Positions 1-64,000 of a DNA stretch of 64,000 nt are shown piece after piece (the stretch's first letter is position 1; each line of letters opens with the position of its first letter). Below the pieces are notes generated by a model. The model saw nothing but the letters and a program-made list of their open reading frames with translations. It searched no databases and had not been told where the DNA came from. The stretch is from Pontiella desulfatans. GTDB lineage: Bacteria; Verrucomicrobiota; Kiritimatiellia; Kiritimatiellales; Pontiellaceae. Location: positions 992,001-1,056,000 of the forward strand of contig NZ_CAAHFG010000003.1 in assembly GCF_900890425.1 (NCBI RefSeq), read 5' to 3'. Made by a program: the position numbers and the translations under genes.

Positions 1-2327
1 CGCGCAAAAAGGATGACAAGCCGTTCTTTATCTATGTGCCGATGCCTTCGCCGCATGCGCCGCCCGCCAGCCAGAAGCAGTTTGAACGCAGCGCCGGCTG
101 GGGCTATGGAGACTATGTGGTGCAGACCGACTTTTACACCGGGCAGATTCTCGACGCGCTCGGCGATCCGAACGACCCGAAAAGCCTCGCCGCCAATACC
201 GTGGTCTTTATCACCTCCGACAATGGCCCGGAAACTGGCTCTTACAAAAACAGCCGCTTCGTCAATCACGATGCCAACGGTCCATGGGCCGGTCGCAAGC
301 GCGATAACTACGAAGGCGGAACTCGTGTCCCGTTTGTTGTCCGCTGGCCCGGAAATGTGGCCCCTGGCGTTACCGATCATCCCTGCTGGCAGGGTGACTT
401 TGTGGCCACGATGGCGGATGTGATCGGGCATAAACTGGCCGCCGATGAGGCTCCCGATGCCGAAAGTTTCCTGCCTGTGCTGCAGGGTAAACCCATGCCG
501 AAGAACCGCCGATCCGGCTTTATCCAGCATTCGTCACAAGGTCAGTTTGCCTTCGTGGATTATACCGGTGAATGGAAGCTGATTGATGGTACTGGCGGGG
601 GCGGGAATACGACCACCTGCGATGCCGACAATAAAGAGACGCTGAAAGCCGGTGAACTGCGCGGAACCCCGCGCCAGCTCTTCAACCTCAAGAAAGATCC
701 CGGCGAACGCGTCAACCTCCTGCTTGATCCCAGCCCCGAAGCCCGGGCCAAAGAACAGGAGCTCTACGAGCTGCTCAACAGCATTCGTGGCAACACTGAA
801 TTCGGCACGGCCGGCTCCAGCAACGTCCCTAGAGGAAGGAAAGAAGTGGGATCGATGGCCCCGTCTCGCTCAGCGGGTAACGACGACAAGGCATACACGG
901 ATTTAGAGGCCGTCGCACAGGCCGCCGTGGAAATGAGCGGCGGGGACGACCACGGTCCGTTGCCGACGCGCTATCGCCTCGCAAAACCCGCGCCGTTCCC
1001 GGAGGGCGGTGAATGGTTCAAAGAAGCCGGACTCGGCCTGTTTATTCACTGGGGCCCGGCATCGGTGCCCGATATCACAAGTGTCTGGCGCATTCGCCAG
1101 CCGGTGAAAGACAGCGATCCGCTGCGCCCCAAAGTCACCCCGGAATTTTATTACGACAATGCCCCCAAGGGGTTCACGGCGTCAACCTATGATCCGGAAA
1201 AATGGATGGCTGCGGCGAAAAAGGCGGGTTTCCGCTATGCGGTACTGACGTCAAAACACCATGACGGTTATTCGCTGTGGCCCAGTGAATATACGGATCT
1301 CGGGGTACAAACCTATATGAACGGCCGCGACCTGCTGAAACCCTATGTGGATGCATTGCGGGCGCGTGATATGCATGTCGGATTCTACTTTTCCGGCGTC
1401 GATTGGAACCTCGACCGTAACTACATGAACTATTATTTCAGCCGCGGAAAAGAAGGGTGGGACTTTTATGGAAATCCCATGCCTCAGGATGCGGTTGAGC
1501 CGCTGCCAATGGAAATTATTGAGCAGAAGAAACAGATGGTCTTCGAAGTGATGGAACGCTACCGCCCGGATCTGTGGTGGTGGGACTCGGGGTTGCCGTT
1601 GACTGTCGAGGAAACCGCCGGGAAATATAATCCGGACATGGTCTTCAATAACCGCGGCAACTGGTACCACGGCAATCAACAGAAGGGGACCTATCCGGTG
1701 ACCCATTATGCAACGCCGGAAGGCTTCCCTTCGCTGGAGTGGAAGCATGTTAAGCAATTGGTTGAAGCTGGAACGCCGTGGGAAATCTGCATGACCTCCC
1801 AGCAGTGCGGATGGTTCTACGACGCCCCGAGGGGCGAACAGAGCGTGGCGCTTGAGGATATCATGTATGCCCTCGCTCGGGTGCGTTCCTGGCAGGGCAA
1901 TCTGCTGTTGAATATTTCCCCGCGTGCGGACGGCACGTTGCCGGAAGTGGTGTATGAAAACTTTGAAAAAATGGGCCGCTGGATGGCGTGGGGCTCGGTC
2001 TCCATGTTCGACACCAAAGGCACCCATTTCCCGGAACAATCCAATGTGCCGATCACGACGTCCAAGGACGGAAAAACGTGGTACCTGCACACCCGACCCG
2101 GCGCACAGACCGATTTTGAGTCGTGGGGCAAGTGGAAAGCCATCTACTACAAAGACACCGAACCCGGAAAACCGATCCGCGTGAGCGATGTGCCGAAGGT
2201 CAAATCGGTCAAGCTGCTGCGCACCGGCAAAGCGCTTAAGTTTACCTATGAAAACGGAACGCTGACCCTCCCGAATCCCGACGCCGGCCCCGATGGCCTG
2301 CATGAGGTGATCGAAGTAAAGTTTTAA
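1..2327 (+). CDS. Sulfatase-alpha-L-fucosidase (GH29) fusion, 5' end outside window
   Basis: The reading frame is already open at base 3, so the N-terminal half of the sulfatase, including its formylglycine site, lies upstream. The visible part starts in the middle of an S1 sulfatase (KPFFIYVPMPSPHAPP, then ITSDNGPE and YEGGTRVPF) and ends that domain near visible residue 245. A charged linker follows, then a complete GH29 domain (GLGLFIHWGPAS, LTSKHHDGYSLW, and the nucleophile candidate Asp in DLWWWDSGLP). The expected roles are removal of a sulfate ester and hydrolysis of an alpha-L-fucoside by one polypeptide, probably outside the cytoplasm. The GH29 half is closely similar to the C-terminal half of the gene at 15299, where an esterase replaces the sulfatase. 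The frame is continuous across the linker, so this is a true fusion in this sequence. Substrate specificity is inferred from family only. Confidence 0.9.
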   Translation, partial: RKKDDKPFFIYVPMPSPHAPPASQKQFERSAGWGYGDYVVQTDFYTGQILDALGDPNDPKSLAANTVVFITSDNGPETGSYKNSRFVNHDANGPWAGRKRDNYEGGTRVPFVVRWPGNVAPGVTDHPCWQGDFVATMADVIGHKLAADEAPDAESFLPVLQGKPMPKNRRSGFIQHSSQGQFAFVDYTGEWKLIDGTGGGGNTTTCDADNKETLKAGELRGTPRQLFNLKKDPGERVNLLLDPSPEARAKEQELYELLNSIRGNTEFGTAGSSNVPRGRKEVGSMAPSRSAGNDDKAYTDLEAVAQAAVEMSGGDDHGPLPTRYRLAKPAPFPEGGEWFKEAGLGLFIHWGPASVPDITSVWRIRQPVKDSDPLRPKVTPEFYYDNAPKGFTASTYDPEKWMAAAKKAGFRYAVLTSKHHDGYSLWPSEYTDLGVQTYMNGRDLLKPYVDALRARDMHVGFYFSGVDWNLDRNYMNYYFSRGKEGWDFYGNPMPQDAVEPLPMEIIEQKKQMVFEVMERYRPDLWWWDSGLPLTVEETAGKYNPDMVFNNRGNWYHGNQQKGTYPVTHYATPEGFPSLEWKHVKQLVEAGTPWEICMTSQQCGWFYDAPRGEQSVALEDIMYALARVRSWQGNLLLNISPRADGTLPEVVYENFEKMGRWMAWGSVSMFDTKGTHFPEQSNVPITTSKDGKTWYLHTRPGAQTDFESWGKWKAIYYKDTEPGKPIRVSDVPKVKSVKLLRTGKALKFTYENGTLTLPNPDAGPDGLHEVIEVKF

Positions 2328-2396
2328 GCCGGTCGGGTTTGTTTATTTGTAATGAGGCTCAACTAAGCAGAGATAAAAACGAATAGGAGCCATGAG

Positions 2397-4919
2397 ATGA
2401 AGAGAGAGATCGTAGCAATTGTGATGTTGGCCGGTTTGGCCGTCAATGGCTGGGGAGCCGTTGTTACCAACTGGGTTGATGAAGCGGGCTTTGAGGGGTT
2501 GTCGGGCGCGACCCATCCCGATGCGGGGACCGCGCCGTGGTTTACTTCCGGCGAGAGTGACTCCGGCTGGGTTCAGCGCGAGCAGACGATTGTCAATAGC
2601 GGAAGCCAATCCATTAAAATCTCAGAAGCAGGCAATGCGCAGGTCGTTCAGGATCTGGGACTGACGCTCGACAGCAACACGGTCTATGAAATGAGCTTTG
2701 CCCTGCGGATGGATGATCTCTCCTCAGACGCGGCTCATACGAATGATACGAGCGTTGCTGTGCTTTTTTCAACCAGTGAGACGCTTGACGGATCGTATAC
2801 ATGGAGTGGAAAATCGATTTATAACCAGAAGCCTTTCACAACCGGCGTCTGGGAAACGGTGACGCTGCTTATTGATGGGGCAGACCCGAAGCTGGCCGAT
2901 AACCACGGCGAGTATCTACGGGTGGCGCTTAAAAAATGGAACAAGAATTCGGAATATACCACGTATATCGACGACGTGAAGTTCGGGCCGAAGCTTCCGA
3001 CAACTGAAGACAACCGGCATCCGGTGACGTTTTATGTGGATGCCGTGAATGGGGACGACAGCAATGATGGTATGAGTCACGTGACCCCGTGGCAGACCCC
3101 GCAGGCCGTGTATAAATTTGATAATCTCAACGGCTTTGTTGCGGGCGATAAGATTCTGTTCCGGCGTGGCGATACCTTCAGCGGGTCGTTCCGCATCCAG
3201 GCGTTCGGAGAAGAAGGCAAGCCGATTGTGATTGGTGCCTATGGCGATGAGCAGGCCGCCAAACCCTGGATTCAGGGAACGTCGAAACACGTGATTCAGC
3301 TCAATTATGGCAATTCGTTTATTGAAATCAGCGACCTGAAAATAACCAATTATCAGCCATCCGGCGCCCTGTGGCTTCGTTACGGAATCGAAATTGCGCC
3401 GCCGGAAGCATCCGGGCTGATGGAGCATATCTACATCACCAACTGCGATATCATGGATGTTGAAGGAAACAACGGCGATCCGAATGATGATAACGATCAT
3501 AAAAGCTATGGAATCTACGCGCAGATTCCCAACACACCGGACACAACCCCGCTGTCCCGCTGGCATGACTTCCGTGTGGAAAACTGCCATTTCGAAGGCA
3601 TTGACGGCTGGGGGGTGCGGGTGCGGGACCTTTGCAACAGTGTTTCGCAGGTGCGGCGCGGTGAGGCATTGAATGGGGAATTCCAATCGACCGGGCTGGT
3701 GATTCAAAACAACACCGGTGCCAACAGCTACGGAACGTATATTCAGTTCAACGGACAGGACGGCGCGCTGATTCAGAACAACACGCTCGACGGAACGGTT
3801 ACGGACAGTGCCATCTGGTTCTGGTCCTGCCTGAACACCAAGGTGCAGTATAACGTCGTCAAAAATATCAACAAAGCCACCGCAGATGCCTATGCGCTGC
3901 ACGGCGACTTTATGTGTGAGAACACCCTGTTCCAGTACAACGTCGGCGTGAACTGTGAAGGGGGCCTGATTCAGGCGATTAACCAGTCCGATGGCGGCGA
4001 AAACATCCAGAATAACCTTATTGCCCGCTACAATCTGGGCATCGACTGCGGGTTCCGGAATCACGGAAACTCCGCCGCCATTATGCTCTCGGGCGATGTG
4101 AGCAACACAAAGGTCTACAACAATACGATCATCACCACCGGCAGTCAGCCGAGCTACAAGGCCATTTCGTTTATGAACTGGAAGGATCCGGCCTACGGCG
4201 GATCCGATATCTGGCCTGTAAATTCGTTGATCGCCAATAATATCTTCTACTCCTACGGCGGGGTCAAACCCACCTACAACAACCAGGACAAGATGTTGAT
4301 TAACGGGAATGTGATTTCGCACAACATGTATGTCGGCCCGAACGCGCCGAATGTGTGCGACGCCGAAGCCAATGAAATTACGGGGGATCCGAGATTCATC
4401 GATGCCGCCGGCAGCGAGCCGGAGGACTTCAAGGTGGCAGATAATTCCGACGTCATCGGTGCCGGACTGGTGATTGCCGAGAACGGAGGAGAAGATTTCT
4501 TCGGAACGCCGCTGACTAATGCAACGCCCTCCATCGGGTTCTACGAGTTCATCGCAGGAGCTTATACCGATACCGACGGCGACTTGATGTCGGATGCCTA
4601 CGAAATCGCCAACGGGCTGGATCCGGACGTGAACGATGCCCATCTGGATAAGGATGGCGACGGTCGCAGCAACCTCGATGAGTTTATCGAGGACACACTC
4701 GCTGATGATCCGAACTCGCGTTTCATCGCAAATGTGCTGACCGCCACGCAGGAACTCGACTGGGATGAAAAGCCGGAGCGCCTCTATCACATCTTCCAGG
4801 CCCTGAACCTTGGGGATACCTGGAACCTGGTGCAAAGCAATGCCGTTCCGCCGTTCAGCATCGACACCTCAGGCGATCAGAACTTCTACAAAGTGGACGT
4901 CGAATACGAACTTCCCTGA
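2397..4919 (+). CDS. Secreted CBM-like/right-handed beta-helix protein
   Basis: 840 residues with a Sec signal peptide (hydrophobic run, cleavage near NGWGA) and a good ribosome site (AGGAG) upstream. Residues about 25-205 form a jelly-roll module of CBM4_9 type, nearly the same as that in the protein at 24816 (shared SGKSIYN, TTGVWET, GEY, IDDV). Residues about 212-715 start with TFYVDAVNGDD and carry many short N-rich repeats (IQNN, ITNCD, VENC), typical of a right-handed parallel beta-helix. Residues 724-775 are an Asp-rich calcium-binding stretch (DTDGDLMSDAYE, DKDGDGRSNLDE), followed by a C-terminal tail shared with other large proteins here. Beta-helix folds are common in polysaccharide lyases and some glycosidases, but no catalytic residues can be assigned, so the enzyme activity is unknown. 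It lies 69 bp after the fusion gene and ends at a terminator. Confidence 0.85.
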   Translation: MKREIVAIVMLAGLAVNGWGAVVTNWVDEAGFEGLSGATHPDAGTAPWFTSGESDSGWVQREQTIVNSGSQSIKISEAGNAQVVQDLGLTLDSNTVYEMSFALRMDDLSSDAAHTNDTSVAVLFSTSETLDGSYTWSGKSIYNQKPFTTGVWETVTLLIDGADPKLADNHGEYLRVALKKWNKNSEYTTYIDDVKFGPKLPTTEDNRHPVTFYVDAVNGDDSNDGMSHVTPWQTPQAVYKFDNLNGFVAGDKILFRRGDTFSGSFRIQAFGEEGKPIVIGAYGDEQAAKPWIQGTSKHVIQLNYGNSFIEISDLKITNYQPSGALWLRYGIEIAPPEASGLMEHIYITNCDIMDVEGNNGDPNDDNDHKSYGIYAQIPNTPDTTPLSRWHDFRVENCHFEGIDGWGVRVRDLCNSVSQVRRGEALNGEFQSTGLVIQNNTGANSYGTYIQFNGQDGALIQNNTLDGTVTDSAIWFWSCLNTKVQYNVVKNINKATADAYALHGDFMCENTLFQYNVGVNCEGGLIQAINQSDGGENIQNNLIARYNLGIDCGFRNHGNSAAIMLSGDVSNTKVYNNTIITTGSQPSYKAISFMNWKDPAYGGSDIWPVNSLIANNIFYSYGGVKPTYNNQDKMLINGNVISHNMYVGPNAPNVCDAEANEITGDPRFIDAAGSEPEDFKVADNSDVIGAGLVIAENGGEDFFGTPLTNATPSIGFYEFIAGAYTDTDGDLMSDAYEIANGLDPDVNDAHLDKDGDGRSNLDEFIEDTLADDPNSRFIANVLTATQELDWDEKPERLYHIFQALNLGDTWNLVQSNAVPPFSIDTSGDQNFYKVDVEYELP

Positions 4920-4943
4920 GCCCGTTCAATACGTTCACAGAGG

Positions 4944-4969
4944 AGCCCGGCACGCACGTGTCGGGCTTT
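4944..4969 (+). terminator. Probable rho-independent terminator after the beta-helix gene
   Basis: AGCCCG and CGGGCT form a 6-bp stem, extended inward by a G-T pair and CACG/CGTG, followed by a short TTTC. The T-run is weak, so termination efficiency is uncertain. Confidence 0.55.
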
Positions 4970-4974
4970 CAGTG

Positions 4975-5024
4975 AGAAGAGTCGGGGTCAGAAGAGTCGG
5001 GGTCAGGTCTGGACATTAGACATT
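4975..5024 (+). repeat. Tandem 15-bp repeat in a REP-like sequence
   Basis: AGAAGAGTCGGGGTC occurs twice, perfectly, at 4975-4989 and 4990-5004, followed by AGGTCTGGACATTAGACATT. From memory this resembles intergenic sequences seen near REP-associated transposases, but no transposase is nearby. The mobile origin is only a guess. Confidence 0.5.
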
Positions 5025-5119
5025 GATGGAGGGGCAGGGGGCGATCCTCGCATTCTGATATCGAGTACTTTTCTCTGACATCCGGGGTGTTGTGGTTCCA
5101 GCGCTGGCATTTGTTAAAC

Positions 5120-5138
5120 CTGTTGAATTGACCAGTAG
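5120..5138 (+). promoter_or_regulatory. 19-bp palindromic motif, copy 1
   Basis: CTGTTGAATTGACCAGTAG, 144 bp upstream of the sulfatase start at 5283. It differs from the copy at 13272 at only two positions. A TACGAT hexamer follows after 20 bp. Confidence 0.55.
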
Positions 5139-5140
5139 AT

Positions 5141-5189
5141 GGGGTGGGCGGGGTGCGCTACGATTTCACGCTTTGAGTCAAGCAGGCTT
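5141..5189 (+). repeat. 49-bp direct repeat, left copy
   Basis: Matches 6862-6910 at 44 of 49 positions; all five differences are transitions. The pair brackets the sulfatase gene at 5283-6860. Confidence 0.75.
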
Positions 5190-5282
5190 TCACCACAAAG
5201 GGACAGAGGCTCTGCGAATACAAAAACGCTGTGCCTCTAGCGAAGCGGGGGCAAATTGAACAAGAGTTCAGAAGGGAAAGAT

Positions 5283-6860
5283 ATGATGCGGTTAATTTCG
5301 GGTTTGGCGGTGGCTTCCGTACTTCTTTGTTCAACGGGGTTTGGTGCCGAGAGGCCCAATATCATCTATATCCTGGCCGATGACTGGGGGCTGGGGGATG
5401 TGAAGACCTATGGCGGTGAGCGGTGTCAGATTGACACGCCGCATATGGATCAGCTGGCCGCGGACGGTATGAAGTTTATGGATGCGCACACCACATCGGC
5501 GGTCTGTACCCCGTCGCGCTACAGTGTGCTGACCGGTCGCTACAACTGGCGCAGTATGTTGAAAAAAGGCGTCATATCAGGATTCAGTAAGCCGCTGATC
5601 GAGCCGGGGCGCGAGACGGTGGCATCGATGCTCAAAGGGCAGGGCTATACAACTGGGATGATCGGCAAGTGGCATCTGGGTATGGATTTCCCGAAGAAGG
5701 GGAAGTGGGATGTCGATTGGAAAGGCGTGATTCAAAACGGCCCGAATGCCGTCGGCTTCGATTATTTCTGGGGGATCTCCGCCTCGCTGGATATGCCGCC
5801 GTATATCTGGATCGAGAACGATCGCTTTGTCGGGGAGTGCACCACCACCAAGGCCTTCCCGCGGAAAGGACCGGCTCATGCTGATTTCGAGGCGGTGGAT
5901 GTGCTGCCGACCCTGGCGGAAAAGTCGGTGGCATTCATAACGGAACGGACCAAAACGGATCAGCCTTTCTTTCTTTATATGCCGTTGAACAGTCCGCATA
6001 CCCCGATTGTGCCGTCCTCAAGGTTCCAGGGCAAAAGCAGGCTGAGCCGCTATGGAGACTTTGTGATGGAGACCGATTGGACCGTCGGCGAGGTGGTCAA
6101 GGCGGTTGAACAGGCGGGTATTGCCGGCAATACGCTGATTATTGTGACCGCCGATAACGGCTGCGCTCCGGCGGCCCGCAACGGGCTGATGCCGGAAAGA
6201 GCCTATCATGACATCCAGTTCAGAATGGGGGAACCTATCGCGGAAGATCCTGCGAAGCATTATGCCAGCGATATGTATCGCGGTCACAAAGCCGACATCT
6301 ATGAGGGCGGGCACCGTGTGCCGTTCATTGCCCGATGGGACGGCAAGGTCAAGGCCGGCTCTGTTTCTGATGATCCGATCTGTCTGGTGGATCTGTTCGC
6401 AACGTGTGCGGAGATCGTGAATGCGGATGTGGCTGATACGTCGGCCGAAGATTCGGTCAGCATCCTGCCGGTGCTGCTGGGTACCGCCGACGGGCCGATC
6501 CGCGAAGCGGTGCTGCATCATTCGAGCAACGGCAGCTTCGCGATCCGGCAGGGTAAATGGAAGCTGGCCTTCTGTCCCGGTTCCGGCGGATGGAGTGAGC
6601 CGACGCCAGAACCGAGAAAGAATCTCAAAATGGTGATCCCCGCGGAACTGGCGGATCATGAGTGGGTGCAGCTCTTCGATCTGGAGGCCGATCCCGCCGA
6701 AACCAGGAATCTTTCCGGTCAGTATCCGGAAGTGGTGAAACAACTCACGAGGTTGGCACAGAAATATATAGACGACGGCCGCTCAACACCGGGCACCAAA
6801 CAGCAGAACAACGGCGCGACCCATCTCTATCCGAAGTGGATTCAGCAGGCGCAAAAGTAG
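5283..6860 (+). CDS. S1 family sulfatase (arylsulfatase A-like)
   Basis: About 525 residues. The start at ATG 5283 is preferred over an upstream ATG at 5256 because an AGGGAAAG ribosome site lies just before it and it gives a clean signal peptide (MMRLISGLAV through GFGA). Metal-binding ILADDWG and the formylglycine motif CTPSR (Cys75) are intact, as are IGKWHLG, TADNGCAP and YEGGHRVPF. The predicted reaction is hydrolysis of sulfate esters on a secreted or periplasmic carbohydrate after Cys-to-formylglycine maturation by an enzyme not encoded here. It stands alone between two copies of a 49-bp direct repeat and behind a 19-bp palindromic motif. The sulfate position and sugar attacked cannot be read from sequence. 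Confidence 0.93.
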   Translation: MMRLISGLAVASVLLCSTGFGAERPNIIYILADDWGLGDVKTYGGERCQIDTPHMDQLAADGMKFMDAHTTSAVCTPSRYSVLTGRYNWRSMLKKGVISGFSKPLIEPGRETVASMLKGQGYTTGMIGKWHLGMDFPKKGKWDVDWKGVIQNGPNAVGFDYFWGISASLDMPPYIWIENDRFVGECTTTKAFPRKGPAHADFEAVDVLPTLAEKSVAFITERTKTDQPFFLYMPLNSPHTPIVPSSRFQGKSRLSRYGDFVMETDWTVGEVVKAVEQAGIAGNTLIIVTADNGCAPAARNGLMPERAYHDIQFRMGEPIAEDPAKHYASDMYRGHKADIYEGGHRVPFIARWDGKVKAGSVSDDPICLVDLFATCAEIVNADVADTSAEDSVSILPVLLGTADGPIREAVLHHSSNGSFAIRQGKWKLAFCPGSGGWSEPTPEPRKNLKMVIPAELADHEWVQLFDLEADPAETRNLSGQYPEVVKQLTRLAQKYIDDGRSTPGTKQQNNGATHLYPKWIQQAQK

Positions 6861-6861
6861 A

Positions 6862-6910
6862 GGGGCGGGCGGGGTGCGCCATGATTTCATACTTTGAGTC
6901 AAGCAGGCTT
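6862..6910 (+). repeat. 49-bp direct repeat, right copy
   Basis: Begins two bases after the sulfatase stop codon and matches 5141-5189 at 44 of 49 positions. Confidence 0.75.
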
Positions 6911-7045
6911 CAGCGAAGCGTGCGTTCATTGGATTTCTGGAAGAGCTGGTTGATGAAGAAATATTTGGGTTTTGGTCTGTAGTAGGTTTACCCTGAATCT
7001 TTGGATCGTGGACCGGCCCCGGAATCTGAATAAAACGGGAAAATT

Positions 7046-10000
7046 ATGCGAAAATCAGTATGTTTGCTTATGGTTATCGGCCTGTCGGTATATTCAGTAT
7101 CGGCACAGGTCATTTTTGATGCTGATTTCGAAGATGCTGCACTGATTAATGATCATGTTACATCCGCCAACCTGGATGCGGGAACGGCGGTCGGGTCATG
7201 GACCGTTATAGATGACCAGGAATCGGACATCCGCTCAGGCAGCGGCAACAAGGCGTTATTGGCCGATACGGGCACGTACAGCTTTGAGGCAAACTTTTCG
7301 GAGACCGCGGTTCTGACCAACAACGGGATAACAATTTCGCTGGATACTTACATGCGCCGCACCGGCGATGCTTCATCCAACGAGGGGAACCTCAAGCCGC
7401 AGAAAATTGTCGGGCTTGATTCCCATGGGTATGAGCTCTTCGATATCCGCATCAATGCCGGCATCTGGCATGCAAATGCACAGCGTTTAGGATTTGTGGA
7501 TTCACTCGGTGCCGAGCGCTATCTGGGCAGTTCCGGGGATGTGAACGTCTATTCGGTGGATACGCCGAACCCTTCCAAGTTCCAAACCTTGGAACTTACG
7601 CTGCACGAAACAATGATGGATATTTCCTACGACGGGGCCGTGCTGACCAACGGCATGGCCTATCGCAATTCCGGCATTTCGCATATCAGTAGTATCCGTC
7701 TGGCCGGCGTCAACAGCAGTACAGGCGCGTTTTATGACAACATTAGCGTCGCCGCGATTCAAACCAGTTCGAATACCGTTTGGCCGCGGGAAGGCTTTAT
7801 TCCGCACAACACGCAAAGCAACAACCTGATTCATGTCCGAACCGCCGATTTTGACGGTGTAGGTACCAAGGATTATGTGGTCGCCATGACCGTCGATGAA
7901 AAGCTCATTGCTTTTAACCGCCCGGTTGATATCGCCGATCCATCCGCCGACAACCGTCGCTGGCAGGTGGACCTGCCGAATTTTGCGATCATGATTGAGA
8001 CGGCGGATATCGATCAGAATAATGGACCGGAAGAAGTGTTGGTGCCCGGTACCGATGGTCATTTACGAATGTATTCCGAAGCCGGCACGCTGCGGGAGGA
8101 CTGGCCGGTCAGCGATGGCGCGCTCTACTGCGCCGGAGTTGGACAGAAGTCAAATGGCGACGCTCGGGTCATCACGGCTGGTGTTGACGGCGACCTTTAT
8201 TTCTATGATGAAACCGGAACGCAGATTGGAACCATTCGCCCGGACAATGTGGGTATTATTCGCCGTCTGGCCGTTGGAAACTTTGATGGAGTCGGCGGTG
8301 ATGAAGTCATGATCTTTTACAGCATGAAGGGTTATGATGCTTATCGCTATATCGAGATCTATGATCTGGACACACTCGCGCGGCCTGCCTATTGGGATCT
8401 CACCGAACCGATGGAAGATGATGTGGCCCGAATCAATGCAAGCCCGGGCATGGGGTGGACCGATAAGCAGACCGCCTGGGTCTACGATATGGATGGCGAC
8501 GGCGACGATGAGGTAGTGGCCAACTGGGGGGTACTGCATCCGGAAAACGGCGGTACCAACACCATCCTTTCGGCCGCGCTGCCGGAGGGAGAAAAACTGT
8601 ATCTTTCCGAATACGAAGATTTCGCGGAACCCACGCCTACAACGTATTATCTGCTACAGCAAGGCGTGCCCGGCAACTTCCACGACGGCCTGACCAATGC
8701 GGAAATGTTCACGCTCTATGGCGATGACCTGTATCTGGTGGATTATGATGTGACTCGCTCCGTTAATGCCGACCGGTTCCGCATCATCGACTACAGCTAT
8801 GCCCACACGCTCTATCACTTTACCGATGGCGCCCGGCTGGAAGATCGAGACGGCGGTCCAGATAAAATGGTGCTCGCCGGTCCCGCGCACGGTGATGACC
8901 ATTTTTATGTGGTGGATTTGTCCAATAATTTCTGGAAAGAGGATGCAAAACATATCGACGGCAACGGCGTGCTCGGCGCGGTGCGCGACACGCTGGATGA
9001 TCTGGAAGACGATATTGATGCCTTTAACGGAACCGTTGCGGAAGCCGGAAGGCCGATCTATTACATTAACTATTTTCGCTCCCACCTCGGCTGGGAGATG
9101 ACGCCTGCAGCTATTGAATTTCATGCCGACGATACGTTGGCTGCCGTGCAGGAGGCGCGCGACCGGTTGGGCGGAACACCCGGCTATGACCCCGAACGCG
9201 TCCGCTTTGTTTCCAGTATGTTCGGCACGAAAATCTGGGGCGAGGGGGTGCACTCGACCGATCCCGATGTTACGGCAGCGGGGGTTGAGGCATTTTGTGC
9301 GGCGTTGGCGCAGCGCGGGGTTCATTTCTGTGTATCCATCGGTCACCATGATGTGGTGCATATGAGCCCGGAAACCATGGCCGACTGCTTTGAGGCCTCG
9401 GTGGTCGATGGCGAATGCTATCTCATGGGGCTGACCGGCGAGCAGGGCGACTCCTCAATAACCGATACCTACATGCCGCACATGGATGCGGTGATTGCCC
9501 GTGCGGATACGCTTGCTATCGACCCGCCGCGGCTGGTGATGACCTCAAAAGGGCCGATTTTTTCAGGCATGAACCCCGAACAGGCATCTGCCTGGTGGCC
9601 GGCTTATAAAAAGGTTTTTACCCCCGGCATTGAATGCTCCAACAATACGCTGCCTGAATTTTCCTATGCGGAGCAGGTCGGCCTATGGCTCAATGGGTCT
9701 GTGGATGGATGGTGTTCCAGCCTGATCGGTGACAACCTGACACCTAACCGCATCGCGGAGTGGGGCGGGGTGCGGAACGGACACGTCGTGTTGCGCCATA
9801 TGCTTTCGCAGTATTCCCTCGGCGCGGATATCTTCCGCATCACCTCCATTGTGAATCAGGAAAACCCGCTCTATGAGCGCGGCGATACGGCCGATCCTGA
9901 ACTGGATCTGGCCAACCCTTATCGGCAGGGCGTTTGGAATTTTCTGAAAATCGTCGAAGCAGGGGTCTATCCCAATGGGCCTGATCGGAGTCAGCTCAAA

Positions 10001-11617
10001 GGCATCTCGCCCGTCGCCGCCTCGCTGCCTGCGCCGAACACCGACTCGCTGGCTCTGAATGCAATCAAGTCGGACTTTACAAAATACGCCACGCATGCGC
10101 GGGCGCAGACCTATGTACTCAACGGCCTGAGTGGCTGGGATGCCTATACAGAGGTTCCTGATTTCGATATTACCGCGATTCTACACAATACCAAACGACG
10201 CTGGGATAACCTGTTACCGACCTCGCCCTGCGGGTTTGTTCCGATTGTTCCGCACGCCTCGCGTGCTGAGACCGAGGCCCATCCCTGGTGCAACCGCGCC
10301 TACGAAACAGATGTCGATACCTGGGCGGAGTTCCAATCATTGGAAACCGCGCGAGACACGATCTCCGCCGAACTTATGGCGCAGCGCACCAACATGCTGT
10401 TTTATGTGGATGGCGAATGCTTCTGGCAGGTGACCGAAAACAGGAATGATCCCGACACCCTGTTCGCCCTCGCGATGGACTCCACGGTGCTGACACCGAC
10501 CGAGCGTACGGTGGAACTGATGAAGGGAGCTGCCGACGGGATTTGGGATGTTTACGATCAGTTGGGTTCCCAGGTTGTTCCGCTCGGAACATTGTCTTCC
10601 GGTTCCGATTCGGTGACACTCGCGATTCCTGCCGGTTCCGTTCGCATACTCGCTCTCAAAAAACGTGTTCCAATTTCAACTTCAGTGATGGGGATCGCCT
10701 GGGACGGCGGAACCGAGCCGTCGCTGGCCATTTACGGAATTGATGGACGCCTTGTTCCAAGCAACCAGGGGATTCATCCGAGTGGTGGGTCGCTGGATGG
10801 AACGTTTGGTCCCGATTTTGCGGGGGCATCAACGGGTGCGAACGGGGCCTATAAGGTGAAGGATTACGATGATCATGCGGCTTCGGGCTGGATCGGTGTG
10901 ACGATCACGAATAACACCGGATCAACCCTTCAGCTGGAAACCCTGCATTTTGATTATGGTCAATGGTACGTAGAGTCGCCGACCAACGTGGCCGCCTTTT
11001 ATCAATCGGGCGATCTCGCCGCAACGAACGGTACACCCCTCGGTGCCTTCTCCGCATCCACCCTCACCGGATGGGTGCAGGGGGACTATGATGATTTTTC
11101 GGTGGTCTTGACCAATCTCGCCGATTCCAGCCTTGCTCCCGGCGAGCACGCCGTCTTTGAGCTAAGGGCCACGGTGGGAACAACGGCGGCCGGAGGAATC
11201 GACAATGTGGCGATCGTTATTTCCGGCCTCGGGAATTTTGATGAGTGGGCGGCCAGCTTCGGGCTCTATGGATCCAATGCCTGGAACTCCGTCGACCTCG
11301 AACCGGATGGAATGGATAACTGGACCGAATACATCTTCGGCGGTGACCCGACCTCCGATGATGCATCCGCCATTTTTCCAAGGTCTGGAATGAATGGGGA
11401 CTGGCTCGAATATGTCCACCGGCGTCGCAGCGATTATCAGGCGCGCGGACTGGTCTACACAGTCGAAGCTTCAACAAATCTGCTTTCCAATGATTGGAAC
11501 ACCCATGGCGTTTCATATGTGGGTTCAGGCTCCATCGATGCCGAAATGGATTCCATTACCAACAGCATTTCCATCGAAGAACATCCGCAACAGTTTATTC
11601 GCCTTCGGGTTGAATAA
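7046..11617 (+). CDS. Giant secreted FG-GAP propeller/putative glycosidase
   Basis: 1523 residues with a signal peptide (MRKSVCLLMVIGLSVYSVSA). Residues 22-240 look like a jelly-roll module. Residues about 245-630 carry FG-GAP/VCBS-type repeats (ADFDGVGTKD, NFDGVGGDE, DMDGDGDDE) and should form a beta-propeller. Residues about 640-1200 are a large domain with barrel-like features (YYINYFRSHLGWEM, VSIGHHDVVHM, GWCSSLIGD) and several conserved-looking acidic, His and Trp residues; this is the likely catalytic part. Residues 1215-1395 are a recurrent module also found at 23270, 24816 and 27917. The C-terminus has the shared Asp-rich segment and FIRLRVE tail. A propeller followed by a catalytic domain recalls lambda-carrageenases (GH150), but I cannot confirm this. 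The other possibility is a new glycosidase family. No standard short-enzyme signature is visible. Confidence 0.8.
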   Translation: MRKSVCLLMVIGLSVYSVSAQVIFDADFEDAALINDHVTSANLDAGTAVGSWTVIDDQESDIRSGSGNKALLADTGTYSFEANFSETAVLTNNGITISLDTYMRRTGDASSNEGNLKPQKIVGLDSHGYELFDIRINAGIWHANAQRLGFVDSLGAERYLGSSGDVNVYSVDTPNPSKFQTLELTLHETMMDISYDGAVLTNGMAYRNSGISHISSIRLAGVNSSTGAFYDNISVAAIQTSSNTVWPREGFIPHNTQSNNLIHVRTADFDGVGTKDYVVAMTVDEKLIAFNRPVDIADPSADNRRWQVDLPNFAIMIETADIDQNNGPEEVLVPGTDGHLRMYSEAGTLREDWPVSDGALYCAGVGQKSNGDARVITAGVDGDLYFYDETGTQIGTIRPDNVGIIRRLAVGNFDGVGGDEVMIFYSMKGYDAYRYIEIYDLDTLARPAYWDLTEPMEDDVARINASPGMGWTDKQTAWVYDMDGDGDDEVVANWGVLHPENGGTNTILSAALPEGEKLYLSEYEDFAEPTPTTYYLLQQGVPGNFHDGLTNAEMFTLYGDDLYLVDYDVTRSVNADRFRIIDYSYAHTLYHFTDGARLEDRDGGPDKMVLAGPAHGDDHFYVVDLSNNFWKEDAKHIDGNGVLGAVRDTLDDLEDDIDAFNGTVAEAGRPIYYINYFRSHLGWEMTPAAIEFHADDTLAAVQEARDRLGGTPGYDPERVRFVSSMFGTKIWGEGVHSTDPDVTAAGVEAFCAALAQRGVHFCVSIGHHDVVHMSPETMADCFEASVVDGECYLMGLTGEQGDSSITDTYMPHMDAVIARADTLAIDPPRLVMTSKGPIFSGMNPEQASAWWPAYKKVFTPGIECSNNTLPEFSYAEQVGLWLNGSVDGWCSSLIGDNLTPNRIAEWGGVRNGHVVLRHMLSQYSLGADIFRITSIVNQENPLYERGDTADPELDLANPYRQGVWNFLKIVEAGVYPNGPDRSQLKGISPVAASLPAPNTDSLALNAIKSDFTKYATHARAQTYVLNGLSGWDAYTEVPDFDITAILHNTKRRWDNLLPTSPCGFVPIVPHASRAETEAHPWCNRAYETDVDTWAEFQSLETARDTISAELMAQRTNMLFYVDGECFWQVTENRNDPDTLFALAMDSTVLTPTERTVELMKGAADGIWDVYDQLGSQVVPLGTLSSGSDSVTLAIPAGSVRILALKKRVPISTSVMGIAWDGGTEPSLAIYGIDGRLVPSNQGIHPSGGSLDGTFGPDFAGASTGANGAYKVKDYDDHAASGWIGVTITNNTGSTLQLETLHFDYGQWYVESPTNVAAFYQSGDLAATNGTPLGAFSASTLTGWVQGDYDDFSVVLTNLADSSLAPGEHAVFELRATVGTTAAGGIDNVAIVISGLGNFDEWAASFGLYGSNAWNSVDLEPDGMDNWTEYIFGGDPTSDDASAIFPRSGMNGDWLEYVHRRRSDYQARGLVYTVEASTNLLSNDWNTHGVSYVGSGSIDAEMDSITNSISIEEHPQQFIRLRVE

Positions 11618-11629
11618 GGATGCTACTGG

Positions 11630-11648
11630 CTGTTCAGCTGACCAGTAG
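11630..11648 (+). promoter_or_regulatory. 19-bp palindromic motif, copy 2 (or terminator stem)
   Basis: CTGTTCAGCTGACCAGTAG, 57 bp before the GH29 gene at 11706. Its right half also pairs with CTACTGG at 11623-11629 and is followed by AATTTTT, so it could instead be the terminator of the preceding gene. Confidence 0.4.
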
Positions 11649-11705
11649 AATTTTTCAGACTGTTACGGGAGACTCAGGTTTCATGAATTTTATAGGGAAA
11701 ACACA

Positions 11706-13190
11706 ATGATCAGATTTAAAATGACTTCAGATAAAAAAGTTTTAATCGGGCTGGTTGCCGGAGCCTGCATGGCTTCGGCCGCTCAGACGTATAACACCAG
11801 TCATGCGTCGATTGCATCCTATGATGTGCCGGCCTGGTACAGCGAGGGCAAGCTGGGGGTGTTTATGCACCTGAGCGCCTTTTCGGTGCCGGCGTTCAAG
11901 AATGAATGGTATGCCTCCAATATGTATTATGCCGATGATATTCCGAACCTGAGACATCCGGAATACCGTAAGTCGTTCCGGGATCATCATGAAAAGACCT
12001 ACGGCTCCCTGAAGGACTTCGGCTATAAGGATTTTATCCCGATGCTGACCCTGGAAAAGTTCGATGCCGACTACTACGCAGAGCTGATAAAGAAATCGGG
12101 AGCGGCCTATTTTGCGGCCCCGGCGATACATCATGATGGTTTTGCCATGTGGGATTCAAAGGTCATCGACTGGAACGCGGCAAAGATGGGCCCGAAGCGC
12201 GATGTGGTTGGGGAACTGACCAAAGCGATGCGTAAAAAAGGCATCAAAACCGGGGTATCCACGCACTATGGTCGCCATTGGAAATACTACACCTTCCGCC
12301 CTGAGTTCGATACCTGGGACCTTGCCAATGAAGGGCTTTACGGGGCCCGCCGCGGCGACACGGATCCGCCGCGTCCGGAAGATGCGCTGAATTGGGAACA
12401 GGTGATGAACGAGCTCGTCGATACCTATCAGCCGGATTATATCTTCGTCGATGGGGGGGTATGCGATGCGCGCGGTGAATACAAGAAAGAGTATTTCCGA
12501 GACGCCATGTACCGTGTTGTGGCTCGATATTACAATAAGAGCGCGGATTGGGATAAAGAGGTGGTCCTTTCCTGGAAGCGCGACGCCATGAAGAAGGGCG
12601 AGGCGGTGTATGATTCTGAAGGTTCCCTTGAAGATGGCATTCCGGAGCGCCCCTGGCAGGCGCATTTCACGGTAAATGGAAGCTGGGGATATACCGGAGA
12701 AAAACCGGGATGGCCGGCGGATAAAATACTGCGTGGGTTTGTGGATATCATCAGCCGCAATGGAAACCTGCTGCTGAATATCGGCCCGCGCCCGGATGGA
12801 AGTCTGGATGAAGGGCAGGAACAGGTACTGCTTGAAATCGGCCGGTGGCTGCAAATCAATGGTGAAGGCATTACGGGTTCCAGACCTTGGAAAATCTATG
12901 GTTCAGGAAAGCTGAACAGTCTCGCAGCAGGGTCCCCGGATTCAAATAAAAACGACAAAGACGCAGTGCGCTACACCCAAAAGGACGGAGCCCTTTACGC
13001 CTGGTTCGCGACTTGGCCGGAAGACGGCAAGGTCACGCTGCCGCAGGCGGGAAGTTTTAATCCCCAAACGATCAAGCCCTTGGGCGCTAACGGTGAACTG
13101 AACTTCGTAAAAGAGGGCCATGATCTGATCGTCGAGCTACCGGCCAAGCCGTTTGGCCGGTATGTATGGGGGCTTAAGCTTACGCACTAG
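11706..13190 (+). CDS. Alpha-L-fucosidase, GH29
   Basis: 494 residues with a signal peptide (VLIGLVAGACMASA). The GH29 barrel is recognisable from GVFMHLSAF, AIHHDGFAMW, HYGRHW and the VDGG motif near residue 249, whose Asp is the nucleophile candidate, and from NLLLNIGPRPDG at the end of the catalytic domain. A short beta-rich C-terminal domain closes the protein. The role is retaining hydrolysis of terminal alpha-L-fucose from oligosaccharides. AGGGAAA precedes the ATG. It differs considerably from the two GH29 domains found in fusions in this window, so it probably attacks another linkage or position. It is followed by a terminator. Confidence 0.9.
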   Translation: MIRFKMTSDKKVLIGLVAGACMASAAQTYNTSHASIASYDVPAWYSEGKLGVFMHLSAFSVPAFKNEWYASNMYYADDIPNLRHPEYRKSFRDHHEKTYGSLKDFGYKDFIPMLTLEKFDADYYAELIKKSGAAYFAAPAIHHDGFAMWDSKVIDWNAAKMGPKRDVVGELTKAMRKKGIKTGVSTHYGRHWKYYTFRPEFDTWDLANEGLYGARRGDTDPPRPEDALNWEQVMNELVDTYQPDYIFVDGGVCDARGEYKKEYFRDAMYRVVARYYNKSADWDKEVVLSWKRDAMKKGEAVYDSEGSLEDGIPERPWQAHFTVNGSWGYTGEKPGWPADKILRGFVDIISRNGNLLLNIGPRPDGSLDEGQEQVLLEIGRWLQINGEGITGSRPWKIYGSGKLNSLAAGSPDSNKNDKDAVRYTQKDGALYAWFATWPEDGKVTLPQAGSFNPQTIKPLGANGELNFVKEGHDLIVELPAKPFGRYVWGLKLTH

Positions 13191-13213
13191 TCGTCGTTGT
13201 TTTTCTTCTATAT

Positions 13214-13247
13214 CGCCCTGCCAGCATACGCTTTGGCGGGGCGTTTT
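13214..13247 (+). terminator. Rho-independent terminator after GH29 gene
   Basis: CGCCCTGCC and GGCGGGGCG can pair with one mismatch around an ~11-base loop and are followed by TTTT, 24 bp after the fucosidase stop. Confidence 0.65.
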
Positions 13248-13271
13248 CATAGTTGGGATAAACCGTCCCAC

Positions 13272-13290
13272 CTGTTGACTTGGCCAGTAG
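13272..13290 (+). promoter_or_regulatory. 19-bp palindromic motif, copy 3
   Basis: CTGTTGACTTGGCCAGTAG, 93 bp upstream of the gene at 13384, with a TAGTAT hexamer 20 bp downstream. It lies after a terminator, so it belongs to the next unit. Confidence 0.55.
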
Positions 13291-13383
13291 CGGCGAAGCC
13301 CTGTCCGGATTAGTATCAACCGATGATAGATGTGCTTTCCAGCGAGGATATGATTCGGCCCAAAACCCGTTACCTAAGGGAAC

Positions 13384-15255
13384 ATGATGAAGAATAGATC
13401 AAAGAGATCAGATGGCGTCATGAAGGGTGCACCCAGCGGATTTATGGTCAGTCTGCTGGTCCATGCCGCCGCGTTTACGTTGGCCGGGCTTCTTGTGGTC
13501 TTTAACGTGGTCCAAAAGGAGGAGAAAAAATTTGTTCCGCCCAAACCGGTTGATCGGCCGAAAATGAAGCTGAAAAAACCGAAGGTAAAAATAAAGAAAA
13601 CGGCCAAGCCCAAATCCACCACACGGATTGTCACGAAAGTGAAGCAGGCGAACATGCCCGACATTCAATTGCCCGAAATGAGCGGGATGGGCGGGGAAGG
13701 GTTCGAAATCGGCGGGTTTGATATTATGCCGGATCTCGGTGAGCTGTCCCTGCTGGGCAGCGATCAGACCATTGGCAATGACTTAGAGGGCACGTTCTAC
13801 GATTTTAAGCGGAACCGGAGCGGCGGTTATATCTCCATGGATGGAGAAAACTGGCAGCGGGGCGTTCATAACTTCCTGCGCAGGGGATGGAGGACCTCCA
13901 ACCTTTCGAAATACTATCGTGCACCCAAGAAAATTTATACGACCTGCCTGGTGATCCCGCCCGTGCTTTCGTCCATCGCACCTTCGGCATTTGGCGATAA
14001 AGATGCCTCGGGTGTGTATTGGATGGTTCACTACAAAGGGCAGATTGCCCATAACAAAAAAATCACCTTTCGTTTTCATGGCATAGGCGATGGCTTTATT
14101 GCTGTACGGGTGAATGGCGAAATGGTGTTGCTGACCGAGTGGACGCATGTGGATACGGGCTTATCCAATATGGAAGGTGCCATAACCGGAAACCTATGGG
14201 AGTCGGATTCCGCCGATTCGCGAAAATATGTTATGGGGAATTCCCGTGCCGTGGTCGGCAGCTGGATTACGCTGGAGCCGGGAGAGGCGCAGGACATCGA
14301 TATTGCCATCGGGGACCAGGGCGGGCAGGCCGCAGCCATGCTGGCCGTTGAAGTCGAGGGCGTTGAGTATGAAAAGAGCAGTCAGGGTGGCCCGATTCTT
14401 CCCGCGTTTAAAACGGAAAAAATTTCACGGGACCTGATGGATATCATCTACAAGGATCTGGTGGAGGAGGAGGTTTCATTGACGGCCGGACCGGTCTTCA
14501 ATGATTTTGGCTCCTACGAAGCCGTTCCTGAAGAAACCGTGACGGAAGAAAAGGTTCCAATGGTTGAACCTGCACCACCTGTTGAAATTTCTCCGATGCG
14601 CACCTGGGCATTTGAAAAGCCGTTGGAAGCCGAGTTGGTAACCGTGCTCGGTAGAGAAGTCGTGCTCAAAAACACAAAAGGTAAAACCATCAAGGTGCCA
14701 ACGAATCGATTTAATGAATCAGATATGGAATACATTGAGTTATCAAGGCCGCCAAAGTTTGACATTAATTTTACGCGAAATAATCAGCAGCGGTTGTTTA
14801 AGAATCGGATGGAAGTGGGCGAACCGCGGCCTCCGCAGACGCTGAGCCGATACGGTGTGCGGATCAAACAGACCGGAAGCGGTTCGTATAATCACGAACT
14901 TAAGGTTGAACTGTTTGCGATCGGTCAGGAACGCCTGGGCGATCGGTATATACTGTTTGATCGCCAGACCACCCGCTTTATACCCACCGTTGAAAATGGA
15001 CGATCCCATGAATTTCTCAGTGAACGTACCGTGGTGATGGACAACTATGAGGTGGATGCGGAACCGCGTGGTGAGCGATATGCCGGTTATCTGGTAACGA
15101 TTACGGACAAGCGGGGAGAAGTGATTGCAGTGGATACATCTAACCAGTGGCTGCTTGATCATATCGATAATCTGAAGAAACAGAAGCCGGGGAACTATAT
15201 GGATAAGGCCTGCACCCGTGTCTTTCCGACCCGACCTCCGAAAACCCGGTATTAG
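13384..15255 (+). CDS. TonB-like membrane-anchored PA14/SHD1-domain protein
   Basis: 623 residues. A single N-terminal membrane segment containing SLLVHAAAFTLAGLLVVF is of the TonB energy-transducer style, and it is followed by a Lys/Pro-rich stretch (residues about 45-85). Residues about 135-330 resemble a PA14-like beta-barrel (GTFYDFKRNRSGG, RFHGIGDGFIAVRVNGE). Residues 407-457 match the SLA1 homology/SHD1 pattern common in PVC bacteria (TWAFEKPLEAELV, VVLKNTKGKTIKVP). The last ~165 residues are unassigned. The usual TonB C-terminal domain is not seen, so true energy transduction is doubtful; an inner-membrane-anchored periplasmic carbohydrate-binding or scaffold protein is equally possible. 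It heads a unit with the esterase-fucosidase fusion (43 bp gap). The function is not established. Confidence 0.75.
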   Translation: MMKNRSKRSDGVMKGAPSGFMVSLLVHAAAFTLAGLLVVFNVVQKEEKKFVPPKPVDRPKMKLKKPKVKIKKTAKPKSTTRIVTKVKQANMPDIQLPEMSGMGGEGFEIGGFDIMPDLGELSLLGSDQTIGNDLEGTFYDFKRNRSGGYISMDGENWQRGVHNFLRRGWRTSNLSKYYRAPKKIYTTCLVIPPVLSSIAPSAFGDKDASGVYWMVHYKGQIAHNKKITFRFHGIGDGFIAVRVNGEMVLLTEWTHVDTGLSNMEGAITGNLWESDSADSRKYVMGNSRAVVGSWITLEPGEAQDIDIAIGDQGGQAAAMLAVEVEGVEYEKSSQGGPILPAFKTEKISRDLMDIIYKDLVEEEVSLTAGPVFNDFGSYEAVPEETVTEEKVPMVEPAPPVEISPMRTWAFEKPLEAELVTVLGREVVLKNTKGKTIKVPTNRFNESDMEYIELSRPPKFDINFTRNNQQRLFKNRMEVGEPRPPQTLSRYGVRIKQTGSGSYNHELKVELFAIGQERLGDRYILFDRQTTRFIPTVENGRSHEFLSERTVVMDNYEVDAEPRGERYAGYLVTITDKRGEVIAVDTSNQWLLDHIDNLKKQKPGNYMDKACTRVFPTRPPKTRY

Positions 15256-15298
15256 TCGGTCGGGTGTATATATAGTCTATTTGAATGGAGTTGTATTT

Positions 15299-17599
15299 AT
15301 GAAGAAAACGTTCGTCAGTATATTGTTTTTATTTGGAGCTGTGCTTGGCATGTATGCCAAAGAGCAAGTGCCTATGCCAGACCGGAGTGTGGTGTATAAA
15401 ACGGTCGACGATGTGTCGTTGAAGCTGCACATTTTTAATCCGGAAGGGCACAGGCCATCGGACATGCATCCGGCGATCATCTTCTTTCATGGCGGGGGCT
15501 GGAACGGTGGCGGGTATACGCAGTTTTCCGGACAGTGCGATTATTTTTCCTCGCGGGGCATGGTTGCCATAACGGCGGAATACCGCACGGCTCAGAAAAA
15601 CGGAACCTCACCGCAGGAATGTGTGAAGGATGCCAAATCCGCACTGCGATGGGTTCGCGCTCATGCAGCCGAACTCGGGATCGATCCCAACCGGCTGGCT
15701 GCAGGCGGCGGTTCGGCGGGCGGGCATCTGGCGGCTGCGACTGCGATGCTGGATGGATATAATGAAGAGGGGGAAGATACATCGATCTCTTGTGTTCCGA
15801 GCGCCCTCGTACTGTTCAATCCCGTGGCGGATAATGGTCCCGGTGGGTTTGGGCATGATCGGGTGAAGGCCTACTGGGAGGATTTTTCTCCGCTGCATAA
15901 TATCCACAAAGATGCGCCGCCGACGATTATTCTTACCGGATCGAAGGATACGGCGTTCAAGCCTGCGAGCGCAAAAGCCTACAAAGAAAAGATGGAAGCG
16001 TTGGGCCGTCGCTGTGATCTGAGGATTTATGAAGGCCAACCCCATGCATTTTTTAATCGGGGCCATAGTGAGGAAATGCATTTTCAAACTATGTTGGATG
16101 CGGATCAGTTTTTGGTTTCGCTCGGCTATCTTCACGGTAAAGCACCGGCTCTTCACGACCTGATGGGTGAAGAATCAAATGTCGTCGATGACAACAAGGT
16201 CATCGCGGATTTGGCGGCGAAGATGGAGGGCGGTGTGAGTGAAGACGGCCTGCATTGGCGTCTTAAGCTGGCAGATCCGCTGCCGATGCCAAAGGGCGGC
16301 GGCTGGTTTGAGGATGCAGGTCTGGGCTTGTTTATGCATTGGGGGCCGGCCTCCGCGTGGTATGGATCGCCCTGGGTGATGCGCCGTCCGGCCGGTGAAG
16401 GGGTTGATGGGCCGATGGCGGTGGCGAAGGACTATTACGAGACTTCGATGCCAAAATTCACCGCAGCTGCCTATGATCCGGAACTCTGGATGCAGGCGGC
16501 GAGTAAAGCGGGATTTAAATATGCCGTGCTGACCTCAAAACATCATGACGGCTACACACTCTGGCCGAGCGACCATACCGATCTCGGCACGCAGACCTAT
16601 TTGAACGGTCGTGATTTACTGAAACCCTATGCCGATGCCGTGCGCAATAATGGTATGAAGGTCGGGTTCTATTATTCCGGTGTGGACTGGTGGCTGGACC
16701 GCGATTACATGAACTACAGCTGGGAAAAGGAAAACGGCTGGAATTTTGAAGGAAAGTCTTTTGATGCAACAACCCTCGAACCGCTGCCGATGGAAATCGT
16801 TGAGCAGAAGAAACAAATCGCGTTTGAGGTGATGGAGCGGTATCGCCCCGATCTGTGGTGGTGGGATTCCGGCCTGCCGGTCTCGCTGGAAGAAACGGCG
16901 CTGAAATATAATCCGGACATGCTCTTTAACAACCGTGGCAATTTTCATCATGGAGGTGAGATGAAGGGGACCTATCCCGGTGCGCACTATGTGACCCCCG
17001 AAAATTTCCACATGGTTGAATGGGAGAGCATGAAAAAATTGCAGGCGCTTGGCCGAAAATGGGAAGTCTGCATGAATTTCAATCATGGCAAGGGCTGGTT
17101 TTATGAAGGCCGCACCGGAGACAGCGAAAAAGCCGGTGGATTGGATGGAATTATTTTTGCACTGGCCCGCGTGCGCTGCTGGGGAGGTAATATGCTGTTG
17201 AACATTAAGCCGCGCGAAGATGGAACCCTTCCGGAGGCCAATTATGATGCTTTTGAAAAAATGGCGCGCTGGATGGCCTGGGGCGAAGTTTCGATGTTTG
17301 ATGTGGAGGGTACCCATTTCCCGGAACAGTCCAACGTGCCCATCACGTCCTCCAGGGATGGCAAGATCTGGTATCTGCATGCGCGGCCCGGCGAATCACA
17401 GTGGCAGCAAGGCGCGTTTTATACCCACTGTGAACCGGGTAAACCCATCCGTGTGAGCAATGTGCCGGAGGTAAAGTCGGTCAGGCTGCTGCGCACCGGG
17501 GAGCCGGTGACTTATACCTATGAAAATAGAACCTTGTTTATTCCAAACCCCGATGCCGGTCCCGACGGTCTTCATGAAGTGGTAGAACTTAAGTTCTGA
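15299..17599 (+). CDS. Carbohydrate esterase-alpha-L-fucosidase (GH29) fusion
   Basis: About 766 residues. The start at ATG 15299 gives a signal peptide (KKTFVSILFLFGAVLGMYA); an earlier in-frame ATG at 15218 would overlap the previous gene. Residues about 20-290 are an alpha/beta hydrolase of the acetyl-esterase/lipase type with the oxyanion HGGGW, catalytic Ser in GGGSAGGH, and Asp and His candidates in SKDTAFKP and GQPHAFF. Residues about 330-766 are a GH29 domain (GLGLFMHWGPAS, LTSKHHDGYTLW, nucleophile candidate in DLWWWDSGLP), very close to that of the fusion gene at the window start. The inferred role is removal of an acetyl or similar acyl group and of the fucose that carried or neighboured it. 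The order of action and the acyl group are not known. Confidence 0.9.
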   Translation: MKKTFVSILFLFGAVLGMYAKEQVPMPDRSVVYKTVDDVSLKLHIFNPEGHRPSDMHPAIIFFHGGGWNGGGYTQFSGQCDYFSSRGMVAITAEYRTAQKNGTSPQECVKDAKSALRWVRAHAAELGIDPNRLAAGGGSAGGHLAAATAMLDGYNEEGEDTSISCVPSALVLFNPVADNGPGGFGHDRVKAYWEDFSPLHNIHKDAPPTIILTGSKDTAFKPASAKAYKEKMEALGRRCDLRIYEGQPHAFFNRGHSEEMHFQTMLDADQFLVSLGYLHGKAPALHDLMGEESNVVDDNKVIADLAAKMEGGVSEDGLHWRLKLADPLPMPKGGGWFEDAGLGLFMHWGPASAWYGSPWVMRRPAGEGVDGPMAVAKDYYETSMPKFTAAAYDPELWMQAASKAGFKYAVLTSKHHDGYTLWPSDHTDLGTQTYLNGRDLLKPYADAVRNNGMKVGFYYSGVDWWLDRDYMNYSWEKENGWNFEGKSFDATTLEPLPMEIVEQKKQIAFEVMERYRPDLWWWDSGLPVSLEETALKYNPDMLFNNRGNFHHGGEMKGTYPGAHYVTPENFHMVEWESMKKLQALGRKWEVCMNFNHGKGWFYEGRTGDSEKAGGLDGIIFALARVRCWGGNMLLNIKPREDGTLPEANYDAFEKMARWMAWGEVSMFDVEGTHFPEQSNVPITSSRDGKIWYLHARPGESQWQQGAFYTHCEPGKPIRVSNVPEVKSVRLLRTGEPVTYTYENRTLFIPNPDAGPDGLHEVVELKF

Positions 17600-17618
17600 T
17601 ATGAAAGGGAGAAAGAGG

Positions 17619-18254
17619 ATGAAGAATTGGATCTTTGCCGTGCAGCTGTGTTCAGGTTTGCTCGGGGTAGCATGTGCCGGGGCGAACCTGTTGTCCGATG
17701 CACAGTTTTCGGGGGGAAAGGGAACGTATCCGGATGAAACAACATCGCCGTGGTTCACCGCTGGAGAGAAGGGCGGATGGGCGACGCTGATAGATTCCGA
17801 ACGATCTTTTGATAACCATGGGCAATCGCTGAAGTTTAATCGTTGGCGTGGCGATATTAACGTCTTGCAGAATACGGGGCATGTGATTCAGGCGGGTCAT
17901 GATTATCATATATCCCTATGGATAATGACTGATGAGCCGAGTGACGATCCCGCCCATACCGCAAAACCGGGTATTTTTGTGACGGTAGCATCTGCGAAGC
18001 AGCCGGATGGTCCGTTTCATTTCAGGAAACAGTTTTTCTGGGAGATCACCACCTCAAAACATGGGGTGTGGGAGCGTATTGAGGGATCCATTGACGCCGC
18101 TGATCTTGAAGAATGGATTGGTGAGTGTATTCAGTTGCGTATTGTGAAAAAGTCGCTGAATTCATCCCATGCGATCTGGGTGGATGATATTCAGCTACAC
18201 TCGTTGTCGAATGGAGAAGAAGTTGAGGTCAGTGCAGGACTTCTTTCGTATTAG
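17619..18254 (+). CDS. Stand-alone secreted CBM4_9-like protein
   Basis: 211 residues from ATG 17619, which follows a purine-rich GGGAGAAAGAGG and starts directly with a signal peptide (KNWIFAVQLCSGLLGVACA). An in-frame ATG at 17601 is also possible. The whole mature protein is one jelly-roll module (NLLSDAQFS, LKFNRWRGD, GVWERIEG, IWVDDIQL). It corresponds to the N-terminal modules of the proteins at 2397, 23270 and 24816. No catalytic domain is present, so the likely role is binding of a glycan or of another protein in the degradation complex. It lies 19 bp after the esterase-fucosidase fusion, probably in the same transcript. Confidence 0.75.
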   Translation: MKNWIFAVQLCSGLLGVACAGANLLSDAQFSGGKGTYPDETTSPWFTAGEKGGWATLIDSERSFDNHGQSLKFNRWRGDINVLQNTGHVIQAGHDYHISLWIMTDEPSDDPAHTAKPGIFVTVASAKQPDGPFHFRKQFFWEITTSKHGVWERIEGSIDAADLEEWIGECIQLRIVKKSLNSSHAIWVDDIQLHSLSNGEEVEVSAGLLSY

Positions 18255-18568
18255 TCAGGGAAAAAGCTGCATTGAGGAAAGATGACGGGATTGAAGGGTG
18301 GCCCGGTCTGGGATGGAAGTTGAAGTTGCACTTCATGACGCTGTAGATGGCCCTTTAACCCGGGAATATATGACGGAAGAAAAATCGGGCGTCCTTGAGG
18401 AGACAAACCGTCTGGCATCCGGCATTCGGTTCTGTCAGATTACCGGAACCTGCGGAGGACATAACGGCGCTGCGGGAGTAGTCCGATATCAACCACCTAG
18501 AGGATTCTGCAGTAGTAGAGTCATGCGGTTTCCGGCATATTATCCGCTTTTGGTTAGCAGGCCTATTT
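18255..18568. other. 314-bp intergenic region
   Basis: No gene I trust; an open frame from 18298 overlaps the next sulfatase and has no recognisable features. It contains the 19-bp motif at 18497-18515 and a TATTAT hexamer 22 bp beyond it. Confidence 0.6.
18497..18515 (+). promoter_or_regulatory. 19-bp palindromic motif, copy 4
   Basis: CTAGAGGATTCTGCAGTAG, 53 bp upstream of the sulfatase at 18569. TATTAT at 18538-18543 is a good -10 candidate. Confidence 0.55.
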
Positions 18569-20173
18569 ATGAAGAAGATTGTGTATATGTTCGCGGTGTT
18601 GGCGGTGTCGGTCGGAGTGATTGCCGCAGAATCGAAACCCAATGTGCTGTTTATTGCTGTGGATGATTTGAAGCCCTGGCTGGGGTGTTATGACCATCCT
18701 GTGGTGAAAACGCCGAATATTGACCGTCTGGCGGCATCGGGCACGGTCTTTCGGAATACCTATTGCCAGGTCGCGTTGTGCGGACCGAGCCGAATGAGTG
18801 TGTTGACCGGGCTGCGACCGGATACGACCGGAATTTACAGCATGGGATCGGGCTGGGCGTCCCAGCAGATCGGAGCGGCCCGGGAGCGGGTGCCGGGACT
18901 GAAGACGATTCCTCAGTATTTTAAGGAACACGGATATACATCGCTTGGGTTCGGCAAGGTGTTTGATTCGCGGAATACCGATAAGCATCAGGATGCGGTC
19001 AGCTGGAGTAATAAAGGCGGCGTCCGGTGGGATTGGAATACGGACCTTTATCCACTTAAACCGGTTGGCGGCGGCTATCAGGACCCGGTGACCCGGAAAA
19101 TCCTAGATGAGGCGTATAAGGAAGTGACGCGCCTCAAAATGGAAAAGCCGCAACGCACGGCCTATCTCTCAACCATCGAAGGTGCACGTCCGGTTTGTGA
19201 GGCACTGGATCTTCCTGACGAAGCCTATGCCGAGGGCAATGTGATGACCGCGCCGGCGTTGGAGGTGATCCGCCAGCATAGCAAAAACGGTAAACCTTTT
19301 TTCCTGGCGGTGGGCTACTACAAACCGCATCTGCCGTTTGTTGCACCGAAGAAATACTGGGATCTATATGATCCGGAAGAGTTTGAGATTGAACCCGTTC
19401 AGGTTTATCCGAAAGACGGCGTTGCTGTGGCTGAAACGGACTATATTGAAGCGCGCGGATTTCATCCGGTGCCGGAAGAAGGGCCGATTCCGGAAGCGCT
19501 GCAACGCCATATGCTGCATGGCTATGCGGCCTGTGTCTCCTATGTCGACGCCCAGGTGGGAAAACTGCTCCAGGCCTTGGAAGAATCCGGGGTCGCCGAT
19601 AATACAATCATCTGTCTTTGGGGGGATCATGGATTCCATTTGGGAGACAAACAGGTGTGGGGCAAGCATACGAACTATGAGCAGGCCACCGAGGCGCCTC
19701 TAATTATTTCTTCGCCGGCGATTCCCGGAGGTGTGGTCGAGGATGCCGCCATGACCGAACTGGTGGATCTCTTTCCAACGCTGTGCGAATTGGCGGGATT
19801 GGAAGCACCTGAAAAAACCGATGGACGTAGCCTTGCGGGAATTATGCGGGGTGAGGAGCTGGATGCGGGTAAAAGTGCGATCAGTCAGTACATGCGTCAG
19901 GATGAAGAGCTTGGTTCCGTGATGGGCTGGGCCATGCGCACGTCGCGATACCGCTATGTGGAGTGGCGCCGTATTGTTAACGATGATGGAAATGTAACCT
20001 GGTCCGGGAATGTTGTTGGTTGTGAGCTTTATGACTATAAGAACGATCCGAATGAAACAAGGAACCTTGCGACCTCCATTGAACATCGGGGAGTGATGAC
20101 CGAATTACAGCAGGAATTTGACCGGGTGATGCCGCATCTACCCGATAGGAGTCTGGATACATGCGATCATTGA
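18569..20173 (+). CDS. S1 sulfatase, iduronate-2-sulfatase-like
   Basis: 534 residues with a signal peptide (KKIVYMFAVLAVSVGVIAA). Metal-binding FIAVDDLKPWLG and the formylglycine motif CGPSR (Cys71) are present, then GKVFDSRN, GYYKPHLPF, GDHGFHLGDKQVWGK and the late YRYVEWR and DPNETRNL segments typical of the iduronate/choline-sulfatase-like branch. It should cleave sulfate esters from glycans after formylglycine formation. It is the first gene of a three-sulfatase unit and overlaps the next gene by 13 bp, suggesting translational coupling. The ribosome site is weak. Confidence 0.92.
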   Translation: MKKIVYMFAVLAVSVGVIAAESKPNVLFIAVDDLKPWLGCYDHPVVKTPNIDRLAASGTVFRNTYCQVALCGPSRMSVLTGLRPDTTGIYSMGSGWASQQIGAARERVPGLKTIPQYFKEHGYTSLGFGKVFDSRNTDKHQDAVSWSNKGGVRWDWNTDLYPLKPVGGGYQDPVTRKILDEAYKEVTRLKMEKPQRTAYLSTIEGARPVCEALDLPDEAYAEGNVMTAPALEVIRQHSKNGKPFFLAVGYYKPHLPFVAPKKYWDLYDPEEFEIEPVQVYPKDGVAVAETDYIEARGFHPVPEEGPIPEALQRHMLHGYAACVSYVDAQVGKLLQALEESGVADNTIICLWGDHGFHLGDKQVWGKHTNYEQATEAPLIISSPAIPGGVVEDAAMTELVDLFPTLCELAGLEAPEKTDGRSLAGIMRGEELDAGKSAISQYMRQDEELGSVMGWAMRTSRYRYVEWRRIVNDDGNVTWSGNVVGCELYDYKNDPNETRNLATSIEHRGVMTELQQEFDRVMPHLPDRSLDTCDH

Positions 20174-21540
20174 GCAGTTTATTATTGGGATCAGCTCTGC
20201 TGACGGTTTGTGGTGCCTGCCTCGCGGAGAGGTCGCGCCCGAATATCATCATCCTGCTGGCAGATGATCTGGGCTACGGTGAGCTTGGATGTTATGGGCA
20301 GGAAATGATTCAGACCCCGACAATTGATGCGTTGGCGGCCAAGGGACTTAAGTTTACAGATTTCTATGCCGGCACCTCGGTTTGCTCGCCTTCCCGAGGG
20401 GTCTTAATGACCGGTATTCATGCGGGGCACGCCACCATCCGTGGCAATAAGGGATTTTATCAGGTCAATGGTTCGTGGGACCGGGTGGCCTTGAAAAAGA
20501 GCGAAATCACCATTGCGGAAATGCTCCGGGATGCCGGGTATCAGACGGCCTTTGTCGGGAAATGGCATTTGGGCATTCCGGAAGATGTATCGACCTGGGC
20601 ATCGGGGCGTGGCTTTGATTTTGCGGTTCAGGAACAGTGGGGGCCTAAAGCGGAGGGGGGCGAGTTCGATGAGCGGGATCACCAGGTGAATGGCCGTGAA
20701 GAGGTGATATTCCACGACTATACCCAATACGACTGTCTGGATGAGTTCCGCACGGACATTATGCTCAAATTCCTGGATGAGCAGCGAGATCAGGAAAAAC
20801 CGCTGTTCCTCTTTATGTCCTATCGCAGTCCGCATGCGCATGAGTTTTATCTCCGTGAAACGGAAAACTATAAGGATCGGGGCTGGCCGGAAATCGAGCG
20901 TCGTCATGCATCACGAATAACGATGCTGGATGAACAGATTAAGCGACTCCTCGCTAAGCTGGAAACCATCGGTGATATGGAAAATACTTTTATTTTATTC
21001 ACCAGCGACAACGGGCCTCATCGCGAGCATAAACATGACCACACCTTTTTTAACAGTGCCCAGGGTCTCAATGGATATAAGCGCGATATGTATGAAGGGG
21101 GCATTCGGGTGCCGGGCATCGTCTACTGGAAAGGTAAATCGCAGGTCGGCGTAAGCGATCATCCTGCCATCTTTTATGATGTCATGCCCACGCTCGCGGA
21201 TGTTGCCGGCATTGATGTTCCGGAACAGACTGATGGCATTTCTTTTCTGCCTGAGGTGATGGGGACTCCTCAAAAAGAACATGATCTCTTATACTGGGAA
21301 CTCCAGCATGCCAGCGGGAAGGAGAGCGGCTTCCGTCAGGCGGTTCGCAAAGGGGATTGGAAGGCGGTGCGATATGCTAACAAAGGGCGGACGGAACTCT
21401 ATGATTTAAAAATCGATATCAACGAAACAACAGATGTGGCGGACCTGCATCCGGAAGTGGTTGAGCGGATGAACCGGATTCTTACGCAGAAAAGCGAAAA
21501 GACCGAACTGTATCCGTATGCCGGCGGTCCGGGGCAGTGA
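20161..21540 (+). CDS. S1 family sulfatase
   Basis: 459 residues with a signal peptide. Metal motif ILLADDLGYGELG and formylglycine motif CSPSR (Cys75) are intact, followed by VGKWHLG, FTSDNGPH and YEGGIRVPGI. The overall layout is that of arylsulfatase A-like enzymes. It overlaps the previous sulfatase by 13 bp and precedes the next by 49 bp, so the three are probably expressed together and may remove sulfates from different positions of the same chain. Confidence 0.93.
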   Translation: MRSLSSLLLGSALLTVCGACLAERSRPNIIILLADDLGYGELGCYGQEMIQTPTIDALAAKGLKFTDFYAGTSVCSPSRGVLMTGIHAGHATIRGNKGFYQVNGSWDRVALKKSEITIAEMLRDAGYQTAFVGKWHLGIPEDVSTWASGRGFDFAVQEQWGPKAEGGEFDERDHQVNGREEVIFHDYTQYDCLDEFRTDIMLKFLDEQRDQEKPLFLFMSYRSPHAHEFYLRETENYKDRGWPEIERRHASRITMLDEQIKRLLAKLETIGDMENTFILFTSDNGPHREHKHDHTFFNSAQGLNGYKRDMYEGGIRVPGIVYWKGKSQVGVSDHPAIFYDVMPTLADVAGIDVPEQTDGISFLPEVMGTPQKEHDLLYWELQHASGKESGFRQAVRKGDWKAVRYANKGRTELYDLKIDINETTDVADLHPEVVERMNRILTQKSEKTELYPYAGGPGQ

Positions 21541-21589
21541 GGTCCACTAGATTACCAGGCTTTAACAAGGTTGTTAAGGAGAGAGCATA

Positions 21590-23086
21590 ATGCGCAGCTA
21601 TATTGGAATTTTGATTTTTACTTTGGTGGGCAATCTACTGGCGCAGCAACGTCCGAATGTGGTTGTGGTGCTGGCCGATGATTTGGGGCCGGGCGATATC
21701 GGGTTTTATCATCGACAACGGACCGGCGAAAAAGAGCTGATTCCTACACCGAATATGGACCGTCTGATTGCTGAGGGCATGCGGTTTGATGATGCCCATT
21801 CCGCTGCACCGCTCTGTGCGCCGAGCCGCTTCGGTATGCTGACCGGCAGCTATTCCTATCGAAACTATAAACCGTTTGGCGTTTGGGGCTCGTGGGAGAA
21901 GACGGGCCTTGCTCCTCGTTTTACAACCTCCGGAAAAATTGCGCAGGCGGCAGGATATGCGACGGCCTTTTTCGGCAAGTCGGGCATGGGCGGTGATTTT
22001 AAGGTGGTTGATGCTGAAACAGACTTTGCGTGGAAGGATCGATATAAAAAATATGATCTGGCGCGTCGGACCAACGGGCCGAACCAATGGGGATTTGACT
22101 ATTCCTTTGAGCTGCCGAGCGGAATTCAGAATCATCCCTTTGCTTTTTATGAAAACGGGCAATGGATGCCGCTGAAACCGGACTCCGAATGGAAGATGAT
22201 CGGACCGAAGCAGAATGCCTATGATATTTCCCGGAAACACAATGATTTGACGCAGGTAGGGGATTCCAATTGGGATCCGACCTTGGCGGGACCGTTGTTG
22301 GCTGAAAAAGCCAAAGCCTTTATTGAGCGACAGGTGAAGACGTCGCCGACTCAACCGTTTTTTATGTATTACTGCACTCAGGCTGTGCACATTCCGCATA
22401 CGCCGCCGAAGGAACTCAATGGGGTAAAGATTGCGGGGACCACACCCGGGCCGCACGGCGATATGATCAAGGAGCTTGATGCCCAGGTCGGTGTGCTGAT
22501 CCAGACCTTGGAAAAAGCGGGCATTTTCGACAATACGCTGTTTATTGTAACTTCCGATAACGGCGGGCTGGCGGCCGATCCCGAAGCGGAAAAACTCGGG
22601 CATGATCCAACGAACGGCTGGAACGGCCTAAAAGGCGCCGTGCGTGAAGGGGGCCACCGTGTACCTTTTATGGCCACGTGGCCCGGCGTAATAGAGCCGG
22701 GCACTCAATCGGGCGAGACGATCAGTGCGCTGGATGTGGTGGCGACGCTGGCGGCGGTGTGCGGTCAGGAAATTTCTCGAAATCAGGTAATGGACTCCGT
22801 GAACCTGCTTCCGCTCTTGAAACAGGAGAAGGGGGCCAAAGGGCATGCGGTACTGGTGCATTATTCCCAGGGTGGAAGTGCTGCCCTACGGCAGGATGAA
22901 TGGAAGCTACATGTGTACGGAAAAAATCTGACAAATCTTAAGCCGAAACTGCTCTATAATCTTGAAAGCAACCCGCAAGAGGATGAGAGCAAAAATCTCC
23001 TGAATAATCCCGAATATGCCGAACGGGCGGAGCGGATGCTGCAAACCCTCCAGGAATGCATAAAAGGGCCTACGGCTGAGTTATAA
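21590..23086 (+). CDS. S1 family sulfatase
   Basis: 498 residues with a short signal peptide (SYIGILIFTLVGNLLA). Metal motif VVLADDLGPGDIG and formylglycine motif CAPSR (Cys76) are present, with FFGKSGMGGDF where many relatives have GKWHLG, which may mark a different substrate pocket. TSDNGG and REGGHRVPF complete the fold. A ribosome site (AAGGAGAG) precedes the ATG. It is the last gene of a three-sulfatase unit; a strong terminator follows. Confidence 0.92.
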   Translation: MRSYIGILIFTLVGNLLAQQRPNVVVVLADDLGPGDIGFYHRQRTGEKELIPTPNMDRLIAEGMRFDDAHSAAPLCAPSRFGMLTGSYSYRNYKPFGVWGSWEKTGLAPRFTTSGKIAQAAGYATAFFGKSGMGGDFKVVDAETDFAWKDRYKKYDLARRTNGPNQWGFDYSFELPSGIQNHPFAFYENGQWMPLKPDSEWKMIGPKQNAYDISRKHNDLTQVGDSNWDPTLAGPLLAEKAKAFIERQVKTSPTQPFFMYYCTQAVHIPHTPPKELNGVKIAGTTPGPHGDMIKELDAQVGVLIQTLEKAGIFDNTLFIVTSDNGGLAADPEAEKLGHDPTNGWNGLKGAVREGGHRVPFMATWPGVIEPGTQSGETISALDVVATLAAVCGQEISRNQVMDSVNLLPLLKQEKGAKGHAVLVHYSQGGSAALRQDEWKLHVYGKNLTNLKPKLLYNLESNPQEDESKNLLNNPEYAERAERMLQTLQECIKGPTAEL

Positions 23087-23105
23087 CGGCACTGGCATCT
23101 TCGTG

Positions 23106-23143
23106 AAAAACGCGCGTGTGACATTCGTCTGCGCGCGTTTTTT
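23106..23143 (+). terminator. Rho-independent terminator after the three-sulfatase unit
   Basis: ACGCGCG and CGCGCGT pair around a ~14-base loop, followed by a T6 run and flanked by A5 on the left, so it could work in both directions. Confidence 0.8.
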
Positions 23144-23152
23144 GATTTCGAC

Positions 23153-23171
23153 CTAGAGATTCCTCTAGTAG
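23153..23171 (+). promoter_or_regulatory. 19-bp palindromic motif, copy 5
   Basis: CTAGAGATTCCTCTAGTAG, with a perfect CTAGAG/CTCTAG inner palindrome, 98 bp upstream of the gene at 23270. TATAGA follows after 25 bp. Confidence 0.6.
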
Positions 23172-23269
23172 ACGAATCTGCATCATAAGACCAACCTATA
23201 GATAAGTTTGAGCAAAGTTAGACGCTGGGGTCTGAAGTGTGTTGTTCCATGATGAAAAAAGGATGGGTT

Positions 23270-24730
23270 ATGAAAATGCTGAAAAAATGTGCGATAGTTT
23301 TAGGTTTTATTTCTCTGGCAGGAATGGTTCAGGCTGCGGTGGTCAGTAATCTGCTGCAAAATGCCGATTTTGAAGCATTGGACGGAGCCGCCAACGAGCC
23401 GAATGACGGCGATACGCCCTGGAATGCCATAGAGGTTCAGCCTTGGATTGTTGCAGGCCGGATAGATGAAGCCCATAGCGGAACCCAGGCGGTTAAGGTG
23501 GTGAACTATAATAAAGGTACCATCACCCAGAATACGGGCGTGCTGCTTGAGTCGAATACGGCCTATGAGGCCTCGGCCTGGATTCTCACAGGCGGTCTTG
23601 AACACGCATCTCAAACCGATCCTCCAGAACTCACCATCTCTTTATATGCTACAACAAACGGGAATCCGGTTGGACCTTATGTTTATCAGGCGGGCTTCTT
23701 TTTCGATCAGGCCAATACGACCAACGATACATGGGAGAAAGTTACGGGTATCCTTGAGTCATCAAGTTCGGCACTTCAGGACGTTGTCGGTGAATATATT
23801 CAGCTGCGTTTTATTAAAACTGACAGTGGTGATTCGGGAGACGTCAGTTCGTATGAATTGTTCATCGATGATGCGGAATTCGGAGTGTATTCGCCGGAAG
23901 CCCCGCCGGTCGGTTTGCTGCTCGGGTACCATACGGGCATTGGAACCAATTATGACTATGCGGTCACCGGCGTAGAAGGATCTCTTTTCGGAGCAAGTTT
24001 TGACGGAAGCGTAATTGAAGCTTCTGCGGGATCATCCGATGGAACATATGGTACGTTATCCGGAGCTTCCGTGCTGCGGACCGGGTACAAGGTTCGGGAA
24101 GGGACTACAAATACAAACAGTCGGGTGGATGTCCGGATCAAGAATAATACAGGCAGTCCGCTCCAGCTCGAGTCAATCAGTTTTGATTATGGACGGATGT
24201 ATGAAGCCAGTCCTCAGGACATCACACTCAGCTATGCCTATGGAAATCTCAATGAGATGGACAATACCGAAATTTTCACAGCAACGAACCTGGCAGTGAC
24301 CGGCCAATACGGTGACTACCATGACTTCGACATTCCGTTGACCAATCTGAATGATGTTGTTCTTGGAGATGGTCAGCAGGCTACGTTCCGTCTCTCCATC
24401 GATAATGCAGCGGGACCCTGGGACAGAGGTGCGTTCGACAATATCGCTATCATGGGCATCTCGTCTACGGAAGCATGGTTTGTTGCTACCGAACCATCCG
24501 CTGCGGACCAGGTCCGGCTGATCGTTTATGCATCGGGTGATCTCAGCCAGATCTATCTGGTAGGCCGTGATAGTCTTTCTGATGGCAATTGGGCTTATAC
24601 GGGGCATTCTGACGATGGAACGAGCTCCTATGTGATCACCAATCTGACTCATTCAACGACCGACGGTACTAATCGTTTCATTTATGTGGATGGAGCAGAA
24701 GCGAAGAATTTTTACGGATTGGAATATTAA
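23270..24730 (+). CDS. Secreted CBM-like protein with recurrent module
   Basis: About 486 residues from ATG 23270, chosen because AAGGATGG precedes it and the signal peptide (LKKCAIVLGFISLAGMVQA) begins at once; in-frame ATGs at 23237 and 23249 are possible. Residues about 20-210 are a CBM4_9-like jelly roll (NLLQNADFE, GEYIQLRF, LFIDDAEF). Residues about 215-398 are the recurrent module (SSDGTYG, SFDYGRMY, YHDFDIPL, FDNIAIMG). The last ~80 residues are a divergent version of the C-terminal tail. No catalytic domain is seen; glycan binding or presentation at the cell surface is the plausible role. It forms a single-gene unit between the 19-bp motif and a terminator. Confidence 0.78.
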   Translation: MKMLKKCAIVLGFISLAGMVQAAVVSNLLQNADFEALDGAANEPNDGDTPWNAIEVQPWIVAGRIDEAHSGTQAVKVVNYNKGTITQNTGVLLESNTAYEASAWILTGGLEHASQTDPPELTISLYATTNGNPVGPYVYQAGFFFDQANTTNDTWEKVTGILESSSSALQDVVGEYIQLRFIKTDSGDSGDVSSYELFIDDAEFGVYSPEAPPVGLLLGYHTGIGTNYDYAVTGVEGSLFGASFDGSVIEASAGSSDGTYGTLSGASVLRTGYKVREGTTNTNSRVDVRIKNNTGSPLQLESISFDYGRMYEASPQDITLSYAYGNLNEMDNTEIFTATNLAVTGQYGDYHDFDIPLTNLNDVVLGDGQQATFRLSIDNAAGPWDRGAFDNIAIMGISSTEAWFVATEPSAADQVRLIVYASGDLSQIYLVGRDSLSDGNWAYTGHSDDGTSSYVITNLTHSTTDGTNRFIYVDGAEAKNFYGLEY

Positions 24731-24766
24731 GCGGTCCGATTGATTCGATTTTTATAAGCATACAAG

Positions 24767-24800
24767 AGCGCCGTTATTTAAGCTGTAGCGGCGCTTTTTC
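24767..24800 (+). terminator. Rho-independent terminator 16 bp before the next start codon
   Basis: AGCGCCGTTA and TAGCGGCGCT pair (one G-T) and are followed by T5. It lies so close to the ATG at 24816 that it may also attenuate rather than fully stop transcription. Confidence 0.75.
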
Positions 24801-24815
24801 TGAGAGGGAAAGATA

Positions 24816-27611
24816 ATGATGAAGAAACATAATTCAGCGGTTTTATCTCTCCTGTTTATCTCAGCGGCCGGTATATCCGGAGCAACCACCAACTGGATCG
24901 ATGATGCTTCATTTGAAGCCCTGAGCGGTTGGGACCAGCCGAATCCGACCAATACAACCGGCTGGATTTCTTCCGAAACGGGCAATACCGCAAACTGGGG
25001 CTGGGTTTCGCGCGAAGTATCCATTGTGAAAAGCGGAGATCAGGCGCTGCGTTTCACCCATTGGGCGGGGGATGCTTCGGCGTATCAGAATCTGGGGCTG
25101 ACCATCGATTCAAGTAAGACCTATGAAATCAGCTTTGCCATGCGGTTGGATAATCAATCCGCGAATCCTGCGCAAACGAACGATACGGTTATCGGTGTTG
25201 TCATTTCAACGAGTCCGGCGTTGGGCGGAACCTATAGCTGGAGTGGAAAATCCATCTATAATCTGGCTCCTTCCACGACCGGGGTTTGGGAAACGATTAC
25301 CCTGCATATCGACGGATCAGATCCGCTGCTGGCGGAGGAGCAGGGGGAATACATTCAGTTTCAACTGAAAAAATTCCAGGCCGCGAAAAATTCGGAATAC
25401 CAGATCTTTATTGATGATGTTTCTTTTCGTGAATTCCCGGCGCCGGATGGCGTGGTATCCATTGATCCTTCTGTGGACACCCACGAGGTTTCCGGCATGG
25501 CGATGGGCGGCGGGCTGGTCTATTCCTGGTATCCGGATGCACTGTTTGACGATGGTGAGATGGCGCACATCATCAAGGATATCGGCATCGGTGGTCTGCG
25601 CTGGCCGGGCGGGGCTGTTGTGACCTATTACCATTGGGACGACCTGAATGGACAGGGGTGGCAGGATCACTGGAACCCGAACTATGATCGCGCCGATGAC
25701 CTGCCGGCGCACATGTTCCAGGATCTGGATGAATACTTGGAATTGATCGATGAAACCGGCGCGGAAATTATGCTCGGCGTCAATATGAGCTCCGGCATTG
25801 AATGGGATCGTGAAGCGGAAGCCATTGCTGAGGCGAGCAACCTGATGGTTTATGTGCAGCATCAGGGCTATGACGTAAACTATATTTATTTTGATAACGA
25901 AAATTTTCAGGATGGAAATAACTACAACCGCGATGATGATAACGATGGCGAAGCGTGGACACCCGAGCTCTATGCCGAAAAGTTTAATCTTTATGCGGCC
26001 GCGGTGAAAGCCACCTTCCCGGACGCCAGGTTAATCGCCAATGCGCATAACAATGTAAATGGATCCCGATTTTTATCCGACATGCAGATCATGTTGGGCA
26101 TTGCCGAATCCAACATTGATTTAGTGGATGTGCACTATTACTGGTCGTGGGATACGGCCACATGGGATATCTGGAAATCGCAGTTGCCCATGCAGCGCGG
26201 GGGTGGACAGACCTTTAAGGAAACCGTGGAATATGCCAACAACCTGTTTGTTTCTGAGGGATATCCCCATGTGCGTTTAGCTATTCTGGAATGGAACATT
26301 GCGCCGGGGCCGTGGGAGACCGATCCGAATCATACCAAATTTAAAACGGCCTTAATGCAGTCGGAAATACAGATGCAGTTCCTGCAGGCCGGACTGGATA
26401 TCGGCATGCTGTGGGCATTGGATGTTCCGTCCGTAGATCCTGCAAGTGATCGGCATGCCATTCATAACGGCGATCCAAATGCCTCCGCGCTCTGGATGTG
26501 GATGTTTTCTAAAGCCGCCGACCGGACCGTGGTTGAGTCATCATCACCTATATCGGGGGTATACATACTTTCCGCGAAGGGCGATGACGGCTCGCTGGTT
26601 ACATGGCTGCTGAATAAAACCGATGTGGAGTATACCCTTGAGATGAACACGGTCGGCTTTACGGTTAACGAGGTGTCCGAAGCCTGGACCTTGGTTGACG
26701 AGGGCGATGGACGAGGTTCGCTTGCGGTACTTGATGTGTGGGATGTGAACGGGAAAAAACAAAGCACCTTTCCTGCAAATTCGCTGAGCATGATCGGTTG
26801 CAACTATGCAACAAACCCTGTTCCTGAACAGCCGGTTATTACATCGGAAATTGCTGAGCCGATATCTGAGGGGCTATTGCTGGCCTGGGATGGGGGTTCC
26901 GAGACTCCGGCGTTCGTTGCGACCGGGATCAACGGATCGCTTGCAAGCAGTACTTTTTATGAGATCGATGATACGGCAGGCTCAACGGATGGAAGCTACG
27001 GCAGCGCGTTTTCCACCGCTGCCACCGAGGCATCGGCATTTGCCGTGCGCGAGGTAGAAGGGGCGGATAGGGTAACTTTCACGCTTAAGAATGAAACCGG
27101 GCTGCCTTTACGTTTGGATGCCGTTCATTTTGATTATGCCGCATGGTGGGAGGATTCTCCTCATGACATAGCTTTGCTTTATGGATCCGGCGACCTGGAA
27201 GGGGTCACCAATCAAACGGATATTCAGACCGTCACGGGACTATCGAGCACGGGTAAAAAGAATAATTACGCCGACTTTGACTGGACGCTCTCCGGACTGC
27301 CCGATCGGGTACTCGCACATGGGGAAGTCGTGAATTTAAACCTCGTGGTTTCCAACTCCGGGGCGGAATGGGCCAACGGTGCTTTTGATAACCTGGCCCT
27401 ATCCGGCGGGACGGTTTCGAATTCTGCCGATACCGTGCTGATTTCGTGGCGGGCGGAGACCGGAACCAAATATGAAGTCATGGAGTCCGCGAACCTGCTT
27501 TCCAATGATTGGAACTCCGCATCCGGAATACTCATTGAAAATTCCGGGGATATTTCTGTGCCTGTGGAGCTGAAGACCCCTTCATTTTACCGGCTTGAAA
27601 TCGAGCCGTAA
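24816..27611 (+). CDS. Secreted CBM-GH-A clan glycoside hydrolase with recurrent module
   Basis: 931 residues with a signal peptide. Residues about 22-210 are the CBM4_9-like module, nearly the same as that in the protein at 2397. Residues about 214-670 form a TIM-barrel glycosidase with GGLRWPGGAVVTYYHW near the start, an acid/base candidate Glu in YIYFDNEN (near residue 362) and a nucleophile candidate Glu in LAILEWNI (near residue 492), a layout reminiscent of GH51 arabinofuranosidases and other clan GH-A families. Residues about 685-865 are the recurrent module and the last ~65 residues the common tail (YEVMESANLLSNDWN). The family is uncertain; an agarase- or fucanase-like endo-enzyme is as likely as an arabinofuranosidase. 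It has no 19-bp motif of its own and may be reached by read-through. Confidence 0.82.
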   Translation: MMKKHNSAVLSLLFISAAGISGATTNWIDDASFEALSGWDQPNPTNTTGWISSETGNTANWGWVSREVSIVKSGDQALRFTHWAGDASAYQNLGLTIDSSKTYEISFAMRLDNQSANPAQTNDTVIGVVISTSPALGGTYSWSGKSIYNLAPSTTGVWETITLHIDGSDPLLAEEQGEYIQFQLKKFQAAKNSEYQIFIDDVSFREFPAPDGVVSIDPSVDTHEVSGMAMGGGLVYSWYPDALFDDGEMAHIIKDIGIGGLRWPGGAVVTYYHWDDLNGQGWQDHWNPNYDRADDLPAHMFQDLDEYLELIDETGAEIMLGVNMSSGIEWDREAEAIAEASNLMVYVQHQGYDVNYIYFDNENFQDGNNYNRDDDNDGEAWTPELYAEKFNLYAAAVKATFPDARLIANAHNNVNGSRFLSDMQIMLGIAESNIDLVDVHYYWSWDTATWDIWKSQLPMQRGGGQTFKETVEYANNLFVSEGYPHVRLAILEWNIAPGPWETDPNHTKFKTALMQSEIQMQFLQAGLDIGMLWALDVPSVDPASDRHAIHNGDPNASALWMWMFSKAADRTVVESSSPISGVYILSAKGDDGSLVTWLLNKTDVEYTLEMNTVGFTVNEVSEAWTLVDEGDGRGSLAVLDVWDVNGKKQSTFPANSLSMIGCNYATNPVPEQPVITSEIAEPISEGLLLAWDGGSETPAFVATGINGSLASSTFYEIDDTAGSTDGSYGSAFSTAATEASAFAVREVEGADRVTFTLKNETGLPLRLDAVHFDYAAWWEDSPHDIALLYGSGDLEGVTNQTDIQTVTGLSSTGKKNNYADFDWTLSGLPDRVLAHGEVVNLNLVVSNSGAEWANGAFDNLALSGGTVSNSADTVLISWRAETGTKYEVMESANLLSNDWNSASGILIENSGDISVPVELKTPSFYRLEIEP

Positions 27612-27916
27612 CCGAATTAAATCCCATTTTTTTTTATGCAATGTATGAGGGTATCCCGATTTCAGGGATGCCTTTCTTTGTACGTATGACTGGCGACTGT
27701 TGCCGCTCATAAATCGTACTGCTTCACCTCCTACTATCAGTCCCTGGACCCGACCTAGAGGTTCCTCTAGGTGACAGGATCTATAGCCACGCGTTATCTT
27801 ATCCGAGTAATTGCTGAAAGAAGTGTCTTGGCTGCATGTGTGAGGTATGGGCGGGTAGCCCTGATTAACGTTCATGGGCCAGGTAGTGAAAAAAGAAACC
27901 AAACAGGAGAGAAGAG
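27612..27916. other. 305-bp intergenic region
   Basis: No gene. It contains a possible terminator (27646-27680: an ATCCC/GGGAT stem with flanking pairs and a T-rich end) and the 19-bp motif at 27755-27773. The remainder shows no recognisable structure. Confidence 0.6.
27755..27773 (+). promoter_or_regulatory. 19-bp palindromic motif, copy 6
   Basis: CTAGAGGTTCCTCTAGGTG, part of the perfect palindrome CCTAGAGGTTCCTCTAGG (8+2+8). TATCTT follows after 21 bp. The gene start is 143 bp downstream. Confidence 0.6.
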
Positions 27917-30820
27917 ATGAAGAGAGGTATAATAGCATTGTTATGCGCTGTATTACTGGCCGGTGTTGGAGCCGCCCATGGGCAGGTGTTCGTGTATGAC
28001 TCGGAGAACAATGATTATGTCACCGCGAATAAGGATTTTAGTGCCACACCAACCTCATGGCAGAATTATGAATCCGCACCGGCAAGCGACTATACGGGAC
28101 CTTCGTTTTCGTATGCCGGCGTGAACTCCGATTCAGTCCAACTTAACCAAGCGAGACTTTTGGCGAATGATCGGCTGCAAATGAACGATAATACCAATTT
28201 CCACTATATGGTCGCGTTTGATTTTCCGGCATCCGCGGTGAAAACCATCACGACGCAAGGGTCTACATTTGGTGTCGGGGTGGCGGGTGACGATACCTAC
28301 CTGATCCTGCATGACAGTACGCAAGGTCCTGCGGATGGGTGGTACGCCACCCTGCTGCACTCGAGAACGACGGTCAGCACATTTGAATATACCGTAGAAG
28401 TTGCGGATGCCACGTGGTATGCGTTCACTCCATCCACCGTTAATGGTACGGTTCCGCTCGGAACCATCGGTTCCGTGGTTGATGTATCGATCATCACTGG
28501 CGGAACGTTTGATGAGGCCGGGTACTATGCGGATGTTTATGACAATAATGCCGGTGCTATCAACCATTACCTCTGGTCCTTGGTGGTCTATGAACCTTCC
28601 GCGGATGCTTCGCTTGAACTCGGGGAATTATTGCCGCTATATGTGGAAGATGCATCCGGTGTAGTGACCGGAACGGTTGCGGTTTCCTACGTTGAAGGAA
28701 TTCCGGCCACCAACGTAACGATCTCCGCAGTTTCCGTTGTGGATCAGACTCATCCGGGCGCGTTCGCCAATATAACAGCTTTACCGCTGAATCTCATCGC
28801 CCCGGCTCCGGCAACGGAAGACGTCTCTATTGAATTCGACAACTCAACAGCGGGGCTTTCAAACGGCCAAACCGCCACCGGCGTGGTGCAGATTATTTGG
28901 AACGAAGTCGGTTCAGCTTCCAGTTCCACTTCCAGTGTGCCGGTCAGTGCGACCCGTCTGGCGATTAACCAAGGCAACACCATCGCGATTTTCGACCATA
29001 CCGGTTCAACTGCAAATCCCGCTCTTCAGGGTTTGGTGACAAGGATCTCCAATGGGTACGGTACGGTAACCGGCCAGGGATCGACCGACGGCAGCTATGG
29101 AACGCTTCCGGGCGATGCACGCACCGATGGCGGTTGCTACCGGGTTTCGTTGACCTACCCGGTTGTCTCGGTGGCCATCACCAACGAGACGGGATTCGAC
29201 TGCACCTTCGATTCGCTCCATTTCGATGCCGCGAAACAGTATGCCAAGGGACTGAAAAAAGTGGAGGTATCGATTTCGGGCGATGTGACCAGCGGTCCGC
29301 TTTTCACAAACACCGTGGATCTGACCCAGTTCGCCGGCACGGTCGGTGACTATGACGACTTCGACATCGACCTGACCGGTCTGGCCGACCGCACCCTCGC
29401 GCATGGCGAAAGTGCTTTGATCGAATTCACCTTCTTCGACGGCGACCCGTCCAACTCCAATGCGGTTAGTTGCATCGACAATATTGCGCTGCTGGGGTCC
29501 GGTTCGAACGGTGCCGGCCTGACGAGGGTGCCCGGCGGATGGATCAGCATGGACATTTCCGGACTCGATCTGGGCTCCAGCCAACTGATCGAAATGTTCT
29601 ACACCGAAGGCGATTCGGCAACCAACATCGTGATAACCGGTGTATCGTTTGCAGACGAAACGCATCCGGGATCGTTCAGTTTTTCAGGCTCCCTTCCGGT
29701 GGAGCTCGCAACGGCGGAAACGACCAACACCATTGTCACGCTGGTATTCGATAACACCGTGGCTAATGTCGCAGCCGGCACCTCCGCCTCCGCGGTGATG
29801 GAGCTCACGTGGAATGAAAAAGGGCTGCCGTCCCGTGTCTTCGAGATCAACGTGTATGCCTGGCGTCCGGCCGATGTGCCGTCCACGACTAATGTGATCG
29901 CTCTGCTTGATACGGAATTCCTGACTGCAGATGCAGCGGTGAACGGCGTCAAGGCCGTTATGAGTGGAGCCGGAAGTCTCCAATACAATGAACGGGGCTC
30001 GGAAGACGGAACCTATGGTTCCATCTCGTCCAATGTGTTGGTTGCCCCGGTCACCACATCCATGTGGCAGCTCAACAATATAAATAACTCGGCCATGCTG
30101 ACGTTCACCAACACGACCGTGGCCGATACTGTACTTTCGTCGCTCCACTTCGACATCGGCCGCTGGTATGCCGCTTCCGCAGACGGTTTCACGCTCTCCG
30201 TTTCCGGAGATGTGACTGCGGATCCGGCGTTGCTGTACTCCAGTCTGACGGTGCTGGGCTTCCAGAACTATGACTTCGATGATCACGATGTTGATCTGAC
30301 TGGTCTGGCGGATCATACTCTGGCGGCCGGTGAGTTCGTGACCTTCACCGTCACCTTGGATCCCAAGCCAGAGTCACCGTTCAACAATACCTGGATCGAC
30401 AATGTCGCATTGCTGGGCACCTTCGATGTATTCGGCGGATGGGCGAACGATGAAGGGCTGACCAAAGGCGTCAATGACGGTCCGTATGATAATCCGGATG
30501 GTGACGGCAAGGACAACTTCATGGAATTCGCGACCGGCGGCGATCCGCTGGTGGCGGACGGAGCGGCCGCGGCCATGTGGCAGGCTGAAGACGGCGGAAC
30601 CAACTGGCTCTACCATGTGCATGGACAGCGACAGGATGATGCCAGCCTGACCTACGGTGTAGGTACCAAAGAAAATCTTCAATACGATCCGTCTTGGGAT
30701 AGCGGCGATGTTGAACAGGTCGGTGCTTTAACAGGTCCCGGTCTCTGGAAGACCATCACCAACCGAACCGATACAGGCGCGACCGCTAAATTCATCGGTC
30801 TGGAGGTTCAGCAAAACTAA
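27917..30820 (+). CDS. Large secreted protein with duplicated Ig-like and recurrent modules
   Basis: 967 residues with a signal peptide (KRGIIALLCAVLLAGVGAAHG). An N-terminal beta domain (about 22-235) is followed by an Ig-like module, the recurrent module (about 356-529; STDGSYG, DDFDIDL, CIDNIALLG), a second Ig-like module (about 545-655), and a second recurrent module (661-835; SEDGTYG, DFDDHDVDL, WIDNVALLG). It ends with the Asp-rich segment (NPDGDGKDNFMEF) and the common tail. The two Ig-plus-recurrent-module units look like an internal duplication. No enzyme signature is visible; it is probably a surface or secreted binding protein. It is a single-gene unit with a strong terminator. Confidence 0.78.
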   Translation: MKRGIIALLCAVLLAGVGAAHGQVFVYDSENNDYVTANKDFSATPTSWQNYESAPASDYTGPSFSYAGVNSDSVQLNQARLLANDRLQMNDNTNFHYMVAFDFPASAVKTITTQGSTFGVGVAGDDTYLILHDSTQGPADGWYATLLHSRTTVSTFEYTVEVADATWYAFTPSTVNGTVPLGTIGSVVDVSIITGGTFDEAGYYADVYDNNAGAINHYLWSLVVYEPSADASLELGELLPLYVEDASGVVTGTVAVSYVEGIPATNVTISAVSVVDQTHPGAFANITALPLNLIAPAPATEDVSIEFDNSTAGLSNGQTATGVVQIIWNEVGSASSSTSSVPVSATRLAINQGNTIAIFDHTGSTANPALQGLVTRISNGYGTVTGQGSTDGSYGTLPGDARTDGGCYRVSLTYPVVSVAITNETGFDCTFDSLHFDAAKQYAKGLKKVEVSISGDVTSGPLFTNTVDLTQFAGTVGDYDDFDIDLTGLADRTLAHGESALIEFTFFDGDPSNSNAVSCIDNIALLGSGSNGAGLTRVPGGWISMDISGLDLGSSQLIEMFYTEGDSATNIVITGVSFADETHPGSFSFSGSLPVELATAETTNTIVTLVFDNTVANVAAGTSASAVMELTWNEKGLPSRVFEINVYAWRPADVPSTTNVIALLDTEFLTADAAVNGVKAVMSGAGSLQYNERGSEDGTYGSISSNVLVAPVTTSMWQLNNINNSAMLTFTNTTVADTVLSSLHFDIGRWYAASADGFTLSVSGDVTADPALLYSSLTVLGFQNYDFDDHDVDLTGLADHTLAAGEFVTFTVTLDPKPESPFNNTWIDNVALLGTFDVFGGWANDEGLTKGVNDGPYDNPDGDGKDNFMEFATGGDPLVADGAAAAMWQAEDGGTNWLYHVHGQRQDDASLTYGVGTKENLQYDPSWDSGDVEQVGALTGPGLWKTITNRTDTGATAKFIGLEVQQN

Positions 30821-30851
30821 GTTTCATCATTACTAGCTGTGAAAACAGCGC

Positions 30852-30886
30852 CCGCCTTGCGGTCTCCTCCGCAAGGCGGTTTTTTG
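30852..30886 (+). terminator. Strong rho-independent terminator
   Basis: CCGCCTTGCGG and CCGCAAGGCGG form a perfect 11-bp stem with a 6-base loop, followed by T6. Confidence 0.92.
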
Positions 30887-30950
30887 TTTTCAGGGGATGA
30901 ATGAAGAGGGTGGAGACGTTTTGATGTTGGATTATCTGACTGCGTTTTAC

Positions 30951-30969
30951 CTAGTGGTTTCTACAGTAG
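30951..30969 (+). promoter_or_regulatory. 19-bp palindromic motif, copy 7
   Basis: CTAGTGGTTTCTACAGTAG, 80 bp upstream of the GH2 gene that heads the six-gene operon. TTGTCG (-35-like) starts immediately after it and TATCTT lies 20 bp beyond it. Confidence 0.55.
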
Positions 30970-31049
30970 TTGTCGTGTGCGCCAGCGTGTATCTTATGTA
31001 TGGTGTATACGTGTGAAAATCGTGAGTTAGAGGTGACGGGAAATAGACA

Positions 31050-33479
31050 ATGAAAACATGGATGATGATGGCGATACTATCGCTGGGTGCTTCAGCTCTG
31101 GCTGAGCGCAGTACGATCAATTTTAATGAAGATTGGCGATTTGCCCGTTTCGGGGCCATGCCGGATGGTTCGGAAAGGGCAGAACCTGAGGGGTTGGAAA
31201 GCGCATCGCTCGATGATTCTCAATGGCGGTCACTGAATGTGCCGCATGATTGGGGGATTGAAGGGCCGTTCCGCGATGATCTGCCGAACCGTACCGGTAA
31301 ACTGCCGTGGGCGGGTATTGGCTGGTATCGGAAAACGGTGGATGCACCGGTCTCTGATGCCGGGAAAAAAATCTTTATCGATTTTGACGGAGCCATGTCT
31401 GATTCGAAGGTGTGGCTGAATGGCGAATATGTGGGGGAATGGCCCTATGGCTATTCTTCCTTCCGCCTCGACCTTTCCAATCATTGGAAACCCGGCGAAA
31501 AGAATACGATTGCCGTTCGGCTCGACAATAAACCGGAATCTTCGCGCTGGTATCCGGGAGGCGGGATCTATCGCAATGTCCGCCTTGTGAAAACCGAGCC
31601 GGTGCACGTGGATCATTGGGGCATTTTTGTAACGACGCCGGATGTTTCGAAAAAAGAAGCAACTATTTCGATTAAAACCGAGGTGGCGGGGGCAGATGAC
31701 CATACCATTATTCTTCAAGAAATTGTAGAAGCCGGCGTGCAGGGAGAAGGGGCTCATCTTCAAATCAAGGTGGCCAATCCCAAATTATGGAGTCTGGAAT
31801 CGCCAACGCTGTATACGTTAAAAACCACCGTTAAACAAAATGGGATCGTGGTGGATGTGGTTGAAACCTCATTCGGAATTCGTACCATTGAATATACGTC
31901 GGAAGGTTTTTTCCTGAACGGAAAAAAGGTGCGTATGAACGGGGTTTGTCAGCATCATGACTTAGGGCCACTGGGATCTGCGATCAACACACGTGCGATT
32001 GAACGGCAGATTGAGATTCTTCAGGAGATGGGGGTGAACGCCATTCGTACCGCCCATAACCCGCCGGCACCCGAGCTTTTGGATTTGTGCGACCGCATGG
32101 GCATTCTGGTTCAGGTGGAAGCATTTGACTGCTGGGAAAAGAGCAAAGCACCCAACGATTATGCCCGCCACTTTCCGGAATGGCATGAGAAGGATCTGCG
32201 CGCGATGATTAAGCGCGATCGGAACCATGCTTCCGTGGTGATGTGGAGTACCGGAAATGAAACCCGGGAAATGAAGAAAAAGGAAGATGCCCCGGTGTCG
32301 CAGATGTTAACGGATATTGCAAAGTCGGAGGACAGCACCCGTCCAATTACGTATGGCTGTAATGCCCCCAATGCCGGATGGAACGGCTTCCAGAAAACGA
32401 CGGATCTTTTCGGGTATAACTACAAACCGCATCTTTATCAGAAGTTCCGGAACGTGAATCCCATGCAACCGTTCTATGGCAGCGAAACCGCTTCGACGGT
32501 CAGCTCCCGTGGGGAATACTTTTTCCCGGTATCCGATGAAAAACATCTGGGACAGGGCGGTGATTTTCAGGTGAGTTCCTACGACCTGACTGCACCGCCG
32601 TGGGCTAACAATCCTGATATTGAATTTGCGGCGCAGGATAAATACCCGTGGGTATTCGGCGAGTTTGTCTGGACCGGGTTTGACTATATTGGAGAACCAA
32701 CACCGTATAATCAGGATAAAACCAATCTGCTGAATTTTTCTGATCCGGCAGAACGGAAACGCATGGAGGAAGAGCTGGAGCGTCTGGGCGGTAATATTCC
32801 ACCGCGCAGTTCCTATTTCGGCATTGTGGATCTGTGTGGATTTAAGAAAGACCGCTTCTATATCTATCAGGCCCGCTGGCGACCGGAGCTACCCATGGCG
32901 CATATTCTTCCGCATTGGAACTGGCCGGAGCGTATCGGCGAAGTTACGCCGGTGCATGTCTATACATCGGGCGATGAAGCGGAACTGTTTTTGAATGGAA
33001 AATCGCTCGGACGGAAGAGGAAGGGCGAATTTGAATACCGCCTGCGCTGGGATGATGTGGTGTATGAACCCGGCGAAGTGAAGGTGGTTGCGTATAAGGA
33101 TGGAAAAATCTGGGCTGAGGATCTTCAGAAAACCACCGGCAATTCAGCGAAACTGGAACTGGTAGCCGATCGGTCGGAAATCGCGGCGGACGGGCAGGAT
33201 CTTTCGTTTATAACGGTCCGCGTGGTGGATGCTGAAGGGCTCGTCGTTCCGCGTTCTCATAATTCAGTACAATTTAAAATTGAAGGCCCGGGCGAAATTA
33301 TTGCCGTGGGCAATGGCGATCCAACGAGCCATGAGTCGTTCCATGCTCTGGAACGCAGGGTCTTTAATGGTTTGGCACTGGTGGTCGTTCGTTCCGTGAA
33401 GGGCGAAAGCGGTTCGGTGGTGGTGAAGGCTGACTCGGACGGGTTGGCTGCAGGAGAGATTGAAATCGAGGTAAAATGA
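31050..33479 (+). CDS. GH2 beta-galactosidase-like enzyme
   Basis: 809 residues with a signal peptide (KTWMMMAILSLGASALA). GH2 layout: sugar-binding jelly roll (NEDWRF, VPHDWGIEGPF, GWYRK, DGAMSDSKVWLNG), Ig-like domain, and a barrel with acid/base Glu in MWSTGNE and nucleophile Glu in VFGEFVWTGFDY. Two Ig-like C-terminal domains follow, including an invasin/DUF4982-like piece (AELFLNGKSLGRK). The expected role is exo-hydrolysis of beta-linked galactose, or another beta-glycoside, in the periplasm. First gene of an operon; its last bases (ATGA) overlap the next start. Confidence 0.9.
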   Translation: MKTWMMMAILSLGASALAERSTINFNEDWRFARFGAMPDGSERAEPEGLESASLDDSQWRSLNVPHDWGIEGPFRDDLPNRTGKLPWAGIGWYRKTVDAPVSDAGKKIFIDFDGAMSDSKVWLNGEYVGEWPYGYSSFRLDLSNHWKPGEKNTIAVRLDNKPESSRWYPGGGIYRNVRLVKTEPVHVDHWGIFVTTPDVSKKEATISIKTEVAGADDHTIILQEIVEAGVQGEGAHLQIKVANPKLWSLESPTLYTLKTTVKQNGIVVDVVETSFGIRTIEYTSEGFFLNGKKVRMNGVCQHHDLGPLGSAINTRAIERQIEILQEMGVNAIRTAHNPPAPELLDLCDRMGILVQVEAFDCWEKSKAPNDYARHFPEWHEKDLRAMIKRDRNHASVVMWSTGNETREMKKKEDAPVSQMLTDIAKSEDSTRPITYGCNAPNAGWNGFQKTTDLFGYNYKPHLYQKFRNVNPMQPFYGSETASTVSSRGEYFFPVSDEKHLGQGGDFQVSSYDLTAPPWANNPDIEFAAQDKYPWVFGEFVWTGFDYIGEPTPYNQDKTNLLNFSDPAERKRMEEELERLGGNIPPRSSYFGIVDLCGFKKDRFYIYQARWRPELPMAHILPHWNWPERIGEVTPVHVYTSGDEAELFLNGKSLGRKRKGEFEYRLRWDDVVYEPGEVKVVAYKDGKIWAEDLQKTTGNSAKLELVADRSEIAADGQDLSFITVRVVDAEGLVVPRSHNSVQFKIEGPGEIIAVGNGDPTSHESFHALERRVFNGLALVVVRSVKGESGSVVVKADSDGLAAGEIEIEVK

Positions 33480-35356
33480 TGAAGTGGATAGTAACCTGTA
33501 TTTTAATGACCGCAGTTGCGGTTCAGGCGGAAGAACCGTGGCGTTTTCTGCTGTTGGCGGATTGGCATTCTGCGGAAAAATATACGCAACTTGAAAAAGA
33601 GACGGATTGGCTGGAGGAAGCCATTGCGGAAGATGTCGCGGTCGTCCGCATGCTGAAGGAGAATTATGGCGGGGAGCTGATTCTGATGCCGGGGGACAGC
33701 AACGGCGGGCATTGGGATACGCCGAATTTTATCAAAAATAATTTTCCCGGTGCGATGCCGGAAGAGTCGGTGCTCGAAGCCGGACGGTTATGTTATTCGG
33801 GTATGATTGTTTCATTCCGCAAAGGCGGATATTCCAAGCTGATCATGGCCGTGGGCGATCATGAAGTGGGGGATAATCCCTGGCCGCCCGGATCGGATGT
33901 TTCGCGCTGCCAGCCGCAGTTCCGTGAATCGTTTGCCAAAGAGTTTAACCGCAATCCCGATGGAGGACGGTTTCTCTATGAAAAACCGATCGGCCAGGCG
34001 GCTTCCCGACCGCTGGGCACGAAGTATGAAGAAACGTCCTATGCGTACCGTCATAAAAATATTCTCTTTATCACCCTCGATGCATTTCACCAGGAAGATC
34101 CGGATAAAAGCATTGGGCCGGAAGGTTCGGTGACCGGAACGATTACCGGCCCGCACCTCCAATGGTTGGAAGAGGTGCTGAGCGAAGCGCGCAAGGATGC
34201 AGGCATTAAACACATTCTGGTGCAGTCACATCTGCCGGTGATCTATCCGGTGCGCAAGGTAAACAGCAGCGGCATGCTGATGGACGACGATATCCGGAGC
34301 CCGTTCTGGCAGCTGCTCCGCAAATACAAGGTGGACATCTATTTTGCCGGAGAGGTTCATGCCAACACCGTGACCAAGGATCCGGGGTCGGATGTGATTC
34401 AATTGGTGAGCCGCGGTAATTTTTTCAATAATTTCCAGACGCTGGATATTTCGGACGATCGGATCGAAGTCATCTGTTATAACCAGCTGGGCGCGAAACC
34501 ACAGGATGGCGACTATGAAGTTTCCGGCCGCCTGGTGATTGATAAATCCGGCGGTGTCCCCGTTTTTGAAAGCGATGGTGAGTTGGCGGTGCTGAATCCT
34601 GGTGATCGGCTGTATCATTTTGATTTCGAAGAAAAACTTCCGCTGGCGGAAAATCCGATCATGGGAACCGTGGGCCGGAAAAAGGAAGATCCGTTTAAAC
34701 TGCGCGGCGTTACCTGTTCCGACATTTTTCCTAACCTCGGAAGTTTCGGGCCTCATTACAGCGGTCTGACCGATGGCGTGGAGCAGGTGCCGGGTATGAT
34801 TGGAAAAGGCGGGCGGTTTACGGGCGACAGCCGGATGGGCGTTTTTGCGATGGGTCCGCTTCATGGAACGCATGCTGTTTCGTATGCCCTGTGGCTGAAA
34901 ACCACCGCAGCGGAAAAACAGATGCTGATCAACACGGGTTCCATCTGGAGCAAGGAGTTGAAAAACTTTATCAACCTGAACCTGAATGACGGCGTGCCGG
35001 AAGCAATGATTTCGGATCGGCAGTGGCTGTCGGCCAAAGGCGTTAAGCTGAACGATGGGAAGTGGCATCATGTGGCCATGAGCATGCCCGGCAATGGCTG
35101 CAAACTGTCTGAAGTGCAGCTTTTTGTGGATGGAAAACCGGTTAAGACCGAGCTTACCGGAAAAGATGCCCATCTGTTCTTTAATCAGGCGGTTCGCCTG
35201 GGTATCGGCGGGTTGAACTACAGCAATAAAGGCTTCGATAAATTGCCGGTAAAACCGTTTGTCGGCGAGCTGGATGAAGTCTCGGTCTGGGCACGCAGTC
35301 TTTCCGCAGATGAAGTGAAGCGGGCGATGAAACTGAAAGCAGGGCAGGAACTATGA
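33476..35356 (+). CDS. Metallophosphoesterase-LamG protein
   Basis: 626 residues with a signal peptide. Residues about 20-350 show the calcineurin-like metal ligands in order: LLADWHS, MPGDSNG, VGDHEVGD (in place of GNHE), QSHLPV and GEVHA. Residues about 390-620 are a LamG/concanavalin-type jelly roll (TTAAEKQML, KWHHVAMSM, GELDEVSVWARSL). The reaction should be hydrolysis of a phosphate ester or a related bond; purple acid phosphatase-like relatives occur in glycan loci. It shares a 4-bp ATGA overlap with the genes on both sides, so it is translated as part of the sulfatase operon. A phosphate on the glycan, or another ester, are possible targets; neither is shown. Confidence 0.8.
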   Translation: MMKWIVTCILMTAVAVQAEEPWRFLLLADWHSAEKYTQLEKETDWLEEAIAEDVAVVRMLKENYGGELILMPGDSNGGHWDTPNFIKNNFPGAMPEESVLEAGRLCYSGMIVSFRKGGYSKLIMAVGDHEVGDNPWPPGSDVSRCQPQFRESFAKEFNRNPDGGRFLYEKPIGQAASRPLGTKYEETSYAYRHKNILFITLDAFHQEDPDKSIGPEGSVTGTITGPHLQWLEEVLSEARKDAGIKHILVQSHLPVIYPVRKVNSSGMLMDDDIRSPFWQLLRKYKVDIYFAGEVHANTVTKDPGSDVIQLVSRGNFFNNFQTLDISDDRIEVICYNQLGAKPQDGDYEVSGRLVIDKSGGVPVFESDGELAVLNPGDRLYHFDFEEKLPLAENPIMGTVGRKKEDPFKLRGVTCSDIFPNLGSFGPHYSGLTDGVEQVPGMIGKGGRFTGDSRMGVFAMGPLHGTHAVSYALWLKTTAAEKQMLINTGSIWSKELKNFINLNLNDGVPEAMISDRQWLSAKGVKLNDGKWHHVAMSMPGNGCKLSEVQLFVDGKPVKTELTGKDAHLFFNQAVRLGIGGLNYSNKGFDKLPVKPFVGELDEVSVWARSLSADEVKRAMKLKAGQEL

Positions 35357-37224
35357 AGCGCCGGAATTTTAACCGACTGATCAGTGCCGCGGGCCTTGCT
35401 GCCATGGGGCAGCATACGCTGGCCGGAAAAGCGAAGCAGCCGAACCTGCTGATTATTCATACGGATGAGCATAATTTCCGAACACTGGGATGCTACCGGG
35501 ATCTGATGACGGATGATCAGTCCTATGTCTGGGGTAAAGGGGTGAAAGTAGAAACGCCGCACCTGGATTCGCTGGCGCGGGATGGTGCCATTGCAACGAG
35601 TTATTATGCGGCCTCGCCGGTCTGTACCCCTTCTCGGGCATCGATTATTTCCGGGCTGTATCCGGTGCATACGGGCTCTCCGGTAAACGATATGCCGCTG
35701 AATGATGACCTCGTTACCTTTGCGGAAGTGCTGAAGCGGAACGGCTATGCCACGTCATACGTCGGAAAGTGGCATCTGGATGGCGATGCCAAGCCCGGTT
35801 TTGCCCCGGCACGGAAATTCGGATGGGACGATAACCGTTATATGATTAATCGCGGGCATTGGAAGATGCTGGAAAAAGACGGGAATACCGCAAAATTTGT
35901 CGGCTCGTTTAATGAAAAAAATAATCAGTACAAATTTGATATCAACGATGCGGATGAATTGTCATTTACAACCGATTTTCTGTGTGACCGCACCCTGGAG
36001 ATTATTGAACGGGATAAAACGAAACCGTTTTGTGTGATGGTTTCGATTCCCGATCCGCACGGGCCCAACCATGTGCGGAAACCGTACGATACGATGTTTG
36101 CGGATATGCATTTTGAGAATCCGCACACGATGGATGCCTCGACAGAAGAGACGGTTCCGGGCTGGAGTTCAATTAAAGGAAAAAACTCGGCGGAAAAAGG
36201 CCTCAAGCAGGAGCAGATGCAGTGGTATTTCGGGATGGTGAAGTGCATCGACGACAATGTGGGCCGTATTCTGAACTACCTGGAATCGCAGGGGCTGGCT
36301 GATAATACGATTGTCGTCTTTACGTCCGACCACGGCGATCTGATGGGCGAACACAAAAAACATAACAAAGGCGTTCCTTTTGAAGCGTCGGCAAAGATTC
36401 CATTCCTGATTCGCTGGCCGGGTCATATTCCGTCCGGGAAAGTGGTGCGGTCAGCGCAGAGTAATATTGATTTTGCCCCGATGGCGCTTTCGATGACGGG
36501 CGTGAAAACCGGCTGGCCGGACTTTCATGGTCGCGATACCTCGGGCGATTATTTGAGCCCTGAAAAAGACGTTGGCGATGATCGTGTGGTGTACATCACC
36601 AATGCGGGCAGCCGATGGGTGGCGGCGGTGAATCGGCGCTATAAGCTCGTTCTTTCGCCGAGCGATGATCCGTGGTTGTTTGATTTGAAAAAGGATCCGG
36701 ACGAACTCATCAATTTTTATACGCATCCGGAATACAAAGAAATCGCTGAAAAAATGCAGGCCGAGCTGATGGCGCAAATGGAACGGTATGCCGAACCGGC
36801 ACTGGCCAACGGTAACCTGATTTATGAAACCGGCGGTTCTGCTCCACAGCAGGAAAATAAGGCCCTTTCTTCAAGTGAAGGTTATGTGGTCGACAGCGGT
36901 CCGCATGCGGTGAAGGGCGAGCCGGGGCAGTGGGCGCGGGCGATTACCGTTCCGGGCGGAACCTTTGAAGCGAATACCGCGTATGAGCTGGCAGTGGAGT
37001 GGGAGTCGAAAGGCCTCGATGCCGGAGCCGCTTTTTTTGCCAATTTTCTCGATCCGAAAAACAAGAAAGCTAAGCAGACGGAAACCTGGACGGCGGTTGT
37101 CGGAGAAACCGGAACATTGAAGGCCGTACTTAAGACCTCGGGTTCCAAGGGTTGGACATTACACGTTGGTGTTCGCGATGGCGGAGAACTGTTGGTGAAA
37201 CGAATTAAAATCAAGAAGAAGTGA
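35353..37224 (+). CDS. S1 sulfatase with Tat-like leader and C-terminal jelly roll
   Basis: 623 residues. The leader KRRNFNRLISAAGLAAMG has adjacent arginines followed by Asn-Phe, a Tat-like pattern; the other sulfatases here have plain Sec leaders. LLIIHTDEHNFRTLG carries the metal ligands and CTPSR (Cys91) the formylglycine site; VGKWHLDGD and FTSDHGDLMGEH follow. The form resembles choline-sulfatase/heparan-type sulfatases. After about residue 485 comes an extra beta-rich domain of ~135 residues (WARAITVPGGTFE, GGELLVKRIKIKKK) that could bind glycan. It shares a 4-bp overlap with the phosphoesterase upstream. Confidence 0.9.
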   Translation: MKRRNFNRLISAAGLAAMGQHTLAGKAKQPNLLIIHTDEHNFRTLGCYRDLMTDDQSYVWGKGVKVETPHLDSLARDGAIATSYYAASPVCTPSRASIISGLYPVHTGSPVNDMPLNDDLVTFAEVLKRNGYATSYVGKWHLDGDAKPGFAPARKFGWDDNRYMINRGHWKMLEKDGNTAKFVGSFNEKNNQYKFDINDADELSFTTDFLCDRTLEIIERDKTKPFCVMVSIPDPHGPNHVRKPYDTMFADMHFENPHTMDASTEETVPGWSSIKGKNSAEKGLKQEQMQWYFGMVKCIDDNVGRILNYLESQGLADNTIVVFTSDHGDLMGEHKKHNKGVPFEASAKIPFLIRWPGHIPSGKVVRSAQSNIDFAPMALSMTGVKTGWPDFHGRDTSGDYLSPEKDVGDDRVVYITNAGSRWVAAVNRRYKLVLSPSDDPWLFDLKKDPDELINFYTHPEYKEIAEKMQAELMAQMERYAEPALANGNLIYETGGSAPQQENKALSSSEGYVVDSGPHAVKGEPGQWARAITVPGGTFEANTAYELAVEWESKGLDAGAAFFANFLDPKNKKAKQTETWTAVVGETGTLKAVLKTSGSKGWTLHVGVRDGGELLVKRIKIKKK

Positions 37225-37232
37225 GCTCTGGT

Positions 37233-38834
37233 ATGAAAACAATACTTTTTGGAATGCTGATGATGGTGGCTGTGGCAGGTGCTGTTGCGGACAAGCCCAA
37301 TTTGATCGTGATTATGTGTGATGATCTGGGCTATGCGGATGTGGGGTTTAATGGATGCACGGATATTCCGACGCCCAATATAGACCGTATTGCGGATAAC
37401 GGGGTTCGCTGTACCAGCGGCTATGCGCCGTATTCTGTCTGCGGACCGAGCCGGGCCGGGTTTATTACCGGCCGTTATGGCCAGCGTTTCGGATTTGAGC
37501 GAAATCCACAGCATCGCGTGGATGATCCGAATATGGGGGTTCCGCTTTCGGAACGGATGTTTTCCGAAGTGCTTAAACCCGTTGGATACACCTCCGGTAT
37601 TGTGGGGAAGTGGCATCTGGGAGCGCACGAAACGCTGCATCCGCTCGCGCGCGATTTTGACTACTTCTATGGTCATCTCGGTGGAGGCCACCGCTTTTTC
37701 CCGGAAGACCTGACAATTGAAGGGCATGGGAAAAATGAAGAAGAGAGTTACCGGACCAAGATTCTGCACAATCACGAAATGGTGGAGACGAGTAAATATC
37801 TTACCGATGAATTTTCTGATGCCGCAGTTGAATTTATTGGTCAGAGCAAAGAGCAACCGTTTTTCCTGTTTCTCTCCTATAACGCACCGCATCTTCCATT
37901 GCAGGCGTCGGACGAGTATTTAGATCGTTTTCCGACTCTTGAAGGTAAACGGAAAGTTTATGCGGCCATGGTGAGTGCGGTGGATGATGGAGTCGGGCAG
38001 GTTTTCCAGAAGTTGGAAGAGCTGAATCTGATGGAAGATACCATTATCTTTTTCCTGTCCGACAACGGGGGCCCTGAACCGAAAAATGCTTCGGATAACG
38101 GGCCGTTGCGCGGGAGCAAAGGTGATTCATGGGAAGGCGGTTTCCGGGTGCCGTATGCGGTGCAGTGGAAAGGCGTGCTTCCAGAGGGCGTTGATTATGA
38201 TCACCCGGTGAGTTCGCTCGATATTCTTGCAACGATTACGGAGCTGTCCGGCGCATCAGAGGATCCGGCGCGTCCGTTGGACGGGGTGAATCTCATTCCT
38301 TATCTGACCGGCAAGAAGAGCGGTGCGCCGCATCAGGCGATTTACCTGCGCAAATTTGACGGTCAGAAATATACGGTCCGGAGCGGAGATTATAAACTGC
38401 ATACCCAATGGCATGGAGATGCGCCACGGCTCTATAACCTGAAAGATGATATCGGGGAGGAGCGTGATGTGGCCAACCAGAATCCGGAAAAGGTCCAGCA
38501 GTTGCAGCAACTCCGTGCGCAGTGGGATGCGGAGCTGATCGAGCCGGCCTTTCTCGGCCTGATTCATACGCCGGAGTGGCAGGCCAAGATTAAGAAAAAT
38601 CAGCAGTCATCAAAAAAGAAAGGGACATCTTCCTGGGACTGGTTTGCCGCGCTCGATCTGAATAAAGACAATGGAGTCACATTAGAGGAATGGATGGATT
38701 GGGGCGCGTTAAATGCGAAACGCAAGGGCGAGTCCTACAATGAATCGCGGCAAAAGGAATATTTCCTGGGGCGCGATGAAAACGGGAATGGCATCATTTC
38801 GCGTGAAGAACTAATAGCCAAAGCGGGGAAATAA
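37233..38834 (+). CDS. S1 sulfatase with C-terminal EF-hand pair
   Basis: 533 residues from ATG 37233, which starts a clear signal peptide; an in-frame GTG at 37221 overlaps the previous stop (GTGA) and is a real alternative. Metal motif VIMCDDLGYADVG, formylglycine motif CGPSR (Cys70), VGKWHLGAHE, LSDNGGPEP and WEGGFRVPYA are all present. The last ~75 residues hold two EF-hand-like calcium loops (DLNKDNGVTLEE and DENGNGIISREE) separated by a short helix. The sulfatase at 40270 has a homologous tail. The tail may act in calcium-dependent stability, docking or surface attachment. Confidence 0.9.
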   Translation: MKTILFGMLMMVAVAGAVADKPNLIVIMCDDLGYADVGFNGCTDIPTPNIDRIADNGVRCTSGYAPYSVCGPSRAGFITGRYGQRFGFERNPQHRVDDPNMGVPLSERMFSEVLKPVGYTSGIVGKWHLGAHETLHPLARDFDYFYGHLGGGHRFFPEDLTIEGHGKNEEESYRTKILHNHEMVETSKYLTDEFSDAAVEFIGQSKEQPFFLFLSYNAPHLPLQASDEYLDRFPTLEGKRKVYAAMVSAVDDGVGQVFQKLEELNLMEDTIIFFLSDNGGPEPKNASDNGPLRGSKGDSWEGGFRVPYAVQWKGVLPEGVDYDHPVSSLDILATITELSGASEDPARPLDGVNLIPYLTGKKSGAPHQAIYLRKFDGQKYTVRSGDYKLHTQWHGDAPRLYNLKDDIGEERDVANQNPEKVQQLQQLRAQWDAELIEPAFLGLIHTPEWQAKIKKNQQSSKKKGTSSWDWFAALDLNKDNGVTLEEWMDWGALNAKRKGESYNESRQKEYFLGRDENGNGIISREELIAKAGK

Positions 38835-38835
38835 T

Positions 38836-40266
38836 ATGAAAGCGATTTTGATTTTACTATTCTCCTGCAGCATCACTGTGGTCCTGGCCTCGGAGCGACC
38901 GAATATTCTCTTCATTGCCATCGATGATATGAATGACTGGACTGGGTTTCTCGGCGGCCATCCGCAGGCGCAAACCCCGAGTATGGATCGTCTGGCGAAG
39001 AAGGGGGTGAATTTCACGAATGCGCACTGTTCAGCTCCGGGATGTTCTCCAAGCCGGAATGCCTTGCTCTATGGCGCGGAGCCGTTTAATTCCGGGCTGT
39101 ATGCTTTTTATGATCAGGAAGGTTTTTCCAACGAAGTGCTGGAGGGCTATACGTCGTTGCCGGAGCTGTTCAAAAACAATGGGTACAACACCTATGGATC
39201 GGGAAAGATTCACCATCGTCGTGAACCTACGGATGCAGAATGGACAGAATTTCATGAGCCGCCGAAAACCAATCCGCTGAAGTTTGATGATGTTGAAGGG
39301 TATATTCAGGGTAAGAAAGGTAAGATGCGGTTTTCCCCTACGCTGAACCCTCTTGAAGATCATACGGATTATAAGAATACTTCGTTCGGTGTGGATGTGC
39401 TGAGTCGTGAACATGAACAACCGTTCTTCCTGGCCGTGGGCATTGTTCGTCCCCACCTGCCTTTCACGGCGCCGAAACAGTTTTTCGATCTGTATCCCAT
39501 GGAGGTGGAGCCCCCGCGAATCAACCCGACCGACCATTCGGATATTCCAAAGGTTGGAAAGGCCATGGCGAAAGTGGGGGATGATAATAAATTCAAAAAG
39601 GATAAGGCCTGGAATAAAGTGCGCAGAGCCTATCTGGCGTGTGTCTCCTGGGCCGATTTCAATGTGGGTCGTCTGATCGATGCGCTGGAAGAAAGTCCTT
39701 ATGCGGATAACACCGTGGTGGTTCTATGGTCGGATCATGGCTATGGCATGGGCGAGAAAAAACACTTCCGTAAATTTGCCCTGTGGGAAGAGACCACCCG
39801 GGTGCCGTTCATCTTCTGGGATGCCCGTGAAAAGAAAGCGGTTGCGGGCAGGGAAGTGCAGGATGGTGTTTCGCTGATTAACGTCTACCGCACACTGGCG
39901 GAAATTTCCGACCTGGACGTGCCTGAAAAAGCCGATGGGTTCAGTCTGGTTCCTCAGCTGAAGGATCCATCCGCGCCCGTCGAGGGTCAGGCCATTTGCA
40001 CCTGGGGCAGGGGAAACTATACCGTGCGAACCCGCGACTGGCGCTATACCCGTTACTATGATGGCGGCGAAGAGTTATATGATCATACCAAAGACCCCGA
40101 TGAATGGACCAATCTGGCCAATAACCCGGAATATGCCGATGTGAAGACCAGACTTTCCGCCAAACTTCCACAACAGGAAGTGCCGATTATTATGGAGGGC
40201 CTCGAGGGGTGGAGCATTCCATACAGCGCCGACAAAAAACTAGAACCGAAAAACAAAGGAAACTAA
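38836..40266 (+). CDS. S1 sulfatase, iduronate-2-sulfatase-like
   Basis: 476 residues with a signal peptide (KAILILLFSCSITVVLA). FIAIDDMNDWTGFLGG holds the metal ligands, CSPSR (Cys70) the formylglycine site; YGSGKIHHR, GIVRPHLPF, WSDHGYGMGEKKH and YTRYYDGGEELYDH follow. It resembles the sulfatases at 62944 and 18569 more than its operon neighbours. Only one base separates it from the previous stop. It lacks the EF-hand tail of the genes on either side. Confidence 0.92.
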   Translation: MKAILILLFSCSITVVLASERPNILFIAIDDMNDWTGFLGGHPQAQTPSMDRLAKKGVNFTNAHCSAPGCSPSRNALLYGAEPFNSGLYAFYDQEGFSNEVLEGYTSLPELFKNNGYNTYGSGKIHHRREPTDAEWTEFHEPPKTNPLKFDDVEGYIQGKKGKMRFSPTLNPLEDHTDYKNTSFGVDVLSREHEQPFFLAVGIVRPHLPFTAPKQFFDLYPMEVEPPRINPTDHSDIPKVGKAMAKVGDDNKFKKDKAWNKVRRAYLACVSWADFNVGRLIDALEESPYADNTVVVLWSDHGYGMGEKKHFRKFALWEETTRVPFIFWDAREKKAVAGREVQDGVSLINVYRTLAEISDLDVPEKADGFSLVPQLKDPSAPVEGQAICTWGRGNYTVRTRDWRYTRYYDGGEELYDHTKDPDEWTNLANNPEYADVKTRLSAKLPQQEVPIIMEGLEGWSIPYSADKKLEPKNKGN

Positions 40267-40269
40267 TTG

Positions 40270-42096
40270 ATGATGAATAAGTCATTAAAAGCCATGGTCC
40301 TGGGGGGGCTGGTTGGCGTGGTGTCCGCAGCGGAACGGCCGAATGTGGTTCTCATTGTCTGTGATGATCTTAATGATTATATCACCGGGATTCAGGGGCA
40401 GGCGGGGCATCCGCAAACCCTCACACCCCATATGGAAAAACTGGCTTCTTCCGGTGTGGCGTTCAGGAGAGCCTATTCAAACCATCCAGTCTGTGCACCA
40501 TCCCGTTCGAGTTTTCTTACCGGTATTTATGGCCATACATCCGGCAATCTTTTCTGGAATAAATGGTTTCAGAATCCAGTACTGAAGAACTCCCGCAGTC
40601 TGATGGATCATTTTAAGCAGAACGGCTATCACGTGGTCGGTTCCGGCAAAATGATGCATCATGGAAAGCCCGATGAGTGGAGCGAGTTCAAGTATAAAGC
40701 CGACTATGGCCCGATGGCGTATGACGGTGAAAAACGGGTGGCCCATCCGGGCGTGCCGAAGCCGTTCTGGGATATCGGTTCTGTCGATGGATCCTGGGGG
40801 GCGCTTGAAGATATTCCTTATGCGGACGAGGACAAACCGGGATCCGGCTGGATCTATGGGGACTGGAGTAAACTGAAAAGGTTTAATCCTGAAACCGATC
40901 TGACTCCCGATGAAATGAATGCAGAGTGGGCGGTGAATCAGATTGAATCATTTTCAAAACAGGATGGAGACCAGCCATTCTTTCTAGGCGTAGGTTTTAT
41001 CCGTCCGCACACTCCGCTGCATGTGGCGAAAAAATATTTTGAAATGTTCCCGCTGGATGAACTTGAGATGCCGCTGATTAAGGATGGCGATGCGGACGAT
41101 ACGCACTATCGTGAAATTTTCGATCCCGGGCATAAGGGCCTACGCTATTACAAGACCCTGATGGACTCCTATGATGGGGATAAGGAACGGGCCATTAAAA
41201 CCTTTACCCAGGCATATCTAGCCTGTGTAGCCGCTGTTGATGAGTGTATTGGTGACGTTGTTGAGGCCATTGATAACAGTCCATACAAGGACAACACCAT
41301 TATTGTCGTTACTTCTGATCATGGTTGGCAGATGGGGCAGAAGGATTATCTATTTAAAAACTCTCCCTGGGAGGAAAGCTGTCGAGTGCCGTTGGTTGTA
41401 CGTGCGCCGGGTGTGGCAAAAGCCGGACGAGTTGCAGAGCATCCGGTTTCGCTGATCGATCTTTACCCGACCCTCGTAGATCTCTGCGGCCTTCCGAAAG
41501 AAACCCGCAAAAATAAAAACGGGGCTCCATTGGATGGATATAGTGTTCGTCCGTTCCTGGAAAATCCCCAGAGTCGTACCTGGGAGGGACCGGAAGGGGC
41601 GCTTTCCATGATTTATGTCGGCGAGCTGAACAAAGGGTTCTCCTCAGAAGATAAAAATATGCTCAAAAATCAGCACTGGAGCTACCGCACCGAACGTTGG
41701 CGCTATATCCGCTACTTTGATGGGGTTGAAGAGCTCTATGATCATGAAAGCGATCCGCGTGAATGGACCAACCTGGCCGGTTCGCCGGAACATGCTGCGA
41801 TCAAGAAAAAACTACATCAGCAGATACTGGAAATCACCGGCCCGCTTGACCGAAAAACACCGACTCAGCAGACCGTTTCATCAAAACCGAAAAAGAAATG
41901 GAACTGGTTCGGCACATTGGATACCAATAAAGATGGCATAGTCACCGAAGGCGAATGGCTGACCTGGAACAAAAAGTCTGCCGTTAAAAAAGGCGATTCC
42001 TTCAACGAAGCCAAACAGAAAGAATACTTCGCTGCACGCGATGCAAATGGCGATGGTCAATTGACCCGTAAAGAGCTGGAAGAGAGCCTGAAATAG
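40270..42096 (+). CDS. S1 sulfatase with C-terminal EF-hand pair
   Basis: 608 residues; AAAGGAA lies at a good distance before ATG 40270 (a TTG three bases earlier is less likely). Signal peptide, then VLIVCDDLNDYITG, formylglycine motif CAPSR (Cys75), GSGKMMHHG, GFIRPHTPLH and TSDHGWQMGQKDY. The C-terminal ~70 residues begin with KKKWNWFGTLDTNKDGIVTE and include a second loop DANGDGQLTRKE, an EF-hand pair homologous to that of the sulfatase at 37233. It is the last gene of the six-gene operon; a terminator lies 150 bp downstream. Confidence 0.92.
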   Translation: MMNKSLKAMVLGGLVGVVSAAERPNVVLIVCDDLNDYITGIQGQAGHPQTLTPHMEKLASSGVAFRRAYSNHPVCAPSRSSFLTGIYGHTSGNLFWNKWFQNPVLKNSRSLMDHFKQNGYHVVGSGKMMHHGKPDEWSEFKYKADYGPMAYDGEKRVAHPGVPKPFWDIGSVDGSWGALEDIPYADEDKPGSGWIYGDWSKLKRFNPETDLTPDEMNAEWAVNQIESFSKQDGDQPFFLGVGFIRPHTPLHVAKKYFEMFPLDELEMPLIKDGDADDTHYREIFDPGHKGLRYYKTLMDSYDGDKERAIKTFTQAYLACVAAVDECIGDVVEAIDNSPYKDNTIIVVTSDHGWQMGQKDYLFKNSPWEESCRVPLVVRAPGVAKAGRVAEHPVSLIDLYPTLVDLCGLPKETRKNKNGAPLDGYSVRPFLENPQSRTWEGPEGALSMIYVGELNKGFSSEDKNMLKNQHWSYRTERWRYIRYFDGVEELYDHESDPREWTNLAGSPEHAAIKKKLHQQILEITGPLDRKTPTQQTVSSKPKKKWNWFGTLDTNKDGIVTEGEWLTWNKKSAVKKGDSFNEAKQKEYFAARDANGDGQLTRKELEESLK

Positions 42097-42183
42097 GAAA
42101 GTAACTGCGATAACTAGTCCACGGAAAGAATCCGGATGGAGAGGTTCGAAATCCTGTTCGGGAAACTGGGGTTGCGGAAGGGC

Positions 42184-42203
42184 CTAAGTTCGCATTACCA
42201 TCC
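42184..42203 (+). repeat. 20-bp direct repeat, copy 1
   Basis: CTAAGTTCGCATTACCATCC, repeated perfectly at 42320-42339, flanking the operon terminator. Confidence 0.8.
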
Positions 42204-42246
42204 TGTAAGGAGTGCCGATCAAGACGGTTGTTCAAAAAGCGAAAAA

Positions 42247-42278
42247 CGGGTCATATTGACCCGCTTCCGCACTTTTTT
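42247..42278 (+). terminator. Terminator of the GH2-sulfatase operon
   Basis: CGGGTCA and TGACCCG pair around TAT; a T6 run follows nine bases after the stem. Confidence 0.65.
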
Positions 42279-42319
42279 GTTGCAACCCATTGCTATAGCG
42301 AATGTTAACTTTTGGAATT

Positions 42320-42339
42320 CTAAGTTCGCATTACCATCC
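42320..42339 (+). repeat. 20-bp direct repeat, copy 2
   Basis: Perfect second copy of the 42184-42203 sequence. Confidence 0.8.
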
Positions 42340-42589
42340 ACTTTAAGCTGCATTTAAACCATGAAGCGCGTTGCATGTCGTTTCTTTATCAACCTTGTAA
42401 TCAATATGATACATGAATGTGTCTGGGTGTCAATAAGCGGTGCAACTTTCTGAAAAACGGTGAGTTTTGCTGGGCAAAACCCGAAGTTTCCTGCGCCTAC
42501 CCCCAATCTTAAACCACGGATCGGTGAACTTAAGGTGGAACCTGCGGTTCCCTGTTCCGTGTTCTGGCGGCCAACGAGCCGCCCTTCCA

Positions 42590-42666
42590 TGATGCCGTCG
42601 CGGAGCGGAGCCCGTCCCCGAAGGGGCGGCCCGGAGGGCCGAGGGCGGAGCGCAGCGACGGCATCA
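42590..42666. repeat. GC-rich cruciform-like structure inside the IS element
   Basis: TGATGCCGTCGC at 42590-42601 pairs perfectly with GCGACGGCATCA at 42655-42666; between them are two smaller hairpins (CCCC-GAA-GGGG and GGCCC-GGA-GGGCC). It lies just after the transposase stop codon and lacks a T-run. Confidence 0.7.
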
Positions 42667-42673
42667 CTTGCGA

Positions 42674-43519
42674 TCATGTTCTGACTGCTCCTTCCATGAA
42701 TACCTCGGCGGGGGTGCGTTTGTCCAGAGCGCTGTGCTTCCTCTCGTGGTTGTAATATTTAAAATAGCTGTCAAGGCCCCGATGCAACGCATGCCCGTCG
42801 GCATAGCATGCGGGATAGATTTTCTCATACTTCACCGACCACCACAGTCGTTCGATGAATACGTTGTCCAACGCCCGGCCTCGCCCGTCCATGCTGATGG
42901 TGATGTTCTCGTTTAACAGGACACCGGTGAAGGCGTTCGAGGTGAACTGGCTTCCTTGGTCGGTGTTGAATATCTCCGGATTCCCCTGCGTCAGCGCACG
43001 CTCCAGCGCATCAACGCAGAACGTGCTCTCCATGGTGCTTGAGAGCTCCCAGGCGAGCACATAGCGGCTGTACCAGTCGATTACGGCGGTCAGGTACATG
43101 TATCCATGCCGCATCGGGATGTAGGTGATGTCCGTACTCCAAACCTGGTTCACCCGTTCGATGTCCACATTGCGCAGCAAATAAGGGTAGATCTTGTGCC
43201 TCGGGGCGGGCTTGCTCGTGTGCGGACCGGGCGTGATGGCCTGAATCCCCATCAGCTGCATGAGGCGGGCGACCCGCTTGTGATTGACATCATAGTCTTG
43301 ATCACGCAACCAGTCCGTCATGCGTGGATAGCCGAACTCCGGATGCCGGAGATACTGCTCGTCGATCAAACGCATCAGAAGCAGGTTCTCCGGCGTTTCC
43401 GGGGCGGGGTCGTAGTAGAAGCCCGATCTGGGGACGCCTGCGAGCCTACACTGCCGCCGAACCGAATAATCGGTGCCGGGCTCCACCCAGCTGCGGCGCG
43501 TTGAAAGCGGCAGGCTCAT
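42674..43519 (-). CDS. IS3-family transposase, OrfB (DDE integrase core)
   Basis: About 281 residues from the ATG at 43519. HTH_21-like N-terminus (RRQCRLAGVPRSGFYY), then the integrase core with DDE residues in WSTDITYIPM, FNTDQGSQFTS and FIERLWWSVKYE. It is normally made as an OrfAB fusion by -1 slippage on the A7 run near 43525; the same frame continues upstream in overlap with orfA. The fusion is the active transposase that moves the element by copy-out/paste-in. Confidence 0.92.
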   Translation of the reverse strand: MSLPLSTRRSWVEPGTDYSVRRQCRLAGVPRSGFYYDPAPETPENLLLMRLIDEQYLRHPEFGYPRMTDWLRDQDYDVNHKRVARLMQLMGIQAITPGPHTSKPAPRHKIYPYLLRNVDIERVNQVWSTDITYIPMRHGYMYLTAVIDWYSRYVLAWELSSTMESTFCVDALERALTQGNPEIFNTDQGSQFTSNAFTGVLLNENITISMDGRGRALDNVFIERLWWSVKYEKIYPACYADGHALHRGLDSYFKYYNHERKHSALDKRTPAEVFMEGAVRT

Positions 43520-43800
43520 AGCTTTTTTTCGAGCCACTTCACGTCCATCTTCAGACGCCCGATCTCTTCGTAAAGTGGAGCCGTAAGCTCTTCTTCCGTT
43601 TGAGCCTGCTTCTTTTTCCCCGATGCAAAAAGATCCGGCGCATTCGAAAGCAACTGCTTCTTCCAATCCGAAATCTGGTTCGGATGGACCTGATATTCCG
43701 ATGCCAGCTCCGCCAATGTCTTCACGCCCTTGATGGCCTCAATCGCCACCTTGGCCTTGAACTTGTCCGTGAATGTTCTTCGTTTTCTTCCCATTTCCAT
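43516..43800 (-). CDS. IS3-family transposase, OrfA (helix-turn-helix)
   Basis: 94 residues: an HTH of the transposase_8 type (KRRTFTDKFKAKVAIEAI, ELASEYQVHPNQISDWKKQ) followed by a leucine-zipper-like C-terminus ending WLEKKL. It binds the terminal repeats and, alone, usually acts as a regulator. Its stop overlaps the orfB start (ATGA), and the A7 slippery sequence lies directly upstream. Confidence 0.92.
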   Translation of the reverse strand: MEMGRKRRTFTDKFKAKVAIEAIKGVKTLAELASEYQVHPNQISDWKKQLLSNAPDLFASGKKKQAQTEEELTAPLYEEIGRLKMDVKWLEKKL

Positions 43801-43837
43801 GCGTCCTTTTGTACCATGTTGAGGACGCAGGTTCCAC

Positions 43838-44235
43838 TTAAGCCGGTGGTCCGAAAATCGGGGTTAAGCGCATCCCCCGAAGTTTTACAGAGCCATTTTT
43901 GATGAATTGAGAGTTTCTGAGAATTCGTTCGCGGGAAACGCCGATGATGAATACGGCGAGATCCATATCCAGAAAATGGACAGTGGTCTCATGCCTCTGG
44001 TATTCCGGAATGACCACTCTCCGATTTGAACCTGTCAGCTCAGCGGATAAAGCAATAGAGTCAGATATATTGGTTCCAATATATAGCATCTTTCATACGG
44101 GTTTATGGGTATTGCTCCCACAGAGGTTGTCAAAAGGCTCCAGGCGTTGATCGAAACACCGGTGTTTCAGAGCACCAGTGACATTTCCGGAGCCTTCTCT
44201 TTTTCGCGGAAGCTGCGTAAAATATTACATGCTCT
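43838..44235. other. ~400-bp region between IS and toxin gene
   Basis: A - strand frame of 83 codons (44089-43838; starts MLYIGTNISDS, ends exactly at the IS target duplication) is the only candidate. It has no recognised family and weak support; it may be a short gene or a remnant. Nothing else is seen. Confidence 0.4.
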
Positions 44236-45156
44236 CTACTGCCATTGGCCCGAGGACGCCCATGTTGAAGAAAACGGCTCGCCGGATAGTTGGGCTTCTA
44301 CCATTGGACGGAAGAAACCGTGAAGAATACGGATTACTTCTCGAAAGCTGGCTGGAGCGATGTCCTCAAGTTCCTGCTTGCGGACAAAGGCGGCCCATTG
44401 TTCTTCTTTCCCGAATGATTCCGGGAATTCTTCTAAAAAGAAACGAGGGTTCAGGTCGAGCGGGGTTTCGCGCTGTTCAAAGGTGGCAACACAGGCTTTT
44501 TGCAGTTCTTCTCCGGCAATTTCCTCATGCTGGATGATATTCCAGACATCGTAAAAATCTTTCATGCGGCTGTTGAGCTCGCCCAGTTTGATCATCGCCT
44601 CAAATTTTTCGGCGATTACGGTCAGTTGGTGATAGCACCGCAGTTCCGGAGCAGGGAAGTCCAGCAGGGTGGGTACGGTTGCCTCAATAGCACCGGGAAC
44701 CAACGCATCGCCGAATCCGATGTCGATTTGTATTGGAATGCGACTTTGCCCGATAAATGCAAACCCCCGAATCCGGACGCCTTCATAGTCGGCATCTTCT
44801 TTAATCCGTTCCGCCCGAATGTTGTCGCTGTCAAATTCGATACCGTCCCCTTCAACATGGGTCTTGCAAATCTCTTGGACGATGGCTGTCAGGTTGTCCA
44901 GCGAGTTTTCCGTGAAGCCGAGCAGATCGATGTCTTTGGTGCTGCGCCGGCCATAGTCCGGTTCCCAGACCATGAAAAGAAGGGCGCCTTTCAGGACGAA
45001 ATTTTCCGAATGCTCCGATTTTGAAAGCCGGTAAAGAAAGCGCTCCATGGCATAGCGGGAAAGCAGACGGTTGAAGTTTTCTCCATGCTCTTTTGCATAA
45101 TTGCGCAGGCGTTGGAAAACGGAGTGAGCAAGGTTGCTGGGAGTGGGGTTGCTCAT
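44236..45156 (-). CDS. AbiEii-type nucleotidyltransferase toxin
   Basis: 306 residues. Nucleotidyltransferase signature FVLKGALLF followed by STKDIDLLG, then FPAPELRCY and EKFEAMIKLGELNSRMKDFYDVW, all typical of the AbiEii/AbiGii toxin family. Members transfer nucleotides to cellular targets and arrest growth, in some cases giving phage resistance (type IV toxin-antitoxin). Its start overlaps the antitoxin gene stop by 4 bp. The pair sits next to an IS element, between two parts of the polysaccharide locus, consistent with acquisition by transfer. Confidence 0.9.
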   Translation of the reverse strand: MSNPTPSNLAHSVFQRLRNYAKEHGENFNRLLSRYAMERFLYRLSKSEHSENFVLKGALLFMVWEPDYGRRSTKDIDLLGFTENSLDNLTAIVQEICKTHVEGDGIEFDSDNIRAERIKEDADYEGVRIRGFAFIGQSRIPIQIDIGFGDALVPGAIEATVPTLLDFPAPELRCYHQLTVIAEKFEAMIKLGELNSRMKDFYDVWNIIQHEEIAGEELQKACVATFEQRETPLDLNPRFFLEEFPESFGKEEQWAAFVRKQELEDIAPASFREVIRILHGFFRPMVEAQLSGEPFSSTWASSGQWQ

Positions 45157-45746
45157 ACAATGGCCTCCATGTAAGGGCGCATTACATTATACATACGGCA
45201 GGCTTTTGCGGCTTCGACCAGTTCATCGGCAGTGGCTTTTCGATCCCTCCAGACTTCTTTAAGAGCTTCGAGGGCTACATCCATGCCGATTTTGTTGCGG
45301 AATTTAAAACAATCCGCGACGGTTTTTGCCGGACTGTAGACCTTTAGAGGTACCCCGTTTTCAATATGTTCCTGTATGCCGAACGAGTAGGCGGTTCCTG
45401 TGACATAGGTGAGATTAAGCGGGTATTCGACGGTCGGCTTCCATGTGCTTTTGGGAACACTGATCCAGATGACATGTGGGCTTTGGGTTCCGATGTTGTG
45501 AAAGGACAGGGCCGACAGCAGACAGAATACGGCGCTGGGAATGCGCTTGGCGACTTCTTGCAGTTCGTAGTTCTGGGTGATTGGCGCATCGGTGCGTGCA
45601 TACAGCCCCCTTGATCGTCTTTCAAGCTGGCCGGATTTACACAGCATTGAAAGGTAAGCACGCGGGATTCCGACGGCCTCTACATCACGCGGACGGATAA
45701 TTCCCCTCTGGTCTGCCAGTTTCAGTATCTGTTCTGTTCGCTTCAT
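45153..45746 (-). CDS. AbiEi-type antitoxin/transcriptional regulator
   Basis: About 197 residues from the ATG at 45746 (an in-frame ATG 51 bases earlier is less likely). The N-terminal winged helix (QILKLADQRGIIRPRD, RAYLSMLCKSGQLERRSRG) matches the AbiEi_4 antitoxin domain, followed by a C-terminal domain (YSPAKTVADCFKFRNKIG, ALEALKEVW). AbiEi antitoxins repress their own promoter and counteract the nucleotidyltransferase without a stable complex. Translation is coupled to the toxin by a 4-bp overlap. Confidence 0.9.
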   Translation of the reverse strand: MKRTEQILKLADQRGIIRPRDVEAVGIPRAYLSMLCKSGQLERRSRGLYARTDAPITQNYELQEVAKRIPSAVFCLLSALSFHNIGTQSPHVIWISVPKSTWKPTVEYPLNLTYVTGTAYSFGIQEHIENGVPLKVYSPAKTVADCFKFRNKIGMDVALEALKEVWRDRKATADELVEAAKACRMYNVMRPYMEAIV

Positions 45747-46070
45747 TATGATTTTCCGTTTCCAAGGTATATAATCACAAGTAACTTGGATTAGCAAACA
45801 TTGGTTTTGCTTAAATTTAAGTGATGATGACGGCCGCGGTTGAGATCGTTATGGAGTACTATTTCAAACCCCAGCGCGCCCAGTTAAAACAAGCCCTCCA
45901 ACGCAACATGCCCAGCATGCTTACGTTCGGGGTAGCCCCGCCCGCAGAAGCCGCCGCCGTATTGCGAACTGCCATTTCAAAAAACTGGAAAGCGACAATA
46001 GAAAAGCATTGAAGCTTTTGGAAGGGGTGTCGGATCAATAATGGTTTTCAGTGACTCTCGGATTTGAGCT

Positions 46071-46115
46071 TGTTAATCTCTTGGTCGGGGTGTTCAAGCC
46101 CCTCCGGACCCACCA
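46071..46115 (+). other. tRNA-Asn-like 3' half, possible old attachment site
   Basis: TTGTTAA resembles an anticodon loop with GTT, followed by TGGTCGGGG, a T-loop-like GTTCAAGC and CCGGACCCACCA ending in CCA. The stems have mismatches and an extra base, and no 5' half is found, so it is not a functional tRNA. Attachment sites of integrases often span this part of a tRNA gene. Resemblance only. Confidence 0.3.
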
Positions 46116-46331
46116 CTCTTTTGTTTCATCTTGTCCAATGTTTACAGGGGTTTGGTACATATTTTGCGCTTCGTCCCTCTCCTTGATAGCCCCTGATATT
46201 TTACGCAAAAACCCGATCTTTGACCAAAGAAGTGGCAAAGAAGTGGCAAAGATTTTGGCCGCACCCAACGCGGGGGAATCAACGGCAAGCACGATGCCGA
46301 TCCGTAGATCCCGTAATGGCGGGCAAAAAAG

Positions 46332-46529
46332 TCAGTTCCTCGAGAGGAAGCCTTCGATTGTTTCCATCAGTAGCTTGGCCAGTCGGTTCAGCAGGAAGAT
46401 GTCCTCTGGACGGGCCTGCTTCAGTTCCAGCGTTTCCAATACGCCCCGATGCTGCAGCATCAGATCCTCGGCCGGCAAGCGGGAGGTTTCCGCCTCGTTG
46501 CCGAAGCAGTAGGGCGAAAGGTAACGCTG
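46332..46529 (-). pseudogene. Fragment of a decayed reading frame
   Basis: 65 codons after a TGA (46532-46530) read like real protein (YCFGNEAETSRLPAED, VLETLELKQARPED, LAKLLMETIEGFL) and end at a normal stop. A neighbouring frame upstream on the same strand (RAYEDLYVSVREG) may be its original N-terminus, which implies a frameshift. The family is not recognised. Confidence 0.3.
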
Positions 46530-46827
46530 TCATGCAGATTGCGGTGGGCGCAGCAACGCGGGTCCGACGGCAGGATAAAGTCAAGGGAACGCCCCTCCCG
46601 GACAGAGACATAGAGATCTTCATATGCGCGGTAGCCGCAGATCGGCTCTCCCCGCCAGGATTGACTTAGCACAAATCCTAACATAGAAAATGGGATTCGT
46701 ATGTGGGGGCACGTCACAACTGCCATGAAGAGCGTTTCACAAGAGAAAATGGGAAAGAGTGTTGGATGGAATTCGTTTCTGTAACACATGTATGCAAATG
46801 AACAGCGTATCTTCCAGATTGGACGTG

Positions 46828-48996
46828 ATGCTAAGACGCATCGTTTTGGCTATGGCCGCTTTGTTGGCCTGGCCCGTTTCGCTGTACGCGGCTTCTTTGG
46901 ATTCTGAGAACGAGGTGCTTGCTGCGCCCGATAAGCAGCCGATTATCTGGAGGATCCCGCGGGAACGCCGCGAGCTGATGGAAGAATCGGACCGGCTGCG
47001 TGAGGAGCTTGCCGGGCTGCCTGCTTTCTCGGAATCACGCCAGATCGACAGCTACGGTTTCCATGGGGGATATCTCCCCGTGCTGGAAGAGCTTCCGGAA
47101 GAGCCTCGATGGACCGTGGACGTGCAGTTTGGGGAGAAAGCCGAGCTGGAGCATATTTTTCTGGTTCCGGCGATAGACCCGCGCTTTAGCGGAATACGAT
47201 CCTACGGCTTTCCCCGACGTTTCCGTGTATCGGTCGTTCTGTCAGATGGCACTGTTTCCCCGGTGTCGGAGTTTCTGGAAAGAGATGCGCCGGATAACGA
47301 CTATGTACCGCGCCGGATAAAGCTGGATGAACCGGGCGGAGCAATAATCCGTATCGAGGTTTATCAGGGGGCGGTGGAGGGCGAAAAAGAATATTTTGCC
47401 ATGGGTGAAGTTATTGGTGTTTCAAATGATAACATTTGGAGTGCCGAGCAGGTGGAGGTCAGCCGATCTTTTGAGTCAAAGCCGTATTGGAGCAGGGATT
47501 ACCTGATTGATCAAAAGACCGGTCTCGGTATGCCGCTGGGTGCTGCTGTGCAGAACCCGGCTTTTGATGCAGATCATGATTTTATCACGGAGTTGAATAA
47601 TGAACCTGAGTCACCGCTTATCATTGCGCTTCATTTGGGAAGAGCCCGGTGGGTGGGATGGGTTTCGCTGTTCCCTCCAAAGGCACCGGATGGGGGCGTG
47701 GTTCCCGGCTTCGGTTTCCCCGGGGAAGTGGAATTTTTCATGGTCGATTCATTGCCGGAGTCCAGAGAAATGATTGGCCGGCGGACTCCCTATTTATGGG
47801 ACAAAGGCAATCCCGGCGACAATATGGTCCGCATTCCCCTCTACTCTCAGAAGGGTCGTTGGCTGCTGCTTAAATTCAACGATCTTGCAGAACAAGATGG
47901 ACGGAATTTTTTGGGGCTGGGTGAGATCGTTGTACACCAGAGAAACGAACTCCTGGCCATAAAAGACATACATCTGCTCGGCTTCCCCGCGGGGGCGCAG
48001 GAGATCGCTTCACGGCTGGTGGATGGGCTGGTCGGGGGACGCTCCGTCCTGTCAATGCGGGACTGGTTTGGGATAATCGACCGGCAATACCGACTAAATG
48101 CTGAATTGCAACGTGCTGTTGCGAAGGAAGCTGAGCTTGGGGCGCAATGGGAGATGTTTTTGCGCCGTTTGTGGATCGTGCTGGCGGCGGCGATTTTAAT
48201 GGCGTTGGCGGTTGCTATCGTCTCGCGGCGAATCAGTCTCCAGAAGCTCCGGCTTCGTCTTGCAGAGGAGCATCATCAGACCGAATTGGAGCAGTTGAAA
48301 CTTCGCTTTTTTACCCATATTTCGCATGAACTTCGAACACCGCTATCGGTGATCCAGGCGCCGATCGAGCGCGCGATCAAGGCGGTTTCGGATCAAAAAC
48401 TGAAAGACTACCTGAGTATGGCACTCAGAAATGTCGGTGAGCTGCAGCAATTGGTGGAGCAGATTCTTGAGCTGCGTCGGATTCACGACGGGAAGATGCG
48501 CATCGAAACCCGGCAGGTGGATGTGGTGAAACTGGTTGGCGGGATCGTGGACTCATTGATGCCGCTGGCTTCCGGTCAGGATATAGAACTTGTATTTGAG
48601 CCGAAAATGGAACACGCCTCTGTTTGTACGGATCCGCATGCACTTAAACGGGTGTTGGGTAACCTGACCGGCAATGCACTCAAGTATACCCCGGCAGGCG
48701 GGCGTGTTCTGATCGGACTTTCCATGGACAAACAAAATCTGGTTTGTTCCGTCGAAGATACCGGGCCGGGTATTTCGGAGGAGGATCTTTCTCATATTTT
48801 TGAGCAGCACTTCCGCGCGGAATCGGCGGTTTCGGCGCATGTGCCCGGTTCCGGGATCGGGCTGGCACTGGTTCAGGAACTGGTTGAGCTCATGTCCGGT
48901 ACTGTACGGGTGGAAAGCCCCGTGGCCGATGGGCGGGGAACGAGGTTTGTGGTGAGTTTTGCGTTAGCAGGGCAGGTGAATAATGAAAAAGCATAA
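46828..48996 (+). CDS. Sensor histidine kinase with large periplasmic domain
   Basis: 722 residues from ATG 46828, preceded by GGA at a short distance and opening a signal peptide/first membrane segment (LRRIVLAMAALLAWPVSLYA); in-frame ATGs at 46759 and 46798 are alternatives. Residues about 25-440 are a periplasmic beta-rich sensor with two discoidin-like halves (WTVDVQFGEKAELEHI, RRFRVSVVLSDGT; then PLIIALHLGRARWVGW). A membrane helix lies at about 445-466, then a HisKA domain with His500 in THISHELRTPL and a HATPase domain (NLTGNALKYTP, DTGPGISEE, GSGIGLAL). It probably senses a glycan fragment and phosphorylates the regulator encoded next, whose start it overlaps by 14 bp. No receiver domain is attached. 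Confidence 0.88.
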   Translation: MLRRIVLAMAALLAWPVSLYAASLDSENEVLAAPDKQPIIWRIPRERRELMEESDRLREELAGLPAFSESRQIDSYGFHGGYLPVLEELPEEPRWTVDVQFGEKAELEHIFLVPAIDPRFSGIRSYGFPRRFRVSVVLSDGTVSPVSEFLERDAPDNDYVPRRIKLDEPGGAIIRIEVYQGAVEGEKEYFAMGEVIGVSNDNIWSAEQVEVSRSFESKPYWSRDYLIDQKTGLGMPLGAAVQNPAFDADHDFITELNNEPESPLIIALHLGRARWVGWVSLFPPKAPDGGVVPGFGFPGEVEFFMVDSLPESREMIGRRTPYLWDKGNPGDNMVRIPLYSQKGRWLLLKFNDLAEQDGRNFLGLGEIVVHQRNELLAIKDIHLLGFPAGAQEIASRLVDGLVGGRSVLSMRDWFGIIDRQYRLNAELQRAVAKEAELGAQWEMFLRRLWIVLAAAILMALAVAIVSRRISLQKLRLRLAEEHHQTELEQLKLRFFTHISHELRTPLSVIQAPIERAIKAVSDQKLKDYLSMALRNVGELQQLVEQILELRRIHDGKMRIETRQVDVVKLVGGIVDSLMPLASGQDIELVFEPKMEHASVCTDPHALKRVLGNLTGNALKYTPAGGRVLIGLSMDKQNLVCSVEDTGPGISEEDLSHIFEQHFRAESAVSAHVPGSGIGLALVQELVELMSGTVRVESPVADGRGTRFVVSFALAGQVNNEKA

Positions 48997-49765
48997 GGAA
49001 CATTCGGAGCAGGTTTTAGTGGTCGAGGATAATCCGGACCTGCGAATGGTCCTCGAGACTGAACTCGAAGACGACTATGAGATTCTGACGGCCTCGAATG
49101 GCCGCGAAGGGCTGGAACTGGCGCTGCTGCACCTGCCGGATCTGGTCATCGCCGACATTATGATGCCCGTTATGTCCGGGATCGAGCTGTGCAGCGCACT
49201 CAAGGGCAATGAACTTACCAACCACATCCCGGTTGTGATGCTGACGGCCCGTGACAAGGAAAGCGAGCAGGTCGAAGGACTGGAGGTCGGTGCTAACGAC
49301 TATATAACCAAACCGTTCTCCATACCGATTTTGAAGATGCGAGTTAACAATCTGCTGGAATCCCGCCGGAATTTTCGCGAACGCATGATGCGCCAATGGA
49401 GGGACGGCGGGTTGAGGGAGACCTCTCCAGCTCCTTTTGAGGATCCGCTCGTGAACCGTGCCGTCGAACTGATCCTTCAGCATATAGACGATTCCGCTTT
49501 TGGGGTCGAAGAGCTGGCGCAGACGATGAATCTGAACAGTCGTACCCTGCAACGCAAGCTGAAGGTCTTGACGGATCAGACTCCTCGGGAATTTATCCGT
49601 TCTATCCGCATGCGAGAGGCACATCTACTGTTACGTACGGGGGAGCTCAGTATTTCGGAGGTTGCCTTTCAGGTAGGCTATCGGGAGCCGACTCATTTCA
49701 GCCGCAGCTTTAAACAGGTGTTCGGTATCTCCCCCTCGCAGCTGCGTGATCGCGGGCAGGAATAA
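48983..49765 (+). CDS. Response regulator with AraC-type DNA-binding domain
   Basis: 260 residues. Receiver domain with acidic pair VVEDN, phospho-acceptor Asp58 in VIADIMMP, Thr in MLTARD and Lys in ITKPF. Residues about 155-258 form an AraC-family double helix-turn-helix (FGVEELAQTMNLNSRTLQRK, ISEVAFQVGYREPTHFSRSF). With the overlapping kinase gene it makes a two-gene version of the hybrid two-component systems that activate polysaccharide-utilisation loci in Bacteroidota. It probably activates part of this locus. AraC-type regulators usually bind direct rather than inverted repeats, so it is not an obvious ligand for the 19-bp palindrome. Confidence 0.93.
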   Translation: MKKHKEHSEQVLVVEDNPDLRMVLETELEDDYEILTASNGREGLELALLHLPDLVIADIMMPVMSGIELCSALKGNELTNHIPVVMLTARDKESEQVEGLEVGANDYITKPFSIPILKMRVNNLLESRRNFRERMMRQWRDGGLRETSPAPFEDPLVNRAVELILQHIDDSAFGVEELAQTMNLNSRTLQRKLKVLTDQTPREFIRSIRMREAHLLLRTGELSISEVAFQVGYREPTHFSRSFKQVFGISPSQLRDRGQE

Positions 49766-50089
49766 TCATATCCACAGTTCCGGATCGCTCTGGAATCATA
49801 GAATCATTCTCCGCTGGGCCTCGGCGGCTGCTAAATGGATACCCTGCTGCGTCCCCCGCCATTTCGTATGAGATAATATGAAAAGCCTTCCGGCGGTTTT
49901 TGTCGCGTAATGGTCTGTCTTTTGTCGGGTACGGGTTAACGCATTTTTGACCCACGGTGCTAGTTTGTTGACCCTGTAGTAAATCAAAGGGTTGTTTGCT
50001 GGTAATGAGATCCATGCACTTCTGGTGGGGATCATTGCAGGCAGAAATGAGTACAAAACACGCATAATAGTCCGACAACAAGGAGGTAC
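49766..50089. other. 324-bp intergenic region upstream of the 50090 gene
   Basis: No gene. It should hold the promoter of the 50090-53034 genes, but no clear -35/-10 pair or 19-bp motif is visible. A strong ribosome site AAGGAGG lies at 50081-50087. Confidence 0.55.
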
Positions 50090-52279
50090 ATGATGAGGAA
50101 AACAGGTTATATTTTGATTGCTTCGGTTTTAATGGCTGGGCTGGCTTCGGCGCAGATCTGGTCGGAAGATTTTGATCCGGCTCCGGTGCTGAATGAAGAT
50201 GGATTCGGTGAGATCACCAATGAGTGGTCGACCGGGCAATGGATTCATACCAAGGCTTCGAATGTCTCAAATGTTGTGGAAGGTGTGACCAACCTGGTTC
50301 TCCAGTTAAGAAGCGATGGTGGATCCAATGTGGGTGATACCGAGGGGGCCGGCATTTCATTGGATGGCAGCCTGTTCTCTTCCGCCGGCACCTACGCCGT
50401 TGAAGTCGCGGTTCTTTCGGATTCGAACAGTGTCGGGGCATTGGGCGTAAGTATTTATGATGCCGATATCGGTTCCGGCGGAACCAATAGCTACCGGCTG
50501 GATACGAAAATGAATTTGAAGAATGTCTGGCTCGATGTGAATGCTGTCGGTGATGCCTCGGCCACGCTGCTGACTCAGGCCAAGCTCGTTGCCGGCACCA
50601 CCAATCAGGTTGTCTTTTCCTATGACGGCAGTGGCGATGTGGTTCTGATGCTGGGGGCCATGCAACGCTGGGTTGACGTCCAGAGTCTTCTTAAAATTGA
50701 TGATATCAGCGTGGATGTGGCAGCCGCCAACAATGCACCGGTCTTTTCCGCCGATTCTATCACCAATCTGGCGGCGGGAGCGGAGGGGGCGGCCTACAGC
50801 GACACCATTGCCGGCACGGCGACGGATGTCGATCCGGATACAATTTCCTATTACAAGGTTTTCGGCCCAGACTGGCTGGTTGTTGCCTCCGACGGCTCCC
50901 TTTCGGGAACTCCGCCTAACGGAGCAGATGGACTTAACCGGTTCGAAATCTGGGTGACCGATGGAAATGGCGGCTACGACGGCGTCGATCTCGAAATCAC
51001 CGTGACTGATACCCTGAACAATCCCCCGGTATTCACTTCAGATCCGATTTTAAAGAAGTTTGCCTTCGTCGACCTGGCCTACAGCGAATCGATGAGTGTG
51101 GACGTCTTCGACAACCAGGGTGACCCGATCACCTTCGCCAAGGTGGGTTATACGGGTTTCGGGGCGGACTGGCTGCAGATCAGTACAAATGGCACGCTGA
51201 CCGGTACGCCCACAGGTGAAAATTTGGGGGCGGCCGAGTGGCAGGTGGAGATCAGCGACGGCTTGCTGGCGAGCACCGGCACACTGTCCATTACCGTGAA
51301 TCCGCCTGCAATATGGTCGGAGAATTTCGAGACGGCGTCTCTGACCGATGCGGGGGCCGATGGTATTGCCTATGTACCTACCGATGTTACGACGAATGAA
51401 TGGATCGGTGCCGACGGCAATGGTGCCGATATCATTGATTCAGGAACCTCAATGGAACTGAAGGTGTATTCCCGTAACCAGGCCGATGACCGGAACCGGG
51501 GCGCCGCAATTGCGCTTGGAGCAGACGAGTTCTCGGATGGAGCAGGCGATTATTTACTGAATTTCGACTATACATTCCGGAATCAGGGAAGCTTGGTCAT
51601 TAAGATTTGGGAAACATCCGCGAATAGTGGAAGTTACGGCATGCAGGTGGAAGACACTACTACTGCTCCGGCGGACGGGTCGAATTTCGTGGTCGTGCCG
51701 ACCGGCGATGCGGTCACGAATCTGCTCGTGACCCAGACCTATGGAGCGGGTGACGACGGTAAGAACCACACCATCGATTTCTCTTATGGAGGAATTGGCG
51801 ATGTGGTCATCCAGATCTATTCCACCGGTAAATCCCGAACGCAGCGCGTCGATAACCTGGGCGTGTTCTTCGCTGAAGATCTGGCCAATCCATATGCAGT
51901 ATGGGCCTCCTCTTATGAATTGGTTTACGGGCCGGAGGGCGACGATGATGAAGATGGTCTGAGCAATCTCTATGAATATGGTCTGGGTCTTGATCCGACC
52001 AATACGGTCGACCCCAATGCCGTTGCGGATGGTGCGTTGCCGACTTTTGGAAATGGTTCCGGAGGTATGGAATACATCCATGCACAGCGCACGGATGACA
52101 GTTCCCTGACATACTACCTGGAGCTCGACGGTGATCTTGTCAATGCGCCGGGTTGGACCAATGTCGGCTACACCGTAACAGGCACCAACATAACGGGGGG
52201 CACATTTGATTATGTTACGAATGCCATCCCGACGACTGACGCCCAGAAGTTCATTAGACTGGTTGTTGAGCAGCAGTAG
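50090..52279 (+). CDS. Secreted jelly-roll/cadherin-like repeat protein
   Basis: 729 residues behind AAGGAGG, with a signal peptide (TGYILIASVLMAGLASA). Two related jelly-roll modules at about 22-212 (IWSEDFD, YDADIGSGGTNSYR) and 406-600 (IWSENFE, VIKIWE) flank two cadherin-like/CADG repeats (about 213-400; NNAPVFSADS, GSLSGTP, NNPPVFTSDP, GTLTGTP). The C-terminus has the Asp-rich segment (YGPEGDDDEDGLSNLYEYG) and the common tail (FIRLVVEQQ). No catalytic residues are evident, so the role is probably adhesion to, or binding of, polysaccharide. The next gene encodes a PEP-CTERM protein with a related jelly roll. Confidence 0.78.
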   Translation: MMRKTGYILIASVLMAGLASAQIWSEDFDPAPVLNEDGFGEITNEWSTGQWIHTKASNVSNVVEGVTNLVLQLRSDGGSNVGDTEGAGISLDGSLFSSAGTYAVEVAVLSDSNSVGALGVSIYDADIGSGGTNSYRLDTKMNLKNVWLDVNAVGDASATLLTQAKLVAGTTNQVVFSYDGSGDVVLMLGAMQRWVDVQSLLKIDDISVDVAAANNAPVFSADSITNLAAGAEGAAYSDTIAGTATDVDPDTISYYKVFGPDWLVVASDGSLSGTPPNGADGLNRFEIWVTDGNGGYDGVDLEITVTDTLNNPPVFTSDPILKKFAFVDLAYSESMSVDVFDNQGDPITFAKVGYTGFGADWLQISTNGTLTGTPTGENLGAAEWQVEISDGLLASTGTLSITVNPPAIWSENFETASLTDAGADGIAYVPTDVTTNEWIGADGNGADIIDSGTSMELKVYSRNQADDRNRGAAIALGADEFSDGAGDYLLNFDYTFRNQGSLVIKIWETSANSGSYGMQVEDTTTAPADGSNFVVVPTGDAVTNLLVTQTYGAGDDGKNHTIDFSYGGIGDVVIQIYSTGKSRTQRVDNLGVFFAEDLANPYAVWASSYELVYGPEGDDDEDGLSNLYEYGLGLDPTNTVDPNAVADGALPTFGNGSGGMEYIHAQRTDDSSLTYYLELDGDLVNAPGWTNVGYTVTGTNITGGTFDYVTNAIPTTDAQKFIRLVVEQQ

Positions 52280-52344
52280 GAATCTAGATTAACGGAATGT
52301 TTTCCGCCGCTTTGTCGGCGGGGATTAACAAAAGGAGAAAGCAC

Positions 52345-53034
52345 ATGATGAAAATGATAAGAATGATGGTTGGCCTGTCGCTGATGGCCGGAATCGCTTC
52401 GGCTACACCGATTCTGGATGAAACATTTGATACATCGGTCGGACTGGTCATTGATAACAATGCCCAGTTTACCAATGAGGTTGCCTGGGGGCAGTGGGTC
52501 GGCACCGCCGATGCTGTAGAGAATGTTGGAAGCTTGAAGGTGGTCGGTACCGATGGTAAGACGCGCGGTGTTTTTATCTCGTTGAATGAGTCTGAATTTG
52601 CCGATGAGGTGGCTGATTATCGATTGACACTTCATTGGTCGATGACGCTGAGTGCTGACAGTTATCTAAAGACCCAGATTTTCGAAGCGGATATCGGTTC
52701 CGGCGGTGTGGGTAACTATTATTTGATCGATTCCTATGCGGGTTCAGGCACCGGACCCAGCATGAGCACAACAGGGGATGCCTTCAAGAATCAGATTACC
52801 AATACGGTTTCGGTGGCCGGGATCGTTAATAATCAGGAACAGGTGATCGAATTCAGTACAGATGGGACGCATGATGTTGCGATGGTATTTGCTCATATGT
52901 CAACTTCAGCTACTAAAGGTGTACTCTATCTTGAAGATGTCCGCCTGGAAGTCATTCCTGAACCGGCGACGCTGGGTCTGGTTGTTGCGACCGGAACCGG
53001 TATTCTGTTCATCCGCCGCCGTCTCATGATGTAG
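52345..53034 (+). CDS. PEP-CTERM-anchored jelly-roll protein
   Basis: 229 residues from ATG 52345, chosen for the AAAGGAG ribosome site; a longer frame from 52297 lacks one. Signal peptide, a single jelly-roll module like those of the 50090 protein (ILDETFDTS, FEADIGSGGVGNYY, VLYLEDVRLEV), and a C-terminal sorting signal: PEPATLGL, a hydrophobic segment, then FIRRRL. PEP-CTERM proteins are cut and sorted by an exosortase, which is not encoded here. It is the only protein in the window with this signal. A terminator follows. Confidence 0.85.
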   Translation: MMKMIRMMVGLSLMAGIASATPILDETFDTSVGLVIDNNAQFTNEVAWGQWVGTADAVENVGSLKVVGTDGKTRGVFISLNESEFADEVADYRLTLHWSMTLSADSYLKTQIFEADIGSGGVGNYYLIDSYAGSGTGPSMSTTGDAFKNQITNTVSVAGIVNNQEQVIEFSTDGTHDVAMVFAHMSTSATKGVLYLEDVRLEVIPEPATLGLVVATGTGILFIRRRLMM

Positions 53035-53058
53035 GTTCCGGGTGCAGTTGAAATGAAG

Positions 53059-53088
53059 AACCTCCTCCTTGCGGGGAGGTTTTTTTCA
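53059..53088 (+). terminator. Rho-independent terminator after PEP-CTERM gene
   Basis: AACCTCC and GGAGGTT pair around a short loop and are followed by T7. Confidence 0.85.
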
Positions 53089-53147
53089 GCCATGCCAAGA
53101 GCAGTAATGGGCAAAACATAATTAAAGAGAACAAGCAGGGATGCACT

Positions 53148-54464
53148 ATGAAGAGAATCACGAGTACACTTTTAGTTGGAATGTTATGCCTTTCGGTTGT
53201 CGCGAAGCCGTCGCAGCCCAATATCCTCCTGATTCTGGCGGATGATCTGGGCTATGCGGATTTGAGTATCCATGGTTGCACGCAATTTAAGACGCCGAAT
53301 ATTGATTCCATCGGGCAGGGTGGGGTGCGTTTTAAGCAGGGCTATGTCAGCAATTCGGTCTGTGCTCCTTCGCGAGCCGGGCTGTTAACGGGCCGCACCG
53401 GGATCGGATTCGAAGGCAACGCGGATGCCGTGAATGGTCTTGACCTGAGTCTGGAGACCATGGCCGATACACTGAAACGTGCGGGTTACGGCACCTCCTG
53501 CATCGGCAAGTGGCATCTGGGAGCGCAGGATACGCACTATCCAACCCAGCGCGGATTTGATTATTTCTGTGGTCTGCGCGAGGGTTCCCGAACCTATTTT
53601 TATGACGAAAGCAACAGCGATTCGCCCGGTAATCCGCACGGCATCGAACTCAACGGAAAGCAGATCAAATTTGAGGGCTATCTGACCGATTTCCTGACCG
53701 ACCAGGCGATCGGGGTGATCGACCGCCATACCGCATCCATGCCGGATAAACCGTTTTTTATGTATCTCTCCTACACCGCTCCCCATGGACCGATGCAATG
53801 CAAGCCCGGCACCGAAATCCAGAACCTGTCAACTAAAAGCGAAAAGCGCCCTGTTTATGCCGCCATGGTGGTTTCGCTCGATGAAGGGATCGGGCGTGTG
53901 CTTCAGACATTGGAAGACAAAGGGTTAAAAGAGAACACATTGGTTGTATTTCTGAGCGACAACGGTGGCCCGACCTACAAGAACGGTTCAAGTAATTGGC
54001 CGCTGAAGGGCAAAAAGGGATCAACCGATGAGGGGGGACTGCGTGTGCCGTTCTTGCTTCAGTGGCCGGAAAAAATCCCGGCGGGGCAAATTCGCGATGA
54101 TATGGTTATCAGCCTCGACCTGCTGCCTACGTTTTCTTCGGTGGCCGGGGTTGAACCGCCGGAAAAGATGTCGGGACTCAACCTGATGCCGTATCTGACC
54201 AATCCACAAAATGCGCTTGCTGACCGTGGGTTTTTCTGGCGGCGGGCCGGGATGAAAAACTGCGCTTTGCGTTCGGGTGATTATAAGTGGATTGAAAACC
54301 GCAATAAAGGCGAGCAATACCTGTACAACCTGAAGGACGATATTTCGGAAAAGAATAACCTCGTTACAGAATTTCCCGAGGTGGCGGAAAGGATGAGGTC
54401 GGAATACGTGAAGTGGGAATCTACCATTCCTGACCCTCCCCCGGTTGAATCATCGTCTGAATAG
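53148..54464 (+). CDS. S1 family sulfatase (arylsulfatase A-like)
   Basis: 438 residues with a signal peptide, compact for the family. LILADDLGYADLS carries the metal ligands and CAPSR (Cys72) the formylglycine site; CIGKWHLGAQD, LSDNGGPTYKNGSS and DEGGLRVPF follow. AGGGA precedes the ATG. It is 26 bp upstream of the large beta-helix gene and probably heads a unit that continues to the window end. Confidence 0.93.
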   Translation: MKRITSTLLVGMLCLSVVAKPSQPNILLILADDLGYADLSIHGCTQFKTPNIDSIGQGGVRFKQGYVSNSVCAPSRAGLLTGRTGIGFEGNADAVNGLDLSLETMADTLKRAGYGTSCIGKWHLGAQDTHYPTQRGFDYFCGLREGSRTYFYDESNSDSPGNPHGIELNGKQIKFEGYLTDFLTDQAIGVIDRHTASMPDKPFFMYLSYTAPHGPMQCKPGTEIQNLSTKSEKRPVYAAMVVSLDEGIGRVLQTLEDKGLKENTLVVFLSDNGGPTYKNGSSNWPLKGKKGSTDEGGLRVPFLLQWPEKIPAGQIRDDMVISLDLLPTFSSVAGVEPPEKMSGLNLMPYLTNPQNALADRGFFWRRAGMKNCALRSGDYKWIENRNKGEQYLYNLKDDISEKNNLVTEFPEVAERMRSEYVKWESTIPDPPPVESSSE

Positions 54465-54490
54465 AAGAACAAAAAGAAGGAGAGGAAAAA

Positions 54491-57400
54491 ATGAGGGCGA
54501 GCATATTGGCATGGGTGGTTTTTGGGTGCCTCGGGGCCGTGGCGCAGCAGGAGCGGGTGGATACGCCGGACTGTAACAGTCTTTCCGATTATGCAAACGG
54601 AGGAAGCTGGAACGAATTTCGCTTTGAGGTGGTAGAGCGGGTGGATGATGCGCTTGCCAACGATGGCAATGCTTTCAAGTGTATACGCGGCAAGGATTTT
54701 TTCGGCAAGGAAGTGTATGGTTATGACCGGCTGGACAGCGGCACGGCGCAGTCGATCATTCCATGCCCGGAACCGGGATCGCAGTATGTTTTTTCAGCCC
54801 GGGCACGGTTGAGCGGGGCGGGAAACAACGGCAGGGTTTTCGTGGAGTTCATCAATGATGCCGGTGTCAAAACCAATGCAGTCGAGTTCATAGTAAGTGC
54901 TGCGAACTATACCGATTTTTCGCAGACCTTTACGGTTCCGTCCGATGCGGTCTGGTGCCATGTGTGGATTCTGCAGAACGATCCGCAGGATGCCGCCATG
55001 CTGGTGGATTCTGTTTCGCTGAAATCAGCTGACCCCGATGACACACCCGCAGTGCCGACCGGGTTGGCGATTGACGACAAAAGCTCCTCTATGGTGCGTT
55101 TGCAGTGGAACGCCGTGGCCGGGGCGAACGGATACCTGATTGAGCGAAAGCATGATTCAGATAACAGCACCAAATGGAGAACGGTTGTCAGAACCTTTGA
55201 AGGTGGCGGGCAGACCAACTTCCTGGATGCTGTGGATACTTCGACATCCAAAGTTCTCGAGCCCGGCGTAAAATATGACTACCGCATATCCGCATTCGGC
55301 GACTACGGGAATTCGGCCGCTTCGAGTGTGGTGTCTGTGACGCTGGATACGCGTACGGACTCGCCTGGCGGTACAACCTACTATATCGATGCGACGGGCG
55401 GCAGCGATTCTAATGCGGGGACCTCGGAGGGCACGGCCTGGCAAAGTTTTATTCCGCTTGATCGCCTGAATCTGGCGGCGGGCGATTCCGTCTTTCTGAA
55501 AAGAGGCGAAAGCTGGAATGAGCCGATGAACCTGCACGGCGGCGGTGCGGCGGGCAGCGAAGTTGTGGTTTCTTCGTATGGATCCTCAACCAATAAGCCG
55601 ATCATCAACGTGGAGTCGCGGGCGCACGCAGCCATCCGCATGATCGATGTCTCACACGTCCGGATTTCCGATCTTGAGATTGCCAACTTTCATCCTTTCC
55701 ATCGGAAGGTGCGGCGTTATGCGTTGGAAGCGGGATCCTGGCAGGCGGTTGGTGTGACCAATCTGCATTTCAATAATCTGTTCGTCAATGGCGTCCGCTG
55801 TGTGGCTAACCGTGGCGATGGGGGGTCGGCTTCGGACGGGCGCGGCGGTGCCGGCTTGCGGGTGGTCGGTAATATCCGGAGCGAGGATACGAAGGAAATG
55901 ATCTATGATGTGAGCATAACCGATTGCCGTTTTGAAGATGTTGAAATGTTTTCGATGCACCTACACGACATTGATGGGCTGGTGGTTTCCAACAATGTGG
56001 CCGAACGCTCCGGTTTTTGTGCAATCCTGACCCGCCGCCTCTTTAATGCGGTGATTTCCCATAATCGCTTTTACGATGGCGGCTATTATGAAACCTGCGA
56101 CGATAATGCGCACATCGGTTTCTACGGTGGCAGCGATGTGGTGATTGAGCACAACCTGATCGATACCACGCATAATACCGCTTCGGGGCAGTCCATGAAT
56201 TTTGATGGCACCGACAACTATACGATTCAGTACAACTATATGAAGGACAGCGAAGCGGGCAGCTTCGTACTGAACCACCAGGCATCAAACAATGTGTTCC
56301 GGTACAATGTCTCTGAAGGGATCGGTGAAACCCAGTGGATGCGGAACCTCGGGGCGCTCGATACGCATATCTACAACAACACCGTTTACCTGAAGCCGGG
56401 CCAGGATGTAAATTTTATCTATAACGGCCACACCATCAATGCCGCGGAGGACCCCGCAACGAATGTGTGGTGCCATAACAATATTTTCTACAGCGCCGGC
56501 GGAACCATCACGGGCGATTTAATCAACAGCATTCCGGGTTCGTCAGGGATATTCATCAGCAACAATGTCTATTATGGAACCTTTACCGAGTTGCCGGTGG
56601 AAGATGGGCATCCGCTGTATGCCGATCCGCAGTTCGAGGGGCCTATTGGCTCGGGAAGTGTTGACGGTTTCCAACTCTTGGAAACTTCGCCCTACATCGA
56701 GTCAGGTATAATTATCTCGAACAACGGAGGCCTCGATTATTGGGGTACCCCGGTGTCCGCTACCAATGCCCCCTCTATCGGTGCCCACCAACCGGTCGGC
56801 ATTTCCGCTCCAACGTTGATTTGGGAAGAGACCTTTGCCGGACAGACGATGACGGATCCGGCGGATAATCCTGCAAAAAACATTGCAAAGCAGTACAACG
56901 ATTTGTGGATAGAATCAAATGGCGGGGTAACAAACGGCGGTGATGGTGCGAGGGCTATTCTTTCGACCGGCGGAAGCGGACAATCCCGGGATATGTATTA
57001 TATTCTTTCGGGTGATTCGATCGGTGCTGGTGATTACGAACTGACGTTGGAAGTTGACAATATCGGAAATAACGGTTGGCTGGATGTTGCTGTTTTCGAT
57101 GTGTACAACGGTACCGGCACGTCCGGGGACTGCGTGGAGTATGATTTCCTTGGTGGACAGGGCGCCACATTCGGAGCAACGATGGGGCCGAGCCCTGTAT
57201 CCGGCGCCCCGACTGCCAAGACAAACCAATTGGGTACAACGCTTCGTATCGGCGGACTGGCCGACAACGATGTGCCATCGGTGGTCGGCATGCATACGAT
57301 CCCGTTCTCGTATGATGGAAACGGTGACCTCGTCTTGGCTTTTATTGCAGGAGCAAATGTAAGCAATGGAAAGTCCAGCTATTTCGACAGCCTGCAAATC

Positions 57401-57793
57401 AGAAAGGTCAGCGATAATTCGGCATACAGCACATGGTCGAACAGCTACAGTCTGGTTTATGGGCCGGAGGGCGACGATGATGTTGACGGGCTGAACAACC
57501 TGGCCGAATACGGGATCGGCGGGAATCCAACCAATGGATTTGTGGACGGCAACCTTCCAACCTTTGGAAGCGGCTCGGCCGGACTTGAATACATCTATGC
57601 CTATCGTGCCGATGATGCAACGTTGGATTACACGCTCGAAACAACAACCAACCTGATTTCGAATGTCTGGACCAATACCGGATATAACGTGACGGGAACC
57701 AATCAGGCCGGCGGTACGTTCGGCTATGTGACGAACCTGATCGATTCCGCCGAAAGCAAAAGATTCATTCGCCTGAAAATTGAGAGGAATTGA
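54491..57793 (+). CDS. Large secreted CBM-FN3-beta-helix protein
   Basis: 1100 residues behind AAGGAG, with a signal peptide (SILAWVVFGCLGAVA). Residues about 20-180 form a jelly-roll module; 185-285 an FN3-like domain (PTGLAIDDKSSSMVRLQW, LEPGVKYDYRISAFG). Residues 296-770 open with TTYYIDATGGSDSN and form a long right-handed beta-helix with Asn-rich turns. A second jelly roll (776-975), the Asp-rich segment (YGPEGDDDVDGLNNLAEYG) and the FIRLKIE tail complete the chain. The beta-helix resembles that of the protein at 2397. It may be a lyase or glycosidase acting on the polymer, but no catalytic site can be assigned. It overlaps the upstream in-frame start region of the next gene but not its likely ATG. 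Confidence 0.83.
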   Translation: MRASILAWVVFGCLGAVAQQERVDTPDCNSLSDYANGGSWNEFRFEVVERVDDALANDGNAFKCIRGKDFFGKEVYGYDRLDSGTAQSIIPCPEPGSQYVFSARARLSGAGNNGRVFVEFINDAGVKTNAVEFIVSAANYTDFSQTFTVPSDAVWCHVWILQNDPQDAAMLVDSVSLKSADPDDTPAVPTGLAIDDKSSSMVRLQWNAVAGANGYLIERKHDSDNSTKWRTVVRTFEGGGQTNFLDAVDTSTSKVLEPGVKYDYRISAFGDYGNSAASSVVSVTLDTRTDSPGGTTYYIDATGGSDSNAGTSEGTAWQSFIPLDRLNLAAGDSVFLKRGESWNEPMNLHGGGAAGSEVVVSSYGSSTNKPIINVESRAHAAIRMIDVSHVRISDLEIANFHPFHRKVRRYALEAGSWQAVGVTNLHFNNLFVNGVRCVANRGDGGSASDGRGGAGLRVVGNIRSEDTKEMIYDVSITDCRFEDVEMFSMHLHDIDGLVVSNNVAERSGFCAILTRRLFNAVISHNRFYDGGYYETCDDNAHIGFYGGSDVVIEHNLIDTTHNTASGQSMNFDGTDNYTIQYNYMKDSEAGSFVLNHQASNNVFRYNVSEGIGETQWMRNLGALDTHIYNNTVYLKPGQDVNFIYNGHTINAAEDPATNVWCHNNIFYSAGGTITGDLINSIPGSSGIFISNNVYYGTFTELPVEDGHPLYADPQFEGPIGSGSVDGFQLLETSPYIESGIIISNNGGLDYWGTPVSATNAPSIGAHQPVGISAPTLIWEETFAGQTMTDPADNPAKNIAKQYNDLWIESNGGVTNGGDGARAILSTGGSGQSRDMYYILSGDSIGAGDYELTLEVDNIGNNGWLDVAVFDVYNGTGTSGDCVEYDFLGGQGATFGATMGPSPVSGAPTAKTNQLGTTLRIGGLADNDVPSVVGMHTIPFSYDGNGDLVLAFIAGANVSNGKSSYFDSLQIRKVSDNSAYSTWSNSYSLVYGPEGDDDVDGLNNLAEYGIGGNPTNGFVDGNLPTFGSGSAGLEYIYAYRADDATLDYTLETTTNLISNVWTNTGYNVTGTNQAGGTFGYVTNLIDSAESKRFIRLKIERN

Positions 57794-57800
57794 GTCCAGT

Positions 57801-62926
<5,126 letters not shown>

Positions 62927-62943
62927 TTTGCAGGAAATGAAAG

Positions 62944-64000
62944 ATGAAGAGATTGATCATTGCTTTAAGCGTTCTGGGTGCCTGCTGTGCCTTCGCTTCC
63001 GAAAAACAACCTAATGTCTTGTTTATTGCCGTAGACGACCTGAACCACTATGCCGGGTTCACGGGGCGTAATCCGCAGGCGAAGACGCCGAATATTGATC
63101 GGCTGGCCGCTATGGGCACGGCGTTTACACACGCCTACTGTACCGTTCCGGCGTGCAACCCTTCGCGCGGATCGCTGATGTCGGGCATGCGGCCGAGCAC
63201 GACCGGACTTTATGTGAACAGCCAGAAGTGGAAGGATTTCATTAAGGAAGGGCAGGGGCTGAACCACCACTTCAGGAATAACGGCTATTACACAGCGGCC
63301 ATGGGCAAGATCTACCATGAAAATACGAAGCCCATTGATTATCCGTCCGGTTGGGACACATATCCGTCGGTTCCTGTGGATGTGAACGGATCAAAAAAAC
63401 GGGATAAAGTGTCGAAGTATGAGGCCTATTTCGATCCGCTAAAGCACGATTTAACGGATGAGGATCTGGGTGACTGGCACACCGTGAATTTTGCAGTCGA
63501 ACAGTTGCAGAAAAAACACGATAAACCGTTCTTCATCGCGTGTGGTTTATATAAACCGCATATGCCGTTTGTTGTTCCCCGAAAATATTACGATCTCTTT
63601 CCGCTTGAAGAGATCGAGCTTCCTCCGCATCGGAAGGATGACCTGAATGATGTGCCGCCGATTGCGCACACGTTGCCGTCAAACAACGAGGACCATAAGC
63701 GAATGCTCGCAGATGATCGCTGGAAATCGGCCATTCAGTCTTACCTTGCAGCATGCGCCTACACCGATATGAACATCGGACGCCTGCTGGATGCGCTGGA
63801 AAAGAGTGGTCATGCAGACAATACCATTATTGTGCTCTGGGGTGATCATGGCTGGCATCTGGGCGAAAAACAGAAATGGCGCAAATTTACGCTTTGGGAA
63901 GAGGGCACTCGCGCCCCGCTGATCTGGGTTGCTCCCGGCGTCACCAGGCCCGGAACGGTCTGTCGCAGAACCGTGGACTTTCTGACGATTTATCCAACAC
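62944..64000 (+). CDS. S1 sulfatase, iduronate-2-sulfatase-like, 3' end outside window
   Basis: The open frame runs from ATG 62944 to the window edge (352 codons visible). Signal peptide (KRLIIALSVLGACCAFA), metal motif FIAVDDLNHYAGFTG, formylglycine motif CNPSR (Cys71), MGKIYHEN, GLYKPHMPF and GDHGWHLGEKQKWRK are all present. The pattern matches iduronate-2-sulfatase-like enzymes and is closest to the sulfatase at 38836. The C-terminal part, with the late beta-sheet subdomain, lies beyond the window. It follows the LacZ-like gene by 17 bp and is probably co-transcribed. Confidence 0.92.
   Translation, partial: MKRLIIALSVLGACCAFASEKQPNVLFIAVDDLNHYAGFTGRNPQAKTPNIDRLAAMGTAFTHAYCTVPACNPSRGSLMSGMRPSTTGLYVNSQKWKDFIKEGQGLNHHFRNNGYYTAAMGKIYHENTKPIDYPSGWDTYPSVPVDVNGSKKRDKVSKYEAYFDPLKHDLTDEDLGDWHTVNFAVEQLQKKHDKPFFIACGLYKPHMPFVVPRKYYDLFPLEEIELPPHRKDDLNDVPPIAHTLPSNNEDHKRMLADDRWKSAIQSYLAACAYTDMNIGRLLDALEKSGHADNTIIVLWGDHGWHLGEKQKWRKFTLWEEGTRAPLIWVAPGVTRPGTVCRRTVDFLTIYPT

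Follow-up and report, generated by a model that had tools for sequence, protein, structure and literature searches.

The locus analyzed here, a 64-kb window of the Pontiella desulfatans genome (C3:992001-1056000, hereafter the window), raises the question of which gene product begins the breakdown of its target polysaccharide, and which polysaccharide that is. A preliminary description made from the letters alone singled out the largest protein, presented as an FG-GAP propeller followed by an unclassified, catalytic-looking domain of about 560 residues. The ORF listing bears out its size: the ATG-initiated ORF at 7046-11617 (plus strand), the largest of the window, encodes 1523 residues. It is coding and conserved, given that Pontiellaceae bacterium B12227 encodes a full-length ortholog with a core 91% identical to that of the window protein and that homologs exist in Bacteroidota. 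On sequence grounds, the protein is a member of the GH150 superfamily, within which it belongs to a deep, separate clade, here called W. GH150 enzymes act on lambda-carrageenan only, ahead of GH110, and the lambda pathway of P. distincta proceeds from GH150 to sulfatases, GH110 and GH2 (PMC12549532).

Several domains make up the window protein, all encoded on the plus strand. A predicted signal peptide (residues 1-20, 7046-7105; MRKSVCLLMVIGLSVYSVSA) was recognized by eye, and the protein is presumably secreted. The N-terminal domain (residues 21-238, 7106-7759) had been missed in the preliminary description, as had two C-terminal modules (residues ~1225-1390 and 1394-1523); among other W proteins, this N-terminal domain is seen only in the B12227 ortholog and in the paralog upstream, and it weakly matches two further proteins of the same genome. 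The propeller was correctly recognized and spans residues 245-636 (7778-8953), with a Pfam Beta-prop_CGLA match, hhalign alignment to GH150, Foldseek matches to WD40 and other propellers, and FG-GAP-like DxDGDG motifs visible by eye. The domain of about 560 residues is likewise a separate unit (residues ~640-1215), predicted to comprise a (beta/alpha)8 barrel (residues ~666-950, 9041-9895) and the C-terminal beta-sandwich of the core (residues 1119-1206, 10400-10663), located where CGLA_C is found in GH150. The accessory module at residues 1225-1390 (10718-11215) is, by phmmer, also carried by neighbouring secreted proteins. In Bacteroidota orthologs, the two C-terminal modules are absent or swapped for a T9SS tail, and because these orthologs have a sorting tail at this place, the last module (residues 1394-1523, 11225-11614) may serve Pontiella for sorting or anchoring. 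This module has 103 matches in the genome, mostly within large ORFs.

Two Pfam lambda-carrageenase models match the window protein above their gathering cut-offs, and the domain is therefore not unclassified. CGLA_M (PF25290) scores 47.2 bits against a cut-off of 27 (E 2.5e-12), while Beta-prop_CGLA (PF25292) is marginal at 28.7 bits against 26.8 (E 1.2e-6); orthologs score 36-38 bits with Beta-prop_CGLA, and a Bacteroidota ortholog matches CGLA_M with E 8.6e-20. The third model, CGLA_C (PF25291), is detected in CglA, one canonical GH150 of the same genome and two intermediates, and gives nothing at E<=1 with the window protein, its paralog and two orthologs. The hhalign alignment of the clade W profile with that of six canonical GH150 proteins, headed by CglA of Pseudoalteromonas carrageenovora, a characterised enzyme, extends over 840 columns (probability 99.9, E 1.4e-32). 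Domain order is identical across W, the intermediates and canonical GH150. The resemblance to GH150 lambda-carrageenase suggested earlier was thus right and understated, as Pfam and hhalign make homology secure over the entire propeller-barrel-sandwich core. Other searches contributed little: PDB sequences gave nothing useful and contain no solved GH150 chain that we found, NCBIfam gave chance matches only, and viral contigs held no relative of the window protein. Fucoidanase families GH107 and GH168 had no match in Pfam or NCBIfam, libraries that possibly lack models for them.

Phylogenetic analysis places W (14 rows) and canonical GH150 (19 rows) in two monophyletic groups with support 100/100 and about 20% identity between them, the window protein lying outside the clade of characterised lambda-carrageenases. 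When GH150-like intermediates (L074-L078) are added to the tree, both groups stay intact and are bridged by the intermediates, whose exact placement is unsure; branches are long. Uncharacterised intermediates (L003, L014, L076, L077, L078) share the core residues and domain order of W, belong in the tree to neither W nor canonical GH150, and in two cases keep the HGND motif discussed below. The earlier suggestion of a new family is a fair one in view of this distinct clade, its low identity and its altered set of active-site motifs. The 8.66-Mb genome itself encodes two canonical GH150 proteins on C4, one intermediate on C5 and four W proteins, namely that of the window and those at C3:981967, C3:961367 and C1:680337.

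A scan of a collection of 84,980 species genomes returned 11 W loci, in Pontiellaceae and in marine Bacteroidota (Labilibacter, Carboxylicivirga, Algibacter and two Bacteroidales bins). The W proteins found so far are confined to Kiritimatiellota/Verrucomicrobiota and a few Bacteroidota of marine origin; as the scan was seeded with short peptides, it may have missed more divergent members. Genomes with clear members are rare: 1 among the 393 of the Labilibacter order, and about 3 among the 388 of the phylum to which the window belongs. The Bacteroidota loci include close relatives, which amount to few independent cases.

Structure prediction, from alignments 11-12 sequences deep, supports an enzyme-like fold for the domain. 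The AlphaFold2 model of residues 640-1215, of modest quality (pTM 0.72, pLDDT 61), has eight strands alternating with helices (671-675, 719-726, 760-765, 793-797, 830-834, 858-864, 890-894 and 929-933), followed by a beta-sandwich; pLDDT is mostly 70-96 through strand 4 and lower and uneven after it, and the stretch 980-1095 is unreliable. Both motifs quoted in the preliminary description are present, YYINYF as strand 1 and VSIGHHDVVHM as strand 3. Foldseek matches to the barrel are mainly TIM-barrel glycoside hydrolases of families GH98, GH140, GH30, GH5 and GH27. GH98, which comprises endo-beta-galactosidases and endoxylanases, is the most frequent of these among the top matches, at TM-scores of 0.3-0.4 and about 10% identity, a likeness that may reflect convergence or a poor model; the window protein has no Pfam match to GH98, and the two are alike in fold only. 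With TM-scores this low, Foldseek speaks for the class of fold without pointing to any one clan, and a clan link to GH98, though considered, is not claimed. A model of the full core, propeller included, was poor (pLDDT 53.6) and failed in part, and its Foldseek matches reflect the propeller alone.

Comparison with CglA (WP_104644226, L045:14920-17748; numbering of the 942-residue protein) divides the putative active site into a shared and a changed part. In CglA, the propeller is followed by the middle barrel and the C-terminal sandwich, as in W, and CglA shares K568, E598, D631, R637, D752 and R763 with W. Residue counts are taken from the alignment that includes the intermediates. The window protein residues K835 after strand 5 (9548-9550; CglA K568), D896 after strand 7 (9731-9733; D631), R902 (R637), D1041 (10166-10168; D752) and R1052 (R763) are each conserved in 14/14 W and 19/19 GH150 sequences, and E863 in strand 6 (9632-9634; E598) in 13/14 and 19/19. 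This K, E, D, R, D, R core is also present in the intermediates. E799 after strand 4 (9440-9442), found in all 14 W sequences, is matched to CglA E533 by profile alignment across a short insertion; an apparent loss of the E533 equivalent in W, read from the first alignment at residue 798, was withdrawn on this basis. In the barrel, the conserved residues sit at strands 3, 5, 6 and 7 or immediately after them.

The changed part consists of CglA D506, E599, R627 and W572, which lambda-carrageenases keep and W has lost. D506, E599 and R627 are invariant in the 19 canonical GH150 proteins, whereas D506 and E599 are replaced in all 14 W sequences and N505 is lost in 12 and kept in 2. H767 after strand 3 (9344-9346) corresponds to CglA H503, a position occupied by H or K, and the N-D that follows it in HGND is lost. 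At 19% identity, W differs from CglA in the replacement of HGND and of the second Glu of EE, in the undetected CGLA_C, and, for the window protein, in the extra N- and C-terminal modules and different gene neighbours. Because W shares the conserved cleft only in part, it sets residues required throughout the superfamily apart from those tied to lambda-carrageenan. A 2025 study of lambda-carrageenan degradation was unable to crystallise GH150 and did not name its catalytic residues (PMC12549532), and for this reason candidates are put forward here: CglA E533, K568, E598 and D631 are proposed as shared catalytic residues of the superfamily, and conservation patterns further suggest that HGND and the second Glu of EE may be tied to lambda-carrageenan. 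Were HGND catalytic in GH150, its absence from W would count against the same chemistry there. The tandem paralog at C3:981967-986667 (L033:3967-8667), which ends some 5 kb ahead of the window and is 85% identical in the core, has Gly in place of the strand-6 Glu (E863) and lacks one residue at strand 5. It is possibly an inactive copy, and activity is accordingly not guaranteed in every W protein.

The gene neighbourhood of W differs between phyla in part. In the window, a GH29 gene directly follows the W gene (11706-13190, plus strand), an esterase-GH29 fusion lies at 15218-17599 and a GH29-sulfatase fusion at 36-2327, so that GH29 genes flank it on both sides, with a GH95 gene upstream. Fucosidases adjoin W genes mainly in Pontiella. 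A GH2 gene (31050-33479, plus strand) has relatives near W genes in Pontiellaceae, and a GH50-like gene upstream at C3:952204 keeps both catalytic-Glu motifs. The S1_19-type sulfatase at 37221-38834 (plus strand) has an exo-4S kappa-carrageenan sulfatase as its closest solved relative (2.6e-104) and is 57-58% identical to sulfatases adjoining W genes in Bacteroidota; another sulfatase from this cluster (53148-54464, plus strand) is 38-39% identical to the W-adjoining S1_19 copy in Labilibacter and Carboxylicivirga. These two genes lie about 26 and 42 kb from the W gene, and only in Bacteroidota are S1_19-type genes adjacent to W or near it. The metallophosphatase-LamG protein at 33476-35356 has 38-39% identical counterparts adjoining W genes in Bacteroidota and is a conserved partner of these genes. 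The Bacteroidota W loci share two sulfatase families, one being S1_19 (E about 1e-100 to iota/kappa-carrageenan 4-sulfatases), along with a GH50-like protein (5e-63), GH136-like beta-helix proteins, the metallophosphatase-LamG protein and an esterase, sometimes fused to GH43, that is related to the GH29-fused esterase of the window.

Together, these observations point to a secreted GH150-superfamily glycoside hydrolase that is, somewhat more probably than not, an endo-beta-galactanase acting on a 4-sulfated galactan distinct from lambda-carrageenan. A carrageenan- or agaran-like galactan, possibly bearing L-sugars, is the likeliest substrate, since residues invariant in lambda-carrageenases are lost and the gene neighbours include 4-sulfatases and no GH110. 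S1_19 enzymes take the 4-sulfate off galactose in kappa/iota-carrageenan (PMC6923384), and lambda-carrageenan carries 2- and 2,6-sulfates (PMC12549532) and no 4-sulfate, which favours a 4-sulfated polymer. In the proposed mechanism, the propeller and the barrel with its C-terminal sandwich would enclose a cleft like the one modelled for GH150 and hold the polymer chain between propeller and barrel; the strand-end acids E799, E863 and D896 would then, with K835, hydrolyse a beta-galactosidic bond inside the chain, giving endo cleavage. The role foreseen in the preliminary description, that of an endo-acting enzyme starting polymer breakdown, is plausible. We hold more tentatively, at somewhat below an even chance, that W is a new GH family or the first GH150 subfamily of new specificity, that it initiates degradation of a sulfated galactan with no known endo-enzyme, and that the comparison fixes E533, K568, E598 and D631 of CglA, with their W counterparts, as catalytic. 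If W does cut another sulfated galactan, it would fill the missing first step in the loci of Pontiella, Carboxylicivirga, Labilibacter and Algibacter.

The full-length homology and shared core residues would also fit an ordinary, merely diverged lambda-carrageenase that cuts the same polymer as CglA. We regard this as quite unlikely, considering the identity of about 20%, the long branch and the replacement of three residues invariant in canonical GH150. Moreover, canonical GH150 is already present in the genome as two genes adjoining GH110 genes (PF23763; C4:960971 and C4:974796), and GH110, found once more on C2, is absent from C3 and from the surroundings of C1:680k. Nor is GH110 near W in five other W-bearing genomes, four of which carry it elsewhere and the fifth not at all. 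Less probable again is that the protein descends from a GH150 enzyme but has no catalytic function and binds substrate or acts as a scaffold. The loss of HGND agrees with such a role, and the substitution and deletion in the tandem paralog indicate that inactive copies may occur in the clade, yet E799, K835, D896, R902 and D1041 are invariant, and E863 all but so, across two phyla.

The choice of polymer is weighed against a fucose-containing sulfated substrate, fucoidan or fucogalactan, in step with the surrounding GH29 and GH95 genes. These genes fit such polymers and, with the reported growth of P. desulfatans on several fucoidans (PMC7356697), count against the galactan reading. The conserved neighbours in Bacteroidota are S1_19, GH50-like, GH136-like, GH43 and GH2 proteins, with no GH29 among those annotated. 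GH29 and GH95 enzymes could remove L-fucose or L-galactose. A fucoidan-type polymer is not favoured because the neighbours best conserved across phyla are carrageenan-type S1_19 sulfatases, GH50-like and GH2 proteins and esterases, and it is judged unlikely; fucoidan as a substrate deduced from the GH29 genes alone was set aside, as GH29 is not among these neighbours. A 4-sulfated galactan is thus retained as the preferred substrate of W.

Three further genes of the window (27917-30820, 23237-24730 and 17601-18254) have no Pfam match, and their relatives directly adjoin W genes in other Pontiellaceae, making them candidate new enzymes. The product of 17601-18254 has 217 residues, compared with about 1000 in its relatives. 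The sulfatase-rich region is interrupted by an integrase-type transposase gene (42674-43666) and an AbiEii-type gene (44236-45156), both on the minus strand.

Follow-up and report, generated by a model that had tools for sequence, protein, structure and literature searches.

Two neighbouring sulfatases of Pontiella desulfatans end in homologous C-terminal tails of about 70 residues with two EF-hand loops each, and we found this tail in only part of three sulfatase families and on selected members of a conserved gene cluster, in which the tailed forms of the two enzymes occur together. The tails are homologous to one another and have kept their calcium ligands, and structure prediction suggests a calmodulin-like EF-hand pair attached by a disordered linker.

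Results

Two sulfatases of one cluster carry an EF-hand pair

The window, which is the whole stretch of 64,000 nucleotides that was analysed, contains a gene cluster with the following features.

33476..35356, plus strand: calcineurin-like phosphoesterase with a laminin-G/lectin-like domain (Pfam), a member of the cluster
35353..37224, plus strand: sulfatase P0004, in the same cluster as A and B, tailless
37233..38834, plus strand: sulfatase A, 533 aa, with an S1_19-like catalytic domain (PF00884, E 8.6e-54) and, from its translation, CxPSR and a C-terminal EF-hand pair
38616..38831, plus strand: tail of A with two EF-hands, residues 462-533
38655..38690, plus strand: EF loop 1 of A, DLNKDNGVTLEE, residues 475-486
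38775..38810, plus strand: EF loop 2 of A, DENGNGIISREE, residues 515-526
38836..40266, plus strand: sulfatase P0002, 476 aa, between A and B, tailless
40270..42096, plus strand: sulfatase B, 608 aa (PF00884, E 7e-46), with CxPSR and a C-terminal EF-hand pair in its translation
41848..41895, plus strand: linker of B, predicted to be disordered, residues 527-542, pLDDT under 50
41884..42093, plus strand: tail of B with two EF-hands, residues 539-608
41920..41955, plus strand: EF loop 1 of B, DTNKDGIVTEGE, residues 551-562
42040..42075, plus strand: EF loop 2 of B, DANGDGQLTRKE, residues 591-602

Both A and B combine a PF00884 domain with the maturation motif C-x-P-S-R (VCGPSR in A, VCAPSR in B), as is required of S1 sulfatases, and A was placed in subfamily S1_19 through its best solved relative. 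Apparent signal peptides of A (Sec) and B were assessed by eye from the translations. Homologs of the phosphoesterase are present in L016, L055 and L066. The source bacterium encodes some 500 sulfatases.

The four loops quoted in the original prediction were all recovered: under a strict EF loop pattern, A and B have exactly two loops each, and two loops 20-45 residues apart arose in 3 of 20,000 shuffles of each protein. P0002, for which no tail had been predicted, gave no EF-hand match up to E 0.1. The tails of A and B align without gaps over 65 columns, 33 of them identical (51%), while the catalytic parts are 24.9% identical. At the DNA level 131 of 224 aligned tail columns are alike, so this is no recent duplication; recent gene conversion between the two tails was rejected on this count and from the lack of a clear same-genome excess in similarity.

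EF-hand_5 (Pfam cut-off 25.9 bits) was passed once per protein, with 26.2 and 26.9 bits in A and B, EF-hand_1 stayed below its Pfam cut-off in both, and the EF-hand-pair model PF13499 (EF-hand_7) reached 16.0 and 17.4 bits against a cut-off of 30. Calcium ligands at loop positions 1, 3, 5 and 12 are kept in both loops of all 14 aligned tails, two tryptophans (W7 and W9, A3 reference numbering) are invariant in the same 14, and the module sits at the C-terminal end in all 14 pair-type tails. A Lentisphaera tail lacks the first of these tryptophans. The tails are Lys-rich, and the net charge of their core ranges from -6 to +5 among relatives; electrostatic binding through a uniformly basic tail was discarded because of this variation.

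A structural model of the tail (pLDDT 83.8) has four helices. Calmodulins and further proteins with EF-hands predominate among the 50 best fold matches listed for it; TM-scores by query length are 0.64-0.73, with a best Foldseek E of 0.008 and a probability of 1.00. In the full-length model of B, which is of moderate confidence (whole-protein mean pLDDT 69.1), the tail blocks have a pLDDT of 67-91. The sequence and the model together suggest that the tail binds calcium. Seawater contains about 10 mM calcium, which would hold ordinary EF-hands loaded, so that a calcium switch in this medium is unlikely.

The tail is present in part of three sulfatase families

To follow the tail among relatives of A, we examined 50 proteins, of which five have the EF-hand-pair tail and form one clade in the tree, six have another EF tail and 39 are tailless; this family alone thus contains three tail types. 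The 50 cover under half of the 110 catalytic matches listed, at most seven having been scored per genome, and include one Pelagicoccus protein from outside that list; L082, which has no C-terminus, and L085, whose frame stops at 402, were not included. Twenty proteins were selected because they had a long open frame or matched an EF profile, and this group is therefore enriched in tails. In the B family, 32 of 33 listed matches comprised five with the pair tail, 11 with a single-EF tail and 16 without any, and relatives as close as 62-78% identical are tailless (L132, L135, L066). The B tree was built without duplicates and without four long fusion proteins (L118, L124, L134, L136), all of them tailless. 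Absence of a tail means no match to the tail profile together with a check by eye of the C-termini listed.

A third sulfatase family, C, has the pair tail in three bacteria. Six matches in the C search comprised two tailed (one in the same genome, and G381, out of frame) and four tailless proteins, and the Pelagicoccus C was found in a separate search. In the Lentisphaera C, the tail lies in a different frame from the catalytic part, behind an A-rich linker. These distributions support the suggestion that the tail is a portable module. A tail on most members of both subfamilies in unrelated genomes, which was to have refuted it, was not seen among the proteins examined.

Mean tail identity is 63% among A proteins, 62-63% among B proteins and 52% between A and B; by these sequence comparisons, tails once gained are passed down together with their enzyme. 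Tails of A and B are 53.3% identical within one genome and 51.8% across genomes, so they are hardly closer within a genome, and nothing suggests that they have adapted to a partner particular to each genome. Within orthologous families, dN was higher for the tail than for the catalytic part in every one of the 20 pairs, by a median factor of about two; dN/dS ratios could not be used, dS being at or near saturation. The original prediction that the catalytic halves differ more than the tails therefore holds between A and B but fails within a single family. The tail tree lacks resolution, none of its 11 inner branches being starred. The second half of the A tail is slightly nearer to some B and C tails, over 27 residues, which are too few for a conclusion.

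Tails are placed selectively in a conserved cluster

In the syntenic cluster of Pelagicoccus mobilis, A and B are tailless (B being 78% identical) and the tail is on sulfatase C; the Pelagicoccus A has a Lys run at its C-terminal end, exactly at the expected tail start. A tail scoring above 85 bits was detected in five of 240 genomes of the class, each with a tailed A and a tailed B, which in one of the five, the metagenome-assembled G199, are C-terminal fragments on separate contigs. Such tails are kept across two families of the order. P0002 and P0004 are tailless in all six clusters compared, the P0004 ortholog in L056 being represented by its C-terminal part within the compared stretch. 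With the module on another enzyme or missing in related clusters, it looks like an exchangeable tag and not a part of the enzyme, as far as sequences tell.

Neighbouring EF-hand proteins tend to have similar tails in this genome

Searching for the tail on other proteins of the genome, as had been proposed, gave a catalogue of 23 EF-hand-bearing proteins, 18 of them with the sulfatase motif. Its members include an arylsulfotransferase-like protein and an alpha-L-fucosidase that carries a piece of an EF-hand close to the N-terminus. Part of the catalogue started from profiles that had themselves been derived from hits, and scores were obtained for 150 of the 179 candidates. EF-hand proteins that did not look like such enzymes were excluded: small EF-only proteins (L020, L023, L024, L025, L193, L198 and one in L197) and, also from L197, a protein of 528 aa that by eye resembles a sensor kinase. 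The L196 hydrolase was identified by eye, and a 435-aa protein at C1:1762214 matched no Pfam family at E 1e-3.

Among the catalogued proteins, neighbours have more similar tails than distant ones, even if their catalytic domains are unrelated, which is a new observation. Tail similarity was 0.449 for pairs less than 12 kb apart with catalytic identity below 40%, compared with 0.182 elsewhere (five pairs, p 7e-4), and 0.423 compared with 0.193 at any catalytic identity (eight pairs, p 2e-4); the excess was present at every one of the seven distance limits tried, which ran from 5 to 65 kb. The distance limits and the 40% filter were picked after the data were seen, and p values of 2e-5 and 5e-5 in these tests mark the floor set by the number of permutations. 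Two to four clusters underlie the test. Within 12 kb just two are independent, namely the A/B cluster together with its duplicate and the one at C1:2183-2190 kb, and once the A/B pair and the duplicated cluster are removed, all three remaining pairs come from C1:2183-2190 kb. Two counterexamples run against the trend: single-EF sulfatases only 8.5 kb away from the pair-tailed B2 (C1:703685-705619) show a tail similarity of 0.24 to it, and in P. sulfatireligans (L054) a pair-tailed B lies about 1.9 kb from a single-EF sulfatase.

Discussion

We tentatively favour, at somewhat less than even confidence, a reading in which the tail is a docking tag: a module in its own right, made of an EF-hand pair that always carries calcium and is attached by a flexible linker. 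It would bring together exported sulfatases with a single polysaccharide as their target, either at a shared partner or by binding one another. In the Kiritimatiellia clusters this set would consist of A and B, in the Pelagicoccus cluster of C alone. Calcium binding, export by the signal peptide, the common substrate and the partner are all inferred here, and the benefit would presumably be a local concentration of consecutive activities. Against the docking tag, a cohesin-type partner was looked for in the genome and had no match, neighbouring tails do not always agree, A and B tails of one genome are hardly closer than those of different genomes, and A and B of Pelagicoccus do without a tail. 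A broader form would be a cohesin-free docking code, in which cluster-specific EF-hand tags in Pontiella and its relatives unite unrelated catalytic families and an enzyme would join a complex by acquiring the EF-hand tag of its cluster. We regard this extension as unlikely, its probability having been set slightly lower because a single genome, with two to four clusters, supplies the neighbour test.

A stabilising cap, partnerless, would instead stay unfolded at low cytoplasmic calcium and fold on binding calcium outside the cell, guarding the C-terminus or aiding export. Ligand retention in 14 of 14 tails and the strictly C-terminal position in the 14 pair-type tails would suit it, as would seawater calcium, which would keep the tail loaded; but close catalytic relatives do without a tail, the linker predicted to be disordered implies little contact with the enzyme, and a general stabiliser is not expected on selected cluster members only, so that we hold such a cap to be possible though somewhat unlikely. 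It is improbable that the loaded pair binds the sulfated, anionic polysaccharide or an exopolymer made by the cell itself, in the manner of a carbohydrate-binding module. The Lys-rich tails, the two tryptophans that are invariant throughout the 14 and the occurrence of EF-hands on sulfatases, an alpha-L-fucosidase and an arylsulfotransferase-like protein, would fit this substrate or matrix binding, but the core charge varies from -6 to +5, the Lentisphaera tail is without its first tryptophan, and none of the 50 best fold matches listed is a carbohydrate-binding module.

The similarity of neighbouring tails could also come from non-adaptive or weakly adaptive spread, with recombination in Lys-rich linkers, the nearest gene as the usual donor and no common partner. 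The Lys run of Pelagicoccus A at the tail start point and the roughly twofold median excess of tail dN, seen in all 20 pairs, agree with this, yet P0002, which in the window lies between A and B, is tailless in six of six clusters, all 14 tails retain their ligands and the tails persist in two families of the order, and we consider it very unlikely. Simple inheritance, with both subfamilies tailed from the start, is extremely improbable overall and is ruled out for A, where 39 of 50 family members have no EF tail; 16 of 32 B-family proteins also have none, and A and B are 25% identical in comparison with 51% for their tails. In its favour, A tails track A and B tails track B after acquisition, and the single-EF sister clade of B means that some EF tail is possibly ancestral there.

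How bacteria with hundreds of sulfatases hold the right ones on one substrate is, to our knowledge, an open question. Dockerin-cohesin and outer-membrane Sus-type assemblies organise polysaccharide-degrading enzymes, and a docking code, if true, would be a further way beside them. A small exchangeable calcium module on different enzymes of a cluster permits direct testing, and a compact co-localising tag for use in seawater is conceivable; even if the tail were a mere stabiliser, the repeated gain of EF-hand tails on sulfatases would stand documented. Our literature search, conducted mostly outside subscription journals, found nothing on EF-hand tails of sulfatases, including those of Planctomycetes and Verrucomicrobiota, and 'EF-hand' occurs 0 times in the accessible portions of the two genome papers of these strains, as in those of the Pontiella agarivorans paper.

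Comparison with known systems

The closest likeness is to the calmodulin-type EF-hand pair (Pfam EF-hand_1/5/7), which has the same two canonical 12-residue loops and the helix-loop-helix arrangement twice over, and the 60 best sequence matches listed for the tail are calmodulins (E about 1e-10). The tail differs from calmodulin in its WxWF tryptophans before loop 1, which we read as extra to the core, and in being joined to a sulfatase by a linker predicted to be disordered. An XopAW-type calcium-binding protein was rejected, as NF041410 gave 20.6 and 25.7 bits against a cut-off of 120, indicating a generic EF-hand resemblance. Lanmodulin-type EF-hands are marked by Pro in the second and Asp in the ninth position of the loop; this lanthanide type was also rejected, with Thr, Ser, Ala or Pro at position 9 in both loops of the 14 tails and no Pro at position 2.

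Type I dockerins, like the tail, have about 70 residues and two calcium loops and are found on glycan-degrading enzymes. Dockerins have Asp at loop position 12, whereas the tail has Glu. The Dockerin_1 profile matched nothing in A or B up to E 0.1, and cohesin PF00963 had 0 matches at E 1e-3 in the genome (95% complete), on which grounds a dockerin/cohesin identity was excluded. Another EF-rich protein, L022, reaches 24.9 bits with Dockerin_1 (cut-off 22.9) but 69.5 with EF-hand_1. A 2026 report on the mucinolysome (PMC12997984) states that none of its strain's sulfatases had a dockerin.

The carrageenan sulfatases of S1_19, which are the best solved relatives of A (the exo-4S-kappa-carrageenan sulfatase 6prm and the S1-19 sulfatase 9hh3, E about 1e-104), share its catalytic domain, and since their matches span residues 16-450 of A only, nothing tail-like is seen in them. 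Human FKBP22/FKBP14 (4msp), the third and fourth best fold matches, is unlike A and B in being a eukaryotic isomerase outside any gene cluster, but it shares with both sulfatases the arrangement of an enzyme followed by a C-terminal EF-hand pair.

A gene cluster with two tailed sulfatases

The genome of P. desulfatans studied here comprises 8.66 Mb in six contigs; for strain F1, the available text of the genome paper gives 8.6 Mbp and 521 sulfatases (PMC7356697). The cluster of interest in the window contains the following genes.

Sulfatase cluster of the window
33476-35356, + strand, lectin-like phosphoesterase
35353-37224, + strand, sulfatase P0004, without tail
37233-38834, + strand, sulfatase A, with a 72-residue C-terminal tail
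38836-40266, + strand, sulfatase P0002, without tail
40270-42096, + strand, sulfatase B, with a 70-residue C-terminal tail

The tails of A and B are identical at 33 of 65 aligned residues, compared to only about 25% for the catalytic parts, in agreement with the original prediction that both enzymes end in homologous tails that are more alike than their catalytic halves, and that the gene between them (P0002) has none; P0004 likewise lacks one. A strict loop pattern finds exactly the two predicted EF-hand loops in A, and the same holds for B, while such a two-loop pair arose by chance in 3 of 20000 shuffles of each tailed protein. Just behind the cluster, Pfam identifies a minus-strand transposase with an rve integrase core and HTH_21 (42674-43666), presumably IS3-like, together with a minus-strand AbiEii/AbiEi type IV toxin-antitoxin pair (44236-45797), which suggests a mobile boundary directly behind the sulfatases.

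The tail is predicted to adopt a calmodulin-like fold

A model of the A tail, built from 14 aligned pair-type tails, has four helices (pLDDT 83.8) and matches mostly calmodulins (TM-score 0.64-0.73, best E 0.008, probability 1.00), with FKBP22 ranking third and fourth; calmodulins were also found when the tail profile was compared with solved sequences (E about 1e-10). Calcium ligands occupy positions 1, 3, 5 and 12 of both loops in 14/14 tails, and W7, W9 and F10 are invariant among them; in our reading, F10 is the residue expected in the core and the two tryptophans are extra. A Lentisphaera tail outside this set lacks the first Trp. In the full-length model of B (mean pLDDT 69.1), the linker (residues 527-542) falls below 50 compared to 67-91 for the tail blocks, which gives the tail the appearance of a bead on a string. 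A dockerin was ruled out, as a Dockerin_1 match was absent and a search of the genome for cohesin gave no match.

Distribution of the tail

Searching the genome with a profile built from the two window tails returned 15 places at E 0.01, five of them above 90 bits: A and B themselves, an A/B pair at C1:696-706 kb (C1 to C3 denote contigs of this genome) that is part of a duplicate cluster, and C, a sulfatase of a third family, at C3:965-967 kb. Among 240 genomes of the class, 14 had a match at E 1e-8 and five had tails above 85 bits, namely P. desulfatans, Pontiellaceae bacterium B12227 (G120), P. sulfatireligans F21 (G154), Pontiella MAG GMC10 (G199) and a member of another family of the order (G081). 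Each carries one on an A homolog and one on a B homolog, those of GMC10 being known as C-terminal fragments only, on separate contigs. A scan of 387 genomes of the phylum gave seven matches at E 1e-10, four above 80 bits (P. desulfatans, G120, G081 and G381, apparently Lentisphaera marina, with its tail on group C), and a scan of genome contigs added a group C tail in Pelagicoccus mobilis.

Relatives were collected through catalytic-domain searches, so that tailless ones could show up. The A-family tree of 50 proteins contains five with the pair tail, all in one clade (support 91/84 in a smaller, careful tree), a second clade of five with a different EF tail, one protein with a third type of EF tail, and 39 tailless proteins. 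In the B family (32 of 33 matches examined), five have the pair tail, 11 a single-EF tail and 16 none; the pair-tailed clade is weakly supported (52/10), and two relatives in the same genome, C1:735802 (67%) and C3:1058183 (62%, 2 kb past the window), are tailless. Tailed C proteins occur in three bacteria, that of Lentisphaera with the tail out of frame, and four relatives at 50-53% identity are tailless. The distributions in all three families support the proposal that the tail is a portable module. The strongest single case is P. mobilis. Here the same cluster (L066; L-numbers denote DNA stretches fetched for comparison) includes the phosphoesterase together with orthologs of P0004, A, B and P0002; neither A (63%) nor B (78%) is tailed, and the tail is borne by C, adjoining B.

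Across six compared clusters (window, L016, L053, L054/L055, L056 and L066), P0002 and P0004 orthologs were present in 6/6 and no tail was seen on them, P0004 of L056 being represented by its C-terminal part only. Mean tail identity is 63% for A-A and 62-63% for B-B compared to 52% for A-B, which indicates that, once acquired, tails were inherited together with their enzymes; A-B identity is hardly closer within a genome (53.3%, 8 pairs) than between genomes (51.8%, 28 pairs). Tail dN exceeded catalytic dN in 20/20 pairs (median about twofold), with dS saturated or nearly so, suggesting that the tails are constrained, less strongly than the active domains.

In L. marina (L071, about 10000-10200), the tail of C lies in another frame than the catalytic part; the frame changes inside a lysine linker rich in A, which may reflect slippage, decay or a sequencing error. 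Five genomes of the genus (L199-L203) contain another A-family clade with its own conserved EF tail (KLKKGDST...GWxWD...DxNGDGIxSGxEKKxYW), whose first loop is apparently degenerate. The single-EF tail of B-like sulfatases (WKDxYFKKxPxADxNxDGxLxWxEY) occurs at L112, L114-L117, L119, L126, L127 and L191, and at C1:660-664 kb and C1:714-718 kb, in both cases on two adjoining sulfatases with 43-44% mutual identity.

Neighbouring proteins tend to have similar tails

We catalogued 23 EF-hand proteins of the genome, 20 with related tails or pieces and three from a generic EF-hand search, the catalogue being partly seeded by profiles made from hits. The CxPSR motif is present in 18/23; those without it include an arylsulfotransferase-like protein, an FGE/SMP-30 protein and an alpha-L-fucosidase, whose EF-hand piece lies close to the N-terminus. 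Among pairs with catalytic identity <40%, tail similarity was 0.449 within 12 kb compared to 0.182 for other pairs (5 pairs, p 7e-4) and 0.346 compared to 0.177 within 65 kb (15 pairs, p 4e-5); within 12 kb and without the catalytic filter it was 0.423 compared to 0.193 (8 pairs, p 2e-4). The excess persisted at 7/7 distance limits from 5 to 65 kb, picked after the data were seen, and without the filter. Omitting the window pair as well as the duplicated cluster left values of 0.430 compared to 0.174 within 12 kb, all three pairs representing one cluster, and 0.432 compared to 0.166 within 65 kb (7 pairs from three clusters); the short-range pattern is thus based on two clusters and the long-range one on about four. 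Examples are the C1:2183-2190 kb group of three sulfatases, whose catalytic parts are 25-29% identical and whose tails are similar, and the C2:934-997 kb group, in which two sulfatases and the fucosidase have similar EF tails or pieces. Counterexamples are pair-tailed B2 and single-EF sulfatases 8.5 kb apart (C1:703-718 kb, tail similarity 0.24) and, in P. sulfatireligans, a pair-tailed sulfatase 1.9 kb from a single-EF one.

One protein (C2:755919-758303, L022) combines an FGE (sulfatase-maturation) domain, an SMP-30 domain and several EF-hands, about 12 kb from an arylsulfotransferase-like protein whose tail is similar. Small stand-alone EF-hand proteins of this genome at L020, L023, L024 and L025, weak matches to the tail profile that look exported by eye, may be unattached partners of the tails or compete with them.

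A second C-terminal domain, unrelated to the EF tail, measuring at most about 130 residues and in most cases terminating in FIRLxVE or a similar sequence, is common to large proteins of the window (7046-11617, 27917-30820, 50090-52279 and 54491-57793) and also occurs in L016, L017, L053, L054 and L059. With the C-terminus of 50090-52279 as query, 11/285 compared C-termini matched, itself counted (E 1e-3). This domain includes a DxDxDG-like stretch and may serve in sorting or anchoring. In the duplicate cluster, a large protein bearing it (L016 6120-8960) is encoded between tailed A and tailed B.

Possible function

Seawater contains about 10 mM calcium, which would keep the loops filled, making a fixed docking or folding element more likely than a switch. 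We tentatively favour a docking device, attaching the sulfatases to a common partner or to each other, on account of the flexible linker predicted by the model, the occurrence of tailed A together with tailed B, the restriction to chosen members of a conserved cluster, and the placement on another member, C, in Pelagicoccus. That the tail instead acts as a stabilising cap seems unlikely, if quite conceivable; a polysaccharide-binding module is improbable, and the least probable of these readings is that the tails are products of mere local spread.

EF-hand tails on sulfatases were not described in the literature searched, and "EF-hand" as a word is absent from the available text of the papers on the genomes of these strains. 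Sulfatases of the S1 family, pairs of EF-hands and EF-hand proteins of bacteria are already known; EF-hand tails on sulfatases would be a new variation on these known parts.
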